Part shown: piece by piece, positions 1 through 33,673 of the stretch
Layout of the letters: each line of letters opens with the position of its first letter
How positions within the stretch are numbered: position 1 is the first letter of the stretch
Assembly (NCBI GenBank): GCA_003138955.1
Contig: PLHP01000405.1
Location: forward strand, 1-33,673
Origin: Acidobacteriaceae bacterium
Lineage (GTDB): Bacteria; Acidobacteriota; Terriglobia; Terriglobales; Acidobacteriaceae
Reading direction: 5' to 3'
Length of the DNA: 33,673 bases
Notes under the pieces: model-generated
Databases searched by the model: none
The model's input: only the letters and a program-made list of their open reading frames with translations
Told to the model about the DNA's origin: nothing
Position numbers and translations under genes: made by a program

Positions 1-329
1 AACACCAGTCGCGCTGCGGCGGGAGCCCGTCGTCGTCCTCGCTTACGGCGAATGCCCAACCTCTCCTCCACATACAGCCGGTATACCCGCTTGTGGTTGA
101 CCACCCACCCTTCGCGCACCAGCAGCACCTGCAACCTGCGGTAGCCGAACCGGTGCCGTTCTTTGGCCAGTTCGCGCAGCCGCACTCGGAGCTGGCCGTC
201 CTCCGGCCGCCGCCGATACCGATATGTCCCCCGATGAATCTGGATCAGCCCGCAGGCGCGTCGCTCGGAGACGGCTACTTCTGAGCGCATCACTACCACC
301 GCCTGCTTCCGCAGCCGCGGGCTCACCAT
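1..329 (-). CDS. IS3-family transposase OrfB, N-terminal part (runs off window)
   Basis: This frame is open from an ATG at 329 to the left edge, about 109 codons. The ORF track does not list it because it has no stop inside the window; the listed 43..438 ORF is a shadow. The translation has the HTH_21 region expected at the start of IS3 OrfB: SERRACGLIQIHRGTYRYR, then RFGYRRLQVLLVREGW and NHKRVYRLY. In this family the DDE catalytic domain follows and would lie outside the window. The ATG overlaps the end of orfA in the -1 frame, so the protein is probably made mainly as an OrfAB fusion by frameshifting. Family assignment is firm; whether the element is active cannot be judged without the rest. 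Confidence 0.88.
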   Translation of the reverse strand, partial: MVSPRLRKQAVVVMRSEVAVSERRACGLIQIHRGTYRYRRRPEDGQLRVRLRELAKERHRFGYRRLQVLLVREGWVVNHKRVYRLYVEERLGIRRKRGRRRAPAAARLV

Positions 330-589
330 TTTTTTGCGACCACCACCTGCAACGCTCGTTTGTCCAGCAGCAGTCCGGCGACGGTGTGCTTGAGCTGGTG
401 GTTCTCCTCTTCCAGTTGCCGCAGCCGTTTCGCCTCACTCACTTCCATCCCGCCGTACTTCCCCTTCCAGCGGTAGAAGCACCCCCGCGTGATGCCGTGC
501 CGCCGGCACAGCTCTCCCGTCTCCACTCCCGCCTCCGATTCCTTCAGGATGGCGATGATCTGCTCCTCGCCAAATCGACTCTTCCTCAC
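323..589 (-). CDS. IS3-family transposase OrfA
   Basis: This 88-residue helix-turn-helix protein is typical in length and sequence for IS3/IS407-group OrfA. Residues 1-50 form the Tnp_1 HTH that binds the IS ends (SRFGEEQIIAILKE, then LCRRHGITRGCFYRWKGKYGG). Residues 50-85 form a leucine-zipper-like helix (AKRLRQLEEENHQLKHTVAGL) used for dimerisation. It ends KKW-stop exactly at the A7 slippery run, which would allow -1 frameshifting into orfB. The frame is intact. It is unrelated in function to the polysaccharide locus and is a recent insertion at its edge. Confidence 0.92.
   Translation of the reverse strand: MRKSRFGEEQIIAILKESEAGVETGELCRRHGITRGCFYRWKGKYGGMEVSEAKRLRQLEEENHQLKHTVAGLLLDKRALQVVVAKKW
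329..335 (-). promoter_or_regulatory. A7 slippery site for programmed -1 frameshift between orfA and orfB
   Basis: On the minus strand orfA ends GCA AAA AAA TGG TGA. The heptamer A-AAA-AAA fits the X-XXY-YYZ rule. A one-base backward slip reads ATG GTG AGC, which is exactly the orfB frame. Programmed -1 frameshifting is the known way IS3 elements make OrfAB transposase. I did not identify a downstream stimulatory pseudoknot. Confidence 0.75.
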
Positions 590-639
590 GACTCCTCCTC
601 GGACCCTGGCGGGCCATCGTAAATGGAGAAGTCACATTT

Positions 640-669
640 CCGCTGGACTAATTTTCGGGGGGCAGGTCA
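640..669 (-). repeat. Terminal inverted repeat of the IS3/IS407-like element
   Basis: Read inward from 669 the sequence is TGACCTGCCCCCCGAAAATT followed by AGTCCAGCGG. It starts with the TG that is usual at IS3-family ends and marks the junction with the interrupted beta-helix gene. The partner repeat is outside the window, so the exact repeat length is an estimate. Confidence 0.65.
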
Positions 670-1005
670 TAGGCGCGTATAGCGAAAAACAGTTTTTCCG
701 ATTCCCGCGCCAACAATGTGCACGTGCGACGGGATCAGCAGCCCTACCGTGAAGGGATCATTGCCATCTGTACTCTGGTAGTCGGAAGTCCACTCCGAAC
801 ATCCCGCCGAAAGAACAATCTGACCCGCATGTAACTGCAGCGTACCTCCGCCAGCCTTTCCCAGTGCGTCGAGTCGCTGCTGCAAGTGAATTAGTTCTTC
901 GCTTCCCGCTGTCTGGCCGAAACCAAGCGACAAAGCCGATCCAACAAACGACGCAATTGAGATTACGACGATGATCGCCTGTCCATAAAACCTTGCGCCG
1001 CGCAT
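667..1005 (-). pseudogene. Secreted beta-helix (pectate-lyase-like) protein, truncated by IS insertion
   Basis: The ATG at 1005 is preceded by GGAGGT seven bases upstream, which fixes the start; the track start (a GTG nine bases earlier) is not needed. The 112-residue product begins with a signal peptide (RGARFYGQAIIVVISIASF, then SALSLGFGQ). It continues into the first coils of a right-handed beta-helix: LGKAGGGTLQLHAGQIVLSAG and IPSHVHIVGAGIGKTVFR. That pattern is the N-terminal cap of pectate-lyase-superfamily proteins. The reading frame stops at 667-669, which is the TGA formed by the first bases of the IS end. The rest of the gene must lie beyond the IS, outside the window, or be lost. 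It is probably a third member of the beta-helix set at 13877-18229, although the sequence is not close to them. Confidence 0.8.
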
Positions 1006-1444
1006 AAACCGCACCTCCAGGACATCGGCAATTTGCCGGAAAGCCGCGTTGCCGGTCCAGGTCCTGTGCGGATTATCACTGGAAGAACAGCGAATTCAGC
1101 GCGTGACCCGGCACCTCCGTGCGGTGCCGATTTCAAGAATGGTAGCGTTCTTATATCGGGAATTTGCGAGTCGTACCACCCACTTAGCGCGTCTTCGCCT
1201 GGTCGTAGAATTCCAACGCGGAAAAGTAACTCAAGGAGCTAACGAGAACGTTGGATCGCGCGTCTCGCAGACGCGCACTCGCGTCCTGAACTTCTTGGTG
1301 AACAATGCCAGCTGTCGGCAAGGAAGCGCCTAAACGGTAGTGCCCTAACCAAATTAGGACACTACCGCTAAACCAAAACCATTGACTGGCATGGAAATCA
1401 GGGATAATATTAGCGGGTCGCTTTCCCTTTTGGAGCCAACCAAG
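1006..1444. other. Intergenic region between truncated beta-helix gene and FecR-like gene
   Basis: This is a divergent intergenic region of about 440 bases. The track ORFs here have no recognisable protein features. It must contain the promoters for both flanking genes, but I could not pick out a convincing -35/-10 pair. It contains a strong hairpin at 1335-1367, listed separately. Confidence 0.5.
1335..1367. repeat. Perfect-looking hairpin, 13-bp stem with one mismatch
   Basis: The arms CGGTAGTG-c-CCTAA and TTAGG-a-CACTACCG flank a CCAAA loop. The stem is 8+5 base pairs with one C/A mismatch. No T-tract follows on either strand, so it is not a standard intrinsic terminator. It lies about 80 bases upstream of the FecR-like start codon. 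It could be a REP-like element, a fragment of a mobile-element end, or an operator. The sequence shows the palindrome; the function is unknown. Confidence 0.6.
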
Positions 1445-2107
1445 ATGAACATTGTGCGCGACGTTCTTTGTTGGGTGATGATCGTTTTTGTGCCCGCCTC
1501 TCTCGTGGCCGCTGACTCCGGAGTAGGCATGGTGCACCCTTATGGCACGGCTTGGCTGAACGGCGCTGCGGCAGAGCAGTCTTCCGCAATTTTTCCTGGC
1601 GATCTGGTCCAGACGAGTTCCGCCTCCGCCATGAAGATCAGATCTTCCGGCTCCAGCGTGACCGTTCTTCCGGATTCCTTGGTGAAGTTCGAAGGGGGCG
1701 CAGTTTCGGTTGAGCATGGGGGCGTGAAGCTTGCCACTTCGAAGAGCATGGTCGCCCGCGCCGGTATTGTTACCGCGACTCCCGCTTCGAGCGCCTGGAC
1801 CGAATTTGAGCTAACCGATGTGGATGGCGCGGTTCAGATCGTGGCTCTTAAAGGCGATCTTCAGATCAGCAACGGTTCCGGGACCACGACTCTTTCCGAA
1901 GGCCAGCAGTCTACGCAACAAGATTCGGACAAGACTCAAAGCAAGAATCAAAGTGAGAAAAAGCAATCCGCTCCGGCTCCGGCAGCTAAGAAGAGAACAG
2001 TTGCTTTCATTGTCGCCGCCGCTGATGCCGCAGCTGTGGGAGGATTGGCTTTGGGTATGGCAGAACTCGCTCCCTCTTCCAGAGTCATTAGTCCCGTAAC
2101 GCCGTAA
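1445..2107 (+). CDS. FecR-domain secreted/membrane protein
   Basis: I start this at the ATG at 1445, because GGAG sits nine bases upstream and a signal peptide follows at once (MNIVRDVLCWVMIVFVPASL, cut near VAA). The ORF-track start at 1382 would bury that signal. The 220-residue protein has a FecR-like beta region at about residues 30-130, with GDLVQTSSASAMKIRSSG and SLVKFEGGAVSVEHGGVKL. A Lys/Gln/Ser-rich linker follows, then a C-terminal hydrophobic segment (TVAFIVAAADAAAVGGLALG). In iron-siderophore systems FecR is a sigma-factor regulator. Stand-alone secreted FecR-domain proteins of this type are common in Acidobacteriota and have no settled role. There is no sigma factor or TonB receptor nearby. 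It is the only intact non-IS gene on the plus strand. Confidence 0.75.
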   Translation: MNIVRDVLCWVMIVFVPASLVAADSGVGMVHPYGTAWLNGAAAEQSSAIFPGDLVQTSSASAMKIRSSGSSVTVLPDSLVKFEGGAVSVEHGGVKLATSKSMVARAGIVTATPASSAWTEFELTDVDGAVQIVALKGDLQISNGSGTTTLSEGQQSTQQDSDKTQSKNQSEKKQSAPAPAAKKRTVAFIVAAADAAAVGGLALGMAELAPSSRVISPVTP

Positions 2108-2385
2108 CGGTTGCCCTCGGCCTGCAAGTTTCCGTTCGTCTTCAGGAGTCCTGAGACCGGCTTGGCGCAGGGGTCAAGCTACGCTTTCGGATTCAGTTCA
2201 CCCCATGAGTTCTTGGTTCCAGCGACCCAGATTGTGGCGCAGCCGCTGTTCAAATTTGCGTTCTTTCTGTTCTGCCCTCCTGCGCAAGATCTCTCCCGCC
2301 GTCCGTAGCACACGCCTGCCGGGGCTAGATTCCCGTCATCGAGCAGGCGATCGAGACGGCGGCGCGGATGCTGGGCACGGACAAA
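2108..2385. other. Non-coding stretch between FecR-like gene and IS remnant
   Basis: This is about 280 bases with no supported gene. The track ORFs at 2111 and 2205 carry no recognisable features before the transposase homology begins. One short stretch near 2330-2390 reads VIEQAIETAARMLGTDKSR in the frame that follows a TAG. It looks protein-like but is too short to assign. Confidence 0.4.
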
Positions 2386-2996
2386 TCGCGCGTCTCTCCG
2401 AGGCGATGCTGCGTCAGATGGAAGTGAGCGTGGCCAACGGAAAAACGACTGCGCAAGCGTACAAAGAGCCCAGGATCCCGGTGCAGACATACTATCGTTG
2501 GCGGAAAGAATATTGCGGGTTGAAGCTGGACCAGGCGAAGCGGATGAATAACTTGGAGAAGGAGAATTGCGATTGCGGCGGTTAGTAGCGGAGTTGTCGC
2601 TGGAGAAGCGGTTCTAAAATGACGTGGCGGGGGGGAACTTCTAAGCCGTAAACGGCGGCGTTGCGCGGTGGAGCATGCGCGCGAGGAACACGCGATGAGC
2701 GAGCGGCATGCTTGCCGGCCATTGGGGCGGTGGAGAGCGACGCAGCGCTATCTGGGGAGCGAGGACGAGGACGCGCTGACGCGGGCCATCATTGAGCAGG
2801 AGAGCCAGTACGGGGTGTATGGCTATCGGCGGATCGCGGTTGCGGGACGCTGGGTGGCAGGTGGGCAAGGATCACTTGCTACGGACTGGAGGCGCGAAGG
2901 GCTGAAGGTTCCCAGGAAACAGCGGCCGCGCGGGCGGTTATGACTGAACGATGGCTCTTGTGTGCGTTGCGGCCGCAGCGTCGCAACCACGTGTAG
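2386..2996 (+). pseudogene. Decayed IS3-family transposase (orfA and orfB remnants)
   Basis: The pieces read as an old IS3-family element. An orfA-like segment (MLRQMEVSVANGKTTAQAYK, QTYYRWRKEYCGLKLDQAKR) is intact until about 2570. It then shifts frame into RRLVAELSLEKRF, which has an in-frame stop, followed by DVAGGNF and a stop. An orfB-like segment begins near 2655 (AVEHAREEHAMSERHACRPLG) and continues with ESQYGVYGYRRIAVAGRW and RREGLKVPRKQRPRGRL. A stop then interrupts LNDGSCVR, and another shift gives RPQRRNHV. The DDE catalytic core is missing. It belongs to a different IS3 subgroup from the element at 1-669. It is inactive. Confidence 0.85.
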
Positions 2997-3066
2997 CAAA
3001 GATGAATGGGGCTGCACTGTGTTGGATCTCACGGCGGCAAGATTCAGCACCGACAACAGCGTCGAT

Positions 3067-3940
3067 TTACGGTTCCGAAACGTAGCTGCTCGAGGTGCTA
3101 AACCACTGCCCTCCAATATCCGAGTACAGGGTCACGTAGATCGTGCTCCCGTTTTTCGGTAGTCCGCCGTATGTGTAACCGTAAGGAGCAGAGCCCGGGA
3201 CCGGCAGCGTAAAGGTCAGCCCACTGATCACCCCATGCTGATAGATATCCTGTGCGCCTGCCGTGGAACCGACAGCAATCCAGTATCCGCTGGCATTTGT
3301 GGCGGCGCTCCAGCTAAAGGTCGGGGTGTTGCCGGTCACAGTCGAACCCTGAGCCGGCGACGTCATGACTGCCAAGCCGGCGGTTCCGTTCGCCGCCGCC
3401 GTGTAAGTGTACCCGTTACCCACCCAAGCGCCGGCAATCACCGAGTACAGAGTCACGTAAACCGTGGTTCCATTCGTTGGCAGTCCGTATACCGTCGCGG
3501 TCAGCGCGTTGCCCAGGTTACCCGACGAATAGTAATTGTCCCCGCCCGCCGTGCTTCCCACAACCAGCCAGTAGGCCGACGCACTTGCGCCCGCCGTCCA
3601 GTTGAACGTCACGCTGCTCCCACTCAGAGTCGAGCCCGGCGTCGGCGTGGTTATGACCCCACCCGGTGCCGCGTTGACCGCCGTGTAGGTGTATGTATTG
3701 GGCGCCCACACGCCGACGATCAGCGAGTACAGAGTCACGTAAACCGGGCTGCCATTCGTTGGCAGTCCGTTTACCGTCGTGGTCAGCACGTTGCCCAGAT
3801 TCCCCGACGAATAGTAATCGTCCCCGCCCGCCGTGCTTCCCACAGTCAGCCAGTAGGCCGACGTGCCTGCGGCCGCAATCCAGTTGAAGGTTACGCTGCT
3901 GCTGCTCAGAGTCGAGCCCGGAGGCGGTGTCGTTAATGCG
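3067..3940 (-). repeat. Three tandem protein repeats, 282-bp unit, two nearly identical
   Basis: The coding repeats have a 282-bp (94-codon) period: the string cgacgaatagtaat recurs at about 3524 and 3806 on the plus strand. Units one and two (about 3655-3940 and 3373-3655) are very similar at DNA level over GACGAATAGTAAT and CAGCCAGTAGGCCGACG. Unit three is diverged and has an extra loop. This suggests a recent internal duplication or homogenisation by recombination. Confidence 0.8.
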
Positions 3941-5505
3941 CTCGGCGTCACGGGCAGCAGTGGGAACGGACAGTTTTGCCCGATGCAGGCCTTTTCCTTG
4001 TCGTACCAAACATGATGCCCCGCAGTCGGAGAACCATACCCACCCGTTCGGCCAATATTGATATAACCGTTATAGTTACCAGGCGTACCCGTATTTCCGA
4101 TGATCGGATCCCCTAGAGGATTCAAGTCGGCGTCATAAACCATCAGCTTGGTAAACCCCCCGCCGGGACTGGCGTCCCTCTGCATGGTCACCCAGAACCA
4201 AGCGTTCGTCGGGATCGGCATGTATTCAGCGAATACGGTGTCGGTGCAACCGCCGCACTCCAAGTGCATCGAAAGCCCTGTCGGATTATCCGGTTCGAGA
4301 GAAGCATTGGAATAGTCGCCGCCACCAGAGTCCTCGAGAGTGAAGGTATCAATCCAGCCTCCGGTATCGGTCTGCGGAATATCAGTCATCATCCACACCC
4401 CGACCGTGCCAAGGGGTGCTGCGTCCAGTCCGTTATAGAGGTACTGCGGGAAATAAATAGAAAGTACGTAGAAATCATCAGTCCCGTCCGTGGTTGCTTG
4501 CATACCGAGTTTGTTGGACGCGTTGGACGGCTCTGAGTAGGTGTTCCCTCCATAGCAGAAGCGCATCGGACTGTAGAGCGGATGATACGCGGTAGTCGAA
4601 TACGCGAACTGGCCGGTTCCGCCGGAGTAGTTAAGAGCCCAGATAGGACTGATCTCAAAACCGCCATTTCCCGGCGCGGCAATGCCGAAGGTCGAACTGA
4701 GCAGATCCGTTGGGGTTGGAGTGGCGCCATTCGTGCCCCCCGAAAAATCCACTAGAAACGACGGATCGCAAGGGGATGCGGAAATCCCGAAGGCAATTGC
4801 CCCGGTAACTGACGTATTCGTTCCAGACGCTGAAGTCCAAGTAGGCGCGGCGCCGGAAGTAGTATTAAGGCGGATTGCCGCTCCCTGCCCGGTTTCGTCG
4901 TTCGGGAAGACGGCGTGCGTGCTGTACGGAGCCGTAATCGCGGTCAGGTTCGTGTTGGTCACTGCCCACTGAAAAACCACATCGGTCGAGCCGGTGAGAT
5001 TCAGGCCCACGCCGGGAACGCTGTCCGTTGCGCTCTCGTAGTTGAGATTGCTGTTGAGCGCGTCGAGCGAGGGAGTGCCTCCCGTAAATGAAACCTCAGC
5101 GATGTCAACATGCGCCCCTCCCGTCGTGCCGGAAAAGGTCACCACAATCGGGCCCGCCGTGGATGTGGTCGGATAAATGTATCCGCCGTCCAGATAAGCG
5201 GTCTGGGTATATAAACCTCCGTTGGTCATCCAGCCGGGAACGTAGGTCCCGCCGACGTTGATGCTCGAAATCTTGATTCCAGGGTTGACTGTGCTGGCTC
5301 CGATGAACAGGATGTGGCCCGCGCCCAGACTAGCCGTGACGGAGCAGGTCGTGCCGGTGCAACCTGAACTGGATACGAGTTGGACGAGCGTGAACGACTG
5401 CCCCGACGCAAAAGCGGACAGCAATACTAGGGCTGAGAGAAGTCTTATCACCAACGACCGCTCTCGCCACCAATTGGCGGCTTCACGAGACATCTGTGTC
5501 CACAT
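3067..5505 (-). CDS. Large secreted protein with three C-terminal Ig/Fn3-like repeats
   Basis: I take the ATG at 5505 (MWTQMSREAANWW), which has GGAAG five bases upstream, giving 812 residues; the longer track ORF lacks such support. A signal peptide covers about residues 1-36 (SLVIRLLSALVLLSAFASGQ). The next 170 residues look like a beta-rich domain. Residues of about 250-510 have the pattern of a jelly-roll/LamG-like fold with many Gly, Trp and Tyr (FYVLSIYFPQYLYNG, WFWVTMQRDASPGG, YNGYINIGRTGGYG). The last 290 residues are three tandem beta-sandwich repeats with the signature P-GST--S-S-VTFNW, SAYWL-VGSTAGG, NG-PVYVTLYS. There are no obvious catalytic motifs. A cell-surface or matrix glycan-binding role is inference. 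It lies at the distal end of the polysaccharide locus on the same strand. Confidence 0.75.
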   Translation of the reverse strand: MWTQMSREAANWWRERSLVIRLLSALVLLSAFASGQSFTLVQLVSSSGCTGTTCSVTASLGAGHILFIGASTVNPGIKISSINVGGTYVPGWMTNGGLYTQTAYLDGGYIYPTTSTAGPIVVTFSGTTGGAHVDIAEVSFTGGTPSLDALNSNLNYESATDSVPGVGLNLTGSTDVVFQWAVTNTNLTAITAPYSTHAVFPNDETGQGAAIRLNTTSGAAPTWTSASGTNTSVTGAIAFGISASPCDPSFLVDFSGGTNGATPTPTDLLSSTFGIAAPGNGGFEISPIWALNYSGGTGQFAYSTTAYHPLYSPMRFCYGGNTYSEPSNASNKLGMQATTDGTDDFYVLSIYFPQYLYNGLDAAPLGTVGVWMMTDIPQTDTGGWIDTFTLEDSGGGDYSNASLEPDNPTGLSMHLECGGCTDTVFAEYMPIPTNAWFWVTMQRDASPGGGFTKLMVYDADLNPLGDPIIGNTGTPGNYNGYINIGRTGGYGSPTAGHHVWYDKEKACIGQNCPFPLLPVTPSALTTPPPGSTLSSSSVTFNWIAAAGTSAYWLTVGSTAGGDDYYSSGNLGNVLTTTVNGLPTNGSPVYVTLYSLIVGVWAPNTYTYTAVNAAPGGVITTPTPGSTLSGSSVTFNWTAGASASAYWLVVGSTAGGDNYYSSGNLGNALTATVYGLPTNGTTVYVTLYSVIAGAWVGNGYTYTAAANGTAGLAVMTSPAQGSTVTGNTPTFSWSAATNASGYWIAVGSTAGAQDIYQHGVISGLTFTLPVPGSAPYGYTYGGLPKNGSTIYVTLYSDIGGQWFSTSSSYVSEP

Positions 5506-5814
5506 ATTTTCTTCCGTTCTCAGCTTCCCGCAGAGCTTCGGCGGGCACACTAGCGGGAGTGCCCCCACAGGTCTTCCATGCTGGGTCCGAGTGTAACGAT
5601 CATACCTGTGGCAGTATTCAGCAGCAATCCCCCGAAAGTGTCATTACGATAGTTGATTTTGTACCCACGAGCAAATCGCTTCTCGGCAGAATTTGCGCTG
5701 TCCATGGTGACATCCCCCTGCTACCTTATGCTACCTTATCTTCAATCGTCGATGCCCAGGTCGACCCTCGTCTAACGCGTCGATTCAAATGAGGGCTCCA
5801 ACGGTCTTCACAAC
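5506..5814. other. Intergenic leader upstream of the Ig-repeat protein gene
   Basis: These 309 bases have no convincing gene. On the plus strand there is a perfect 10-bp tandem duplication (gctaccttat twice, 5720-5739). On the minus strand, near the start codon, GGGCAC and GTGCCC flank a ten-base loop. A second inverted repeat, GCAAAT/ATTTGC, lies further upstream. A promoter for the 3067-5505 gene must lie here if it is not read through from the VanZ gene. I could not define one. Confidence 0.4.
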
Positions 5815-6966
5815 TCAGTTCGTCGCAGGCGAGATGCCTGCTCGGGCGAACCAGTTACGCTTCATACTCCAACCGCATAGAATCGCTCCCAGAGCCGTCC
5901 CGAATGTGTTGGTGATGAGATCGGTCATCCCTGAATCTCGCGTCGGAAGAAATGCCTGCAGCACCTCGATCGTGAAGCTGACCACAAAACCCAGAACGAT
6001 GGTGAGCCATGTCGTCCGTTTGGCTCTTCCAATGGCCGAGAAATACGCGCGGAAAAAGAAGCCAAGCGGAATGAACCCGGCGACGTTGACACCGACATCC
6101 TTCCAATACCGCCAGCCGGTACGAAATTCATCCCACGGTCGTTCGAGAAACTGTTCATGCAAGATGAAGAAGCGTTCTGGAATAAGAAGGCTGGTCGCAG
6201 AATCTACCTGGTTGTGGACTATGTTCCCCTTCCCTTCATCGAAAAGATAGCGGGCAACAACGCCCTCGCTCTTAGCCGTATCCGGCCGACCGCTCGTCGT
6301 CCAGCCTGCGGTCCAGTTCGCATAATCCTGTGACACCTTGACGGCCGGAAGCTCGCGATTGTAAACCGCGAGTCCCTTCACCTGTCCAGACCAGTTATTC
6401 GTCGTCAACGGGCCGTTGCCGACTATGAATTCACCCGACAAATCCTGACTTATCAATTTGAAATCTGGAGACTTCCTGACCAACGTGCCATCAGCGTAGA
6501 TGGCCGTACCTGCTTTCCCCGAGCTGATCGTGAAAAACACCGGTTTCGGACCGCGGAAAACATCGGCAACATAGATACTGGCTTCCCAGGCCGAGTGGCC
6601 CCGACTTTCGCGTTCCAGCACCAGACCGTTTCGCCATTGACGCAATGCAAACGAAATGACTCTACTGGCCGGCCAATAAATCGCGAGAACCGTGCCCTCG
6701 GAGTTGGCCTGGCGCGGTTCCAACCAGATCTCGAGACTGCAAGATTTGTCAGCCTGCGACCCGCTAGCTTCGAGGGGGCTCGCGCTCACAATGCTGCCGT
6801 GTTTGCCAAAGAGAAGACCGTTTCCCCCACTCAGCCAACTGACTTCATTCCTGGGAGCATGAAATGGCCAGAGCCCCGCTGACAGAATGCCCAGGAGAAC
6901 GAAGCCACAGACCACGCCCAGGAGCTTCGCTTGAGGCTTGAGATTAGGAGACTCGGCTACGCTCAC
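5815..6966 (-). CDS. VanZ-family membrane protein with extracytoplasmic LamG domain
   Basis: This is 383 residues from a GTG at 6966; a TAA immediately upstream in frame rules out a longer form. An N-terminal membrane helix (KLLGVVCGFVLLGILSAGLW) precedes a concanavalin/LamG-type beta-sandwich at about residues 55-235 (SLEIWLEPRQANSEGTVLAI, FIVGNGPLTTNNWSGQVKGL, VYNRELPA). The C-terminal 120 residues form a VanZ-like helical bundle: WRYWKDVGVNVAGFIPLGFF, FTIEVLQAFLPTRDSGMTDL and TNTFGTALGAILCGW. VanZ family members are named for low-level teicoplanin resistance, but many sit in polysaccharide loci with unproven roles. The LamG fusion suggests glycan sensing or binding at the membrane. It follows the ATP-grasp gene by 40 bases and is probably co-transcribed. 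Confidence 0.88.
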   Translation of the reverse strand: MSVAESPNLKPQAKLLGVVCGFVLLGILSAGLWPFHAPRNEVSWLSGGNGLLFGKHGSIVSASPLEASGSQADKSCSLEIWLEPRQANSEGTVLAIYWPASRVISFALRQWRNGLVLERESRGHSAWEASIYVADVFRGPKPVFFTISSGKAGTAIYADGTLVRKSPDFKLISQDLSGEFIVGNGPLTTNNWSGQVKGLAVYNRELPAVKVSQDYANWTAGWTTSGRPDTAKSEGVVARYLFDEGKGNIVHNQVDSATSLLIPERFFILHEQFLERPWDEFRTGWRYWKDVGVNVAGFIPLGFFFRAYFSAIGRAKRTTWLTIVLGFVVSFTIEVLQAFLPTRDSGMTDLITNTFGTALGAILCGWSMKRNWFARAGISPATN

Positions 6967-7006
6967 TTACCAGTTCTCATTGTGGATCGGGAACATATTA
7001 CAAACA

Positions 7007-8227
7007 TCAAAAGCCTTTCTTGATTGCCAAGTAGGGGATTAGGGCTACCTCCGCGAGGCCAGGAAAAGGATCCCCAACGCTGAATACAGCTTCTACGTTA
7101 CAGTCTTTCAAAGAGCGGAGATAACTCACAATGCCGGTATCACCGCTGAGAATCGCCATCATCGCAGCAGGAATATCGGTAATCGTGCGGACCCATGACA
7201 ATCCGGAACGGCCTCTACTGACCTTCACTGGCAGACCAACTTGATCCGAATACAGCATGTAACTGAAGTCCACGCCAGCCTGGACGCCGAGGCTGTGATA
7301 ACCCCACGTTCTAGCATTTACGTCGAGCAGCTTGTATTGGGAATCACGCGGATCAAGCTTGTATTCCACCTCGACCAGGCCATAGTAATCGATGGCGCGC
7401 AAGAATCGCTCCGACAATTCCTCCAAGATTGGGACGTCCACCGTCTCGACATAGGTGCTGGCTCTGCCAAACTCAAGCGGGTGTTGGCGCCTCCTCCGCA
7501 CGACCATTTTCCCCACAGCTTCCCCGTTACGGAAAAAAGCGCAATACGAGAACTGCTGGCTACCGCCTCCGGGAATCAACTCCTGCACCATGATCTCTCC
7601 GTCGCCGGCTAGTTCCGATGCCCGTTGAAACAGAATTCTCAACGCAGAGTGGCTGTTCGCACGCCAGGCTTTGGCTTTGGTGGCGTAGATGAAGTGCTCT
7701 TTGATTGCGGGTTTGATCGCAAATGGCGGCGTGAGGCTACGAAGTTCGGCCAATTGTTCGGAATTCTCGGGATAGTGTGTGATGGGCGTCGGAATACCAA
7801 GTTCCTGTGCAAGCCGGTAGGTGTTCCTTTTATCCCAAGCCCACTTCACGCTTTCCCAACCAGGTGTCGGAACTCGGAACACTTCGCCGAGCTCTTCCCG
7901 GTGGTGCGAAATGGCAGCCACCAGTTCCTCACGCGTTGGGTAGAGGACCCAGCCCTCTAAACCGAGCCGCTTCCCAACTTCGAGCAAGCCGTCCACCGTC
8001 TTGCGCTGATCGCGCAAGTCTGGCAGGCTCACAAACTGCTTGGAGTATCGCGAGTATCGGGAAATCGAATGTTCATTGTCCACGACGCACACCGGTACGC
8101 CCTGTCGGCCGAGGCTGCGAACAATGCCAAGGCCCTGATAGTCACCGCCGATCACAACGGCCCCGGGAGAATGATGTACAAAGTGCGCGTTGCCGAGCCT
8201 CGGGACGGGTTGGGTCAATGAACTCAT
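7007..8227 (-). CDS. ATP-grasp carboxylate-amine ligase-like protein
   Basis: This 406-residue ATP-grasp enzyme has an N-terminal Rossmann-like pre-ATP domain (VVIGGDYQGLGIVRSLGRQG, residues 24-43). The central lid contains DKRNTYRLAQELGIPTP from residue 132 and FAIKPA with Lys172. The adenine-binding turn is VQELIPGGG (214-222). The C-terminal metal and phosphate site is VEVEYKLD (Glu286, Glu288) and LLDVNARTWG (Asn304, Arg306). Enzymes of this family activate a carboxylate as acyl-phosphate and join it to an amine. The substrate here is unknown. Its ATG lies three bases after the stop of the FAD monooxygenase gene, so the two are very likely translated together. A plausible role is adding an amino-acid or similar amide group to a sugar of the glycan or its precursor; that is inference. 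Confidence 0.88.
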   Translation of the reverse strand: MSSLTQPVPRLGNAHFVHHSPGAVVIGGDYQGLGIVRSLGRQGVPVCVVDNEHSISRYSRYSKQFVSLPDLRDQRKTVDGLLEVGKRLGLEGWVLYPTREELVAAISHHREELGEVFRVPTPGWESVKWAWDKRNTYRLAQELGIPTPITHYPENSEQLAELRSLTPPFAIKPAIKEHFIYATKAKAWRANSHSALRILFQRASELAGDGEIMVQELIPGGGSQQFSYCAFFRNGEAVGKMVVRRRRQHPLEFGRASTYVETVDVPILEELSERFLRAIDYYGLVEVEYKLDPRDSQYKLLDVNARTWGYHSLGVQAGVDFSYMLYSDQVGLPVKVSRGRSGLSWVRTITDIPAAMMAILSGDTGIVSYLRSLKDCNVEAVFSVGDPFPGLAEVALIPYLAIKKGF

Positions 8228-8230
8228 GTG

Positions 8231-9421
8231 TCAGTGGCTTGCATTGTTCCGAGTAACGGAGCGAATCAATTCCCTCGAAGCGAACTCCGCTCCCGAAACA
8301 AAACCAAGCAGCGGCCCGAAACTCCATGCCGCAGGTTTGCCAAAAAAATGCAATCCTGGGACCGTAGACTCCAGTCCCCCGTGGAGCACGGGGAAGCCGT
8401 CCACTGTCTCAAGTTGCGTTAATAATGACTGTGCCAGGAACGGATACCGTGAAACATCAACCCGGAATCCTGTCGCGAGAAGCGCGTGATCGACGAGGCG
8501 TTCCGTCCCGTCGTTAAGTCGAAGTTGCAGTCGGCTGCCAGCGACCGCGGCGGAAACGACGCTGCGTCCTAATGTGATGGGCACTCCAGCAATTCGCGAC
8601 TGCAGCCAATAGGCGCCAGCCGGCCGGATTGCACGATAGGCGGTACGATCCTGAAAACCTCGCGGGAATCGACGAAACAGGTGCGGCATGGCAACCAGAC
8701 GGCTAATCCCCGCCGGGCCGACATCTCGCGTCGAATACAGCATTTTTGAGATCACGCCCAGATGATGGAGTCTCGGATGCAGCCCGACCCAATTCAGTGT
8801 CCGATCGCGTGCAATCACCTCAACGTCGATGTCTGCCTCCCTAAGCAAAGCAGCTGACTCGAGGGCGCTCTGCCCAGCGCCGATGACGACCACCCGCTGG
8901 CCTTTAAACCTCCGGAGATCGTTTTGCTCGGTAGTATGCGAAGCCAGCGCACAAGGGATGCCAGCGAACTCCGCCGGCCGGCTGGCAAACGCACCGATTC
9001 CTGTCGCGACCACAACGCGCCGCGAGGTGAATTCCTCTCCTTCTGCCATGACCACCTTGAAGCCGCGCGGGTCAATTTCCACACTGCTGACATGCCGTCT
9101 ATCCAAATCCGGAACAGCATGAACCTGATACCAACGTCCGTAATCGATAAAGCGATCGAGTGGAATCGGCTTCGGTATGTGATTACCGTTCTGTCGGCAA
9201 TAGGCGTCTAACGTCAATTCTCGCCTGGGATCAGCAAGGTGCGAGGCTCCCCAATTTGAGCGTAGACACATGCCCGCCGGCATCTGGTTCTGCCAGAACG
9301 CCATCGGCTCGCCAAAAACTCTGGCTTCGACGCCCGCCGCACGGAGGTATGCCGCTGCACAAAGTCCGTAGGGACCCGCACCGATGATAGTTAACCAGCA
9401 ATCTGCCGATTTGCTCTTCAT
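8231..9421 (-). CDS. FAD/NAD(P)-binding monooxygenase-like oxidoreductase
   Basis: This is a 396-residue flavoprotein. AAGGAT lies eight bases before the ATG. The FAD-binding GxGxxG is GAGPYG at residues 14-19. The NADPH-binding Rossmann motif is GAGQSALE at 181-188, and the ATG motif VVVATGIG is at 137-144. The two dinucleotide sites and the spacing match class B flavin monooxygenases and lysine/ornithine N-hydroxylases. The W-N-MP-GM-LRS pattern (residues 43-55) resembles the substrate-side loop of this group. It is likely to hydroxylate an N or S atom or oxidise a small substrate. It sits between a deacetylase-like gene and an ATP-grasp ligase, which suggests work on an amino group attached to the glycan or on a small amine ligated to it. 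The exact reaction is not determinable. Confidence 0.85.
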   Translation of the reverse strand: MKSKSADCWLTIIGAGPYGLCAAAYLRAAGVEARVFGEPMAFWQNQMPAGMCLRSNWGASHLADPRRELTLDAYCRQNGNHIPKPIPLDRFIDYGRWYQVHAVPDLDRRHVSSVEIDPRGFKVVMAEGEEFTSRRVVVATGIGAFASRPAEFAGIPCALASHTTEQNDLRRFKGQRVVVIGAGQSALESAALLREADIDVEVIARDRTLNWVGLHPRLHHLGVISKMLYSTRDVGPAGISRLVAMPHLFRRFPRGFQDRTAYRAIRPAGAYWLQSRIAGVPITLGRSVVSAAVAGSRLQLRLNDGTERLVDHALLATGFRVDVSRYPFLAQSLLTQLETVDGFPVLHGGLESTVPGLHFFGKPAAWSFGPLLGFVSGAEFASRELIRSVTRNNASH

Positions 9422-9455
9422 GGTTATCGGATCCTTGCCAGATGGAATGAACCGG

Positions 9456-10835
9456 TCACGAGTGCTTCACCGCGCTGGCCGAAAGTCCGCCCGCCGTTGA
9501 GTGCTGCATCGAGAAGACAAGGTTGCCGTCCTTTTCACTGGCATAAGCAACGCGGGCCCGCTCGCTTCCCTCACCTTCAATCCGCCACGCGTTTCCGTCG
9601 CTGACTAACTCCATTTTGGACCTTTGTCTCCACCATCGGTCAACTTCCCCGGGTAGGGCTACCCATATGTTTCTTGGGGCGCGAAGCGATGCCAGATGAG
9701 TGAGTAGTTGCCGATAAACGTCACTTTCGCGGTCTTTCATGATGTAATCCGGATGCACAATAAAACTGATCAGTCCGTTTTGCTCCAGGATCAGATCAAT
9801 CTGTCTTTTCCAGAGGTCAATCGAGAAACTTCGCAGATAGTTGAAAAGCGCATAATCTTGCGTGGTAGTGACTGGCAACTCCAGCATTTTGCCTACAAAG
9901 TAAGGCATAACCGTGCAACACCCGCCGCGCTGTGGTTCCAGATGCCCCGAACTGGGAACCGACATGTCGTACGAGAAATCAAGATCCGAGTACCACTCTT
10001 GTCTGCGGTACAAGATAGCGGACCGAAAGCCGGACGCTTTATAGAGCCGTCCATATTCGTTGATTTGTTTCGCACGTCTCGCAAACTCATTTCGGTCGTT
10101 GTACAACCGCCCGTCGTGGTTCAGGTCCTGGACATTGACTTCGAAGCCGCGTGTGCGGATCGAATCCAGAAACTTCTGGCTCACCTCATACCGATCTTCG
10201 GGGATGATCTGAAAAGAGGCCGCTATCCCGAACGACTCGTTGAGGTTCATCAAGGATTCACAGAAATCCCTCCCCGCAGTGGTCTCAACGTCGTGCGTCA
10301 CGCTCACGCCACCGGCCGCGCCCTCCGGCCAGAACCAGATAAACGGGATCTTCTCCAGTTGCTGTGCGCGTAACAACAGTTGCATGGATCCGCGCACAAT
10401 GCTGTCCACAGTGTGATCCACTGGCCAGTTGGGGAAAACGATTTTGCTCCAATCGCTTAAGTACGCGCGCTGCAAGTGTCTGCGGATGGCAACTGGTAGA
10501 AAAGGCCGGACAGCGTAGTACAGCCACGGGACGATTCCATTTTCTGAGCTGCCGTACTGGCAGTCCTCGGTATAACGTTCCAGACGGAGATTCTCTACAA
10601 CTTCCTTTAAATCAAACGGCAAATGCACCGAGCCAGACGCCGAATCCACGTCTGCCCACCCATCACGAAGCTGGCCTCGCGGAGAATCGGCTGGTCGGTG
10701 CCGGGCATATCTGCCGTAGCCGACAACTCCCTGCCCGAATTGGAAGAATCCGCTATTCTCGGAAAGCCCGTCTTTTACAGACAGCCGGACGTAGCGCTCC
10801 GGACAGCGAAAATATTCGAGAAAAGTTTGCTTCAT
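9456..10835 (-). CDS. Polysaccharide deacetylase-like (NodB/CE4-type) protein
   Basis: The 459-residue protein has an N-terminal all-alpha/beta region of about 165 residues with no known motif. A CE4-like core follows, with VSVTHDVETT (residues 177-186) at the position of the metal-binding TxxDD motif; here the pattern is T-H-D-V-E. NVQDLNHDGRLYND (residues 234-247) takes the place of the HxxxH motif, and SFIVHPDYI occurs near residue 370. The C-terminus has a small beta domain. Related proteins occur in exopolysaccharide loci and are cytoplasmic or peripheral; this one has no signal peptide. The metal triad is only partly canonical, so it may remove N-acetyl groups from a precursor, hydrolyse another amide, or be non-catalytic. 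It is 34 bases upstream of the FAD monooxygenase gene. Confidence 0.78.
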   Translation of the reverse strand: MKQTFLEYFRCPERYVRLSVKDGLSENSGFFQFGQGVVGYGRYARHRPADSPRGQLRDGWADVDSASGSVHLPFDLKEVVENLRLERYTEDCQYGSSENGIVPWLYYAVRPFLPVAIRRHLQRAYLSDWSKIVFPNWPVDHTVDSIVRGSMQLLLRAQQLEKIPFIWFWPEGAAGGVSVTHDVETTAGRDFCESLMNLNESFGIAASFQIIPEDRYEVSQKFLDSIRTRGFEVNVQDLNHDGRLYNDRNEFARRAKQINEYGRLYKASGFRSAILYRRQEWYSDLDFSYDMSVPSSGHLEPQRGGCCTVMPYFVGKMLELPVTTTQDYALFNYLRSFSIDLWKRQIDLILEQNGLISFIVHPDYIMKDRESDVYRQLLTHLASLRAPRNIWVALPGEVDRWWRQRSKMELVSDGNAWRIEGEGSERARVAYASEKDGNLVFSMQHSTAGGLSASAVKHS

Positions 10836-10979
10836 AGAAATCGCCCACAGTGCCAGCGTTTACTCAGTCAATGGACCGGTGTAGAACCGATTGCCCACTG
10901 CGGTGAGCAATCGATTCGGTTGACGCGTTGACGATCCGCCCCACGATCGTTCTCTTCTCAAGCTCTCGGGTTCTCACCT

Positions 10980-12047
10980 TCATGTTCCCAGATTGCCTGT
11001 CAGGCTTCGGCCTCCGATGCGGAAAAGTGCCTTGTCCCAGAGCCTTACTAGCGACCACCTGAGACTGGGCAGCGACCACTGCGCGCGTCGAGCGAGACGC
11101 CAGCCAAATAATGCCTTGATCCAGGAGTACTTCCAGGACAAGCGCGGCACTTCCAGTTGCCCGCCCAGGTTCCTGGACATTTCTTCCGCCTGTCTGAAAA
11201 TATCGAGTCGCTCCGGATAGAAAACAACCATCCGGTTTTGCAGGAACCTCACACACGCGGCACGTACCCTCTCACTGTCTTCCAACGATCGGAGATAACC
11301 GACATGGAGTTGCAGCGAGCACCAATGTGCCTCCCGTTTTTTGTCGGAGAGCCCTATGTAGCTCAGGCTGCCAGACCCGGACGCGCGATAGTACACTCTC
11401 GCTTCTGGAACAAATCGGACGCCATCGCTGGCCAGGAGGACGCGGCAGAAGTACTCCTGATCATCATCACTCAATAGCCTGGTGTCCCATGGACCGGCCG
11501 CTTCGGTCAGTTCGCGACTGACCAGCCACGTGGCGGTCTGCATGTACAGGTTCTGCTCCATCTTGCGCAGCAGCCACTCAGTAGTGGACAGATCACACCA
11601 CAGCGCGGTGGGAACGAATTTCGCTCGATCATACCGGTGCATGAACCGTCCCCATGCCGAGGAAAGAAGGGTACGTTTACTTCCACACTGGTCCGCTGCC
11701 TCCATCTGCTTCTCAATTTTGTCGGGAGCCAGGAGATCATCGGCATCCAGCCACTGAATGTAATCTCCCTGGCTCAGAGAGAAAGCCTTGTTTCTGGCTG
11801 CGGCAGCTCCCTGGTTTTCCTGTGTGATAACGCGGACCGACTCCGACTCGAACCGCCGGGCAATTTTCAGCGTTTGATCGGCGGAGCCATCGTCAACCAC
11901 GATGATTTCCTTTGGCTCCCACGTTTGCGCAATCGCCGACCGGAGAGTGTCACCGATCCATTCCTGCGCGTTGAATGCAGGAATGAGAATTGATACCAAA
12001 GGGGTTCTCATGATGGTTTCGAAGGGGCACAGGGAATTTCCCGACAC
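10980..12047 (-). CDS. Family 2 glycosyltransferase
   Basis: This GT-A fold glycosyltransferase is 355 residues from a GTG at 12047. AAGGAG ends four bases before the GTG; an ATG at 12011 (MRTPLVSILIPAFN) is the alternative and has no good ribosome-binding site. The nucleotide-binding signature VVDDGSADQT is at residues 50-59. QENQGAAAARNKA is at 76-88, and the metal-binding DADD motif is at 101-104. A possible base region is SDDDQEYFCRVL. The C-terminal 120 residues are basic and helical, without clear membrane spans. It probably adds one sugar to the lipid-linked repeat unit at the cytoplasmic face. It follows the flippase gene by 15 bases, so coupling is likely. Confidence 0.9.
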   Translation of the reverse strand: MSGNSLCPFETIMRTPLVSILIPAFNAQEWIGDTLRSAIAQTWEPKEIIVVDDGSADQTLKIARRFESESVRVITQENQGAAAARNKAFSLSQGDYIQWLDADDLLAPDKIEKQMEAADQCGSKRTLLSSAWGRFMHRYDRAKFVPTALWCDLSTTEWLLRKMEQNLYMQTATWLVSRELTEAAGPWDTRLLSDDDQEYFCRVLLASDGVRFVPEARVYYRASGSGSLSYIGLSDKKREAHWCSLQLHVGYLRSLEDSERVRAACVRFLQNRMVVFYPERLDIFRQAEEMSRNLGGQLEVPRLSWKYSWIKALFGWRLARRAQWSLPSLRWSLVRLWDKALFRIGGRSLTGNLGT

Positions 12048-12062
12048 TACTCCTTGACCTGG

Positions 12063-13646
12063 TTAGGGCGCAAGCTCTCCGTTCGGGTCAGGGAGACAGG
12101 ACGCAGCGGCTTCCAGGGACGGCTTTCGGAAGACGCCAGATGGAAGCATTTCCCGCAAAAGCCTCGTGAACTGATTGAGAGGTGCATACCCTCCATGCAG
12201 AAGAATGACCGCAGTCAGATAGAGAACTACGAACAATAACGTGGTCGTCACCATCCGGATCAACGCTCCCTTTGCGCTTGAAGCCGAAACAGTGGACAGT
12301 ATTGCCTTCGCGATGCCCGCGGATGCGCAACCCGCTAACAGGCTCGCAACCAAGTACTTCCAAATAGTTGCCAGCACGGGCGCGAATCCGAATTGGATTG
12401 GCCTTCCCGCATACCAGAACGCGGGTGCTATCAAAACGAAGTAGGAGGTGGTCCAAGCTACGGCTATTCCCTCGGGCCCCCAGCGCAGTCCCGTAATAAG
12501 AAGCAGCACTGTGACCGCAGCCTCTATCAGTCCCCAGCGGAACCATCGGTCCGCCCGTCCGATCGAAAGGTTGATCCAACCGTGGATTTGGTAGAGGATC
12601 ATAATCCCGATTCCGGGGCCGAATAAGGTAAAGATACGTCCCGCCGACTCCCACCCCGGTCCCAGTAAAAGACGAATCAGATCTTTGCCCACTAGGGTCA
12701 GATCAGCACTCAACCCCATACCCACAAAAGCCACCACAGACAGTACGCCAAGAAGATGTTGTCTGTACTTAACGAGGTTCCCCCGGAACCGGCTTAGGGC
12801 GGACACGGCGACGTTCGTGAGGGATGCCGTCGACATGCTCAGCGGAAGGTTAAATAGGTCGTAAGCCTTTTTGTAGAAGCCGAGAGAAGTTGCGCCAAAG
12901 CGCCATCCCACGAGGAGATTGTCCGTATTGTTGGCAAAGTAGTTGGCGGTGAAACGTCCATAAGTGTGCATCGCGAACCGTACCATCGGGCGAGTACCGA
13001 CTCCGCGCCGGGGGCGGCCGGGAACCCATCGACACAACGACCAAGCCCCGATGGATGTGCTAAGCGAAAGTGCGATGGATCCTGCGACCAGAGCCCAGTA
13101 TCCCCAACCTGCCCAGCCGAGAGAGATTGACACGGCCGTCGAAACCAGACGCGCCACCACGTCATTGGCGGACACAACCGAGAACCGCATCGCTCGCTTG
13201 AGTAGGGCCACGTGCTGAACCGAGGTGCTGCTGATGAGGATCGTGACTGACATGCCAACGGCCACGCGCGTTACGCGCGGGTCGCCGTAAAACCGCGCCA
13301 GCAGAGTCCCTGCCGCCGCGAATCCGATTGTCAATAGAAAACCTACCCCTATATTGACCCAGAACAGATTACTGGCCAAGAAATGGTCGATCTCGTCTAC
13401 CTGAAGAATGGCCTCGGTAAATCCGTTTGGACCACAGTTCACAAGAAGCAGGCTGAACAAACTAACCATGCCTATCAGCCCAAAGTCGGCGGGTACGAGG
13501 AGCCGAGCCAAGATCATCGTGGAGATGACTTGGATGGCTAAGCCCGACACTGAGGAGAGCAGTGTGGCCCCGGCGCCTCGAACGGCGCGCCGAGGCACGT
13601 CGTCTGGGTTCAACCGGAACGTGCCCCCGGCATCAAACGGCCTCAA
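12063..13646 (-). CDS. Wzx/WzxC-type polysaccharide flippase (MOP superfamily)
   Basis: This 527-residue membrane protein has about 12-14 hydrophobic segments and the polysaccharide-synthesis transporter pattern: GATLLSSVSGLAIQVISTMI near the N-terminus, ILARLLVPADFGLIGMVSLF, NTDNLLVGWRFGATSLGFYK mid-protein, and SALSRFRGN after it. These match the WzxC/Polysacc_synt_3 branch, which flips undecaprenyl-linked repeat units to the periplasm. The start is a TTG with AGGAGG four bases upstream; no in-frame ATG or GTG near it is better placed. It stands between two secreted beta-helix genes upstream and a GT2 gene downstream. The 230-base gap before it probably carries its own promoter. Confidence 0.92.
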   Translation of the reverse strand: MRPFDAGGTFRLNPDDVPRRAVRGAGATLLSSVSGLAIQVISTMILARLLVPADFGLIGMVSLFSLLLVNCGPNGFTEAILQVDEIDHFLASNLFWVNIGVGFLLTIGFAAAGTLLARFYGDPRVTRVAVGMSVTILISSTSVQHVALLKRAMRFSVVSANDVVARLVSTAVSISLGWAGWGYWALVAGSIALSLSTSIGAWSLCRWVPGRPRRGVGTRPMVRFAMHTYGRFTANYFANNTDNLLVGWRFGATSLGFYKKAYDLFNLPLSMSTASLTNVAVSALSRFRGNLVKYRQHLLGVLSVVAFVGMGLSADLTLVGKDLIRLLLGPGWESAGRIFTLFGPGIGIMILYQIHGWINLSIGRADRWFRWGLIEAAVTVLLLITGLRWGPEGIAVAWTTSYFVLIAPAFWYAGRPIQFGFAPVLATIWKYLVASLLAGCASAGIAKAILSTVSASSAKGALIRMVTTTLLFVVLYLTAVILLHGGYAPLNQFTRLLREMLPSGVFRKPSLEAAASCLPDPNGELAP

Positions 13647-13876
13647 ATGGCCTCCTCGACTAACCCCATACCAAGCCCGTAGGTAATTTGTAATTCGGAT
13701 TCAACAAAGTTGTAAGTATTGTAGAAGCTCGCGGAATGAGAGCTCTCTGAGCGGCGATTCGCGGTTCTAATACGGATCCGCCGTCGGGTTCATAGATGCG
13801 CTCGTTCCACTTTAGCGGCAAGCGCGGAGCGTGGCTCCTCAGTGTCCGGTGTCGACGGCAAGATCAATGAACAAAA
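13647..13876. other. Intergenic region upstream of the flippase gene
   Basis: This region has no gene. On the minus strand a GTTCATTGAT decamer, which includes the stop of the beta-helix gene, is repeated after three bases (13863-13885). A 10-bp perfect palindrome GAGAGCTCTC lies at 13738-13747. TTGTTG and TACCTA, 16 bases apart, form only a weak promoter candidate about 40 bases before the flippase start. Confidence 0.35.
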
Positions 13877-15928
13877 TCAATGAACGACAGCCGTGATGCC
13901 CGTCGGAGCGGGCGGACCAGAAGCACCGCCATAGCAAGTGTTCGCGTTGAAGGTTGTTATCACGCTCCCAGAGCCGTCTGACGATCCGCCCATCACGTTG
14001 AAGTAACAGTTCATGGCCGGATTCGGGTAGGCGTGCCCGCCTAGGCTGGACGTCCCGGCAGTCATTGTCCCGCCGGTCACGTCCGGTCCAATCGCGGGAA
14101 AAGGCGAAGCCGGTCCGCTCGGAAATTGCCACCAACTCGGCTGGCCCGCCAAGTAGAAAGAATTCGGCAGCGTCGTGGATGATGGAACCGGGTTGGCGTT
14201 GATGTAGGTGACGGCCGTCGTCGGAATCTCCGAACCGTTCGTACAGTATGATGGCAGCGGGGTGGAGCCGCACCAGCGTACTCCTCCAGTGACTGTATCG
14301 TAGTTTCCCCAGCGCAGCATGGTGCTTTCTACCAAAGTATCCTTTTGTGGATAACTACTTCCACCGGGGTCCACCTCGCAATTCGACCATCCCCAACCCA
14401 TTGCGAAGATTGAAGCATTGCAAGCCGTCTGACCACCTGAGCCAGTAGTGCCGGTCTGGTAGATGGTAAAGTAGCCGCCATAGCCCATTACGTTCCCTAT
14501 GATATTCTCGCCGCGCCAGCCATAGTAGACGTTGAAAGCGTTCGTGTTATTGGTGGTCAGCGTGGCCGGCGAAGTTGCCCCGTTGTATCCACGCCCCGAT
14601 AATTGGTTGCGGAAAAAGGTATTCAGTCCTCCCATCCCGTGAATGTCGTCAAGATTGATGGAAGCGCCTTCATTCCCCTCCATCAGCTTCATTTCATTCC
14701 CGGCATCGTGGGCCATGAAAGCCGCTTCGTTCCATTTTGGAGTTGAACCGGGCTGGTACAGATTGTTGATCCAGAAGTTGTAGCCCATTACCCCACCGCT
14801 GCCCCCAGCACCGATCACTGGAGCGGCGATTTGCTGGAAGATGTTGTTCTCGATCAGGTAATCCGAAGAGAGCAAGTCCTCGATGCCATAGCTTACCGAT
14901 GTTTCGTTCTGCGTTCCAAAGAAGTAGCTGTCACGGACGGTGATGTTCTTGGTCTGGTAGAAGTAAACGTGGTCCCGGTTGGTGTTGGTGTCGACAATGT
15001 TCTTGACCCAGCAGTTATAGCAATCGTAGAACTGTATGCCAGCTTGCGCCGACGTGCTGCGGGTGTGGTTCAGCGTCATGTCCTCGATCCCGACGCCTTG
15101 GATTACCGCAGTACTCGGCCACCAAATGCCGACGTTCTGCGACGAGCGCCAGTTAGTTCCGTACACCGGATTCGAGAGAGTAAGCAGCGGAGAACTTGAC
15201 GAGTACGGAGAACTGGTGTTGATGGCCCTAATGATGAACACCTGGCTTTGGTTGTAATCCACCCCGCCGATGACGCTGCCGTTATAGGAGCCGGTCTGGC
15301 TGCTTTGGTGGCAGTAAGGCGCTGTCGTGTCTTGATCGCAAACGAACAGCCCGCTGCCGACGGACGTGTCATCAGCTTGGTCCATGATGATCATGGTGCC
15401 TACCGACAAGCCGGACTTGCCGATGGTATTGACCACGATTTGGTTGGAACCTTGCGTATACCCGCTGCTGACCTGAGCAGCATTCGAGCCGCCCGGCTGG
15501 GTTGGCGTGCTGCCCGAGAACCATTCGCCCGCGCTGTCGATTACGCAAATGTCGGCGTTGCAGGCGCTGGCCACGCCGGTAAAATTCAAAATCGTGTGTC
15601 CCGGACCGGCTCCGCGAAGCGTAATGTTGCTGGAGCCTTTGTCGCTAATGCCCGAAATGGAAAACGTCCCCGCAGGCAGAAGCACGACTGAGTTCGCTGG
15701 CGCAGATGCGATGGCGGCGGTGATGTTGGCTCCCGTGACGCCGGAGCCCGTCAGCGCGGCGCAAGCCGAGGTCGAGCAAATCGTGGTGCGATTGGTGATG
15801 GTCGCGCCCACGCCGTTCGTCGCCCAATTCGTTGCGCGGCTGGGGTCAATGATGCCAGACCAAGGCTGACCAAAAGCCAATACCGAACTAAGCGCAAAGA
15901 TAGCTACGGGCAGTGTCAGTACTTTCAT
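13877..15928 (-). CDS. Secreted right-handed parallel beta-helix protein (pectate-lyase-like), paralogue A
   Basis: The 683-residue protein has a clear signal peptide (MKVLTLPVAIFALSSVLAFG); AAGGAT is seven bases before the ATG. The mature N-terminus reads PWSGIIDPSRATNWATNGVG. Residues 60-125 form the pectate-lyase-superfamily cap (VVLLPAGTFSISGI, NITLRGAGPGHTILNF). A small inserted beta domain follows (QIVVNTIGKSGLSVGTMIIM). Repeated helix coils with Asn ladders fill about 270-480 (VKNIVDTNTNRDHVYF, ITVRDSYFFG, YLIENNIFQQ). The C-terminus ends with a Pro-rich stretch and GITAVVH. Likely roles are cleavage or modification of the exported polysaccharide, or a structural role on the cell surface. 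No catalytic triad can be assigned by eye. The gene is a tandem paralogue of 16040-18229. Confidence 0.85.
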   Translation of the reverse strand: MKVLTLPVAIFALSSVLAFGQPWSGIIDPSRATNWATNGVGATITNRTTICSTSACAALTGSGVTGANITAAIASAPANSVVLLPAGTFSISGISDKGSSNITLRGAGPGHTILNFTGVASACNADICVIDSAGEWFSGSTPTQPGGSNAAQVSSGYTQGSNQIVVNTIGKSGLSVGTMIIMDQADDTSVGSGLFVCDQDTTAPYCHQSSQTGSYNGSVIGGVDYNQSQVFIIRAINTSSPYSSSSPLLTLSNPVYGTNWRSSQNVGIWWPSTAVIQGVGIEDMTLNHTRSTSAQAGIQFYDCYNCWVKNIVDTNTNRDHVYFYQTKNITVRDSYFFGTQNETSVSYGIEDLLSSDYLIENNIFQQIAAPVIGAGGSGGVMGYNFWINNLYQPGSTPKWNEAAFMAHDAGNEMKLMEGNEGASINLDDIHGMGGLNTFFRNQLSGRGYNGATSPATLTTNNTNAFNVYYGWRGENIIGNVMGYGGYFTIYQTGTTGSGGQTACNASIFAMGWGWSNCEVDPGGSSYPQKDTLVESTMLRWGNYDTVTGGVRWCGSTPLPSYCTNGSEIPTTAVTYINANPVPSSTTLPNSFYLAGQPSWWQFPSGPASPFPAIGPDVTGGTMTAGTSSLGGHAYPNPAMNCYFNVMGGSSDGSGSVITTFNANTCYGGASGPPAPTGITAVVH

Positions 15929-16039
15929 TTCAGATGATCCTTACATAGCCAACCACCCTTATGGTCGGTGTAACTATCTGAATATGCGCTTTCATTAGCG
16001 CTGGCATCCACTGCTGCTAGGATATAGTCATACTTGAGC

Positions 16040-18229
16040 TTAATGAACAGTGGTGGTTAAGCCCTTAGGAGGCGCAGGTGGCGTAGGTGCTGCGCCAGTG
16101 GGATAACAAACATTCGCGTCAAACAGCAAAATGTTCGGCCAAGTGAACGATCCCCCAGAGACATAAGTGCCCGGACTAGCGGTCTGTGGGTAGAACGTGA
16201 TCTGGTTTCCCGAAATCGTCTCTATGAGGACGGTTCCGTTGTAGGCTGATGGGGAAATCCCCGTCACTGTAATCTTATCGCCTACCGTTAATCCAGTCGT
16301 GCTGTTCAGCGTCAGCGTTGTAACCGCAGGGCTCCCGTTTGCATAATTTGCAGCGGTTACCGTGTACGTCGTTTGACGGCTAGTGTCAATCGCGCTGTTG
16401 GCATAGCACAACCCTGCCGGAATCGTATAGACGTGCCCGGTCAGGTCGTTTCCTCCGCTCACATCGGGGCCGATTGCGGGAAATGGAATCGTCGTCTGCC
16501 CGATACCGTCAGCCCACCATGAGGGCGTAGCGCTTAGGAAGAACGAACTCGGAAGAGTGTGGGTGTAAGGACAACCAGTCTGCCCACCAGCATAAGTGCA
16601 ATTCCACGTCGCGGCGGCATTTACCACATCATAATTGCCCCAGAGCAGCGTGCTCGTCAATACATTAGGATCAGTCGTAAGTCCGCTGCAAGAGGTGGCT
16701 TGATTGGTGGCGCAGAATCCGGTCACGAAGATCGACAAACCTGGGTTCCCGTTAGGGGCGGATTCGTCGTCTATGTAATAGGTATGATAACCCACCTTGC
16801 CCAGCACGTTGCCGACGAAGTTCGACTGATAGCTGTAGGTGTCAATCTCCACCGGGGTAGCGTTGCCTCCGTAAATTAAGCCAATGCCCCAGCCGAGGTA
16901 CTGATTGCGAAAGTGCGTGGCCAGCCCGGTCGTGCCGTGGATGTTGTCGCCCACCGCCTGACCGCCCATGTTGCCTTCGTAGAGGTCCATATATACCCCG
17001 GTGTCATGGCCGTAGTTGATGTCCGAGGCCATGTATGTAGGCGGTGAGGTGTAGAAATCAGTGCCGAAGTTGTAGGCGTACACGTTCCCGGTAGCCGAAC
17101 CAGAAATCAAGGGCTGGGTGGAATGGTGCATGATGTTGTTGTCTACGAGGTTGTCGGAGGTGGTGTTGTATTCAATGATGTAGCAACTGGAGGAAGGACA
17201 GGTGTCGTAGAAATAATTGCTTTGCACCGTGATGTGATTGGCCTGCATGAGCCAGACGTGGTTGCGTAAGCCCGACTCGTTCCCCAGCGAGCGTATGTTC
17301 GTGACCCACGAATTGGTCGCGGAAGAGAAGGCGAGCCCGGACATAATCGAAGAACTGTCCGAATGGTCAAGCGTCATGTTCTCAATACCGTCGTATTGAT
17401 CCTCAGCATTCGCCCACCATGCGCCGGGAGACTTGCCGCGCACGCTCCAGTTGGTTGCGTACAAGCCAGGCGAAATGCCGACCGTATAACCGCCGCTGCC
17501 GTTGCTGGCGATGCTGGTAACCTGTACGAATTGCTCCTCGCTCCAAGTCACGCCAGAAATACTGCGTCCAAAGGCCACGCCTTGCTGCGAACAGGTGGTC
17601 GCGGTAACACCCGTGTCCGAGTCGCAGACAAACCAGCCGACTCCACTCTGCGGCGTGGTGTCGTTGGCCTGGTCGAGCACCAAGGCGTTGCCGACCTTCA
17701 GGTTGGTCACGTTGTTGAGCGTGATCGAGGTCGTGCCCTGAACGTATCCAGCAGTCCACTTGGCGCAGTTCGTCCCCGCGGAAGAAGTCCCGCACGGCGG
17801 GTTAACTTTGGCGCTCAGGAAATCGGTAGCCTCGCCCTGAAAGCAGACGTCGGCGGTGCCATCCAAGCAGCCTGAACCGGCAGTGAAATGGAGAATGGTC
17901 GACTTCGGCCCGGATCCGCGCAAGACGACATGGTTGACGTTCGAGAAGTTGATGCCAGTCGAGAGGGTGAAGGTCCCTGGTCCAAGCAGCACGTATTGAC
18001 TCGTGCCGGAACAATTGGAGAGAGCGGTGTTGATCGCCGCCGCAGTGCCGCTGTAGGCAGCAATGGTCGAACCGCACTGCGTCCATGAGGCATCGGGGAT
18101 TCCGCCAACCACTCCCGCATTCGTCCAATTCACCGCGCGATTGGGGTTAATAATGCCAGACCATGTCTGGGCTTGGGAGTACACACAAAGGCAAAGCAAG
18201 ATAACAGGGGGGAGTAACTGCCGTTTCAT
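16040..18229 (-). CDS. Secreted right-handed parallel beta-helix protein, paralogue B
   Basis: I start at the ATG at 18229 (MKRQLLPPVILLCLCVYSQA), which has GAGGTG seven bases upstream and begins a signal peptide, giving 729 residues; the track ORF adds 39 spurious residues. The mature start TWSGIINPNRAVNWTNAGVV closely matches paralogue A. The cap (YVLLGPGTFTLSTGI, HVVLRGSGPKSTILHF), the inserted beta domain (TSITLNNVTNLKVGNALVLD) and the helix coils (ITVQSNYFYD, NLVDNNIMHHS) follow in the same order. Near the C-terminus it has about 70 extra residues absent from A (TLTLNSTTGLTVGDKITVTG and following). It ends GLTTTVH, like A. It lies between the polymerase/ligase gene and paralogue A. Action on the secreted glycan is likely but unproven. 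Confidence 0.85.
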   Translation of the reverse strand: MKRQLLPPVILLCLCVYSQAQTWSGIINPNRAVNWTNAGVVGGIPDASWTQCGSTIAAYSGTAAAINTALSNCSGTSQYVLLGPGTFTLSTGINFSNVNHVVLRGSGPKSTILHFTAGSGCLDGTADVCFQGEATDFLSAKVNPPCGTSSAGTNCAKWTAGYVQGTTSITLNNVTNLKVGNALVLDQANDTTPQSGVGWFVCDSDTGVTATTCSQQGVAFGRSISGVTWSEEQFVQVTSIASNGSGGYTVGISPGLYATNWSVRGKSPGAWWANAEDQYDGIENMTLDHSDSSSIMSGLAFSSATNSWVTNIRSLGNESGLRNHVWLMQANHITVQSNYFYDTCPSSSCYIIEYNTTSDNLVDNNIMHHSTQPLISGSATGNVYAYNFGTDFYTSPPTYMASDINYGHDTGVYMDLYEGNMGGQAVGDNIHGTTGLATHFRNQYLGWGIGLIYGGNATPVEIDTYSYQSNFVGNVLGKVGYHTYYIDDESAPNGNPGLSIFVTGFCATNQATSCSGLTTDPNVLTSTLLWGNYDVVNAAATWNCTYAGGQTGCPYTHTLPSSFFLSATPSWWADGIGQTTIPFPAIGPDVSGGNDLTGHVYTIPAGLCYANSAIDTSRQTTYTVTAANYANGSPAVTTLTLNSTTGLTVGDKITVTGISPSAYNGTVLIETISGNQITFYPQTASPGTYVSGGSFTWPNILLFDANVCYPTGAAPTPPAPPKGLTTTVH

Positions 18230-18495
18230 TCTTATCACCTCGCCAAGACTTGCATTCCAGACCTGCAACGGAGCGTCCAGCGGAGACCCGGAATGCCTAG
18301 GCTCTGACCAGCGGGGGATGTCCTCATATTTTCCCTTTTGGCCCAAAATTAAGCCCTAGTCCTTAGCGATGAGCGTAAATACCGCGACAAGTATGCGCAA
18401 GACACGGAAGTGCATGGCTGGCAGACGCCCGGGGGACCAGTCGGCGACTCACCTTTGCCTCCCTAGTGCCGGAATAGGCCAACGTGAAAGGGGCT
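18230..18495 (-). other. Long 5' leader of beta-helix gene B
   Basis: These 266 bases separate the O-antigen-ligase gene from the beta-helix gene and hold no gene. On the minus strand a 7-bp inverted repeat (GCATTCC at 18290-18296, GGAATGC at 18252-18258) encloses 31 bases just upstream of the ribosome-binding site. Further upstream is a GC-rich block with AGGGAGGCAAAGGTGAGTCG and several short self-complementary stretches. The leader could be a structured regulatory RNA, but I cannot match it to a known class. Confidence 0.35.
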
Positions 18496-19899
18496 TCAGA
18501 CTTCTTCCAGGCACGGAACAACCGGCGGGCTAAGTGGCGCGAGTGCCACACTCTTCCTCGGCTGAATCCGTACCCAGCCCCCGGGAACAGCGACCGCCGC
18601 CAAGAGGAAGAAGATCCATATTGGGTGCATCATCGCGAACGCGGACTCCGTGAAGTTGTAGGCCACGAACACCACAAGATATGCTAACCTGAGGCTGGTC
18701 GAGCGCGAATCCCTGCGCAACGCAGCCACTATATTCTTATAACCGGTCACCAAAACCACAGCCAGCAAAGTAAGTCCCAGCCCCCCCAAGTTCAAGAAAA
18801 CCTCAATATAGCCGTTATGGGCTTGAACTGGGTGCCACCAGTAGATGCTCCAGATCTTTTCCAGCCGTTTCCCCAGCCAGAAACTATCGTAACCGGTACC
18901 GAGCAATGGATTGTGCACCATTCCGAGCACCAATTTCCAGATGTCAGTCCGGCCGGTCAGGGATGGGTCTCTTCCCATCGACTGCACCAAGCCCGAGCCG
19001 AAATTGAGGAACAGTGCGGAAAAGGAAACAGTCAGGATCGCCGCCACCATCAGGTGCACGATCCACGACCGTCGGCCGAAAGCGCGGACATTGGTCGCGA
19101 CAAGCAACGTGACCGCCATTAGGAAACACGAAAAAGAAGTCATCGAATTGGCCAGCCAGAATAGCCAGATGACCATCGCGAGGACGACACCGTGAGCGAT
19201 CAGCGTCCGAGTTCTGTTTCTGCGAGTACCGTGCCGATCACGCAACTCCTCAACGATGCACCACACAGACCCGAGTCCGAGAAGCAGACAAAGATAACCG
19301 AGTTGGTTCTTGTTGGATGTGACTCCAGTGTAAGTAGCCCCCCCCGTGAAAGGACTGTAGCGCCGCCCAAAGTCGGGATAATACTTGATCAATAACACGG
19401 ACGTGGGTATTAAGAGAAAAACCAGCCGCCCCAGGAGTCGCTTGACGGCAGCCAAAATATCCGAATCGGTCAGGACGATCAGGACCATCACCAAGTCACC
19501 CAAAGCCTTAACCCAACGCTTAAAGGAGACGCCACTGTAGTCGGACCAAAGGGCGCTTACGCCACAGTACAAGAAAAAGAGAAGAATCGGAATGTTCGCC
19601 CGCAGCAGCCTGCGGACCCGATGACCTCTCATGAAAAGCACGACTATACCGAACACTACGAGTCCGGTAAACACGAAGCGGTCTAGAGGACTACCGTCAA
19701 GGAGCTGACCGGGGGACATGCTCGAAGCGTCTGTGCCTGCTGCCCCCAGCCACTCCGATACCGGTCGGGATGCGGCGATCCATAACCACACCACGGGTAT
19801 CCAGAGAGCTTTCGAAGTACGCGCCTTTCGGTCACGAGCAAGCAGGAAGAGGCCCATGATACCGAATGCGAACAAAACGGTGGCGTTCTGCGGAGTCAA
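18496..19899 (-). CDS. O-antigen ligase / Wzy-type polymerase family membrane protein
   Basis: This 467-residue protein has 10-12 membrane segments and the Wzy_C/O-antigen-ligase signature. A long periplasmic loop contains SLTGRTDIWKLVLGMVHNPL and LGTGYDSFW, and ends PVQAHNGYIEVFLNLGGLGL, where the H-N-x-Y/F-L motif is diagnostic. An upstream LWSDYSGVSFKRWVKALGD segment is also typical. Such proteins polymerise lipid-linked repeat units or ligate them to an acceptor at the periplasmic face. In a locus with a Wzx flippase, a polymerase role seems the better guess. The start is a TTG at 19899 with only a weak upstream GGAAAG; an in-frame TAG shortly upstream limits alternatives. It lies 35 bases after the asparagine-synthetase-like gene. 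Confidence 0.88.
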   Translation of the reverse strand: MTPQNATVLFAFGIMGLFLLARDRKARTSKALWIPVVWLWIAASRPVSEWLGAAGTDASSMSPGQLLDGSPLDRFVFTGLVVFGIVVLFMRGHRVRRLLRANIPILLFFLYCGVSALWSDYSGVSFKRWVKALGDLVMVLIVLTDSDILAAVKRLLGRLVFLLIPTSVLLIKYYPDFGRRYSPFTGGATYTGVTSNKNQLGYLCLLLGLGSVWCIVEELRDRHGTRRNRTRTLIAHGVVLAMVIWLFWLANSMTSFSCFLMAVTLLVATNVRAFGRRSWIVHLMVAAILTVSFSALFLNFGSGLVQSMGRDPSLTGRTDIWKLVLGMVHNPLLGTGYDSFWLGKRLEKIWSIYWWHPVQAHNGYIEVFLNLGGLGLTLLAVVLVTGYKNIVAALRRDSRSTSLRLAYLVVFVAYNFTESAFAMMHPIWIFFLLAAVAVPGGWVRIQPRKSVALAPLSPPVVPCLEEV

Positions 19900-19934
19900 T
19901 TCTCGCCCAATGCTTTCCTACTGGCGGTACTGGG

Positions 19935-21758
19935 TCATCTCGAGTCCAGAAAAAGGCGGTGCAAAAGTTCCAAAGTTAGTATTTTGTGGATCTCCGTCGT
20001 ATGGTTCCGGTCTCCTTTGGTGTGTCCCCGCACAATCGCTTCGACCGCGCTCCGTTGCAGGTATGGCCGGGACAGTGTTCGCGAATCAAGCAGCATTTCC
20101 CGTATGTATTTTGCGAGGGCATCACGGTACCAGATGCGGAAATGATAAAACTTGTGCCGGCCGAGGAATAGCCGCTCTAAATGAAACGACGAGAAGAGAT
20201 GATCGATTTTCGCCACTGCTTGCGGCATCCCATAATCGTAGGCGTATTCCGCCTTAAACGTGAACTCGAGAAAACTCCGTAAAGCCGCTGCGCGCAGACG
20301 CCCATGGTTGCCAGCCAACCCTCGGTCTGTACGGATCTTCCGGAGTTCGGGGCTGCCATCGGCGATCAAGCGAAGTGAAACGTCGTTGTTCGTAAGCATC
20401 GCTTGCGGCGCGCGGAAAACCGCTCGCACAAAGTCGTTGTCGAGATATGGCGAGCGCAACGAGAGCTGGGTCTGCTCCAGCGCGAGAAGGCCGTAGTGGT
20501 GCCAGGGCGCCTGCCGGAAGACCGCGAATGAAAGCGGGTGGCCGTTCACGAGCGCAGCATAGGTCTGCTTCGCGACTTGGACCTGGGAGAGAAGTTCTGG
20601 AGCGAACAGCCCGGCAGCGGGCTCCTGTGGCTTGAATGCCCGAACCCGGCGTAGTACCTCGCCGCCATAGTTTCCGGTCATCCGGACCGGGGCAATCTTA
20701 GCCGCTTGCTCATTCACGTAAAGATCCGCGGAACGGCTGACGTCAGCACACGCGTCCGTGAGGTACACGGTTCGCTCCGCGTACTGGGGAAAGCGCGTGA
20801 GGAACTCCTCTCCTACTTGGATCACCTCGTGACTTTGTCCGCACGAGCGCGCTACCTCGCGAGCGATGCTGACGTCCTGACAATCGCGAAAAGCCCCCCC
20901 AAAGGAGTAGCAGGGAAGAGTTCCCGGAGGGGAGTCTTGCCACGACATAATAATGCGTGTGTCCAGTCCCCCAGTAAGGGACATGCCAATCCGCTCTTGC
21001 CCGTTAAAGTAGCGAGGCAGATTGCGGGAGAAGACCTCCCGGACCTCACGGTAATAGGATTCCGGCTCCAGCGTGTCTTGTTCCTCCCACACCCGCGGTT
21101 GAAAGTAGCAGGCTTTCTGCTCGATTGAGCCGCCCCGAAGCACCCAAGCCGCGGCCGGTGGGAGCACATGGATGCCCTCGAAGAGCGTCCGGTTCTCCAA
21201 CACACAGCCACAAGCCACCAACTCACCGAGGCCTCGAGCGTCAGCCTGGCGGAGTTCGGGGCGAACGGCCAGGATCGCCTTGGCTTCCGCTGCAAAGTAG
21301 AAAGCCTCGGTCGACTGGTGATAGTAGATCCGATGCATACCGTACCGGTCGTTGAAAAGCGTCCCCGTCCCGCGAGTCCGATCCGTCAGCAGCCCGTGGA
21401 ACCTTCCGTTCAAACCCGCCGGAAACGCAGGGTCCTCCTCGTAGAGGTGAACGAGATAGGAGGCCCTCTTCTCCTCGAGCGTATGACCCCGCTCCTTCAA
21501 GCGGCAAGCGATTCCTGGCTCCGGGTACTCCTCTCCGGAAAAAATAAGACCGATATCTCCCGTTTCGTTGCAGAGTGGCATTCCGTCCGCGAATGATTCC
21601 TTCCGTGCGGCCCACCCCACGTAAACTCCAAGCGACTCATCCGCCCATGTACCCGTGCTGTAGAAAGACTCGTGCCGAACGGACTCGACCATCTTGCACA
21701 CTTCCTGCTCCGCTCGTTGGCGCGGCATTCTTGTGACAAGACCTACGATTCCTGGCAT
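19935..21758 (-). CDS. Asparagine-synthetase-like protein lacking the glutaminase nucleophile
   Basis: The 607-residue protein has the two-domain plan of AsnB. The N-terminal class-II amidotransferase-like domain covers about residues 1-200 (LNGRFHGLL at 116-124, FNDRYGMHRIYYH at 135-147, FAAEAKAIL at 155-163). The C-terminal PP-loop ATP pyrophosphatase domain begins with SLTGGLDTR at 260-268. The protein starts MPGIVG, whereas active glutaminases start M-C-G, so the Cys2 nucleophile is replaced by Pro. It therefore cannot release ammonia from glutamine by the usual route. It may adenylate a carboxylate and couple it to another amine, as beta-lactam synthetase does. AAGGA lies six bases before the ATG and overlaps the stop of the FemAB-like gene, so the two are tightly coupled. 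Confidence 0.88.
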   Translation of the reverse strand: MPGIVGLVTRMPRQRAEQEVCKMVESVRHESFYSTGTWADESLGVYVGWAARKESFADGMPLCNETGDIGLIFSGEEYPEPGIACRLKERGHTLEEKRASYLVHLYEEDPAFPAGLNGRFHGLLTDRTRGTGTLFNDRYGMHRIYYHQSTEAFYFAAEAKAILAVRPELRQADARGLGELVACGCVLENRTLFEGIHVLPPAAAWVLRGGSIEQKACYFQPRVWEEQDTLEPESYYREVREVFSRNLPRYFNGQERIGMSLTGGLDTRIIMSWQDSPPGTLPCYSFGGAFRDCQDVSIAREVARSCGQSHEVIQVGEEFLTRFPQYAERTVYLTDACADVSRSADLYVNEQAAKIAPVRMTGNYGGEVLRRVRAFKPQEPAAGLFAPELLSQVQVAKQTYAALVNGHPLSFAVFRQAPWHHYGLLALEQTQLSLRSPYLDNDFVRAVFRAPQAMLTNNDVSLRLIADGSPELRKIRTDRGLAGNHGRLRAAALRSFLEFTFKAEYAYDYGMPQAVAKIDHLFSSFHLERLFLGRHKFYHFRIWYRDALAKYIREMLLDSRTLSRPYLQRSAVEAIVRGHTKGDRNHTTEIHKILTLELLHRLFLDSR

Positions 21759-21761
21759 CGG

Positions 21762-22679
21762 CTATCCTTCAAAGAGTCTCTCGTTACGGACTGAAAACTT
21801 CCGGTTGTACCAGGATTTCCTAAGGTCGCGGAGCTTGGCCGCCACGGGCTCGGGGAGACGATCGGCGAGCTTGTGGTGCAAGCCGAGCCGGAAGGCCAGC
21901 GAACCGAGCGGAGTCAGCGGAACATAGTAGCGGGGCAAATCGATCTGTTGAAAGCCGTTGTTGCGCTTGAAATCGGCGAGTGTGTCTTGCTGTTTCTTGC
22001 CGTACGTAAAGCCGGCATACACCAGATAGGGGATGCCCCAATCGGCACAGCAGCGCACCGCGTGCGCGACCAAGGCGTTGGTCGGCGCTTTGTCGCGGTG
22101 GCAAACCATCGAGACAATGTTCATCATGCCCGCCTGCGTTCCCGTCCCATCTTGGACTAGCCGGGCAAAACCGATCAGGCTGTCATTGAAATAAGCGCCA
22201 ATAAATACGCTGCTCTCGGGAAAAGTGGCCTCCTCCGCATAAACGGTCCTGATGTCTTTTCCGTAATGGCTGTTCGGCTTGCCCTGGCGGACCGGAGTCT
22301 CGTTATAGATCTCCCAGATTCCCTTCACCAAGGCATCGTCGAAGGCTACTTCCCGCACCACTACTCCCTTCTTCTCCGCCTTCCGGACCATGTTTCGCGT
22401 CTTGGCGTCCACCTGCTTCGTCCACCAATGGTCGAAGGTCGATACCGCCAGGACGGCCAAATTGTCGGGTTCCATGGGATAACGAAACTTGGGTGCAGTC
22501 TCCGGCAGTTTCTGCATGAACGTGAACAGGTCCACTCGGGTTCCACACTTCCGCAGGCCGTCGAGAACCGGCTCCGGGTCGTCCACAAATTGATACTTGT
22601 CGGCATCAAGGCAGGCGATCCGAAGGAGCCTCCCTTGAACCCTGATGTCCCTACCACAACTTTTTATCAATGGATGCAT
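21762..22679 (-). CDS. FemAB/GNAT-like acyltransferase
   Basis: This is 305 residues; GGAAGG is nine bases upstream of the ATG. The central and C-terminal parts have a GNAT-fold pattern like that of FemAB-related proteins in exopolysaccharide loci: WWTKQVDAKTRNMVRKAEKK (a basic helix), SSVFIGAYFNDSLIGFARLV, then APTNALVAHAVRCCADWGIP, and YGKKQQDTLADFKRNNGFQQ. FemAB proteins transfer an aminoacyl group from tRNA, while GNAT enzymes transfer acyl groups from acyl-CoA. The sequence does not decide between them. The stop codon lies inside the ribosome-binding site of the asparagine-synthetase-like gene. The pair may add an amino-acid or acyl substituent to a sugar; this is inference. Confidence 0.78.
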   Translation of the reverse strand: MHPLIKSCGRDIRVQGRLLRIACLDADKYQFVDDPEPVLDGLRKCGTRVDLFTFMQKLPETAPKFRYPMEPDNLAVLAVSTFDHWWTKQVDAKTRNMVRKAEKKGVVVREVAFDDALVKGIWEIYNETPVRQGKPNSHYGKDIRTVYAEEATFPESSVFIGAYFNDSLIGFARLVQDGTGTQAGMMNIVSMVCHRDKAPTNALVAHAVRCCADWGIPYLVYAGFTYGKKQQDTLADFKRNNGFQQIDLPRYYVPLTPLGSLAFRLGLHHKLADRLPEPVAAKLRDLRKSWYNRKFSVRNERLFEG

Positions 22680-22748
22680 GAATCAATACCTTCCAGTGCT
22701 GTGCCACCGCAGTCGAGAAACGTGTCTGTGTGGAGCGACACCTCGCTG

Positions 22749-23654
22749 CTAGTCAGTGACGTATGGATCTTTTATCGGGTTGATACCCGCGAACGCAAGC
22801 AGCTTGCCGAGATGATCAAAAAGCTTAACCAAGAGAGTCAAGAACCGGTGGTACCCTAACATCATCGCAAACGGCAGAGCAACGGTGTAAACTACGGCGG
22901 CCACCAAGGATTTTCCTAGGCTTATTGCGCCAAAGCTCGGTTGCAGCCTTGCCGATGCTCCACGAAGCAACGCTTTCCTTAACATATAGGTAGCTTTCCA
23001 GCGGGCCGGGGAAATCGCCTCATACACCACGGCGTCAGCGGACCAAATGAACTTATGGCCCTTTTCGATCATCCTTCTGAAGAAATCCTGGTCCTCACCG
23101 ACACGGAATTGTGGTCGGAACGGGTGTTCGCCGGCTTCGAAAACCTTCTTGTTCAGGAGCACATTGCCGGATCGTGCCTCCCACCACTTGACAATAGAAC
23201 CTGTCCGATTAACAGGACGCTCGTAGAAGTCGCTCTTAACGATCCAGTTTGGCGGTTCACCATCGAAGTGGCGCTTCACTGGTCCAAGCACCCCATCGAC
23301 CTGATGTTCCTCGCAGGTCTTGAACAAGGTCAGCAGCCAATGGCTCGTCGGAAACTCGTCGTCGTCGATAAGCGCGATGAAATCGCCGCTGGCGTTTTCG
23401 ATCGCCTTGTTGCGCGCTAGCGCGATGCCCTGCCGCGGCTCGACGCAGTACGTGATCGGGATGCTCCGCTGCGCGGCAAAATCCAACACTGCGGCTTTTG
23501 CAGATTGCAGTTCATCATTGTCGGCCACCACGATTGAAAAAGTGAATAGGCCATGCGTATCCTGGCCTGCAAGTTCCGTCAACAAACGTTGCAGACACTG
23601 GGGTCGCTTATAAGTGCAAACGCAGACACATATGTGATCCGTCTCTTTTGGCAT
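22749..23654 (-). CDS. Family 2 glycosyltransferase
   Basis: This 301-residue GT-A enzyme opens CVCVCTYKRPQCLQRLL (residues 9-25). It has VVADNDE at 42-48, EPRQGIALARNKAIENA at 72-88 and the metal-binding IDDDE at 96-100. FRVGEDQDFFRRM carries the ED-D acid motif seen in many GT2 catalytic sites. Two hydrophobic stretches near the C-terminus (AAVVYTVALPFAMMLGY, KLLAFAGI) suggest membrane association. It likely adds a sugar to the lipid-linked repeat unit. There is no strong ribosome-binding site before the ATG. It is 69 bases upstream of the FemAB-like gene. Confidence 0.9.
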   Translation of the reverse strand: MPKETDHICVCVCTYKRPQCLQRLLTELAGQDTHGLFTFSIVVADNDELQSAKAAVLDFAAQRSIPITYCVEPRQGIALARNKAIENASGDFIALIDDDEFPTSHWLLTLFKTCEEHQVDGVLGPVKRHFDGEPPNWIVKSDFYERPVNRTGSIVKWWEARSGNVLLNKKVFEAGEHPFRPQFRVGEDQDFFRRMIEKGHKFIWSADAVVYEAISPARWKATYMLRKALLRGASARLQPSFGAISLGKSLVAAVVYTVALPFAMMLGYHRFLTLLVKLFDHLGKLLAFAGINPIKDPYVTD

Positions 23655-23782
23655 TGATTTCGCGTTAGCTCGCGCGACCGCACCTTGCCGGGATTTCCAG
23701 GTAGTAGATCTTGCCGGAAACTGGCCCTAATGGCGCGTCGGAAATCGGGGTCAAAGGCCTTCCACCACACCCGATGGGGATA

Positions 23783-24922
23783 CTAGGCTTCAACAACACT
23801 CACAGCCGCCTGAATAGATCTCTCGCCTTGATGTCGAATCTGCGTGGCCTGAGAATCGAGATGAGCAAAGATGTCGTCCATAATTCTGGCCGTGAGCAAA
23901 ATCTCCCGGTACGAGATCGGCAGCGGAGTATCTTCCCGGATGGATCGGTAGAAGGACTCGATCAAGTACTTCATTCCGGATTTCATGTGGAAATCATTGG
24001 CCAAAAAACTCCCCAGGTTGGTCTTCAGATTTCCACAGTACTGCGCGGCCATGGTAACGGGCGGAACGAACTTCTCAACGTAGCTTTTGTACCGGACGCC
24101 GCGAAGTTTGATCAGGGTCTCCTGATGAAGATCAAGCATCAAACCGTTCTTCGGACCGTAAAGGCGAAACTGATGAAGCGCGGGCCGCATCTGGGAGGAG
24201 AAGGTGAAATATGCGGTGCGATACTCCTCGTCGCAAACGATGACCCTCAATTCATCGATGATCTCGTTTTCGCCAAGATTTTTCAGAAAAGGGCTGGTAA
24301 AACCATGGGCGATGACCTGGGGCGCTGCCCCGCTCAGAAATTCCGCAATTCTGGCGATACCATGACTGATGATGTTATGCAGCAATTTCCCTGGCAGTCT
24401 GCGCACCCAGTGTTTCTTATCGCCCAGAAGCGCTCCCGCGTAGTCGGAAGCCCCCATCTCATAGCAGTAATAGCTCTCCATATGCACCGGCGCGCCGCCC
24501 AGAAACCCGCTCTCGGCCAGCGCGCGCATACGCCGGGCGGCGTGGCTGAATTGATGATCGTGTCCTGCCGTTAGCTTGAGCCCTTTTTCGTTGGCCAGGT
24601 CGATCAGTCTTCGGGCATCGTCTTCGCAGAGCGTGAATGGCTTCTCGACATAAACATGGCATCCCGATTCCAGGCAAAGCCGGGCAATCTCGAAGTGGCT
24701 TTGCGGCGGCGTTGTGATGTGAATCACGTCGGGACGCGATTTTTCCAGAAGTTCGCTCAAATCACCAAAATGCTGTCGGATTGGAAACCGCTCATAAAGC
24801 TGCCGCGCCATCAGCGGCTCCCGATCGCAGACCCCAACGATCTCGCAATCTGGAATTCTCCCGATTTGCGCGGCGTGCGAATCCGCGATCTTTCCGCAGC
24901 CTACGATGCCGATCTTAAGCAT
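23783..24922 (-). CDS. Gfo/Idh/MocA-family sugar oxidoreductase
   Basis: This is a 379-residue NAD(P)-dependent dehydrogenase. The N-terminal Rossmann fold reads IGIVGCGKIADSHAAQI (residues 4-20), DVIHITTPPQSHFEIA follows, and the family motif VEKPF is at 92-96. GHDHQFSHAARRMRALAESG starts the C-terminal alpha/beta substrate domain. Members oxidise or reduce a ring or side-chain hydroxyl of free or nucleotide-linked sugars. The substrate is unknown. Its ATG overlaps the end of the methyltransferase gene by eight bases. The locus has a second such enzyme at the right edge (33503-33673). Confidence 0.9.
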   Translation of the reverse strand: MLKIGIVGCGKIADSHAAQIGRIPDCEIVGVCDREPLMARQLYERFPIRQHFGDLSELLEKSRPDVIHITTPPQSHFEIARLCLESGCHVYVEKPFTLCEDDARRLIDLANEKGLKLTAGHDHQFSHAARRMRALAESGFLGGAPVHMESYYCYEMGASDYAGALLGDKKHWVRRLPGKLLHNIISHGIARIAEFLSGAAPQVIAHGFTSPFLKNLGENEIIDELRVIVCDEEYRTAYFTFSSQMRPALHQFRLYGPKNGLMLDLHQETLIKLRGVRYKSYVEKFVPPVTMAAQYCGNLKTNLGSFLANDFHMKSGMKYLIESFYRSIREDTPLPISYREILLTARIMDDIFAHLDSQATQIRHQGERSIQAAVSVVEA

Positions 24923-25604
24923 GGATTTTTCCGAACTCTTCGCTTTCGGAGTCGCGAGTCAACCCCTCGCCGGCCTTGCTCTTCGGGCGGAACACAATTA
25001 CTGTGGGCCCGTTCTCGCCATATTGGTTCTTCTCTACGACGTCGAAGTCGGCGTCCATAACGCCCACAATCGCCGCCAGTCTCGGTTTATGACCGCCCTT
25101 ACCATCCGTAGTATTCATTCTCACGATGAATACGCCGCCATTTTTCAGATACTTTGAGAAGTGATCGAGTATCGGTCTGACCTTGGCGGGCGGCACATGG
25201 TACATGGATTCCCGGAACAAGATCACATCAAACTGCTGGGTCGGCCGGTAGCCGAGGAAATCCGAGCAGGCGAAGCTATTCTTGCCGCCGCGGCCGTTTT
25301 CATCGGTTCGCTTCCTCGCCTTGGCCAGGGCTGCCTCGGATATATCCACGCCCACGTAGGTTGTGTAAGAAGTCGCTGCCAATTCATTCGCGGTATTGCC
25401 TGGTCCGCACCCGAGATCGAGGATGCTGCCGCCCTGAAGGTGTTTTTCCAGGTGCGGGTAGACACAGTCGCCCGCCGTATCGTCGATGAAATCCCAATGG
25501 GTCCCGGAGAATTCCTGATCCCACAGGATCATCTTGATCTTGGACGGGCCATACCTTTTGAGAAGCGCCCGCATAATAGTTAGAGTTCGTTCTGCTATAT
25601 ACAT
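24915..25604 (-). CDS. Class I SAM-dependent methyltransferase
   Basis: This is 229 residues; an AGGAG-rich ribosome-binding site lies just before the ATG. Motif I is ILDLGCGPGN (61-70), followed by YVGVDISEAALAKARKR as the acidic second strand. FDVILFRESMYHVPP is motif IV-like and LKNGGVFIVRMNT is motif VI-like. The overall form is that of Methyltransf_11/25 enzymes that methylate sugars or small molecules. It probably O- or N-methylates a sugar of the repeat unit, but the target cannot be read from the sequence. It overlaps the following Gfo/Idh/MocA gene by eight bases, so coupling is likely. Confidence 0.88.
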   Translation of the reverse strand: MYIAERTLTIMRALLKRYGPSKIKMILWDQEFSGTHWDFIDDTAGDCVYPHLEKHLQGGSILDLGCGPGNTANELAATSYTTYVGVDISEAALAKARKRTDENGRGGKNSFACSDFLGYRPTQQFDVILFRESMYHVPPAKVRPILDHFSKYLKNGGVFIVRMNTTDGKGGHKPRLAAIVGVMDADFDVVEKNQYGENGPTVIVFRPKSKAGEGLTRDSESEEFGKIHA

Positions 25605-25696
25605 ATTCTCCTCTCCGTCTGACTTTCGCCCCAGGATTGGGCTGGGTCACGGAAGCAATGTTCTGTTTTGTTTTCTCGTGTCCCGCCATCGCGGAG

Positions 25697-26797
25697 CTAG
25701 ACGCGCCCCGCCCCACAACTTTCGAAATAGCGCTTGAGCCCCTCTGCCATGCCGATTTTTGGGGCCCACCCGAGTTCAGTCTTGAGCTTGCGGTTGCTGT
25801 ATCGGGTTCTCTTCCAGTACCGGTGCCACAGCCTGCGGTTAAAAACCGGCTCGAGCTGTCCTTCGGACCACGTCGAATACCGTTCCCATAAGTAGCAGCC
25901 CGTGTAACTCAACCAGTGAGGAACATAAATCGATTTGAAGCTCCTGACGCTCCGTTTATAGGAACGCAAGAATTGCCAACTGGAAGGCAAATCGTCATCC
26001 ACGATATTGAACGCTTGTCCCTCGATGCCGGTCTTGAGCCCAGCCAGCGCAATCGCCTCTGCACAGTTATCAACATAGGTGATGGGCAGTTGATTGAAGC
26101 CGCCCAAATGCATGAAGATACCAAATGTGCCGATCCCCACGCGGCCCGTAATGGCTGGATTCCCGGGACCAATGACATATCCTGGGCGAACGATCACGTA
26201 TGGGATGCTAAACCGGCTGCAGCAATCCGCGACGATTTCGTCTTGTTTGATTTTTGCAAAAGAGTAGGCATCTCCACAGAGTTCTGGCTGTGATTCGATC
26301 GAGCACGACTCGTCGAGCAGACTCCCCTCGGGTTTCTGGCGGTTGCTATAGACCGCAAACGAACTGACGTTCACAAAACGTCTCAGGCATCGGTGTTCGG
26401 CGCTCGCTTCGAGAAGATTCCGGGTGGCGACGACCGAGTTCATGTAGGCATCGGGGACCGACTTTTCGCCTCTGCCCGCGGCCAAATGAAAGATGAGCCT
26501 TACATTTCCAGTCGCGGCGGCGCAATCCTCACGCGATAGCAGGTTCCCCGTGATCAATTGAATGCGCGAATCGCCCGGGTGGTCCCGCAAAGCTTCGAGC
26601 TTCGACGCTTTGCTTGAGAACCTCGTTAAACAACGCAAATTCCGAAACCCCTTATCCAGCAGATTCTTAACGAGGCGTGTACCAATAAAGCCGCTCGCTC
26701 CGGTTATCAGAATCGGCTCCTCCGAGTCGAACAGCCAAGACTCGGCTTGTGAGTAGCGCCCGTTCCCGCTGCTATCAATAGTGTTAGTGTTTTGCAT
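25697..26797 (-). CDS. NAD-dependent epimerase/dehydratase (extended SDR)
   Basis: This 366-residue extended SDR has the NAD-binding GASGFIG at 33-39 after a 25-residue N-terminal extension. LIFHLAAGRGE follows at 101-111, then the active-site Ser region FVNVSSFAVY (141-150) and Tyr178/Lys182 of YSFAK. VRPGYVIGPGN follows at about residue 200. The residues expected for catalysis are all present. It should epimerise, dehydrate or reduce a nucleotide sugar. The RCLTRFSSKASKLEAL stretch, typical of one-domain SDRs acting on bulky substrates, leaves a different substrate possible. The ATG has no strong ribosome-binding site. It is 92 bases before the methyltransferase. Confidence 0.88.
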   Translation of the reverse strand: MQNTNTIDSSGNGRYSQAESWLFDSEEPILITGASGFIGTRLVKNLLDKGFRNLRCLTRFSSKASKLEALRDHPGDSRIQLITGNLLSREDCAAATGNVRLIFHLAAGRGEKSVPDAYMNSVVATRNLLEASAEHRCLRRFVNVSSFAVYSNRQKPEGSLLDESCSIESQPELCGDAYSFAKIKQDEIVADCCSRFSIPYVIVRPGYVIGPGNPAITGRVGIGTFGIFMHLGGFNQLPITYVDNCAEAIALAGLKTGIEGQAFNIVDDDLPSSWQFLRSYKRSVRSFKSIYVPHWLSYTGCYLWERYSTWSEGQLEPVFNRRLWHRYWKRTRYSNRKLKTELGWAPKIGMAEGLKRYFESCGAGRV

Positions 26798-26837
26798 GGT
26801 GGTTAATATTCGTGCCCCTTTGTTATTCGAAAAGCCG

Positions 26838-27731
26838 TCAAGCGCGCATTCGAAGGGTCTTGCCGGTTAGAAATTCCTTCAATCGCTGCATCTGCTCACG
26901 TCTGGCGAACCTTGTCATCTCCTCGGAAACAGGCCGGTGCTCGCCGCGCACCGACGACCAGGTATAGCCCATCAGCAAGGCAAGTCCTCCGATGATGAAG
27001 GGCGCCTTCGTCATCTGGTACAAAGTTCTAAACAACTCCCAAATAGGATGGCTTCCGACAGCGTAGTCCTTGGCACCGTCTTTAAACCTCGCCTTTAGGA
27101 TGCCTTGCTGAGCTGTGCTCATCTGGCGATGGTGGAAATACGTCTTTTCCGTGAATGTCCTGGTTTTCCATCCCTTCATCCTTGCAGCAATGTTCGCAAT
27201 ACGGTCGATCGCCCCACCCTTCGCCGCGACATATCCGCCGATGTCCTCAAAACACTTCCGACGGAACAGTTGGCAAATGCCGGTTACGTGCTCGATGCTC
27301 ACGAAGCGATAGTCGTAGGTTGAACTTGTAGATTCCTTAAACGCGGTTCCGACCAGGCCCAGCGTGGAATCTTCAGCGAGCTTCTGCAACAGGAAAGCAA
27401 AGTGGTCAGGGTCGAACGAAGCGTCGCCATCCACGCAACCAATGGCGTCGTGCTCCAGATCCTTTACCTTCGCATAACCGGCACTAAAAGCGAGAACCTT
27501 GCCCGCGAAATTCCTCTCCTGACGCTCGGGCATGCGCAAGAGCTCAATCCAGGAATTATCGGCGGCATACTTGCGGACCAACTCGTCGGTGCCGTCGGTC
27601 GAGCCGTCGCTCACAATCACCCACCTTAGTGGCCGGACAGTTTGCGCCACCACCGACTTCAGGGTGAGTTCAATGTACTGCGCTTCATTTCGCGCCGGCG
27701 TGATCAGAACATATTTCGGCAGGGTCAGCAT
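26838..27731 (-). CDS. Family 2 glycosyltransferase
   Basis: I use the ATG at 27731, which overlaps the end of the previous gene by seven bases and begins MLTLPKYVLITPARNEA; the 63 extra residues in the track ORF are an antisense-like extension. The 297-residue protein has SDGSTDGT at 41-48, DGDASF at 101-106 (the metal-binding DxD), and GGAIDRIANIAARMKGW further on. FRTLYQMTKAPFIIGGLALL is a likely membrane-associated segment near the C-terminus. It should add a sugar during repeat-unit assembly. The overlap with the toroid-protein gene indicates translational coupling. Confidence 0.9.
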   Translation of the reverse strand: MLTLPKYVLITPARNEAQYIELTLKSVVAQTVRPLRWVIVSDGSTDGTDELVRKYAADNSWIELLRMPERQERNFAGKVLAFSAGYAKVKDLEHDAIGCVDGDASFDPDHFAFLLQKLAEDSTLGLVGTAFKESTSSTYDYRFVSIEHVTGICQLFRRKCFEDIGGYVAAKGGAIDRIANIAARMKGWKTRTFTEKTYFHHRQMSTAQQGILKARFKDGAKDYAVGSHPIWELFRTLYQMTKAPFIIGGLALLMGYTWSSVRGEHRPVSEEMTRFARREQMQRLKEFLTGKTLRMRA

Positions 27732-29014
27732 GCATTCACCAAAGTTTTCCGATTCTGGGCTGGCCGCCCCTCCACCGGGGTTGAAAGGCCGAGAAGCCGG
27801 GACAACGCCAGCAGCATCCACGCCTGCGACCATCTCATATACGAGGTGCGAATCGTGCACAGACGAAGCACTCGATAGTAGAAAAAGCCGCGATCGTCCC
27901 ACATGTTTGTTATCGCCCACCGGAACACGCGCTGCGCCAACTCGATGTTGGTGGAATCCAGGTCCTTGAATGCCAGCAGCGTGATGATGCTTTGCGCTAC
28001 GCAGTGAATGTCCAGGGGATAAACTCGGTCGTGGAAGTACTTGGGCGCCGCATCCTCGCGAAAGAAGTTGGCACGGTAGAACTCAAACCCGCTTCGCATG
28101 CTGACGTCGAATTCGTCAGTCCCCAAATCGCGACCAATCGCCCGCAGCGCGCCGAGGTTGTATCCGGTGTGAAAGTTGTCGATCCAGCGCTGCGAGGAGT
28201 GCTCGCCGTAAAACCACGACCCGTCCGGCCGTTGCTTCCCCACCGCTTGGCGCGCGACTCGAAGAGCGGGTTCCCGGAACTTCTTCTCGCCGGTGTGCTT
28301 GTACACGCGGCACAACAAAGCCGCCGCCAGCAAATTGGCGTTATGGGTTTCGCCGCGCAGTCCGGGCATCGGATAGCTGAAGCCGGCCTTGGCGCCGTCA
28401 GCCCAATACAGTTCATTCAAGATGTATTCGGCCGCACCCACCGCCATCTTCAAGCAACGCTCATCTTGCTGTTGGTCGTCCGCGTGCTGCTCATAAGCAT
28501 CGAGCAACGCGCCGGCAACGAAGGTTGTGCAGACCAGATTTGGCGCACCGGCGGGCACCAGAATGTTTCGTCCCTGCCACGGAAAGCTGTAGCCCCACGA
28601 CCAATAAGAAATTCCTGATGAGCGCAGCGTTACCAGGCGGTCGATCATGTAGCGCATAAGTTCTTCGCGGCCGCCCACAACTGCATCCGGGAGTTTGAGC
28701 AGCGCCGAGAGAAATAGCGCCATCGCTTTCGGGTTTTGAGTTTTCGGAACCAGCGCCAAGCGACGAACATTTACCGGGCTGCGCTTCAAAACCTGAGTGA
28801 GTGCGAGACGAGGAAGCCTGTAATCCAAAAACGGTAACGCTTTGAACAGTCCGCTATTTAAGGCATCGTAGGGATCGTAGCCCGCCCAATCATTCTCCCG
28901 GCAGTATGCCAAAAGCTTCCGTGCGGTCGCTTCAACATCGCCGCTCGCGGAGTACCGAGATTCTGACAGCCCAGTTGCGGCCGGCGCCTGCTGCAAAGTC
29001 ATAGTTGAATCCAT
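27725..29014 (-). CDS. Alpha-helical toroid protein, VpsJ-like polysaccharide biosynthesis protein
   Basis: The ATG at 29014 shares its A with the TGA of the preceding gene (TGATG), so I prefer it to the TTG one codon upstream; the product has 429 residues. It has helical-hairpin repeats that look like an (alpha/alpha) barrel: GISYWSWGYSFPWQGRNILV, APNLVCTTFVAGALLDAYEQ, ETHNANLLAAALLCRVYKHT, RPDGSWFYGEHSSQRWIDNF and HTGYNLGALRAIG. Such folds occur in glycoside hydrolases, lyases and uronyl epimerases. The family is found in biofilm-polysaccharide loci, where its biochemical role is not settled. There is no signal peptide. With UDP-sugar dehydrogenase, DUF354 and GT2 genes it forms a compact group. 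Confidence 0.72.
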   Translation of the reverse strand: MDSTMTLQQAPAATGLSESRYSASGDVEATARKLLAYCRENDWAGYDPYDALNSGLFKALPFLDYRLPRLALTQVLKRSPVNVRRLALVPKTQNPKAMALFLSALLKLPDAVVGGREELMRYMIDRLVTLRSSGISYWSWGYSFPWQGRNILVPAGAPNLVCTTFVAGALLDAYEQHADDQQQDERCLKMAVGAAEYILNELYWADGAKAGFSYPMPGLRGETHNANLLAAALLCRVYKHTGEKKFREPALRVARQAVGKQRPDGSWFYGEHSSQRWIDNFHTGYNLGALRAIGRDLGTDEFDVSMRSGFEFYRANFFREDAAPKYFHDRVYPLDIHCVAQSIITLLAFKDLDSTNIELAQRVFRWAITNMWDDRGFFYYRVLRLCTIRTSYMRWSQAWMLLALSRLLGLSTPVEGRPAQNRKTLVNAC

Positions 29015-30132
29015 CAATTTGCCGGCTGGGCGCGGACACCCCGGGAAACCGCCATTTCAATATGTTGGATAATCGTCTCGAGTGCGGGCACGTGCGGTTG
29101 GGCCAACCCATCTGCCGATTTCTGCCGGCGTACAGCGATTATCTTACTTTGAACATCTTCGACACTCGTCAGCAGGACCAAGCGACCATTGTCCGCGAGG
29201 TACTGATCGACGGCTCCGATCTTCCCGCGAAAGATGCTGTAGACCGGAACTTGCAGGGCCGCCGCCTCGCGATTCATCGTGCCGCCGCCGCTAATGACAA
29301 GATCTGAGTTCCAAATCAGATTCATGCCGTCTTCCACGTGATCAGGGATCACGATCTTATTCGCGGCAATGGCTTCACGCCACTCCGCTCTCAATTTGTC
29401 CTCCTGGCGTTTGTTTCTCGGCAGAAGAATGATCGTCGTCTCCGGGCTGGGCACAAACCGGTCGAGCGCTGCTTTCAATAGAACTTCAGCCTCGGGATTG
29501 TGATAATGCGCTTCCGTAGCCGGAGGACGAATCGTAATCAGCAATGATGCCGGAGGAATTCGAAGACGGCTCTTCAATTTCGGGTCAGGTTTAAATCTGC
29601 CCAGATATACATCTTCCTTGATGCCAGGGTACTTCAAAATTTCTGGCCCGCCGTCCTTCAAATGCGCATCGGGAACAACGCTTGGGTAAACCAGCCAAGT
29701 CGGTCTAACCGAGGGCACGTTGGCTGTGAACTCGTAGTCACCGATTGTAAGGTTCGGTATCTTTAATACCTTGGATGCCATCAAGCACCCACGCGACCCG
29801 TGACAGACTGAGATGTCTGGTTTCTCCTTCCTCACCATGGCGATCAAAACCACGGCTCGCCAGCAGGTCCCTAGCGCTTTCAGGGTTTTGTGCTTGCCGT
29901 AATGTTTTCCGATGACTTTTCCCTCCACCCCGTAATATTCCAAGAGTTCGCGCACTTGGTACGCGTCCCGGGCGGTGACAAACAAGTCATAACCTCTGGC
30001 CTTAAGTTCGTCGATGATCGGGCGGAAAAAAGGTACATGCGGAGAATTGTCCAAATCGATCCAAATCTTCTTGCGCGGCAACGAACGTTTCACTTTTGGT
30101 GCTTTTAACATAGCTTTAGCTGGGCTGCACAT
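29014..30132 (-). CDS. DUF354 family protein (GT-B-like fold)
   Basis: This is up to 372 residues, with a possible shorter start at 30111; neither start has a clear ribosome-binding site. The N-terminus KIWIDLDNSPHVPFFRPIID is the hallmark of DUF354. CHGSRGCLMASKVLKIPNLT, IGDYEFTANVP and the SGGGTMNREAAALQVPVYSI segment near residue 290 are the parts that resemble the nucleotide-sugar-binding half of GT-B enzymes and UDP-GlcNAc 2-epimerases. The family is recurrent in bacterial and archaeal surface-glycan loci, and its reaction is not established. A glycosyltransferase or epimerase acting on the UDP-sugar made next door is plausible. Confidence 0.85.
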   Translation of the reverse strand: MCSPAKAMLKAPKVKRSLPRKKIWIDLDNSPHVPFFRPIIDELKARGYDLFVTARDAYQVRELLEYYGVEGKVIGKHYGKHKTLKALGTCWRAVVLIAMVRKEKPDISVCHGSRGCLMASKVLKIPNLTIGDYEFTANVPSVRPTWLVYPSVVPDAHLKDGGPEILKYPGIKEDVYLGRFKPDPKLKSRLRIPPASLLITIRPPATEAHYHNPEAEVLLKAALDRFVPSPETTIILLPRNKRQEDKLRAEWREAIAANKIVIPDHVEDGMNLIWNSDLVISGGGTMNREAAALQVPVYSIFRGKIGAVDQYLADNGRLVLLTSVEDVQSKIIAVRRQKSADGLAQPHVPALETIIQHIEMAVSRGVRAQPAN

Positions 30133-30207
30133 TTTCGACTGCCTTAATCGTCGGACAGCTGTAGGCCCGAACGAAGATTAATCCTTTTTGCGTTTCGATG
30201 CGGTCGA

Positions 30208-31635
30208 TCAGGCCAGACTTTCCTGTACGTCTTTGTCGGCCTGAGCCGACCGGTATTCCTTCCCGTCCGCGACCGCAGTTGGAGACGGCACGGCACCGGC
30301 CCGGCCGACGCTGATATAGCGAAACCCGTGACCGCTGATTTCCTCGGGACTGAACATGTTCCGGCCATCGATGACCAGCGGCTGTTCGACCATCGACAGC
30401 AATCTTTTCCAGTCCAGGTGCCGGAACTCCTCCCATTCGGTGACGATCAGAATGGCGTCCGCGCCTTGCGCGGCCTGATAGGCGTCGGCACAGTACGTAA
30501 TGTTGGGAAGGACCGCCTTCGCCTTTTCGGCCGCTACCGGGTCATAGGCGCTCACGCTCGCGCCTTCATCCAGCAATGATTTTGCCAGGGCGATAGCCGG
30601 TGCGAAACGCACATCGTCGGTGTTGGGTTTGAAGGCAAGACCCCAAATTGCGACCTTCTTGCCGCGGACCACCCACAGTTCCCCTTGAATCTTCTCTACG
30701 AATTGCTTAACTCGGTGCTGGTTGATCTTATCGACCTCTCTTAGTAAGGAAAAATCACAGCGTGACTTCTCTGCGATCCTGATGAATGCCTGCACATCTT
30801 TCGGAAAGCAAAACCCGCCAAAACCGATGCCGGGATTTAGGAACGCCGGGCCGATACGCGGATCCAGTCCCATGCCCTGCGCTACTTTGGTTACGTCCGC
30901 TCCCACTGCCTCGCACAGATCGGCAACCATGTTGATGAACGATATTTTCATGGCCAGGAAGGAATTGGAGGCATGTTTGATCAGTTCGGCCGAACTGGTA
31001 TCGGTCACCAGGAAGACAGGATCCTTACACTTCGGGCAATCCGAATGCACAGGGCAGGTGAATTCCTGCGCGATAACGGGCTCATAGATCTCGCGCAGCA
31101 GTTGTGCGGCCCGCGCCGAGTTGACCCCCACCACAATCCTGTCAGGGTGCAAGAAATCCTCGACCGCCGAGCCTTCGCGCAAGAACTCGGGATTCGAGGC
31201 GACGTCGTAGTCCAAACCGTTCGTACTGAGCACCGATAGGTATCTGCTTAACTGCGCCCCGGTCTGGACCGGTACCGTGCTCTTTTCTATCACCAGGCGA
31301 TAACCCGATGCACGCTTGGCGATCGCCCGAGCGACTCCCTCAATGGCAGACAAATCCGCATCGCCGTTGGCGAGTGGCGGCGTGCCGACGCAGATAAAGA
31401 TGGCGCGACCCCAATCGATTGCTTCCCCGGCCGAGCCAAAGTGGAGACGGGCCGCCTTTCGTGCAATTTCGATGACTTTCTCGAGATGGGGCTCGAAGAG
31501 AGGCATGACGCCGCTCTGCAGCTTGGAAAGCTTATCGCTATCGCTCTCAGCGCAGAAGACGTCATGGCCGATTTGGGCTAGGCATGCGGCGGTCGTGAGT
31601 CCGACATAACCGGCGCCAATAACTGAGATTTTCAT
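30208..31635 (-). CDS. UDP-glucose/UDP-sugar 6-dehydrogenase
   Basis: I start at the ATG at 31635 (MKISVIGAGYVGLTTAACLA), giving 475 residues; the 19 extra residues of the track ORF break the usual start. The NAD site is GAGYVG (7-12). FICVGTPPLANGDADL and EKSTVPVQTG follow, then FLREGSAVEDFLHPDRIVVG. The catalytic site is GFGGFCFPKD (271-280) with Cys276. It oxidises a UDP-hexose at C6 to a UDP-uronic acid. The sequence looks closer to UDP-glucose than to UDP-GlcNAc dehydrogenases, but that is a judgement from memory. Unusually, an insert at about 192-204 carries three Cys (TCPVHSDCPKCKDP). The C-terminal 30 residues are low-complexity. Confidence 0.92.
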   Translation of the reverse strand: MKISVIGAGYVGLTTAACLAQIGHDVFCAESDSDKLSKLQSGVMPLFEPHLEKVIEIARKAARLHFGSAGEAIDWGRAIFICVGTPPLANGDADLSAIEGVARAIAKRASGYRLVIEKSTVPVQTGAQLSRYLSVLSTNGLDYDVASNPEFLREGSAVEDFLHPDRIVVGVNSARAAQLLREIYEPVIAQEFTCPVHSDCPKCKDPVFLVTDTSSAELIKHASNSFLAMKISFINMVADLCEAVGADVTKVAQGMGLDPRIGPAFLNPGIGFGGFCFPKDVQAFIRIAEKSRCDFSLLREVDKINQHRVKQFVEKIQGELWVVRGKKVAIWGLAFKPNTDDVRFAPAIALAKSLLDEGASVSAYDPVAAEKAKAVLPNITYCADAYQAAQGADAILIVTEWEEFRHLDWKRLLSMVEQPLVIDGRNMFSPEEISGHGFRYISVGRAGAVPSPTAVADGKEYRSAQADKDVQESLA

Positions 31636-31722
31636 TTTGTTAGCTTCTCTCCGGAGGTCAGCTTGTGAGTCCCTATGGACTTGCTCATACAATCTTTTCC
31701 GCGGACGCCAAAGCGAACGCGG

Positions 31723-32937
31723 TCAGACACGGCTCGCGTGGGTAAGCCGGCCCTTCTCAAAGCGGACCATCTCTTCTGCAACCCGCCCCTGTTGCTCGGC
31801 AGTGAGATTCGGAAACATGGGTAAAGAGACAATCTGGCTCGCGACTTTCTCGGTCACCGGAAAATCTCCCGCTTTGTATCCCAGGGATTCGTAAGCCCGC
31901 TGCTGGTGCAGCGGAATCGGATAGTGAATGCCGGTGCCGATGCCCGCCTTGCCCAGATGCGCCATCAGGCCCTCGCGATCCCGTGTCCGCACCACATACA
32001 GATGATAGACCGCACGCGACCAAGAGGGTTCATAAGGCGTCTCGACTCCTCCCTCGGACGCTGCAAACAGACGGTTGTACTCCGCCGCTTTTTCGCGCCG
32101 TTTCGCGTTCCAGCCGGCCAGGTGTTTCAATTTCACGCTCAGGATTCCGGTCTGGATCGCATCGAGACGCCCGTTGTATCCCTCGATATCGTGGTAGTAT
32201 TTTTTCGCCTGGCCATGATCCCGGATCATTTTGCAGGTATCCGCCAACCGCGCGTCATTCGTGGTGATGGCGCCACCTTCGCCGCAAGCTCCCAGATTTT
32301 TCCCGGGATAAAAGCTGAACGCGCCCGCACGTCCCATCGAACCCGCCTGAAACCAGCGGTTCTGTTTGCGCGAGAAATATTCGGCCCCGTGTGCCTGGCA
32401 TGCGTCTTCCACCACCAGCAGCCCATACTGCTCCGCCAGTTCCAGAATCGCGTCCATATCCGCCATCTGCCCATAGAGGTGAACCGGGACAACGGCTGCG
32501 ACCGGCCGCTTGCTCCTTTTGCTGATGAGCTTGCCGGTCTCGGATACCGTGCAGTGCGCTTCCAGATACTCGCGCAGTTTGGCGGCATCCATGTTGTAGG
32601 TGCGCTCGTCGATGTCGACGAACTCCGGCAGTGCCCCCGCCTGGGAAATGGCTTCGGTCGTCGCTATAAACGTGTTCGGAACCGTTACCACCGCGTCGCC
32701 CGCTTTCACGCCGGCTGCCATCAGTGCGAAACGGAGCGCGTCCGTACCGCTGCTGACTGCGACCGCACGTTCGGTGTGGCAGAAGGCGGCAAACTCTTTT
32801 TCAAATGCCTCCACCATGGGACCGCCGATGAATCCCGCGCTGCGGATTACCTGTTGAAAAACCGCGGTCAGCTCCGGTTCGAGCTCGAGGTGCGGTGTGA
32901 CCAGATCAAGGAATGGAATATTTTGCGAATGATTCAA
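31723..32937 (-). CDS. DegT/DnrJ/EryC1/StrS-family sugar aminotransferase
   Basis: This 404-residue PLP enzyme has the PLP-binding features VSSGTDALRFAL (61-72), VVEDACQAHGA (175-185, with Asp178), and the catalytic Lys213 in SFYPGKNLGACGEGGA. NGRLDAIQTGIL and YHLYVVR are further family motifs. Such enzymes transaminate a keto-sugar nucleotide, usually from glutamate. The start is a TTG: its TTGA overlaps the stop of the acyltransferase gene, and GGAGGT lies six bases upstream. With the acyltransferase and the oxidoreductase upstream it forms a WbpB-D-E-like set that would make an N-acylated 3-amino sugar nucleotide. Confidence 0.93.
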   Translation of the reverse strand: MNHSQNIPFLDLVTPHLELEPELTAVFQQVIRSAGFIGGPMVEAFEKEFAAFCHTERAVAVSSGTDALRFALMAAGVKAGDAVVTVPNTFIATTEAISQAGALPEFVDIDERTYNMDAAKLREYLEAHCTVSETGKLISKRSKRPVAAVVPVHLYGQMADMDAILELAEQYGLLVVEDACQAHGAEYFSRKQNRWFQAGSMGRAGAFSFYPGKNLGACGEGGAITTNDARLADTCKMIRDHGQAKKYYHDIEGYNGRLDAIQTGILSVKLKHLAGWNAKRREKAAEYNRLFAASEGGVETPYEPSWSRAVYHLYVVRTRDREGLMAHLGKAGIGTGIHYPIPLHQQRAYESLGYKAGDFPVTEKVASQIVSLPMFPNLTAEQQGRVAEEMVRFEKGRLTHASRV

Positions 32938-33425
32938 TGAGTTACCTCCGTTTCAATTTGACGCAGAATTCTTGCCGGATTGCCGGCCACAATGGTGTTG
33001 GCCGGAACATCTTTGGTGACCACGGAGCCCGCTCCCACAATGGCGTTCTCTCCGATCGAGAGGTTAGCGAGGATCGTGGCGCCGGATCCGATCGAGGCGC
33101 CTTGCTTGATTACCGTTTTCTCGACTTTCCAGTCGGCTTCGGTCTGCAGACCTCCGCCAGCGGCGGTGGCGCGCGGGTAGGAGTCGTTGATGAACACAAC
33201 GCCGTGACCAATAAAAACGTTGTCTTCGATGGTTACACCCTCGCAAATGAAGGTGTGGCTGGAGATCTTACAGCGTTTCCCAACCGAAGCGTTCTTCTGG
33301 ATCTCGACAAACGCTCCGACCTTGGTCTCATCGCCGATCTCGCAGCCATAGAGGTTGATGAACTTGGAAAGTTTGACGTCTCGACCGAGTTTCACACTCG
33401 GAGCAATGCTGAGGAATTCATCCAT
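32934..33425 (-). CDS. Left-handed beta-helix sugar N-acetyltransferase (WbpD-like)
   Basis: I start at the ATG at 33425 (MDEFLSIAPSVKLGRDV), giving 163 residues; the track ORF adds 65 residues that overlap the upstream gene and do not look like this family. An ATG ten codons upstream is also possible. Hexapeptide repeats run through the protein (GDETKVGAFVEIQKNASVGK, CEGVTIEDNVFIGHGVVFIN, GASIGSGATILANLSIGENA, IVGAGSVVTKDVPANTIVAG). The ending AGNPARIL is typical of LbH acetyltransferases. It probably uses acetyl-CoA to N-acetylate the amino sugar made by the DegT enzyme. Its stop overlaps the TTG start of the aminotransferase gene. Confidence 0.9.
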   Translation of the reverse strand: MDEFLSIAPSVKLGRDVKLSKFINLYGCEIGDETKVGAFVEIQKNASVGKRCKISSHTFICEGVTIEDNVFIGHGVVFINDSYPRATAAGGGLQTEADWKVEKTVIKQGASIGSGATILANLSIGENAIVGAGSVVTKDVPANTIVAGNPARILRQIETEVTH

Positions 33426-33502
33426 AAAAGTTGTCTCACAATCCGCTGCATGCATTCTGCTGGGCTGGGCGACCGCGGAGACTGCCAGCAGCCTGGGCAG
33501 AG

Positions 33503-33673
33503 TTAGACGTACACGAGCTCGCCGCGCTTGGCGAGCGATTTGTCCGCGGCTTCCAGCATGCGGACGACCTTCAGTCCCGCGCGGCCGTCGTTGAACGGCG
33601 CCGCGCTCTTCGTGATACATTCCACGAAGTATCCAAGCTCCAACTTAAGCGCTTCCACCTGTTCGACCTGCGG
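33503..33673 (-). CDS. C-terminal end of a Gfo/Idh/MocA-like oxidoreductase (cut by window edge)
   Basis: The frame is open from the right edge to a TAA at 33503-33505 and gives the last 56 residues. They read VEALKLELGYFVECITKSAA, then PFNDGRAGLKVVRMLEAADK and SLAKRGELVYV. The ELGYFVECI and NDG-AGL-VVR-LEAAD-S patterns are usual at the C-terminus of WbpB-type sugar dehydrogenases. The track lacks it because the start is outside the window. Placement just before a WbpD-like and a WbpE-like gene supports a role in making the 3-keto sugar that is then aminated and acylated. The identity of the substrate needs the missing N-terminus. Confidence 0.78.
   Translation of the reverse strand, partial: PQVEQVEALKLELGYFVECITKSAAPFNDGRAGLKVVRMLEAADKSLAKRGELVYV

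Follow-up and report, generated by a model that had tools for sequence, protein, structure and literature searches.

We report that an NMO-like flavoprotein (FAD; NMO, flavin N-hydroxylating monooxygenase) and an ATP-grasp ligase (ATPg) form a conserved two-gene unit, usually accompanied by a CE4-like deacetylase (DAC), in bacterial surface-polysaccharide loci. The interpretation that we favour, at somewhat under even confidence, is that the cassette is a glycan-decoration module, by which an oxygenated amino-acyl group would be made and attached to a sugar.

The window analysed here is the whole 33,673-nucleotide stretch of contig PLHP01000405.1 from an Acidobacteriaceae bacterium, and all of the features located below lie on its minus strand. 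The cassette comprises a divergent CE4/NodB-type polysaccharide deacetylase-like protein of 459 amino acids that keeps a THDVE motif (DAC, 9456-10835), an NMO-like class B flavoprotein monooxygenase of 396 amino acids (FAD, 8231-9421) and a carbamoyl-phosphate-synthase-like ATP-grasp carboxylate-amine ligase of 406 amino acids (ATPg, 7007-8227); the coordinates agree with the initial annotation, as do the gaps of 34 (DAC-FAD) and 3 (FAD-ATPg) bases. Forty bases past ATPg lies a gene for VanZ, a lipocone (PMC12419801), with an N-terminal LamG domain (5815-6966); this VanZ-LamG gene recurs beside the cassette in relatives, without always being present. A GT2 glycosyltransferase gene (10980-12047), one of three in the locus, is found 144 bases upstream of DAC, and the same glycan locus encodes a Wzx-type flippase (12063-13646), a Wzy_C/O-antigen ligase-type polymerase (18496-19899), a TIGR03108-like AsnB-type amidotransferase scoring under the cut-off (19935-21758) and a FemAB-like acyl/aminoacyl transferase (21762-22679), the latter a weak assignment under the Pfam cut-off and matched by no NCBIfam model. 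Uronic acid would be supplied by a UDP-glucose/GDP-mannose dehydrogenase family protein (30208-31692), for which TuaD-type models are the best match, and amino sugar by a DegT aminotransferase (31723-32937) and a NeuD/PglB-type acetyltransferase (32934-33620).

Relatives of FAD were found using an alignment as the query, a single-sequence query of genome contigs having given none. There are at least 558 of them in all, and the neighbourhood sample consists of 80 from several phyla. ATPg lies directly downstream of FAD in 65 of the 75 testable loci, an adjacency that holds for 47/56 testable clusters at the level of 75% identity, and the deacetylase gene lies at most 5 kb away in 25 of the 45 full-flank loci. 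Among 24 congeneric genomes, FAD and ATPg are present in the same five, each of which also has DAC; six congeners have DAC without FAD or ATPg, which counts against the glycan-decoration reading. The families of the three-gene cassette initially described do co-occur widely, but only FAD and ATPg make up a strict core pair, the deacetylase also occurring alone. The neighbourhood is not the product of chance, its conservation being far above chance level, and distance matrices covary. Between a Bradyrhizobium locus (L117) and a Verrucomicrobiota MAG (L102), nucleotide similarity of 77-83% is restricted to the cassette and ends at its edges, as if the cassette moved horizontally as one unit, judging from this single cross-phylum pair. 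Where the slot after FAD is occupied differently, other C-N enzymes are found, namely FemAB (L151) and a CN-hydrolase (L150), and in L069 a FemAB-ATP-grasp fusion adjoins the FAD relative. Long ORFs in Actinomycetota had looked like FAD-ATP-grasp fusions, but these ORFs were over-extended, and no single ORF contained both domains.

A flavin N-hydroxylase beside an ATP-grasp ligase had been considered unusual in a glycan locus; the combination is instead recurrent there. Co-occurrence with Wzx/Wzy and related genes is widespread, with GT/UGDH/Wzx/Wzy in 34 of the 45 full-flank cassette loci versus 2 of 40 background windows (p 6.5e-12), and it extends to FemAB (16/45 versus 0/40) and AsnB (12/45 versus 1/40). 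Two observations count against a glycan role: GT/UGDH/Wzx/Wzy are absent, by the models used, from 11/45 full-flank loci, and some cassettes directly precede PKS-NRPS genes. Because of the latter, we retain as a rather unlikely alternative that the product of FAD and ATPg is an N-oxygenated amino acid that serves as a building block not of the glycan but of a metabolite encoded beside the glycan locus, either a hybrid PKS-NRPS lipopeptide or a siderophore-like compound. Known NMO and ligase pairs act on small molecules. NRPS-type genes accompany 10/45 cassette loci versus 0/40 background windows; in L088, L090, L122 and L153, the genes after ATPg on the same strand encode an AMP-ligase/ACP, a KS-AT-ACP-aminotransferase-C-A megasynthase or both, and in L096 a CmlA-like hydroxylase gene and one of NRPS type accompany DAC-FAD. 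However, most cassette loci, including the window, have no PKS-NRPS nearby, L233 has the same PKS-NRPS after DAC without FAD or ATPg, and glycan genes are far commoner neighbours. Genes for a homoserine acyltransferase and an O-acetylhomoserine sulfhydrylase also co-occur and suggested a homoserine-derived substituent; this idea was set aside, as the two are perhaps just neighbouring methionine genes.

DAC had no Pfam or NCBIfam match. Its profile match is the polysaccharide deacetylase 3rxz (E 1.8e-4), and a fold search returned 3rxz, PuuE and other CE4 proteins on top (TMt up to 0.64). That the deacetylase exposes an amine, as first proposed, appears plausible for the family, both metal histidines being present in 27 of 31 sequences, but less so for the window copy, in which the first (residue 236) is replaced by Gln and the second (H240) is kept. 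Deacetylation may be altered or lost here because of this replacement, which weighs against the glycan-decoration reading and which recurs in L018, L021, L089, L129 and L137; the L088 orthologue has His at position 236. The window set could accordingly be partly decayed, with DAC a CE4 pseudoenzyme and only FAD-ATPg at work. We regard this explanation, which can hold together with glycan decoration, as rather unlikely: Gln takes three changes on the tree, no other motif residue varies, the reading frames are open and closely spaced, and Gln may still bind metal.

ATPg scores weakly against single Pfam models and under every NCBIfam equivalog cut-off, and profile comparison gives a clear carbamoyl-phosphate-synthase-like match, with the solved structures 2pn1 (E 1.6e-6) and VanA (6e-4) among the hits. 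K133, K172, E286, E288, D302, N304 and R306 are invariant across 32 relatives. As read from the sequence, the ATP lysines and the Mg-binding E/D-N-R set are intact, in keeping with the amide formation predicted at the outset.

The best Pfam matches of FAD are the generic Pyr_redox_2/3 models (score 64), which outscore PF13434 (Lys_Orn_oxgnase; 33.0 bits for a cut-off of 21.3). The GxGP.G (FAD) and GxGQSA (NADPH) motifs are found in 46/46 family sequences and [AG]TG[YF] in 42/46, the window protein displaying GAGPYG, GAGQSA and ATGF; the Baeyer-Villiger fingerprint FxGxxxHxxxW was found in none of the 46. PvdA and SidA have a substrate-binding lysine after MQxSFLK. NMO sequences were taken from Actinomycetota because 61 Acidobacteriota genomes gave none at E 1e-30. 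In the alignment to ornithine/lysine hydroxylases, the corresponding position of the FAD family is not Lys; an invariant LRS motif, the family's own, lies a few residues before it. Invariant Arg54, first taken by eye for the equivalent of this lysine, was not supported by the alignment. The earlier suggestion that FAD oxidises nitrogen is thus sustained by a modelled fold nearest N-hydroxylases but not by the substrate lysine, and we infer both its substrates and N-hydroxylation. The missing lysine and the generic Pfam matches, which count against our preferred reading, together with sequence and fold matches to thioredoxin reductases, ferredoxin-NADP reductases and YpdA, would suit an oxidase/reductase that depends on NAD(P)H and resembles thioredoxin reductase, or else an oxygenase of sulfur or carbon, in place of an N-oxygenase; the ATP-grasp enzyme would then act on the product of FAD. 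We hold this to be quite improbable, since the top 32 PDB matches of the structure model (pLDDT 93.6) are all NMOs (TM 0.72-0.78), the profile alignment to NMOs is global (99.9%), and the partner genes encode C-N bond enzymes.

Least probable, in our view, is that the module builds an amino-acyl acceptor sugar for exosortase attachment of PEP-CTERM-like proteins, equivalent to the linking sugar that the Wbp/Vim pathway provides for type IX secretion: FemAB-exosortase-DAC-FAD-ATPg are contiguous in L116, L118 and L123, an arrangement that also favours glycan decoration, with similar sets in L100 and L125, L236 has FemAB-DAC-exosortase, the L118 FemAB reaches 87 bits against TIGR03019, under the cut-off, the window's genome encodes an exosortase elsewhere, and VimA-like FemAB proteins have been proposed as linked to exosortases (PMC7468200), but exosortase genes occur in only 7/80 cassette loci, Actinomycetota members have none nearby, and none was found within the window.

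In the glycan-decoration reading, DAC would, in most relatives, take the N-acyl group off a nucleotide- or lipid-linked amino sugar, a step that is uncertain in the window strain given the His-to-Gln change. The FAD/NADPH monooxygenase would oxygenate the nitrogen of an amino sugar or of an amino-acid-like compound, or else a different soft atom, and ATPg would convert a carboxylate into an acyl-phosphate and then an amide, giving a glycan residue with an oxygenated amino-acyl group. More speculatively, the pair might place an N-oxygenated (N-hydroxy or hydroxamate) amino-acyl on soil-bacterial surface polysaccharides, the glycans gaining a metal-binding or alpha-nucleophile group that, in some lineages, could accept the proteins anchored by exosortases. 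A literature search on the combination, among the papers that could be searched, found neither a description of the cassette nor an assay of the FAD or ATPg enzymes. Very few known systems follow sugar deacetylation with aminoacylation. That the pair recurs in glycan loci of different phyla suggests a sugar substituent, so far undescribed, that carries an oxidised nitrogen or similar atom. Small, clonable and present in cultured strains, with Terracidiphilus gabretensis (L136) and Bradyrhizobium sp. (L117) among the culturable carriers, this two- to three-gene cassette is a target for new glycan chemistry, and it bears on which compound exosortases join proteins to.

Each protein has better known counterparts. 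DAC shares by fold the NodB-type core of CE4 deacetylases (3rxz, PuuE, ArnD), and most of its relatives share D-x-E and H-x3-H; it differs by about 170 additional N-terminal residues and a C-terminal extension and, in the window, by the His-to-Gln change and the lack of a Pfam match. ATPg has the full catalytic set of PRK12767-type ligases (2pn1-like) and, unlike these, is tied to a FAD partner. FAD has the fold and the FAD and NADPH motifs (GxGQSA, ATGY) of NMOs (PvdA, SidA, DesB, KtzI; PF13434), yet it is only 13-18% identical to the top matches, somewhat shorter, distinguished by LRS and the absent lysine, and set in a glycan rather than a siderophore context. As for whole loci, relatives share AsnB, FemAB and sometimes EpsH with XrtA/PEP-CTERM exopolysaccharide loci (TIGR03019 FemAB, TIGR03108 amidotransferase), whereas the cassette genes fit no named XrtA/PEP-CTERM family and the window has no exosortase. 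The Wbp/Vim linking-sugar pathway of Porphyromonas gingivalis and Tannerella forsythia, with the VimE deacetylase, the VimA FemAB-like transferase and the WbpS AsnB-like amidotransferase (PMC7468200), likewise unites deacetylase-like, FemAB-like and AsnB-like proteins in a glycan pathway, but without FAD monooxygenase or ATP-grasp ligase. The families of the WbpA/B/D/E, VimE and VimA set are present in the window at the family level, not that of Wbp subfamilies, and the full Wbp set is not established because the dehydrogenase best matches the TuaD type. VimE and VimA deacetylate and then aminoacylate (PMC7468200), exposing an amine before forming an amino-acyl amide, and our best reading is that the cassette would follow this logic, extended by an oxidation and by the use of an ATP-grasp ligase.

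The window is a complete contig of 33.7 kb from an acidobacterial genome of 4.6 Mb (423 contigs), with nearest matches in Terriglobales/Acidobacteriaceae. Its main genes are on the minus strand, where they make up a surface-polysaccharide locus. This locus runs from acetyltransferase, DegT aminotransferase, UDP-sugar dehydrogenase, DUF354, three GT2, SDR epimerase, methyltransferase and Gfo/Idh genes, through FemAB-like, AsnB-like and Wzy_C genes, two large proteins without a Pfam match and Wzx, to a deacetylase-like protein (DAC; 9456-10835), a flavoprotein monooxygenase-like protein (FAD; 8231-9421), an ATP-grasp ligase (ATPg; 7007-8227) and a VanZ-LamG protein. The coordinates of the DAC-FAD-ATPg cassette and its gaps of 34 and 3 bases proved correct on rechecking. 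The VanZ protein, whose N-terminal part is a LamG domain (5815-6966, minus strand), lies 40 bases past the cassette, a position that fits the role proposed for VanZ on lipid-linked exopolysaccharide precursors (PMC12419801); VanZ homologues also occur near the cassette in L023, L024, L121 and L137. The two large proteins (13877-15928 and 16040-18346) are adjacent, probably secreted and both similar to the same proteins of other loci, their homologues flanking polysaccharide loci L015, L016, L017 and L020. Downstream of VanZ, 3067-5568 encodes a large protein that looks secreted, contains repeated 'GSTLS.SSVTFNW' segments and matches no Pfam model. Another contig of this genome (G000) bears an exosortase gene (G000:C17:2398-3159; L171, L172) with GT4 and AsnB genes within 17 kb.

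Relatives were sought with aligned FAD proteins across 85,462 species genomes, giving at least 558, of which the best 80 were analysed. Among these, ATPg follows FAD on the same strand within 400 bases in 65 of the 75 loci with downstream room, and when FAD proteins are collapsed at 75% identity, 47 of 56 testable clusters show the adjacency. In 25 of the 45 full-flank loci a DAC homologue is present within 5 kb, usually on the upstream side in Acidobacteriota, Verrucomicrobiota and Bradyrhizobium, and downstream of ATPg in Actinomycetota; the composition of the cassette is therefore kept while its order changes. Among 24 genomes of the same genus, FAD orthologues and ATPg occur in the identical five (G000, G003, G015, G018, G021), and DAC in all five plus six others. 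FAD paralogues about 38% identical were found without an adjacent ATPg; one of 38% identity is present in the window-like locus of G020 (L020), which has AsnB, Wzy, Wzx and GT2a about 61-66% identical and no cassette. The cassette is real and conserved, and apparently undescribed.

Family profiles were run alike on 45 cassette loci and, as background, on 40 windows of 20 kb. Glycosyltransferase, UDP-sugar dehydrogenase, Wzx or Wzy genes were found in 34/45 cassette loci versus 2/40 background windows (p 6.5e-12), the background coming from acidobacterial genomes of one phylum and the cassette loci being not fully independent. The conserved co-occurrence suggested for checking in the initial annotation is borne out, and its view that such a FAD-ATP-grasp pair would be unusual in a glycan locus is reversed: the pair is the core of the cassette and glycan loci are its usual home. 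FemAB (16/45 versus 0/40), AsnB (12/45 versus 1/40) and NRPS-type genes (10/45 versus 0/40) also keep it company. Exosortase EpsH occurs in 7 of 80 cassette loci, the run FemAB-EpsH-DAC-FAD-ATPg appearing three times, and in independently annotated sequence, a conjugative plasmid of Bradyrhizobium barranii, FAD and ATP-grasp genes are flanked by two asnB genes in a locus also holding glycosyltransferases, DegT and Gfo/Idh. A KS-AT-ACP-aminotransferase-C-A megasynthase follows ATPg in the otherwise window-like L088 but follows DAC in L233, where FAD and ATPg are absent, so that DAC, the FAD-ATPg pair and the megasynthase can be separated from one another. This hybrid synthase recurs in polysaccharide loci of acidobacteria, whether FAD-ATPg is present or not (L088:12628-20751, L090, L122, L153, L233), and could possibly yield a lipopeptide or an amino-acyl glycan substituent. 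Within about 10 kb of the cassette or DAC, L136, L137, L143, L145, L154, L156, L121 and L021 have genes like those for O-acetylhomoserine sulfhydrylase and/or MetA-like homoserine acyltransferase, which may be methionine genes that simply lie nearby or may serve to supply an amino acid.

The FAD model (AlphaFold2 with 46 sequences, pLDDT 93.6) has N-hydroxylating monooxygenases (NMOs) as all of its best 32 PDB fold matches (TM 0.72-0.78, 13-18% identity), including PvdA, SidA, DesB and putrescine N-hydroxylase, with FMO and YpdA ranking below. Profile alignment with eight actinobacterial NMOs is global (99.9%) and aligns the NADPH motif GxGQSA, intact in 46/46 FAD relatives; a Baeyer-Villiger fingerprint was found in 0/46. 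On alignment, nothing in the family matches the substrate lysine of the NMOs, and an LRS motif is invariant instead. FAD is predicted to work like a class B flavoprotein monooxygenase, presumably oxygenating nitrogen, and its place among ornithine/lysine hydroxylases is not established.

All 32 relatives of ATPg that were compared retain the catalytic lysines and the metal-binding residues E, E, D, N and R, and the closest proteins of solved structure are VanA and a carbamoyl-phosphate-synthase-like protein that is uncharacterised. The proteins seen in variant loci are all C-N bond enzymes: an ATP-grasp relative fused to a FemAB-type (Acetyltransf_6) domain and adjoining a FAD relative (L069:1438-3855), a FemAB gene in the slot after FAD (L151), and a carbon-nitrogen hydrolase there (L150).

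DAC groups with CE4/NodB proteins (3rxz) by profile and fold (pLDDT 88.2), and D182, E184, H240, R271, D290 and H361 do not vary among 31 sequences. At position 236, where H-x3-H has its first His, 27/31 have His and the other four, the window's copy among them, have Gln; L018 and L021 also have Gln, and the tree requires three changes to account for it. A loss of catalytic residues, named in the initial annotation as evidence against its proposal, is therefore seen in part in the window strain and not in the family. The three-gene unit it described holds up in part, as a FAD-ATPg core in glycan loci, with DAC a frequent but dispensable partner that is perhaps impaired here.

Cassettes of a Bradyrhizobium sp. 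(L117) and a Verrucomicrobiota MAG (L102) share 85/88/74% identity in FAD/ATPg/DAC, and their nucleotide similarity (77-83%) is confined to the cassette genes, the flanks having none. From these sequences the cassette would transfer as one unit; a binning error in L102 is possible, but even then the differing flanks argue for a discrete exchangeable block. Distances of the three genes covary over 36 sets (Mantel p 0.0005 for FAD-ATP, 0.0005 for FAD-DAC and 0.003 for ATP-DAC), partly because the carriers share ancestry.

The analysis shows the conservation of the cassette, its context, the folds and the intactness of the FAD and ATPg motifs; all substrates, the order of steps and nitrogen as the oxygenated atom are what we infer. 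On the model of VimE, VimA and WbpS, which have been proposed to make 2-N-seryl-3-N-acetylglucuronamide (PMC7468200), the likeliest scheme would have DAC-type proteins expose an amine and the FAD-ATPg pair oxygenate an amino-acyl group and attach it.

Follow-up and report, generated by a model that had tools for sequence, protein, structure and literature searches.

Two putatively exported beta-helix proteins with a conserved C-terminal tail in an acidobacterial exopolysaccharide locus

Introduction

The surface biology of the Acidobacteriota is little studied. In one Acidobacteriaceae genome (4.6 Mb in 423 contigs, estimated to be 85% complete) two genes for large beta-helix proteins lie between the polymerase and flippase genes of an exopolysaccharide cluster, and both proteins end in a similar short tail. 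What do such proteins do inside a polysaccharide assembly locus, and what is the tail for? A preliminary description of this DNA had proposed a lyase, hydrolase or surface scaffold dedicated to the glycan of the locus and a tail that serves as a surface-retention or secretion signal. Here we analyze the entire contig of 33,673 bases that carries the pair (the window, to which all positions refer unless a locus is named), together with the homologs of the two proteins and their gene neighborhoods.

Results

Between about 33.6 kb and 5.8 kb almost every large gene lies on the minus strand, and these genes make up an exopolysaccharide cluster. Its upper part encodes an acyltransferase, a DegT aminotransferase, a UDP-sugar dehydrogenase, a DUF354 protein, glycosyltransferases, an epimerase, a methyltransferase and a MocA oxidoreductase; the dehydrogenase, of the UDP-glucose/GDP-mannose type (30208..31692; PF03721/PF00984/PF03720), is assigned to sugar-nucleotide supply, and a GT2 glycosyltransferase is found at 22749..23654 (PF00535). 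Then follow a FemAB-like protein (21762..22679; weak matches to PF02388 and TIGR03019), an AsnB-like amidotransferase (19935..21758; PF00733/PF13537), a Wzy/O-antigen-ligase-like membrane protein (18496..19899; PF04932), the two beta-helix genes, a Wzx flippase (12063..13646; PF13440, E 4e-65), more glycosyltransferases including a GT2 enzyme (10980..12047; PF00535), a flavoprotein, an ATP-grasp protein and a VanZ/laminin-G protein, all on the minus strand.

At the left edge of the contig an insertion sequence on the minus strand (3..589, with an orfA-like frame at 323-589 and the start of orfB, containing HTH_21/PF13276, at 3-329) cuts another exported protein down to an N-terminal fragment of 115 codons (667..1014, minus strand). 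The preliminary description had taken this fragment for a third, truncated beta-helix gene. The fragment does not match the family described below (E 0.038 against its profile, short of inclusion), which leaves its beta-helix nature plausible but unproven. The same end of the window carries an exported 833-residue repeat protein with no Pfam match (3067-5568) and, on the plus strand, an exported protein of FecR-like appearance (1382-2107) beside insertion-sequence-like remnants (2205-2943).

The tandem pair itself was recovered as two open reading frames on the minus strand, spanning 13877-18229 as first described. Protein A (16040..18229, ATG at 18229) has 729 residues and protein B (13877..15928) has 683. 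The two share one architecture: an N-terminus that by eye resembles a Sec signal peptide, the motif (T/P)WSGII(N/D)P(N/S)RA(V/T)NW immediately after it, a beta-helix core and a C-terminal tail, with FDANVCYPTGAAPTPPAPPKGLTTTVH and FNANTCYGGASGPPAPTGITAVVH as the ends of the two proteins. They align with 35% identity over 703 columns (BLASTP, E 4e-85) and are the only copies of their family in this genome. The earlier view of A and B as paralogs with common N- and C-terminal motifs is therefore right, but the duplication is old: A and B do not cluster with each other in a 78-member tree, which speaks against a recent tandem duplication.

Neither protein matches Pfam, and in NCBIfam both meet only TIGR03805, a generic beta-helix model, at 32.8 and 19.4 bits against a cut-off of 141.5. 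A sequence search of the PDB with A found no relative, the sole match being 7oa7 at E 0.12. A profile built from 19 relatives retrieved 79 family loci outside the window, mostly in Acidobacteriota and scattered in Myxococcota, Thermodesulfobacteriota, Bacteroidota, Fibrobacterota and others; the taxon labels of several of these metagenome-assembled genomes are doubtful and possibly wrong. Judged by these searches, A and B belong to a new, unnamed beta-helix family. Identical proteins occur under different phylum labels at L027, L028 and L078 ("Verrucomicrobia" for L078), and one protein under different organism labels at L047 and L048; both cases are probably mis-binned contigs. A contig labeled Woesearchaeota (L096) holds an open frame of more than 4,500 residues that matches the family distantly.

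AlphaFold2 models B confidently as a right-handed beta-helix of consecutive short strands (pLDDT 86.8, pTM 0.91). Foldseek matches this model best to the K1 capsule lyase 7w1c (E 3.9e-12), LKA1 gp49 (4ru4) and other capsule depolymerases, followed by GH110 and an alginate epimerase/lyase, with PfbA among the weaker matches; at these modest TM-scores (about 0.4) the class of fold is clear, but not the reaction. Across 78 family sequences from several phyla, Glu417, Asp427 and Arg440 (B numbering) are invariant, and His407 (76/78) and Glu282 (77/78) nearly so; the equivalents in A, E418, D428, R441 and H408, are candidate catalytic residues. The invariant Glu, Asp and Arg and the near-invariant His point to a candidate active site and, in combination with the depolymerase-like fold of the model, favor an enzyme over a scaffold, with hydrolase, lyase and epimerase indistinguishable. 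Of the roles first put forward, lyase or hydrolase is thus more probable than scaffold.

A structural role, in which A and B would be held at the surface as scaffolds or lectins, binding the polysaccharide and cross-linking it instead of cutting it, accords with the existence of beta-helix adhesins and with the weaker match to PfbA. WceF of Pantoea stewartii, a beta-helix protein from a biofilm synthesis operon, hydrolyzes its own exopolysaccharide, stewartan, and also clusters with this polysaccharide (PMC7949094), the latter a point in favor of the structural role. Yet the conserved residues are of a kind typical of an active site and depolymerases are the best fold matches, and we consider a purely structural role rather unlikely.

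The tail proved to be conserved well beyond A and B. We found 48 tails, with the consensus PPAPTGLTAxVH/Q, 12 residues long and fixed to the stop codon. Counted from the stop, Pro stands at -9 in 44 of them, Leu at -6 in 40, Gly or Asn at -7 in 41 and His, Gln or Asn at -1 in 45, and the linker ahead of the tail is variable (3-17 residues). In the window the tails of A (PAPPKGLTTTVH, 16043..16078) and B (PPAPTGITAVVH, 13880..13915), both on the minus strand, lie immediately before the stop. A degenerate DNA pattern for the tail gave nine matches in 150 related genomes against none for the reversed control, and 13 against four in a partly overlapping set of 399 genomes of the class; the tail is therefore not a product of chance.

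Secreted proteins unrelated to this family carry the tail at their C-termini as well: members of GH5 and GH12, apiosidase-like proteins, other beta-helices, and proteins of laminin-like or Ig-like type. In two of the Ig-like proteins the clearest mutual match is the last 24 residues. Its recurrence outside the family, in several cases on secreted enzymes of sugar chains, suggests a docking tag of a new kind; we found no description of such a C-terminal tag in the open-access literature searched. Only about two tail proteins were found per genome, fewer than for known sorting tags, and a very common genome-wide signal can be set aside (two matches in the window's genome with the medium pattern, the loosest pattern performing no better than its control). 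The tail is not a canonical exosortase substrate either, since its 12 residues, for the most part small or polar and with His, Gln or Asn in last place, contain no transmembrane helix or basic cluster. Nor does it cap the beta-helix: the tail of B is predicted to be disordered (pLDDT 44-51). The 833-residue protein of the window, weakly similar to the two Ig-like tag bearers, was rejected as a further bearer and ends in YVSEP.

Unsupervised clustering of neighboring genes showed that, besides the family itself, the commonest companions include joined GT2/Wzx genes (34 loci), Wzy (cluster c3, 33 loci), AsnB (c4, 32 loci) and FemAB (c6, 23 loci). A Wzy, AsnB, FemAB or Wzx gene lies within about 10 kb of 33 of the 43 tail-bearing and 6 of the 42 tail-less family members scored, a count in which some loci end at contig edges and a few are near-copies. 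Among control regions elsewhere on the same contigs of related genomes, one in 20 had any such gene (an AsnB). The place of the pair in an assembly locus is thus real and conserved in Acidobacteriota loci. It is not universal across homologs: those of Myxococcota, Bacteroidota, Fibrobacterota and other groups are unlinked to polysaccharide genes, and some tail-bearing members show none within the sequence examined.

Tail and neighborhood change together. On the 78-member tree, built by FastTree with local supports from an alignment without the tail columns, the tail, scored by a loose pattern, needs 15 changes, at least 13 of them on supported branches. Phylogenetically independent pairs show the tail and polysaccharide linkage shifting in the same direction about nine times and in opposite directions never (median p 0.004), and polysaccharide-unlinked homologs are generally tail-less. 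This co-variation strengthens the idea of a retention or sorting signal, a role that is inferred. In homologs from other phyla, inspection by eye found other ends at the tail's place: MYXO-CTERM-like (L025, L064), T9SS-like (L059, L075), transmembrane or Arg-rich (L039, L040), dockerin-like (L036) or a plain stop. Given its conservation, its mobility and its replacement by known kinds of sorting ends, the tail is likely to be a short, portable C-terminal tag with a docking or retention role.

Several of these loci also lie near exosortase genes. In G015 one uninterrupted cluster has AsnB and Wzy at one end, the family gene within it and an exosortase at the other end. Five other genomes (G008, G010, G092, G093 and G100) have an exosortase on the contig of the family gene, at a distance of 20-40 kb. 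The two exosortases that were checked had their best score against the XrtC model, below its cut-off, and they possibly represent an undescribed subfamily. Exosortases in or near the exopolysaccharide loci of these six genomes include L142:16361-17155 and L147:1778-2695. Enzymes of a GDP-heptose-like pathway are added at many family loci; at L027:5308-9698 and similar loci GmhA-, GmhB-, GHMP-kinase- and nucleotidyltransferase-like genes and a GDP-mannose dehydratase-like gene adjoin the family gene. In G008, NRPS-like modules (L147:9292-15896 and L148:2-7368) lie between family gene and exosortase, and L026 encodes a shorter adenylation/carrier/thioesterase protein.

How might the tail dock? 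It is in register with strand A of a fibronectin type III (FnIII) domain, and in L054, a tail-less member of the family, a complete fn3 domain (profile positions 2-81, starting VPTGVIATAAG) stands in the tail's place. One specific mechanism, which would be a form of docking rather than an exclusive alternative to it, is a split FnIII domain in Acidobacteriota: the 12-residue tag would act as strand A on secreted enzymes and be captured, by strand complementation, by membrane-anchored FnIII mini-proteins that lack this strand and are encoded at the same exopolysaccharide/exosortase locus, so that the enzymes would be held on the cell or in the matrix. Short FnIII proteins with a lipoprotein-like N-terminus or an N-terminal membrane anchor (by eye) do occur, and four of five Pfam fn3 matches to them start at profile position 10-14 of 84 (strand B), the fifth at 6. 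In the mini-protein of the window's own genome six strands are predicted and strand A is absent (domain pLDDT >90), and the model matches FnIII structures. In G015 a mini-protein gene is found between the exosortase and a further gene for a tail-bearing protein; G020 has one at 14 kb from its family gene, and G093 has two near the exosortase. In 8 of 12 genomes a gene for a strand-A-less FnIII domain lies no more than 45 kb from a family gene, where a crude estimate with the distance chosen post hoc gives an expectation of about 0.7. Such domains occur in 20/20 genomes with a family gene or tail and in 76/130 others (p 8e-5, uncorrected for kinship). Strand swapping in FnIII domains is known, to judge by the title of structure 4m6a, and TapA/TasA use strand donation in biofilm (PMC10151520).

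Against this mechanism, strand-A-less FnIII domains are common in the class, where they outnumber tails and also occur inside larger proteins with no evident donor, and an anchored mini-protein is not seen in every tail genome. These domains are not specific to tail genomes (96 of 150 genomes have one). Since they are so common and so numerous relative to tails, we hold strand complementation to be a tentative and rather improbable proposal. Single-domain proteins of this kind, with a lipobox-like or membrane-anchor N-terminus and in some cases near exosortases, are encoded at L155:1501-1827, L151:1435-1761, L156:832-1173, L158:1501-1836 and L145:4053-4472 and 9077-9508.

The register with strand A of a complete domain in relatives would also suit a vestige, in which an early stop left just the beginning of an FnIII domain that was then inherited without function. 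A relic of this kind sits poorly with 12 residues conserved to the last one while the preceding linker varies, with the many changes of the tail along with gene neighborhood, and with its recurrence at the ends of unrelated protein families, and we judge it distinctly unlikely. Nutritional secreted glycanases that lie in the locus by chance are equally doubtful: GH5, GH12 and apiosidase-like tail proteins do have a nutritional appearance and homologs in other phyla are unlinked, but placement among assembly genes is conserved across many loci.

Discussion

Overall, we see an ordinary body in an unusual context, most likely a new beta-helix family acting on the polysaccharide of its own locus. 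The fuller explanation that we favor, to which we would give about an even chance, is that A and B are exported beta-helix enzymes that act on this polysaccharide and carry a portable C-terminal docking or retention tag. We envision a scenario in which A and B are exported and act on the polymer of the surrounding Wzx/Wzy locus, where they may set chain length or modify the exported polymer, as WceF acts on stewartan. The flexible tail at the stop codon would keep or dock the enzyme in the envelope or matrix, and would thereby take the place of the MYXO-CTERM-like, T9SS-like, transmembrane or dockerin-like ends of homologs in other phyla.

Should the tag serve in docking, it would represent a short sorting element at the C-terminus that lacks a membrane helix and marks enzymes shaping the cell's own polysaccharide. 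The strand-complementation version, if true, would be a new mode of protein attachment and would connect polysaccharide assembly with exosortase loci and matrix enzymes in a testable way. In any case, a new beta-helix family at Wzy-type loci offers candidate enzymes with new polysaccharide specificities.

These proteins and their loci resemble several known systems in part. Phage capsule depolymerases and tailspikes (7w1c, 4ru4) are the best structural matches to the B model, but at only 12-15% identity and TM about 0.4, and they are phage proteins, whereas A and B are encoded by the cell and have a signal-peptide-like start. PEP-CTERM/exosortase systems have AsnB-like and FemAB-like genes in common with these loci, and six genomes carry an exosortase on the same contig, but the subfamily models score below their cut-offs here; the AsnB-like amidotransferase of the window has a distant likeness to that of the XrtA/PEP-CTERM system (TIGR03108, below cut-off). 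MYXO-CTERM and T9SS sorting tags are portable across unrelated proteins, and similar-looking ends occupy the same place in homologs from other phyla, whereas the tail of A and B has only about 12 residues and no helix or folded domain. With chaperone-usher pili and TapA/TasA the split-FnIII proposal shares the principle that one protein supplies the strand missing from the beta-sandwich of another (PMC10151520); in our case the principle is inferred from sequence and gene context, and the fold would be FnIII. The closest characterized analog is WceF, which, like VexL named in the same paper (PMC7949094), is an exported right-handed beta-helix protein from an exopolysaccharide operon. WceF is Tat-exported and trimeric, the available part of that paper mentions no VH/VQ tail, and the likeness to A and B drawn here is one of fold and place in the operon.

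Follow-up and report, generated by a model that had tools for sequence, protein, structure and literature searches.

The window, by which is meant the whole stretch of 33,673 nucleotides that was analyzed, carries on its minus strand a gene for a FemAB-like protein (P0002) followed directly by a gene for an AsnB-like protein (P0001). The features of the two genes and of their junction are:

19935..21758, minus strand: AsnB-like protein P0001, 607 amino acids, matching Pfam Asn_synthase and GATase_7, with a class-II glutaminase domain that is predicted to be dead and a PP-loop synthetase domain
21753..21758, minus strand: start codon and second codon of P0001 (ATG CCA), read from the sequence, encoding Met-Pro in place of Met-Cys
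20961..20975, minus strand: PP-loop of P0001 (TGGLD, residues 262-266), read from the sequence and conserved per position in 36-38 of 39 full-length copies
20658..20678, minus strand: TGNYGGE of P0001 (residues 361-367), aligned to SGEGSDE of E. coli AsnB
21762..22679, minus strand: FemAB-like double-GNAT protein P0002, 305 amino acids, with the motif F237-K238, assigned from weak PF02388 and TIGR03019 matches and from Foldseek
21762..21770, minus strand: ribosome-binding site of the AsnB-like gene, GAAGGATAG, which includes the TAG stop codon that ends the FemAB-like gene (from the sequence)

The junction of the two genes reads CTTTGAAGGATAGCCGATGCCA, in which the FemAB-like gene ends with TAG (21762-21764) inside GAAGGATAG, three bases from the ATG of the AsnB-like gene at 21758. 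The overlap of stop and ribosome-binding site that the original prediction had taken as a sign of coupling is thus real, as is the AsnB-like gene that it had described with an MPG start and a retained TGGLD: the protein begins MPGIVG and contains SLTGGLDT.

Whether the two genes also travel together elsewhere was examined in three sets of genomes. Among 61 relatives, 13 genomes have a P0002 match at E ≤ 1e-10, and the same 13 have an AsnB orthologue, with 57% identity or more (the next best AsnB matches are at 30% or less); the other 48 have neither gene (Fisher p 1.5e-13). Among 297 genomes of the phylum, the AsnB clade is found in eight and the FemAB-like gene in five, all of them among the eight; one of the remaining three is truncated at the end of its contig, and the other two carry ATP-grasp ligases instead. 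Scanning 84,980 species added 42 loci, mostly from Acidobacteriota and Nitrospira, along with one from Syntrophorhabdus, one from Beijerinckiaceae and a few that bear the names of other phyla and cluster with the acidobacterial loci; nearly all homologues come from metagenome-assembled or draft genomes, and some taxon labels are doubtful. Together with the window these make 43 loci, 40 of which have the FemAB-like gene beside or near the AsnB-like gene, and two of the three that lack it begin inside the AsnB-like gene at a contig end. One proteobacterial locus with the AsnB-like gene yielded neither a FemAB-like nor an ATP-grasp gene. Where the FemAB-like gene comes first (33 loci), the gap is 3-183 nucleotides, and 17 or fewer in 19 of them. 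The order is reversed in the five Nitrospira loci, two of which have at least one gene in between, which suggests that the association has outlived rearrangement. Two single copies of the AsnB-like gene are broken, one in genome G279 and one in G018 that is split over frames. The genes are therefore regularly adjacent in other genomes, and by co-occurrence, adjacency and short gaps the pair is a conserved module, in agreement with the coupling that had been proposed.

The AsnB-like protein was predicted to be unable to use glutamine, and the alignments bear this out. Residue 2 is Pro in all 49 copies that could be read (41 with a readable N-terminus in the main set plus eight more), so that no homologue keeps Cys2; all of them begin Met-Pro-Gly, the raw translation of two giving Val for a GTG start. 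The glutamine-binding residues Arg49, Asn74 and Asp98 are replaced throughout the clade, where RRL is absent, NGE has become SGE and SDTE is gone. These numbers, and 348 and 351 below, follow E. coli AsnB and were mapped by alignment. By comparison, 16 of 17 AsnB paralogues from related genomes start MCG, and the paralogues keep RRL, NGE, SDTE and SGGxDS; three of the four paralogues in the genome of the window itself start MCG, the fourth not being counted. In a maximum-likelihood tree, a branch with 100/100 support separates the AsnB-like clade from the other sequences. Pairs of 74-86% identity give a dN/dS ratio of about 0.1 (Nei-Gojobori; a rough value, since dS is about 0.8 and above), which indicates purifying selection and argues against pseudogene decay of the family. 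Judging from these replacements, the glutaminase is predicted to be dead in the whole clade. A literature search for AsnB proteins without Cys in polysaccharide loci returned nothing specific.

The synthetase site is altered only in part. The AlphaFold2 model of P0001 (pLDDT 90.6) is matched best by Foldseek to TsnB9 (7ylz), E. coli AsnB (1ct9), human ASNS and the beta-lactam and carbapenam synthetases, and this predicted fold, a GATase-II-like domain joined to a PP-loop synthetase domain, places the protein in the AsnB superfamily. The PP-loop follows the pattern TGG[LV]D[TSG] in every copy except one with Lys263, Asp264 and Gly266 and two with Ala263; Gly263, Gly264 and Asp266 are kept in 36-38 of the 39 full-length copies. 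Within the segment TGNYG[GSDQ]E, the position of Glu348 is occupied by Asn (N363) in 36 of the 39 copies and that of the Mg ligand Asp351 by Gly, Ser or Gln (residue 366) in 35, Asp also occurring there, on an alignment that could be one residue off at these two positions, and Glu367 is kept in 37. A Glu-Tyr dyad is important in a related AsnB-like enzyme (PMC13060819). Glu367 may be the counterpart of the Glu in this dyad, an assignment made by spacing, and the Tyr is not kept in the clade. A shift of one residue, bringing Tyr364 opposite the catalytic Tyr of beta-lactam synthetase and Glu367 opposite Asp351, is only a possibility, and both the sequence alignment and the start of a helix in the model favor the ungapped reading. 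One Syntrophorhabdus copy has no PP-loop and has Val at position 367, yet lies directly behind a FemAB-like gene. The claim that the protein can probably still activate a carboxylate with ATP therefore stands as far as the PP-loop is concerned, which is kept nearly everywhere, but is less secure for the changes at Glu348 and Asp351; adenylation by a site that is changed but not erased is likely, going by the residues retained. The changes at the Mg-binding Asp and at the catalytic Glu/Tyr positions make any proposal for the AsnB-like half of the pair less sure than one for the FemAB-like half.

The sequence of P0002 gives the name FemAB-like little support, with weak matches to PF02388 (20.1 bits; cut-off 24) and to TIGR03019 (19.6 bits; cut-off 260.35), but the fold gives it much better support. 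Foldseek with the AlphaFold2 model (pLDDT 88.1) returned, in order, Sbb17/Sba18, FemX, then FemA, MprF and acetyl-CoA GNATs, with E values of 9e-13 to Sbb17 and 1e-9 to 1e-10 to FemX; a search of solved structures by sequence gave no match to FemX, which was reached by the fold search only. Each of the top ten fold matches depends on aminoacyl-tRNA, and two of the three matched Sbb17/Sba18 entries are complexes with streptothrisamine, an amino-sugar compound. Phe237 and Lys238 are invariant in 25 FemAB-like sequences. The C-terminal domain of DhpH has a Phe-Lys pair (Phe328, Lys329) and FemX has Lys305 (PMC12945691), to both of which F237-K238 would correspond. On its modelled structure, P0002 is predicted to be a FemAB-like transferase that depends on aminoacyl-tRNA.

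Genomes in which another gene takes the place of the FemAB-like gene point in the same direction. Two genomes without it have a TupA-like ATP-grasp gene directly before the AsnB-like gene, followed after the latter by DegT, Gfo/Idh, acetyltransferase and sugar transferase genes; the AsnB-like frame in one of the two carries two stops. Syntrophorhabdus has one AsnB-like copy after an ATPgrasp_ST gene and another after a FemAB-like gene. ATP-grasp enzymes are commonly amide-forming ligases. From these three cases, what stays constant beside the AsnB-like protein seems to be an enzyme for attaching an amino acid or a similar group.

The genes around the pair in the window are:

9456..10835, minus strand: possible CE4-like deacetylase, by inspection, with an HDVE motif only and no Pfam match
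12063..13646, minus strand: Wzx-type flippase, by inspection; a conserved cluster in 17-21 loci
18496..19899, minus strand: O-antigen ligase/Wzy_C-type membrane protein (PF04932), next downstream of the pair; 37 of 43 loci
22749..23654, minus strand: family-2 glycosyltransferase (PF00535), next upstream; family-2 transferase cluster in 34 loci
23783..24922, minus strand: Gfo/Idh-type NAD-dependent sugar dehydrogenase (PF01408); 24 of 43 loci
24915..25604, minus strand: SAM methyltransferase (Pfam)
25697..26797, minus strand: NAD-dependent epimerase/dehydratase (Pfam); 16 of 43 loci
30208..31692, minus strand: UDP-sugar 6-dehydrogenase, which makes a uronic acid; best solved relatives are UDP-glucose dehydrogenases
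31723..32937, minus strand: DegT sugar aminotransferase, WbpE-like; solved relatives include 7b0d, QdtB and WbpE
32934..33620, minus strand: left-handed beta-helix N-acetyltransferase, WbpD-like; relatives 4mzu, 7s3u and QdtC

The last three of these genes sit at the end of the window, where the contig stops, and the WbpD-like gene is 77% identical to a gene that adjoins a Wbp-type set in another locus (L092). Genes of WbpB, WbpD and WbpE type occur together in 13 of the 43 loci and in 11 of the 20 full-length loci, a YdjC deacetylase occurs in 15 of the 20, and about half of the full-length loci have no complete Wbp-type set within the DNA covered; the neighborhood genes in these counts are mechanical open reading frames clustered by BLAST, of which only representatives were checked against Pfam. 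The set is contiguous in genome G015, where the order is sugar transferase, Gfo/Idh, beta-helix acetyltransferase, DegT, UDP-sugar dehydrogenase, glycosyltransferase, YdjC deacetylase, epimerase, Gfo/Idh, FemAB, AsnB and ligase. These loci are exopolysaccharide or O-antigen-type clusters, many of them containing a Wbp-type gene set for making amino-uronic sugars, and their neighbor genes support the role in a glycan locus that had been suggested. Since the solved UDP-sugar dehydrogenases nearest to that of the window use UDP-glucose, the sugar may differ from the 2,3-diamino one of Wbp/Vim.

The reading of the pair that we prefer, offered tentatively and as something short of probable, is an amide-forming module by which an acidic sugar in a surface polysaccharide acquires amino acids or other amines. 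The acceptor sugar would be built, in many loci, by the adjoining UDP-sugar dehydrogenase, Gfo/Idh dehydrogenase, DegT aminotransferase and beta-helix acetyltransferase, and its amine would be exposed by a deacetylase. The FemAB-like protein would move an amino acid from aminoacyl-tRNA onto this free amine, a step suggested by fold, motif and precedent. The AsnB-like protein might adenylate a carboxylate, most simply the C6 carboxyl of the uronic acid, a weaker proposal than that for the FemAB-like step, and might couple it to an amine from a source other than glutamine, for example a small amine or the attached amino acid's own amino group. That the AsnB-like protein is specifically a glycan lactam or cross-link synthetase, joining the amino group of the attached amino acid to the uronic carboxyl, is quite unlikely; if true, it would yield a bicyclic sugar or an amide-cross-linked polysaccharide, by chemistry like that of beta-lactam synthetase acting on a surface sugar.

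The strongest rivals to an amide-forming module of this kind concern the AsnB-like protein. It might be a pseudo-enzyme, serving without adenylation as scaffold, chaperone or sugar-binding partner of the FemAB-like transferase or of the glycosyltransferase, and the losses of the glutaminase, Glu348 and Asp351 fit such a role, as does the copy with a broken PP-loop directly behind a FemAB-like gene. The PP-loop and Glu367 are kept at the frequencies given above, however, and the only copy with a broken PP-loop also has Val367, as it should if the active site persists in the others, so that a pseudo-enzyme appears rather unlikely. Alternatively, the AsnB-like protein might make a plain uronamide from free ammonia, with addition of an amino acid by the FemAB-like protein as a separate step: in Porphyromonas, WbpS turns a comparable sugar into its uronamide (PMC7468200), and the related AsnB-like enzyme PesC takes ammonia instead of glutamine (PMC13060819). 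A fixed Pro2 and the loss of the whole glutamine pocket across several phyla are more easily understood as a change of nucleophile, an enzyme dependent on free ammonia would presumably seldom meet enough of its substrate, and P0001 scores far below the cut-off of TIGR03108, the WbpS family (89.9 versus 816.9 bits); we consider uronamide formation from ammonia unlikely.

A further alternative concerns the FemAB-like protein, which could be an ordinary N-acyltransferase that uses acyl-CoA to modify an amino sugar, the pair making an N-acyl uronamide without amino acids. The C-terminal half of P0002 is as similar in sequence to acetyl-CoA GNATs as to FemAB, and TM-scores to FemX are just ~0.55-0.6. 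Against this stand the aminoacyl-tRNA dependence of all ten best fold matches, the invariant Phe-Lys motif and the three substitutions by ATP-grasp ligases, which fit the addition of an amino acid rather than acylation, and acyl transfer from CoA is distinctly improbable. If the amide-forming module is confirmed, it will give a role to a family that databases see just as general asparagine-synthase domains and will predict that common soil bacteria make a polysaccharide of unusual chemistry.

Beta-lactam and carbapenam synthetases have the AsnB fold with a dead glutaminase domain and use an amine instead of glutamine-derived ammonia. They (1jgt, 1mb9, 1q15) match P0001 in structure with no close sequence relation, and the P0001 clade differs from them in lying in a polysaccharide rather than an antibiotic locus, in having Asn where they have the catalytic Tyr, and in having Gly, Ser or Gln at most Mg-ligand positions. 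P0002 shares its double-GNAT fold with Sbb17/Sba18, BD-12 Orf11 and FemX (9wqx, 9wqy, 4ii9; PMC12945691); its family has a conserved Phe-Lys motif and the streptothricin enzymes have an amino-sugar acceptor, but identity is only ~15% and those enzymes act on antibiotic or peptidoglycan substrates. XrtA/PEP-CTERM exopolysaccharide loci also contain an AsnB-family protein (TIGR03108) and a FemAB-family protein (TIGR03019), with both proteins of the present pair below the respective cut-offs. An exosortase is present in all 13 pair-bearing genomes, 17-45 kb from the pair in six long contigs, but it is also present in 47 of the 61 relatives overall; a specific link between pair and exosortase is unsupported, since most relatives without the pair have one too.

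Of the systems described so far, Wbp/Vim of Porphyromonas gingivalis and Tannerella forsythia comes closest; in it, VimE strips an acetyl group before VimA puts Ser or Gly on a di-amino uronic sugar and WbpS makes the uronamide (PMC7468200). The aminoacylated uronic sugars hold proteins on the cell surface, and the authors of that study suspected a wider use (PMC7468200). A FemAB-like aminoacyl transferase (putative in the present module), an AsnB-family protein and the surface-polysaccharide setting are common to that system and the present module, and the loci share with it the Wbp-type UDP-sugar dehydrogenase, Gfo/Idh dehydrogenase, DegT aminotransferase, beta-helix acetyltransferase and deacetylase. 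The original prediction of an unrecognised decoration system must be narrowed accordingly, as Wbp/Vim already pairs a FemAB-like VimA with the AsnB-family WbpS, but it holds in that the families here are different. The AsnB-like protein belongs to a separate family without Cys, whereas WbpS, going by TIGR03108, is an ordinary AsnB, and P0001 was rejected as a member of TIGR03108/WbpS by the score given above; P0002 was rejected as a member of TIGR03019/VimA, both by its low score and by the presence of separate TIGR03019-like genes in several of the same genomes; and the two genes here are adjacent. The module thus again combines a putative aminoacyl transferase with a relative of AsnB; it occurs in Acidobacteriota and Nitrospira as well as a few other groups, draws on different families, and has a glutamine half that, as predicted from its residues, is uniformly disabled.

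What precedes the AsnB-like gene differs among the homologous loci (DNA stretches designated by L numbers). Where the FemAB-like gene is absent, the AsnB-like gene is immediately preceded by TupA-like ATP-grasp genes (L089:10078-11007; L090:6364-8217), of which L090 has two in tandem. In L014, L015 and L016 (G013:C151:2547-4492), a full FemAB-like gene and then a second, split FemAB-like match precede the AsnB-like gene. Syntrophorhabdus has two AsnB-like copies: the first is intact and is placed after an ATPgrasp_ST gene, and the second (L087:12122-13837), which immediately follows a FemAB gene, has a broken PP-loop (SKDLG) and valine at the position of residue 367 of the window protein.

Two conserved genes accompany these loci: a gene of 413-430 aa (window 27725-29017), conserved in 14 loci, which matches neither Pfam nor NCBIfam, and a 556 aa gene (L078:5469-7139), without a Pfam match, which in Nitrospira loci sits between or near the AsnB and FemAB genes. 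At the contig edge (window 1-440) is a remnant that, judged by eye, resembles the end of an IS3-type transposase.

A second-type exosortase and the AsnB/FemAB pair are located 17-45 kb apart on one contig in six genomes (genome:contig G015:C10, G008:C14, G010:C86, G039:C3, G040:C29 and G047:C111); this exosortase is also present in relatives without the pair. Across approximately 19 kb (all of L067; L094), every gene in the record named 'Bordetella parapertussis isolate HRS-HS12-bin-180' matches a genome of the window's class at 100% identity, and the record's species name is almost certainly wrong.
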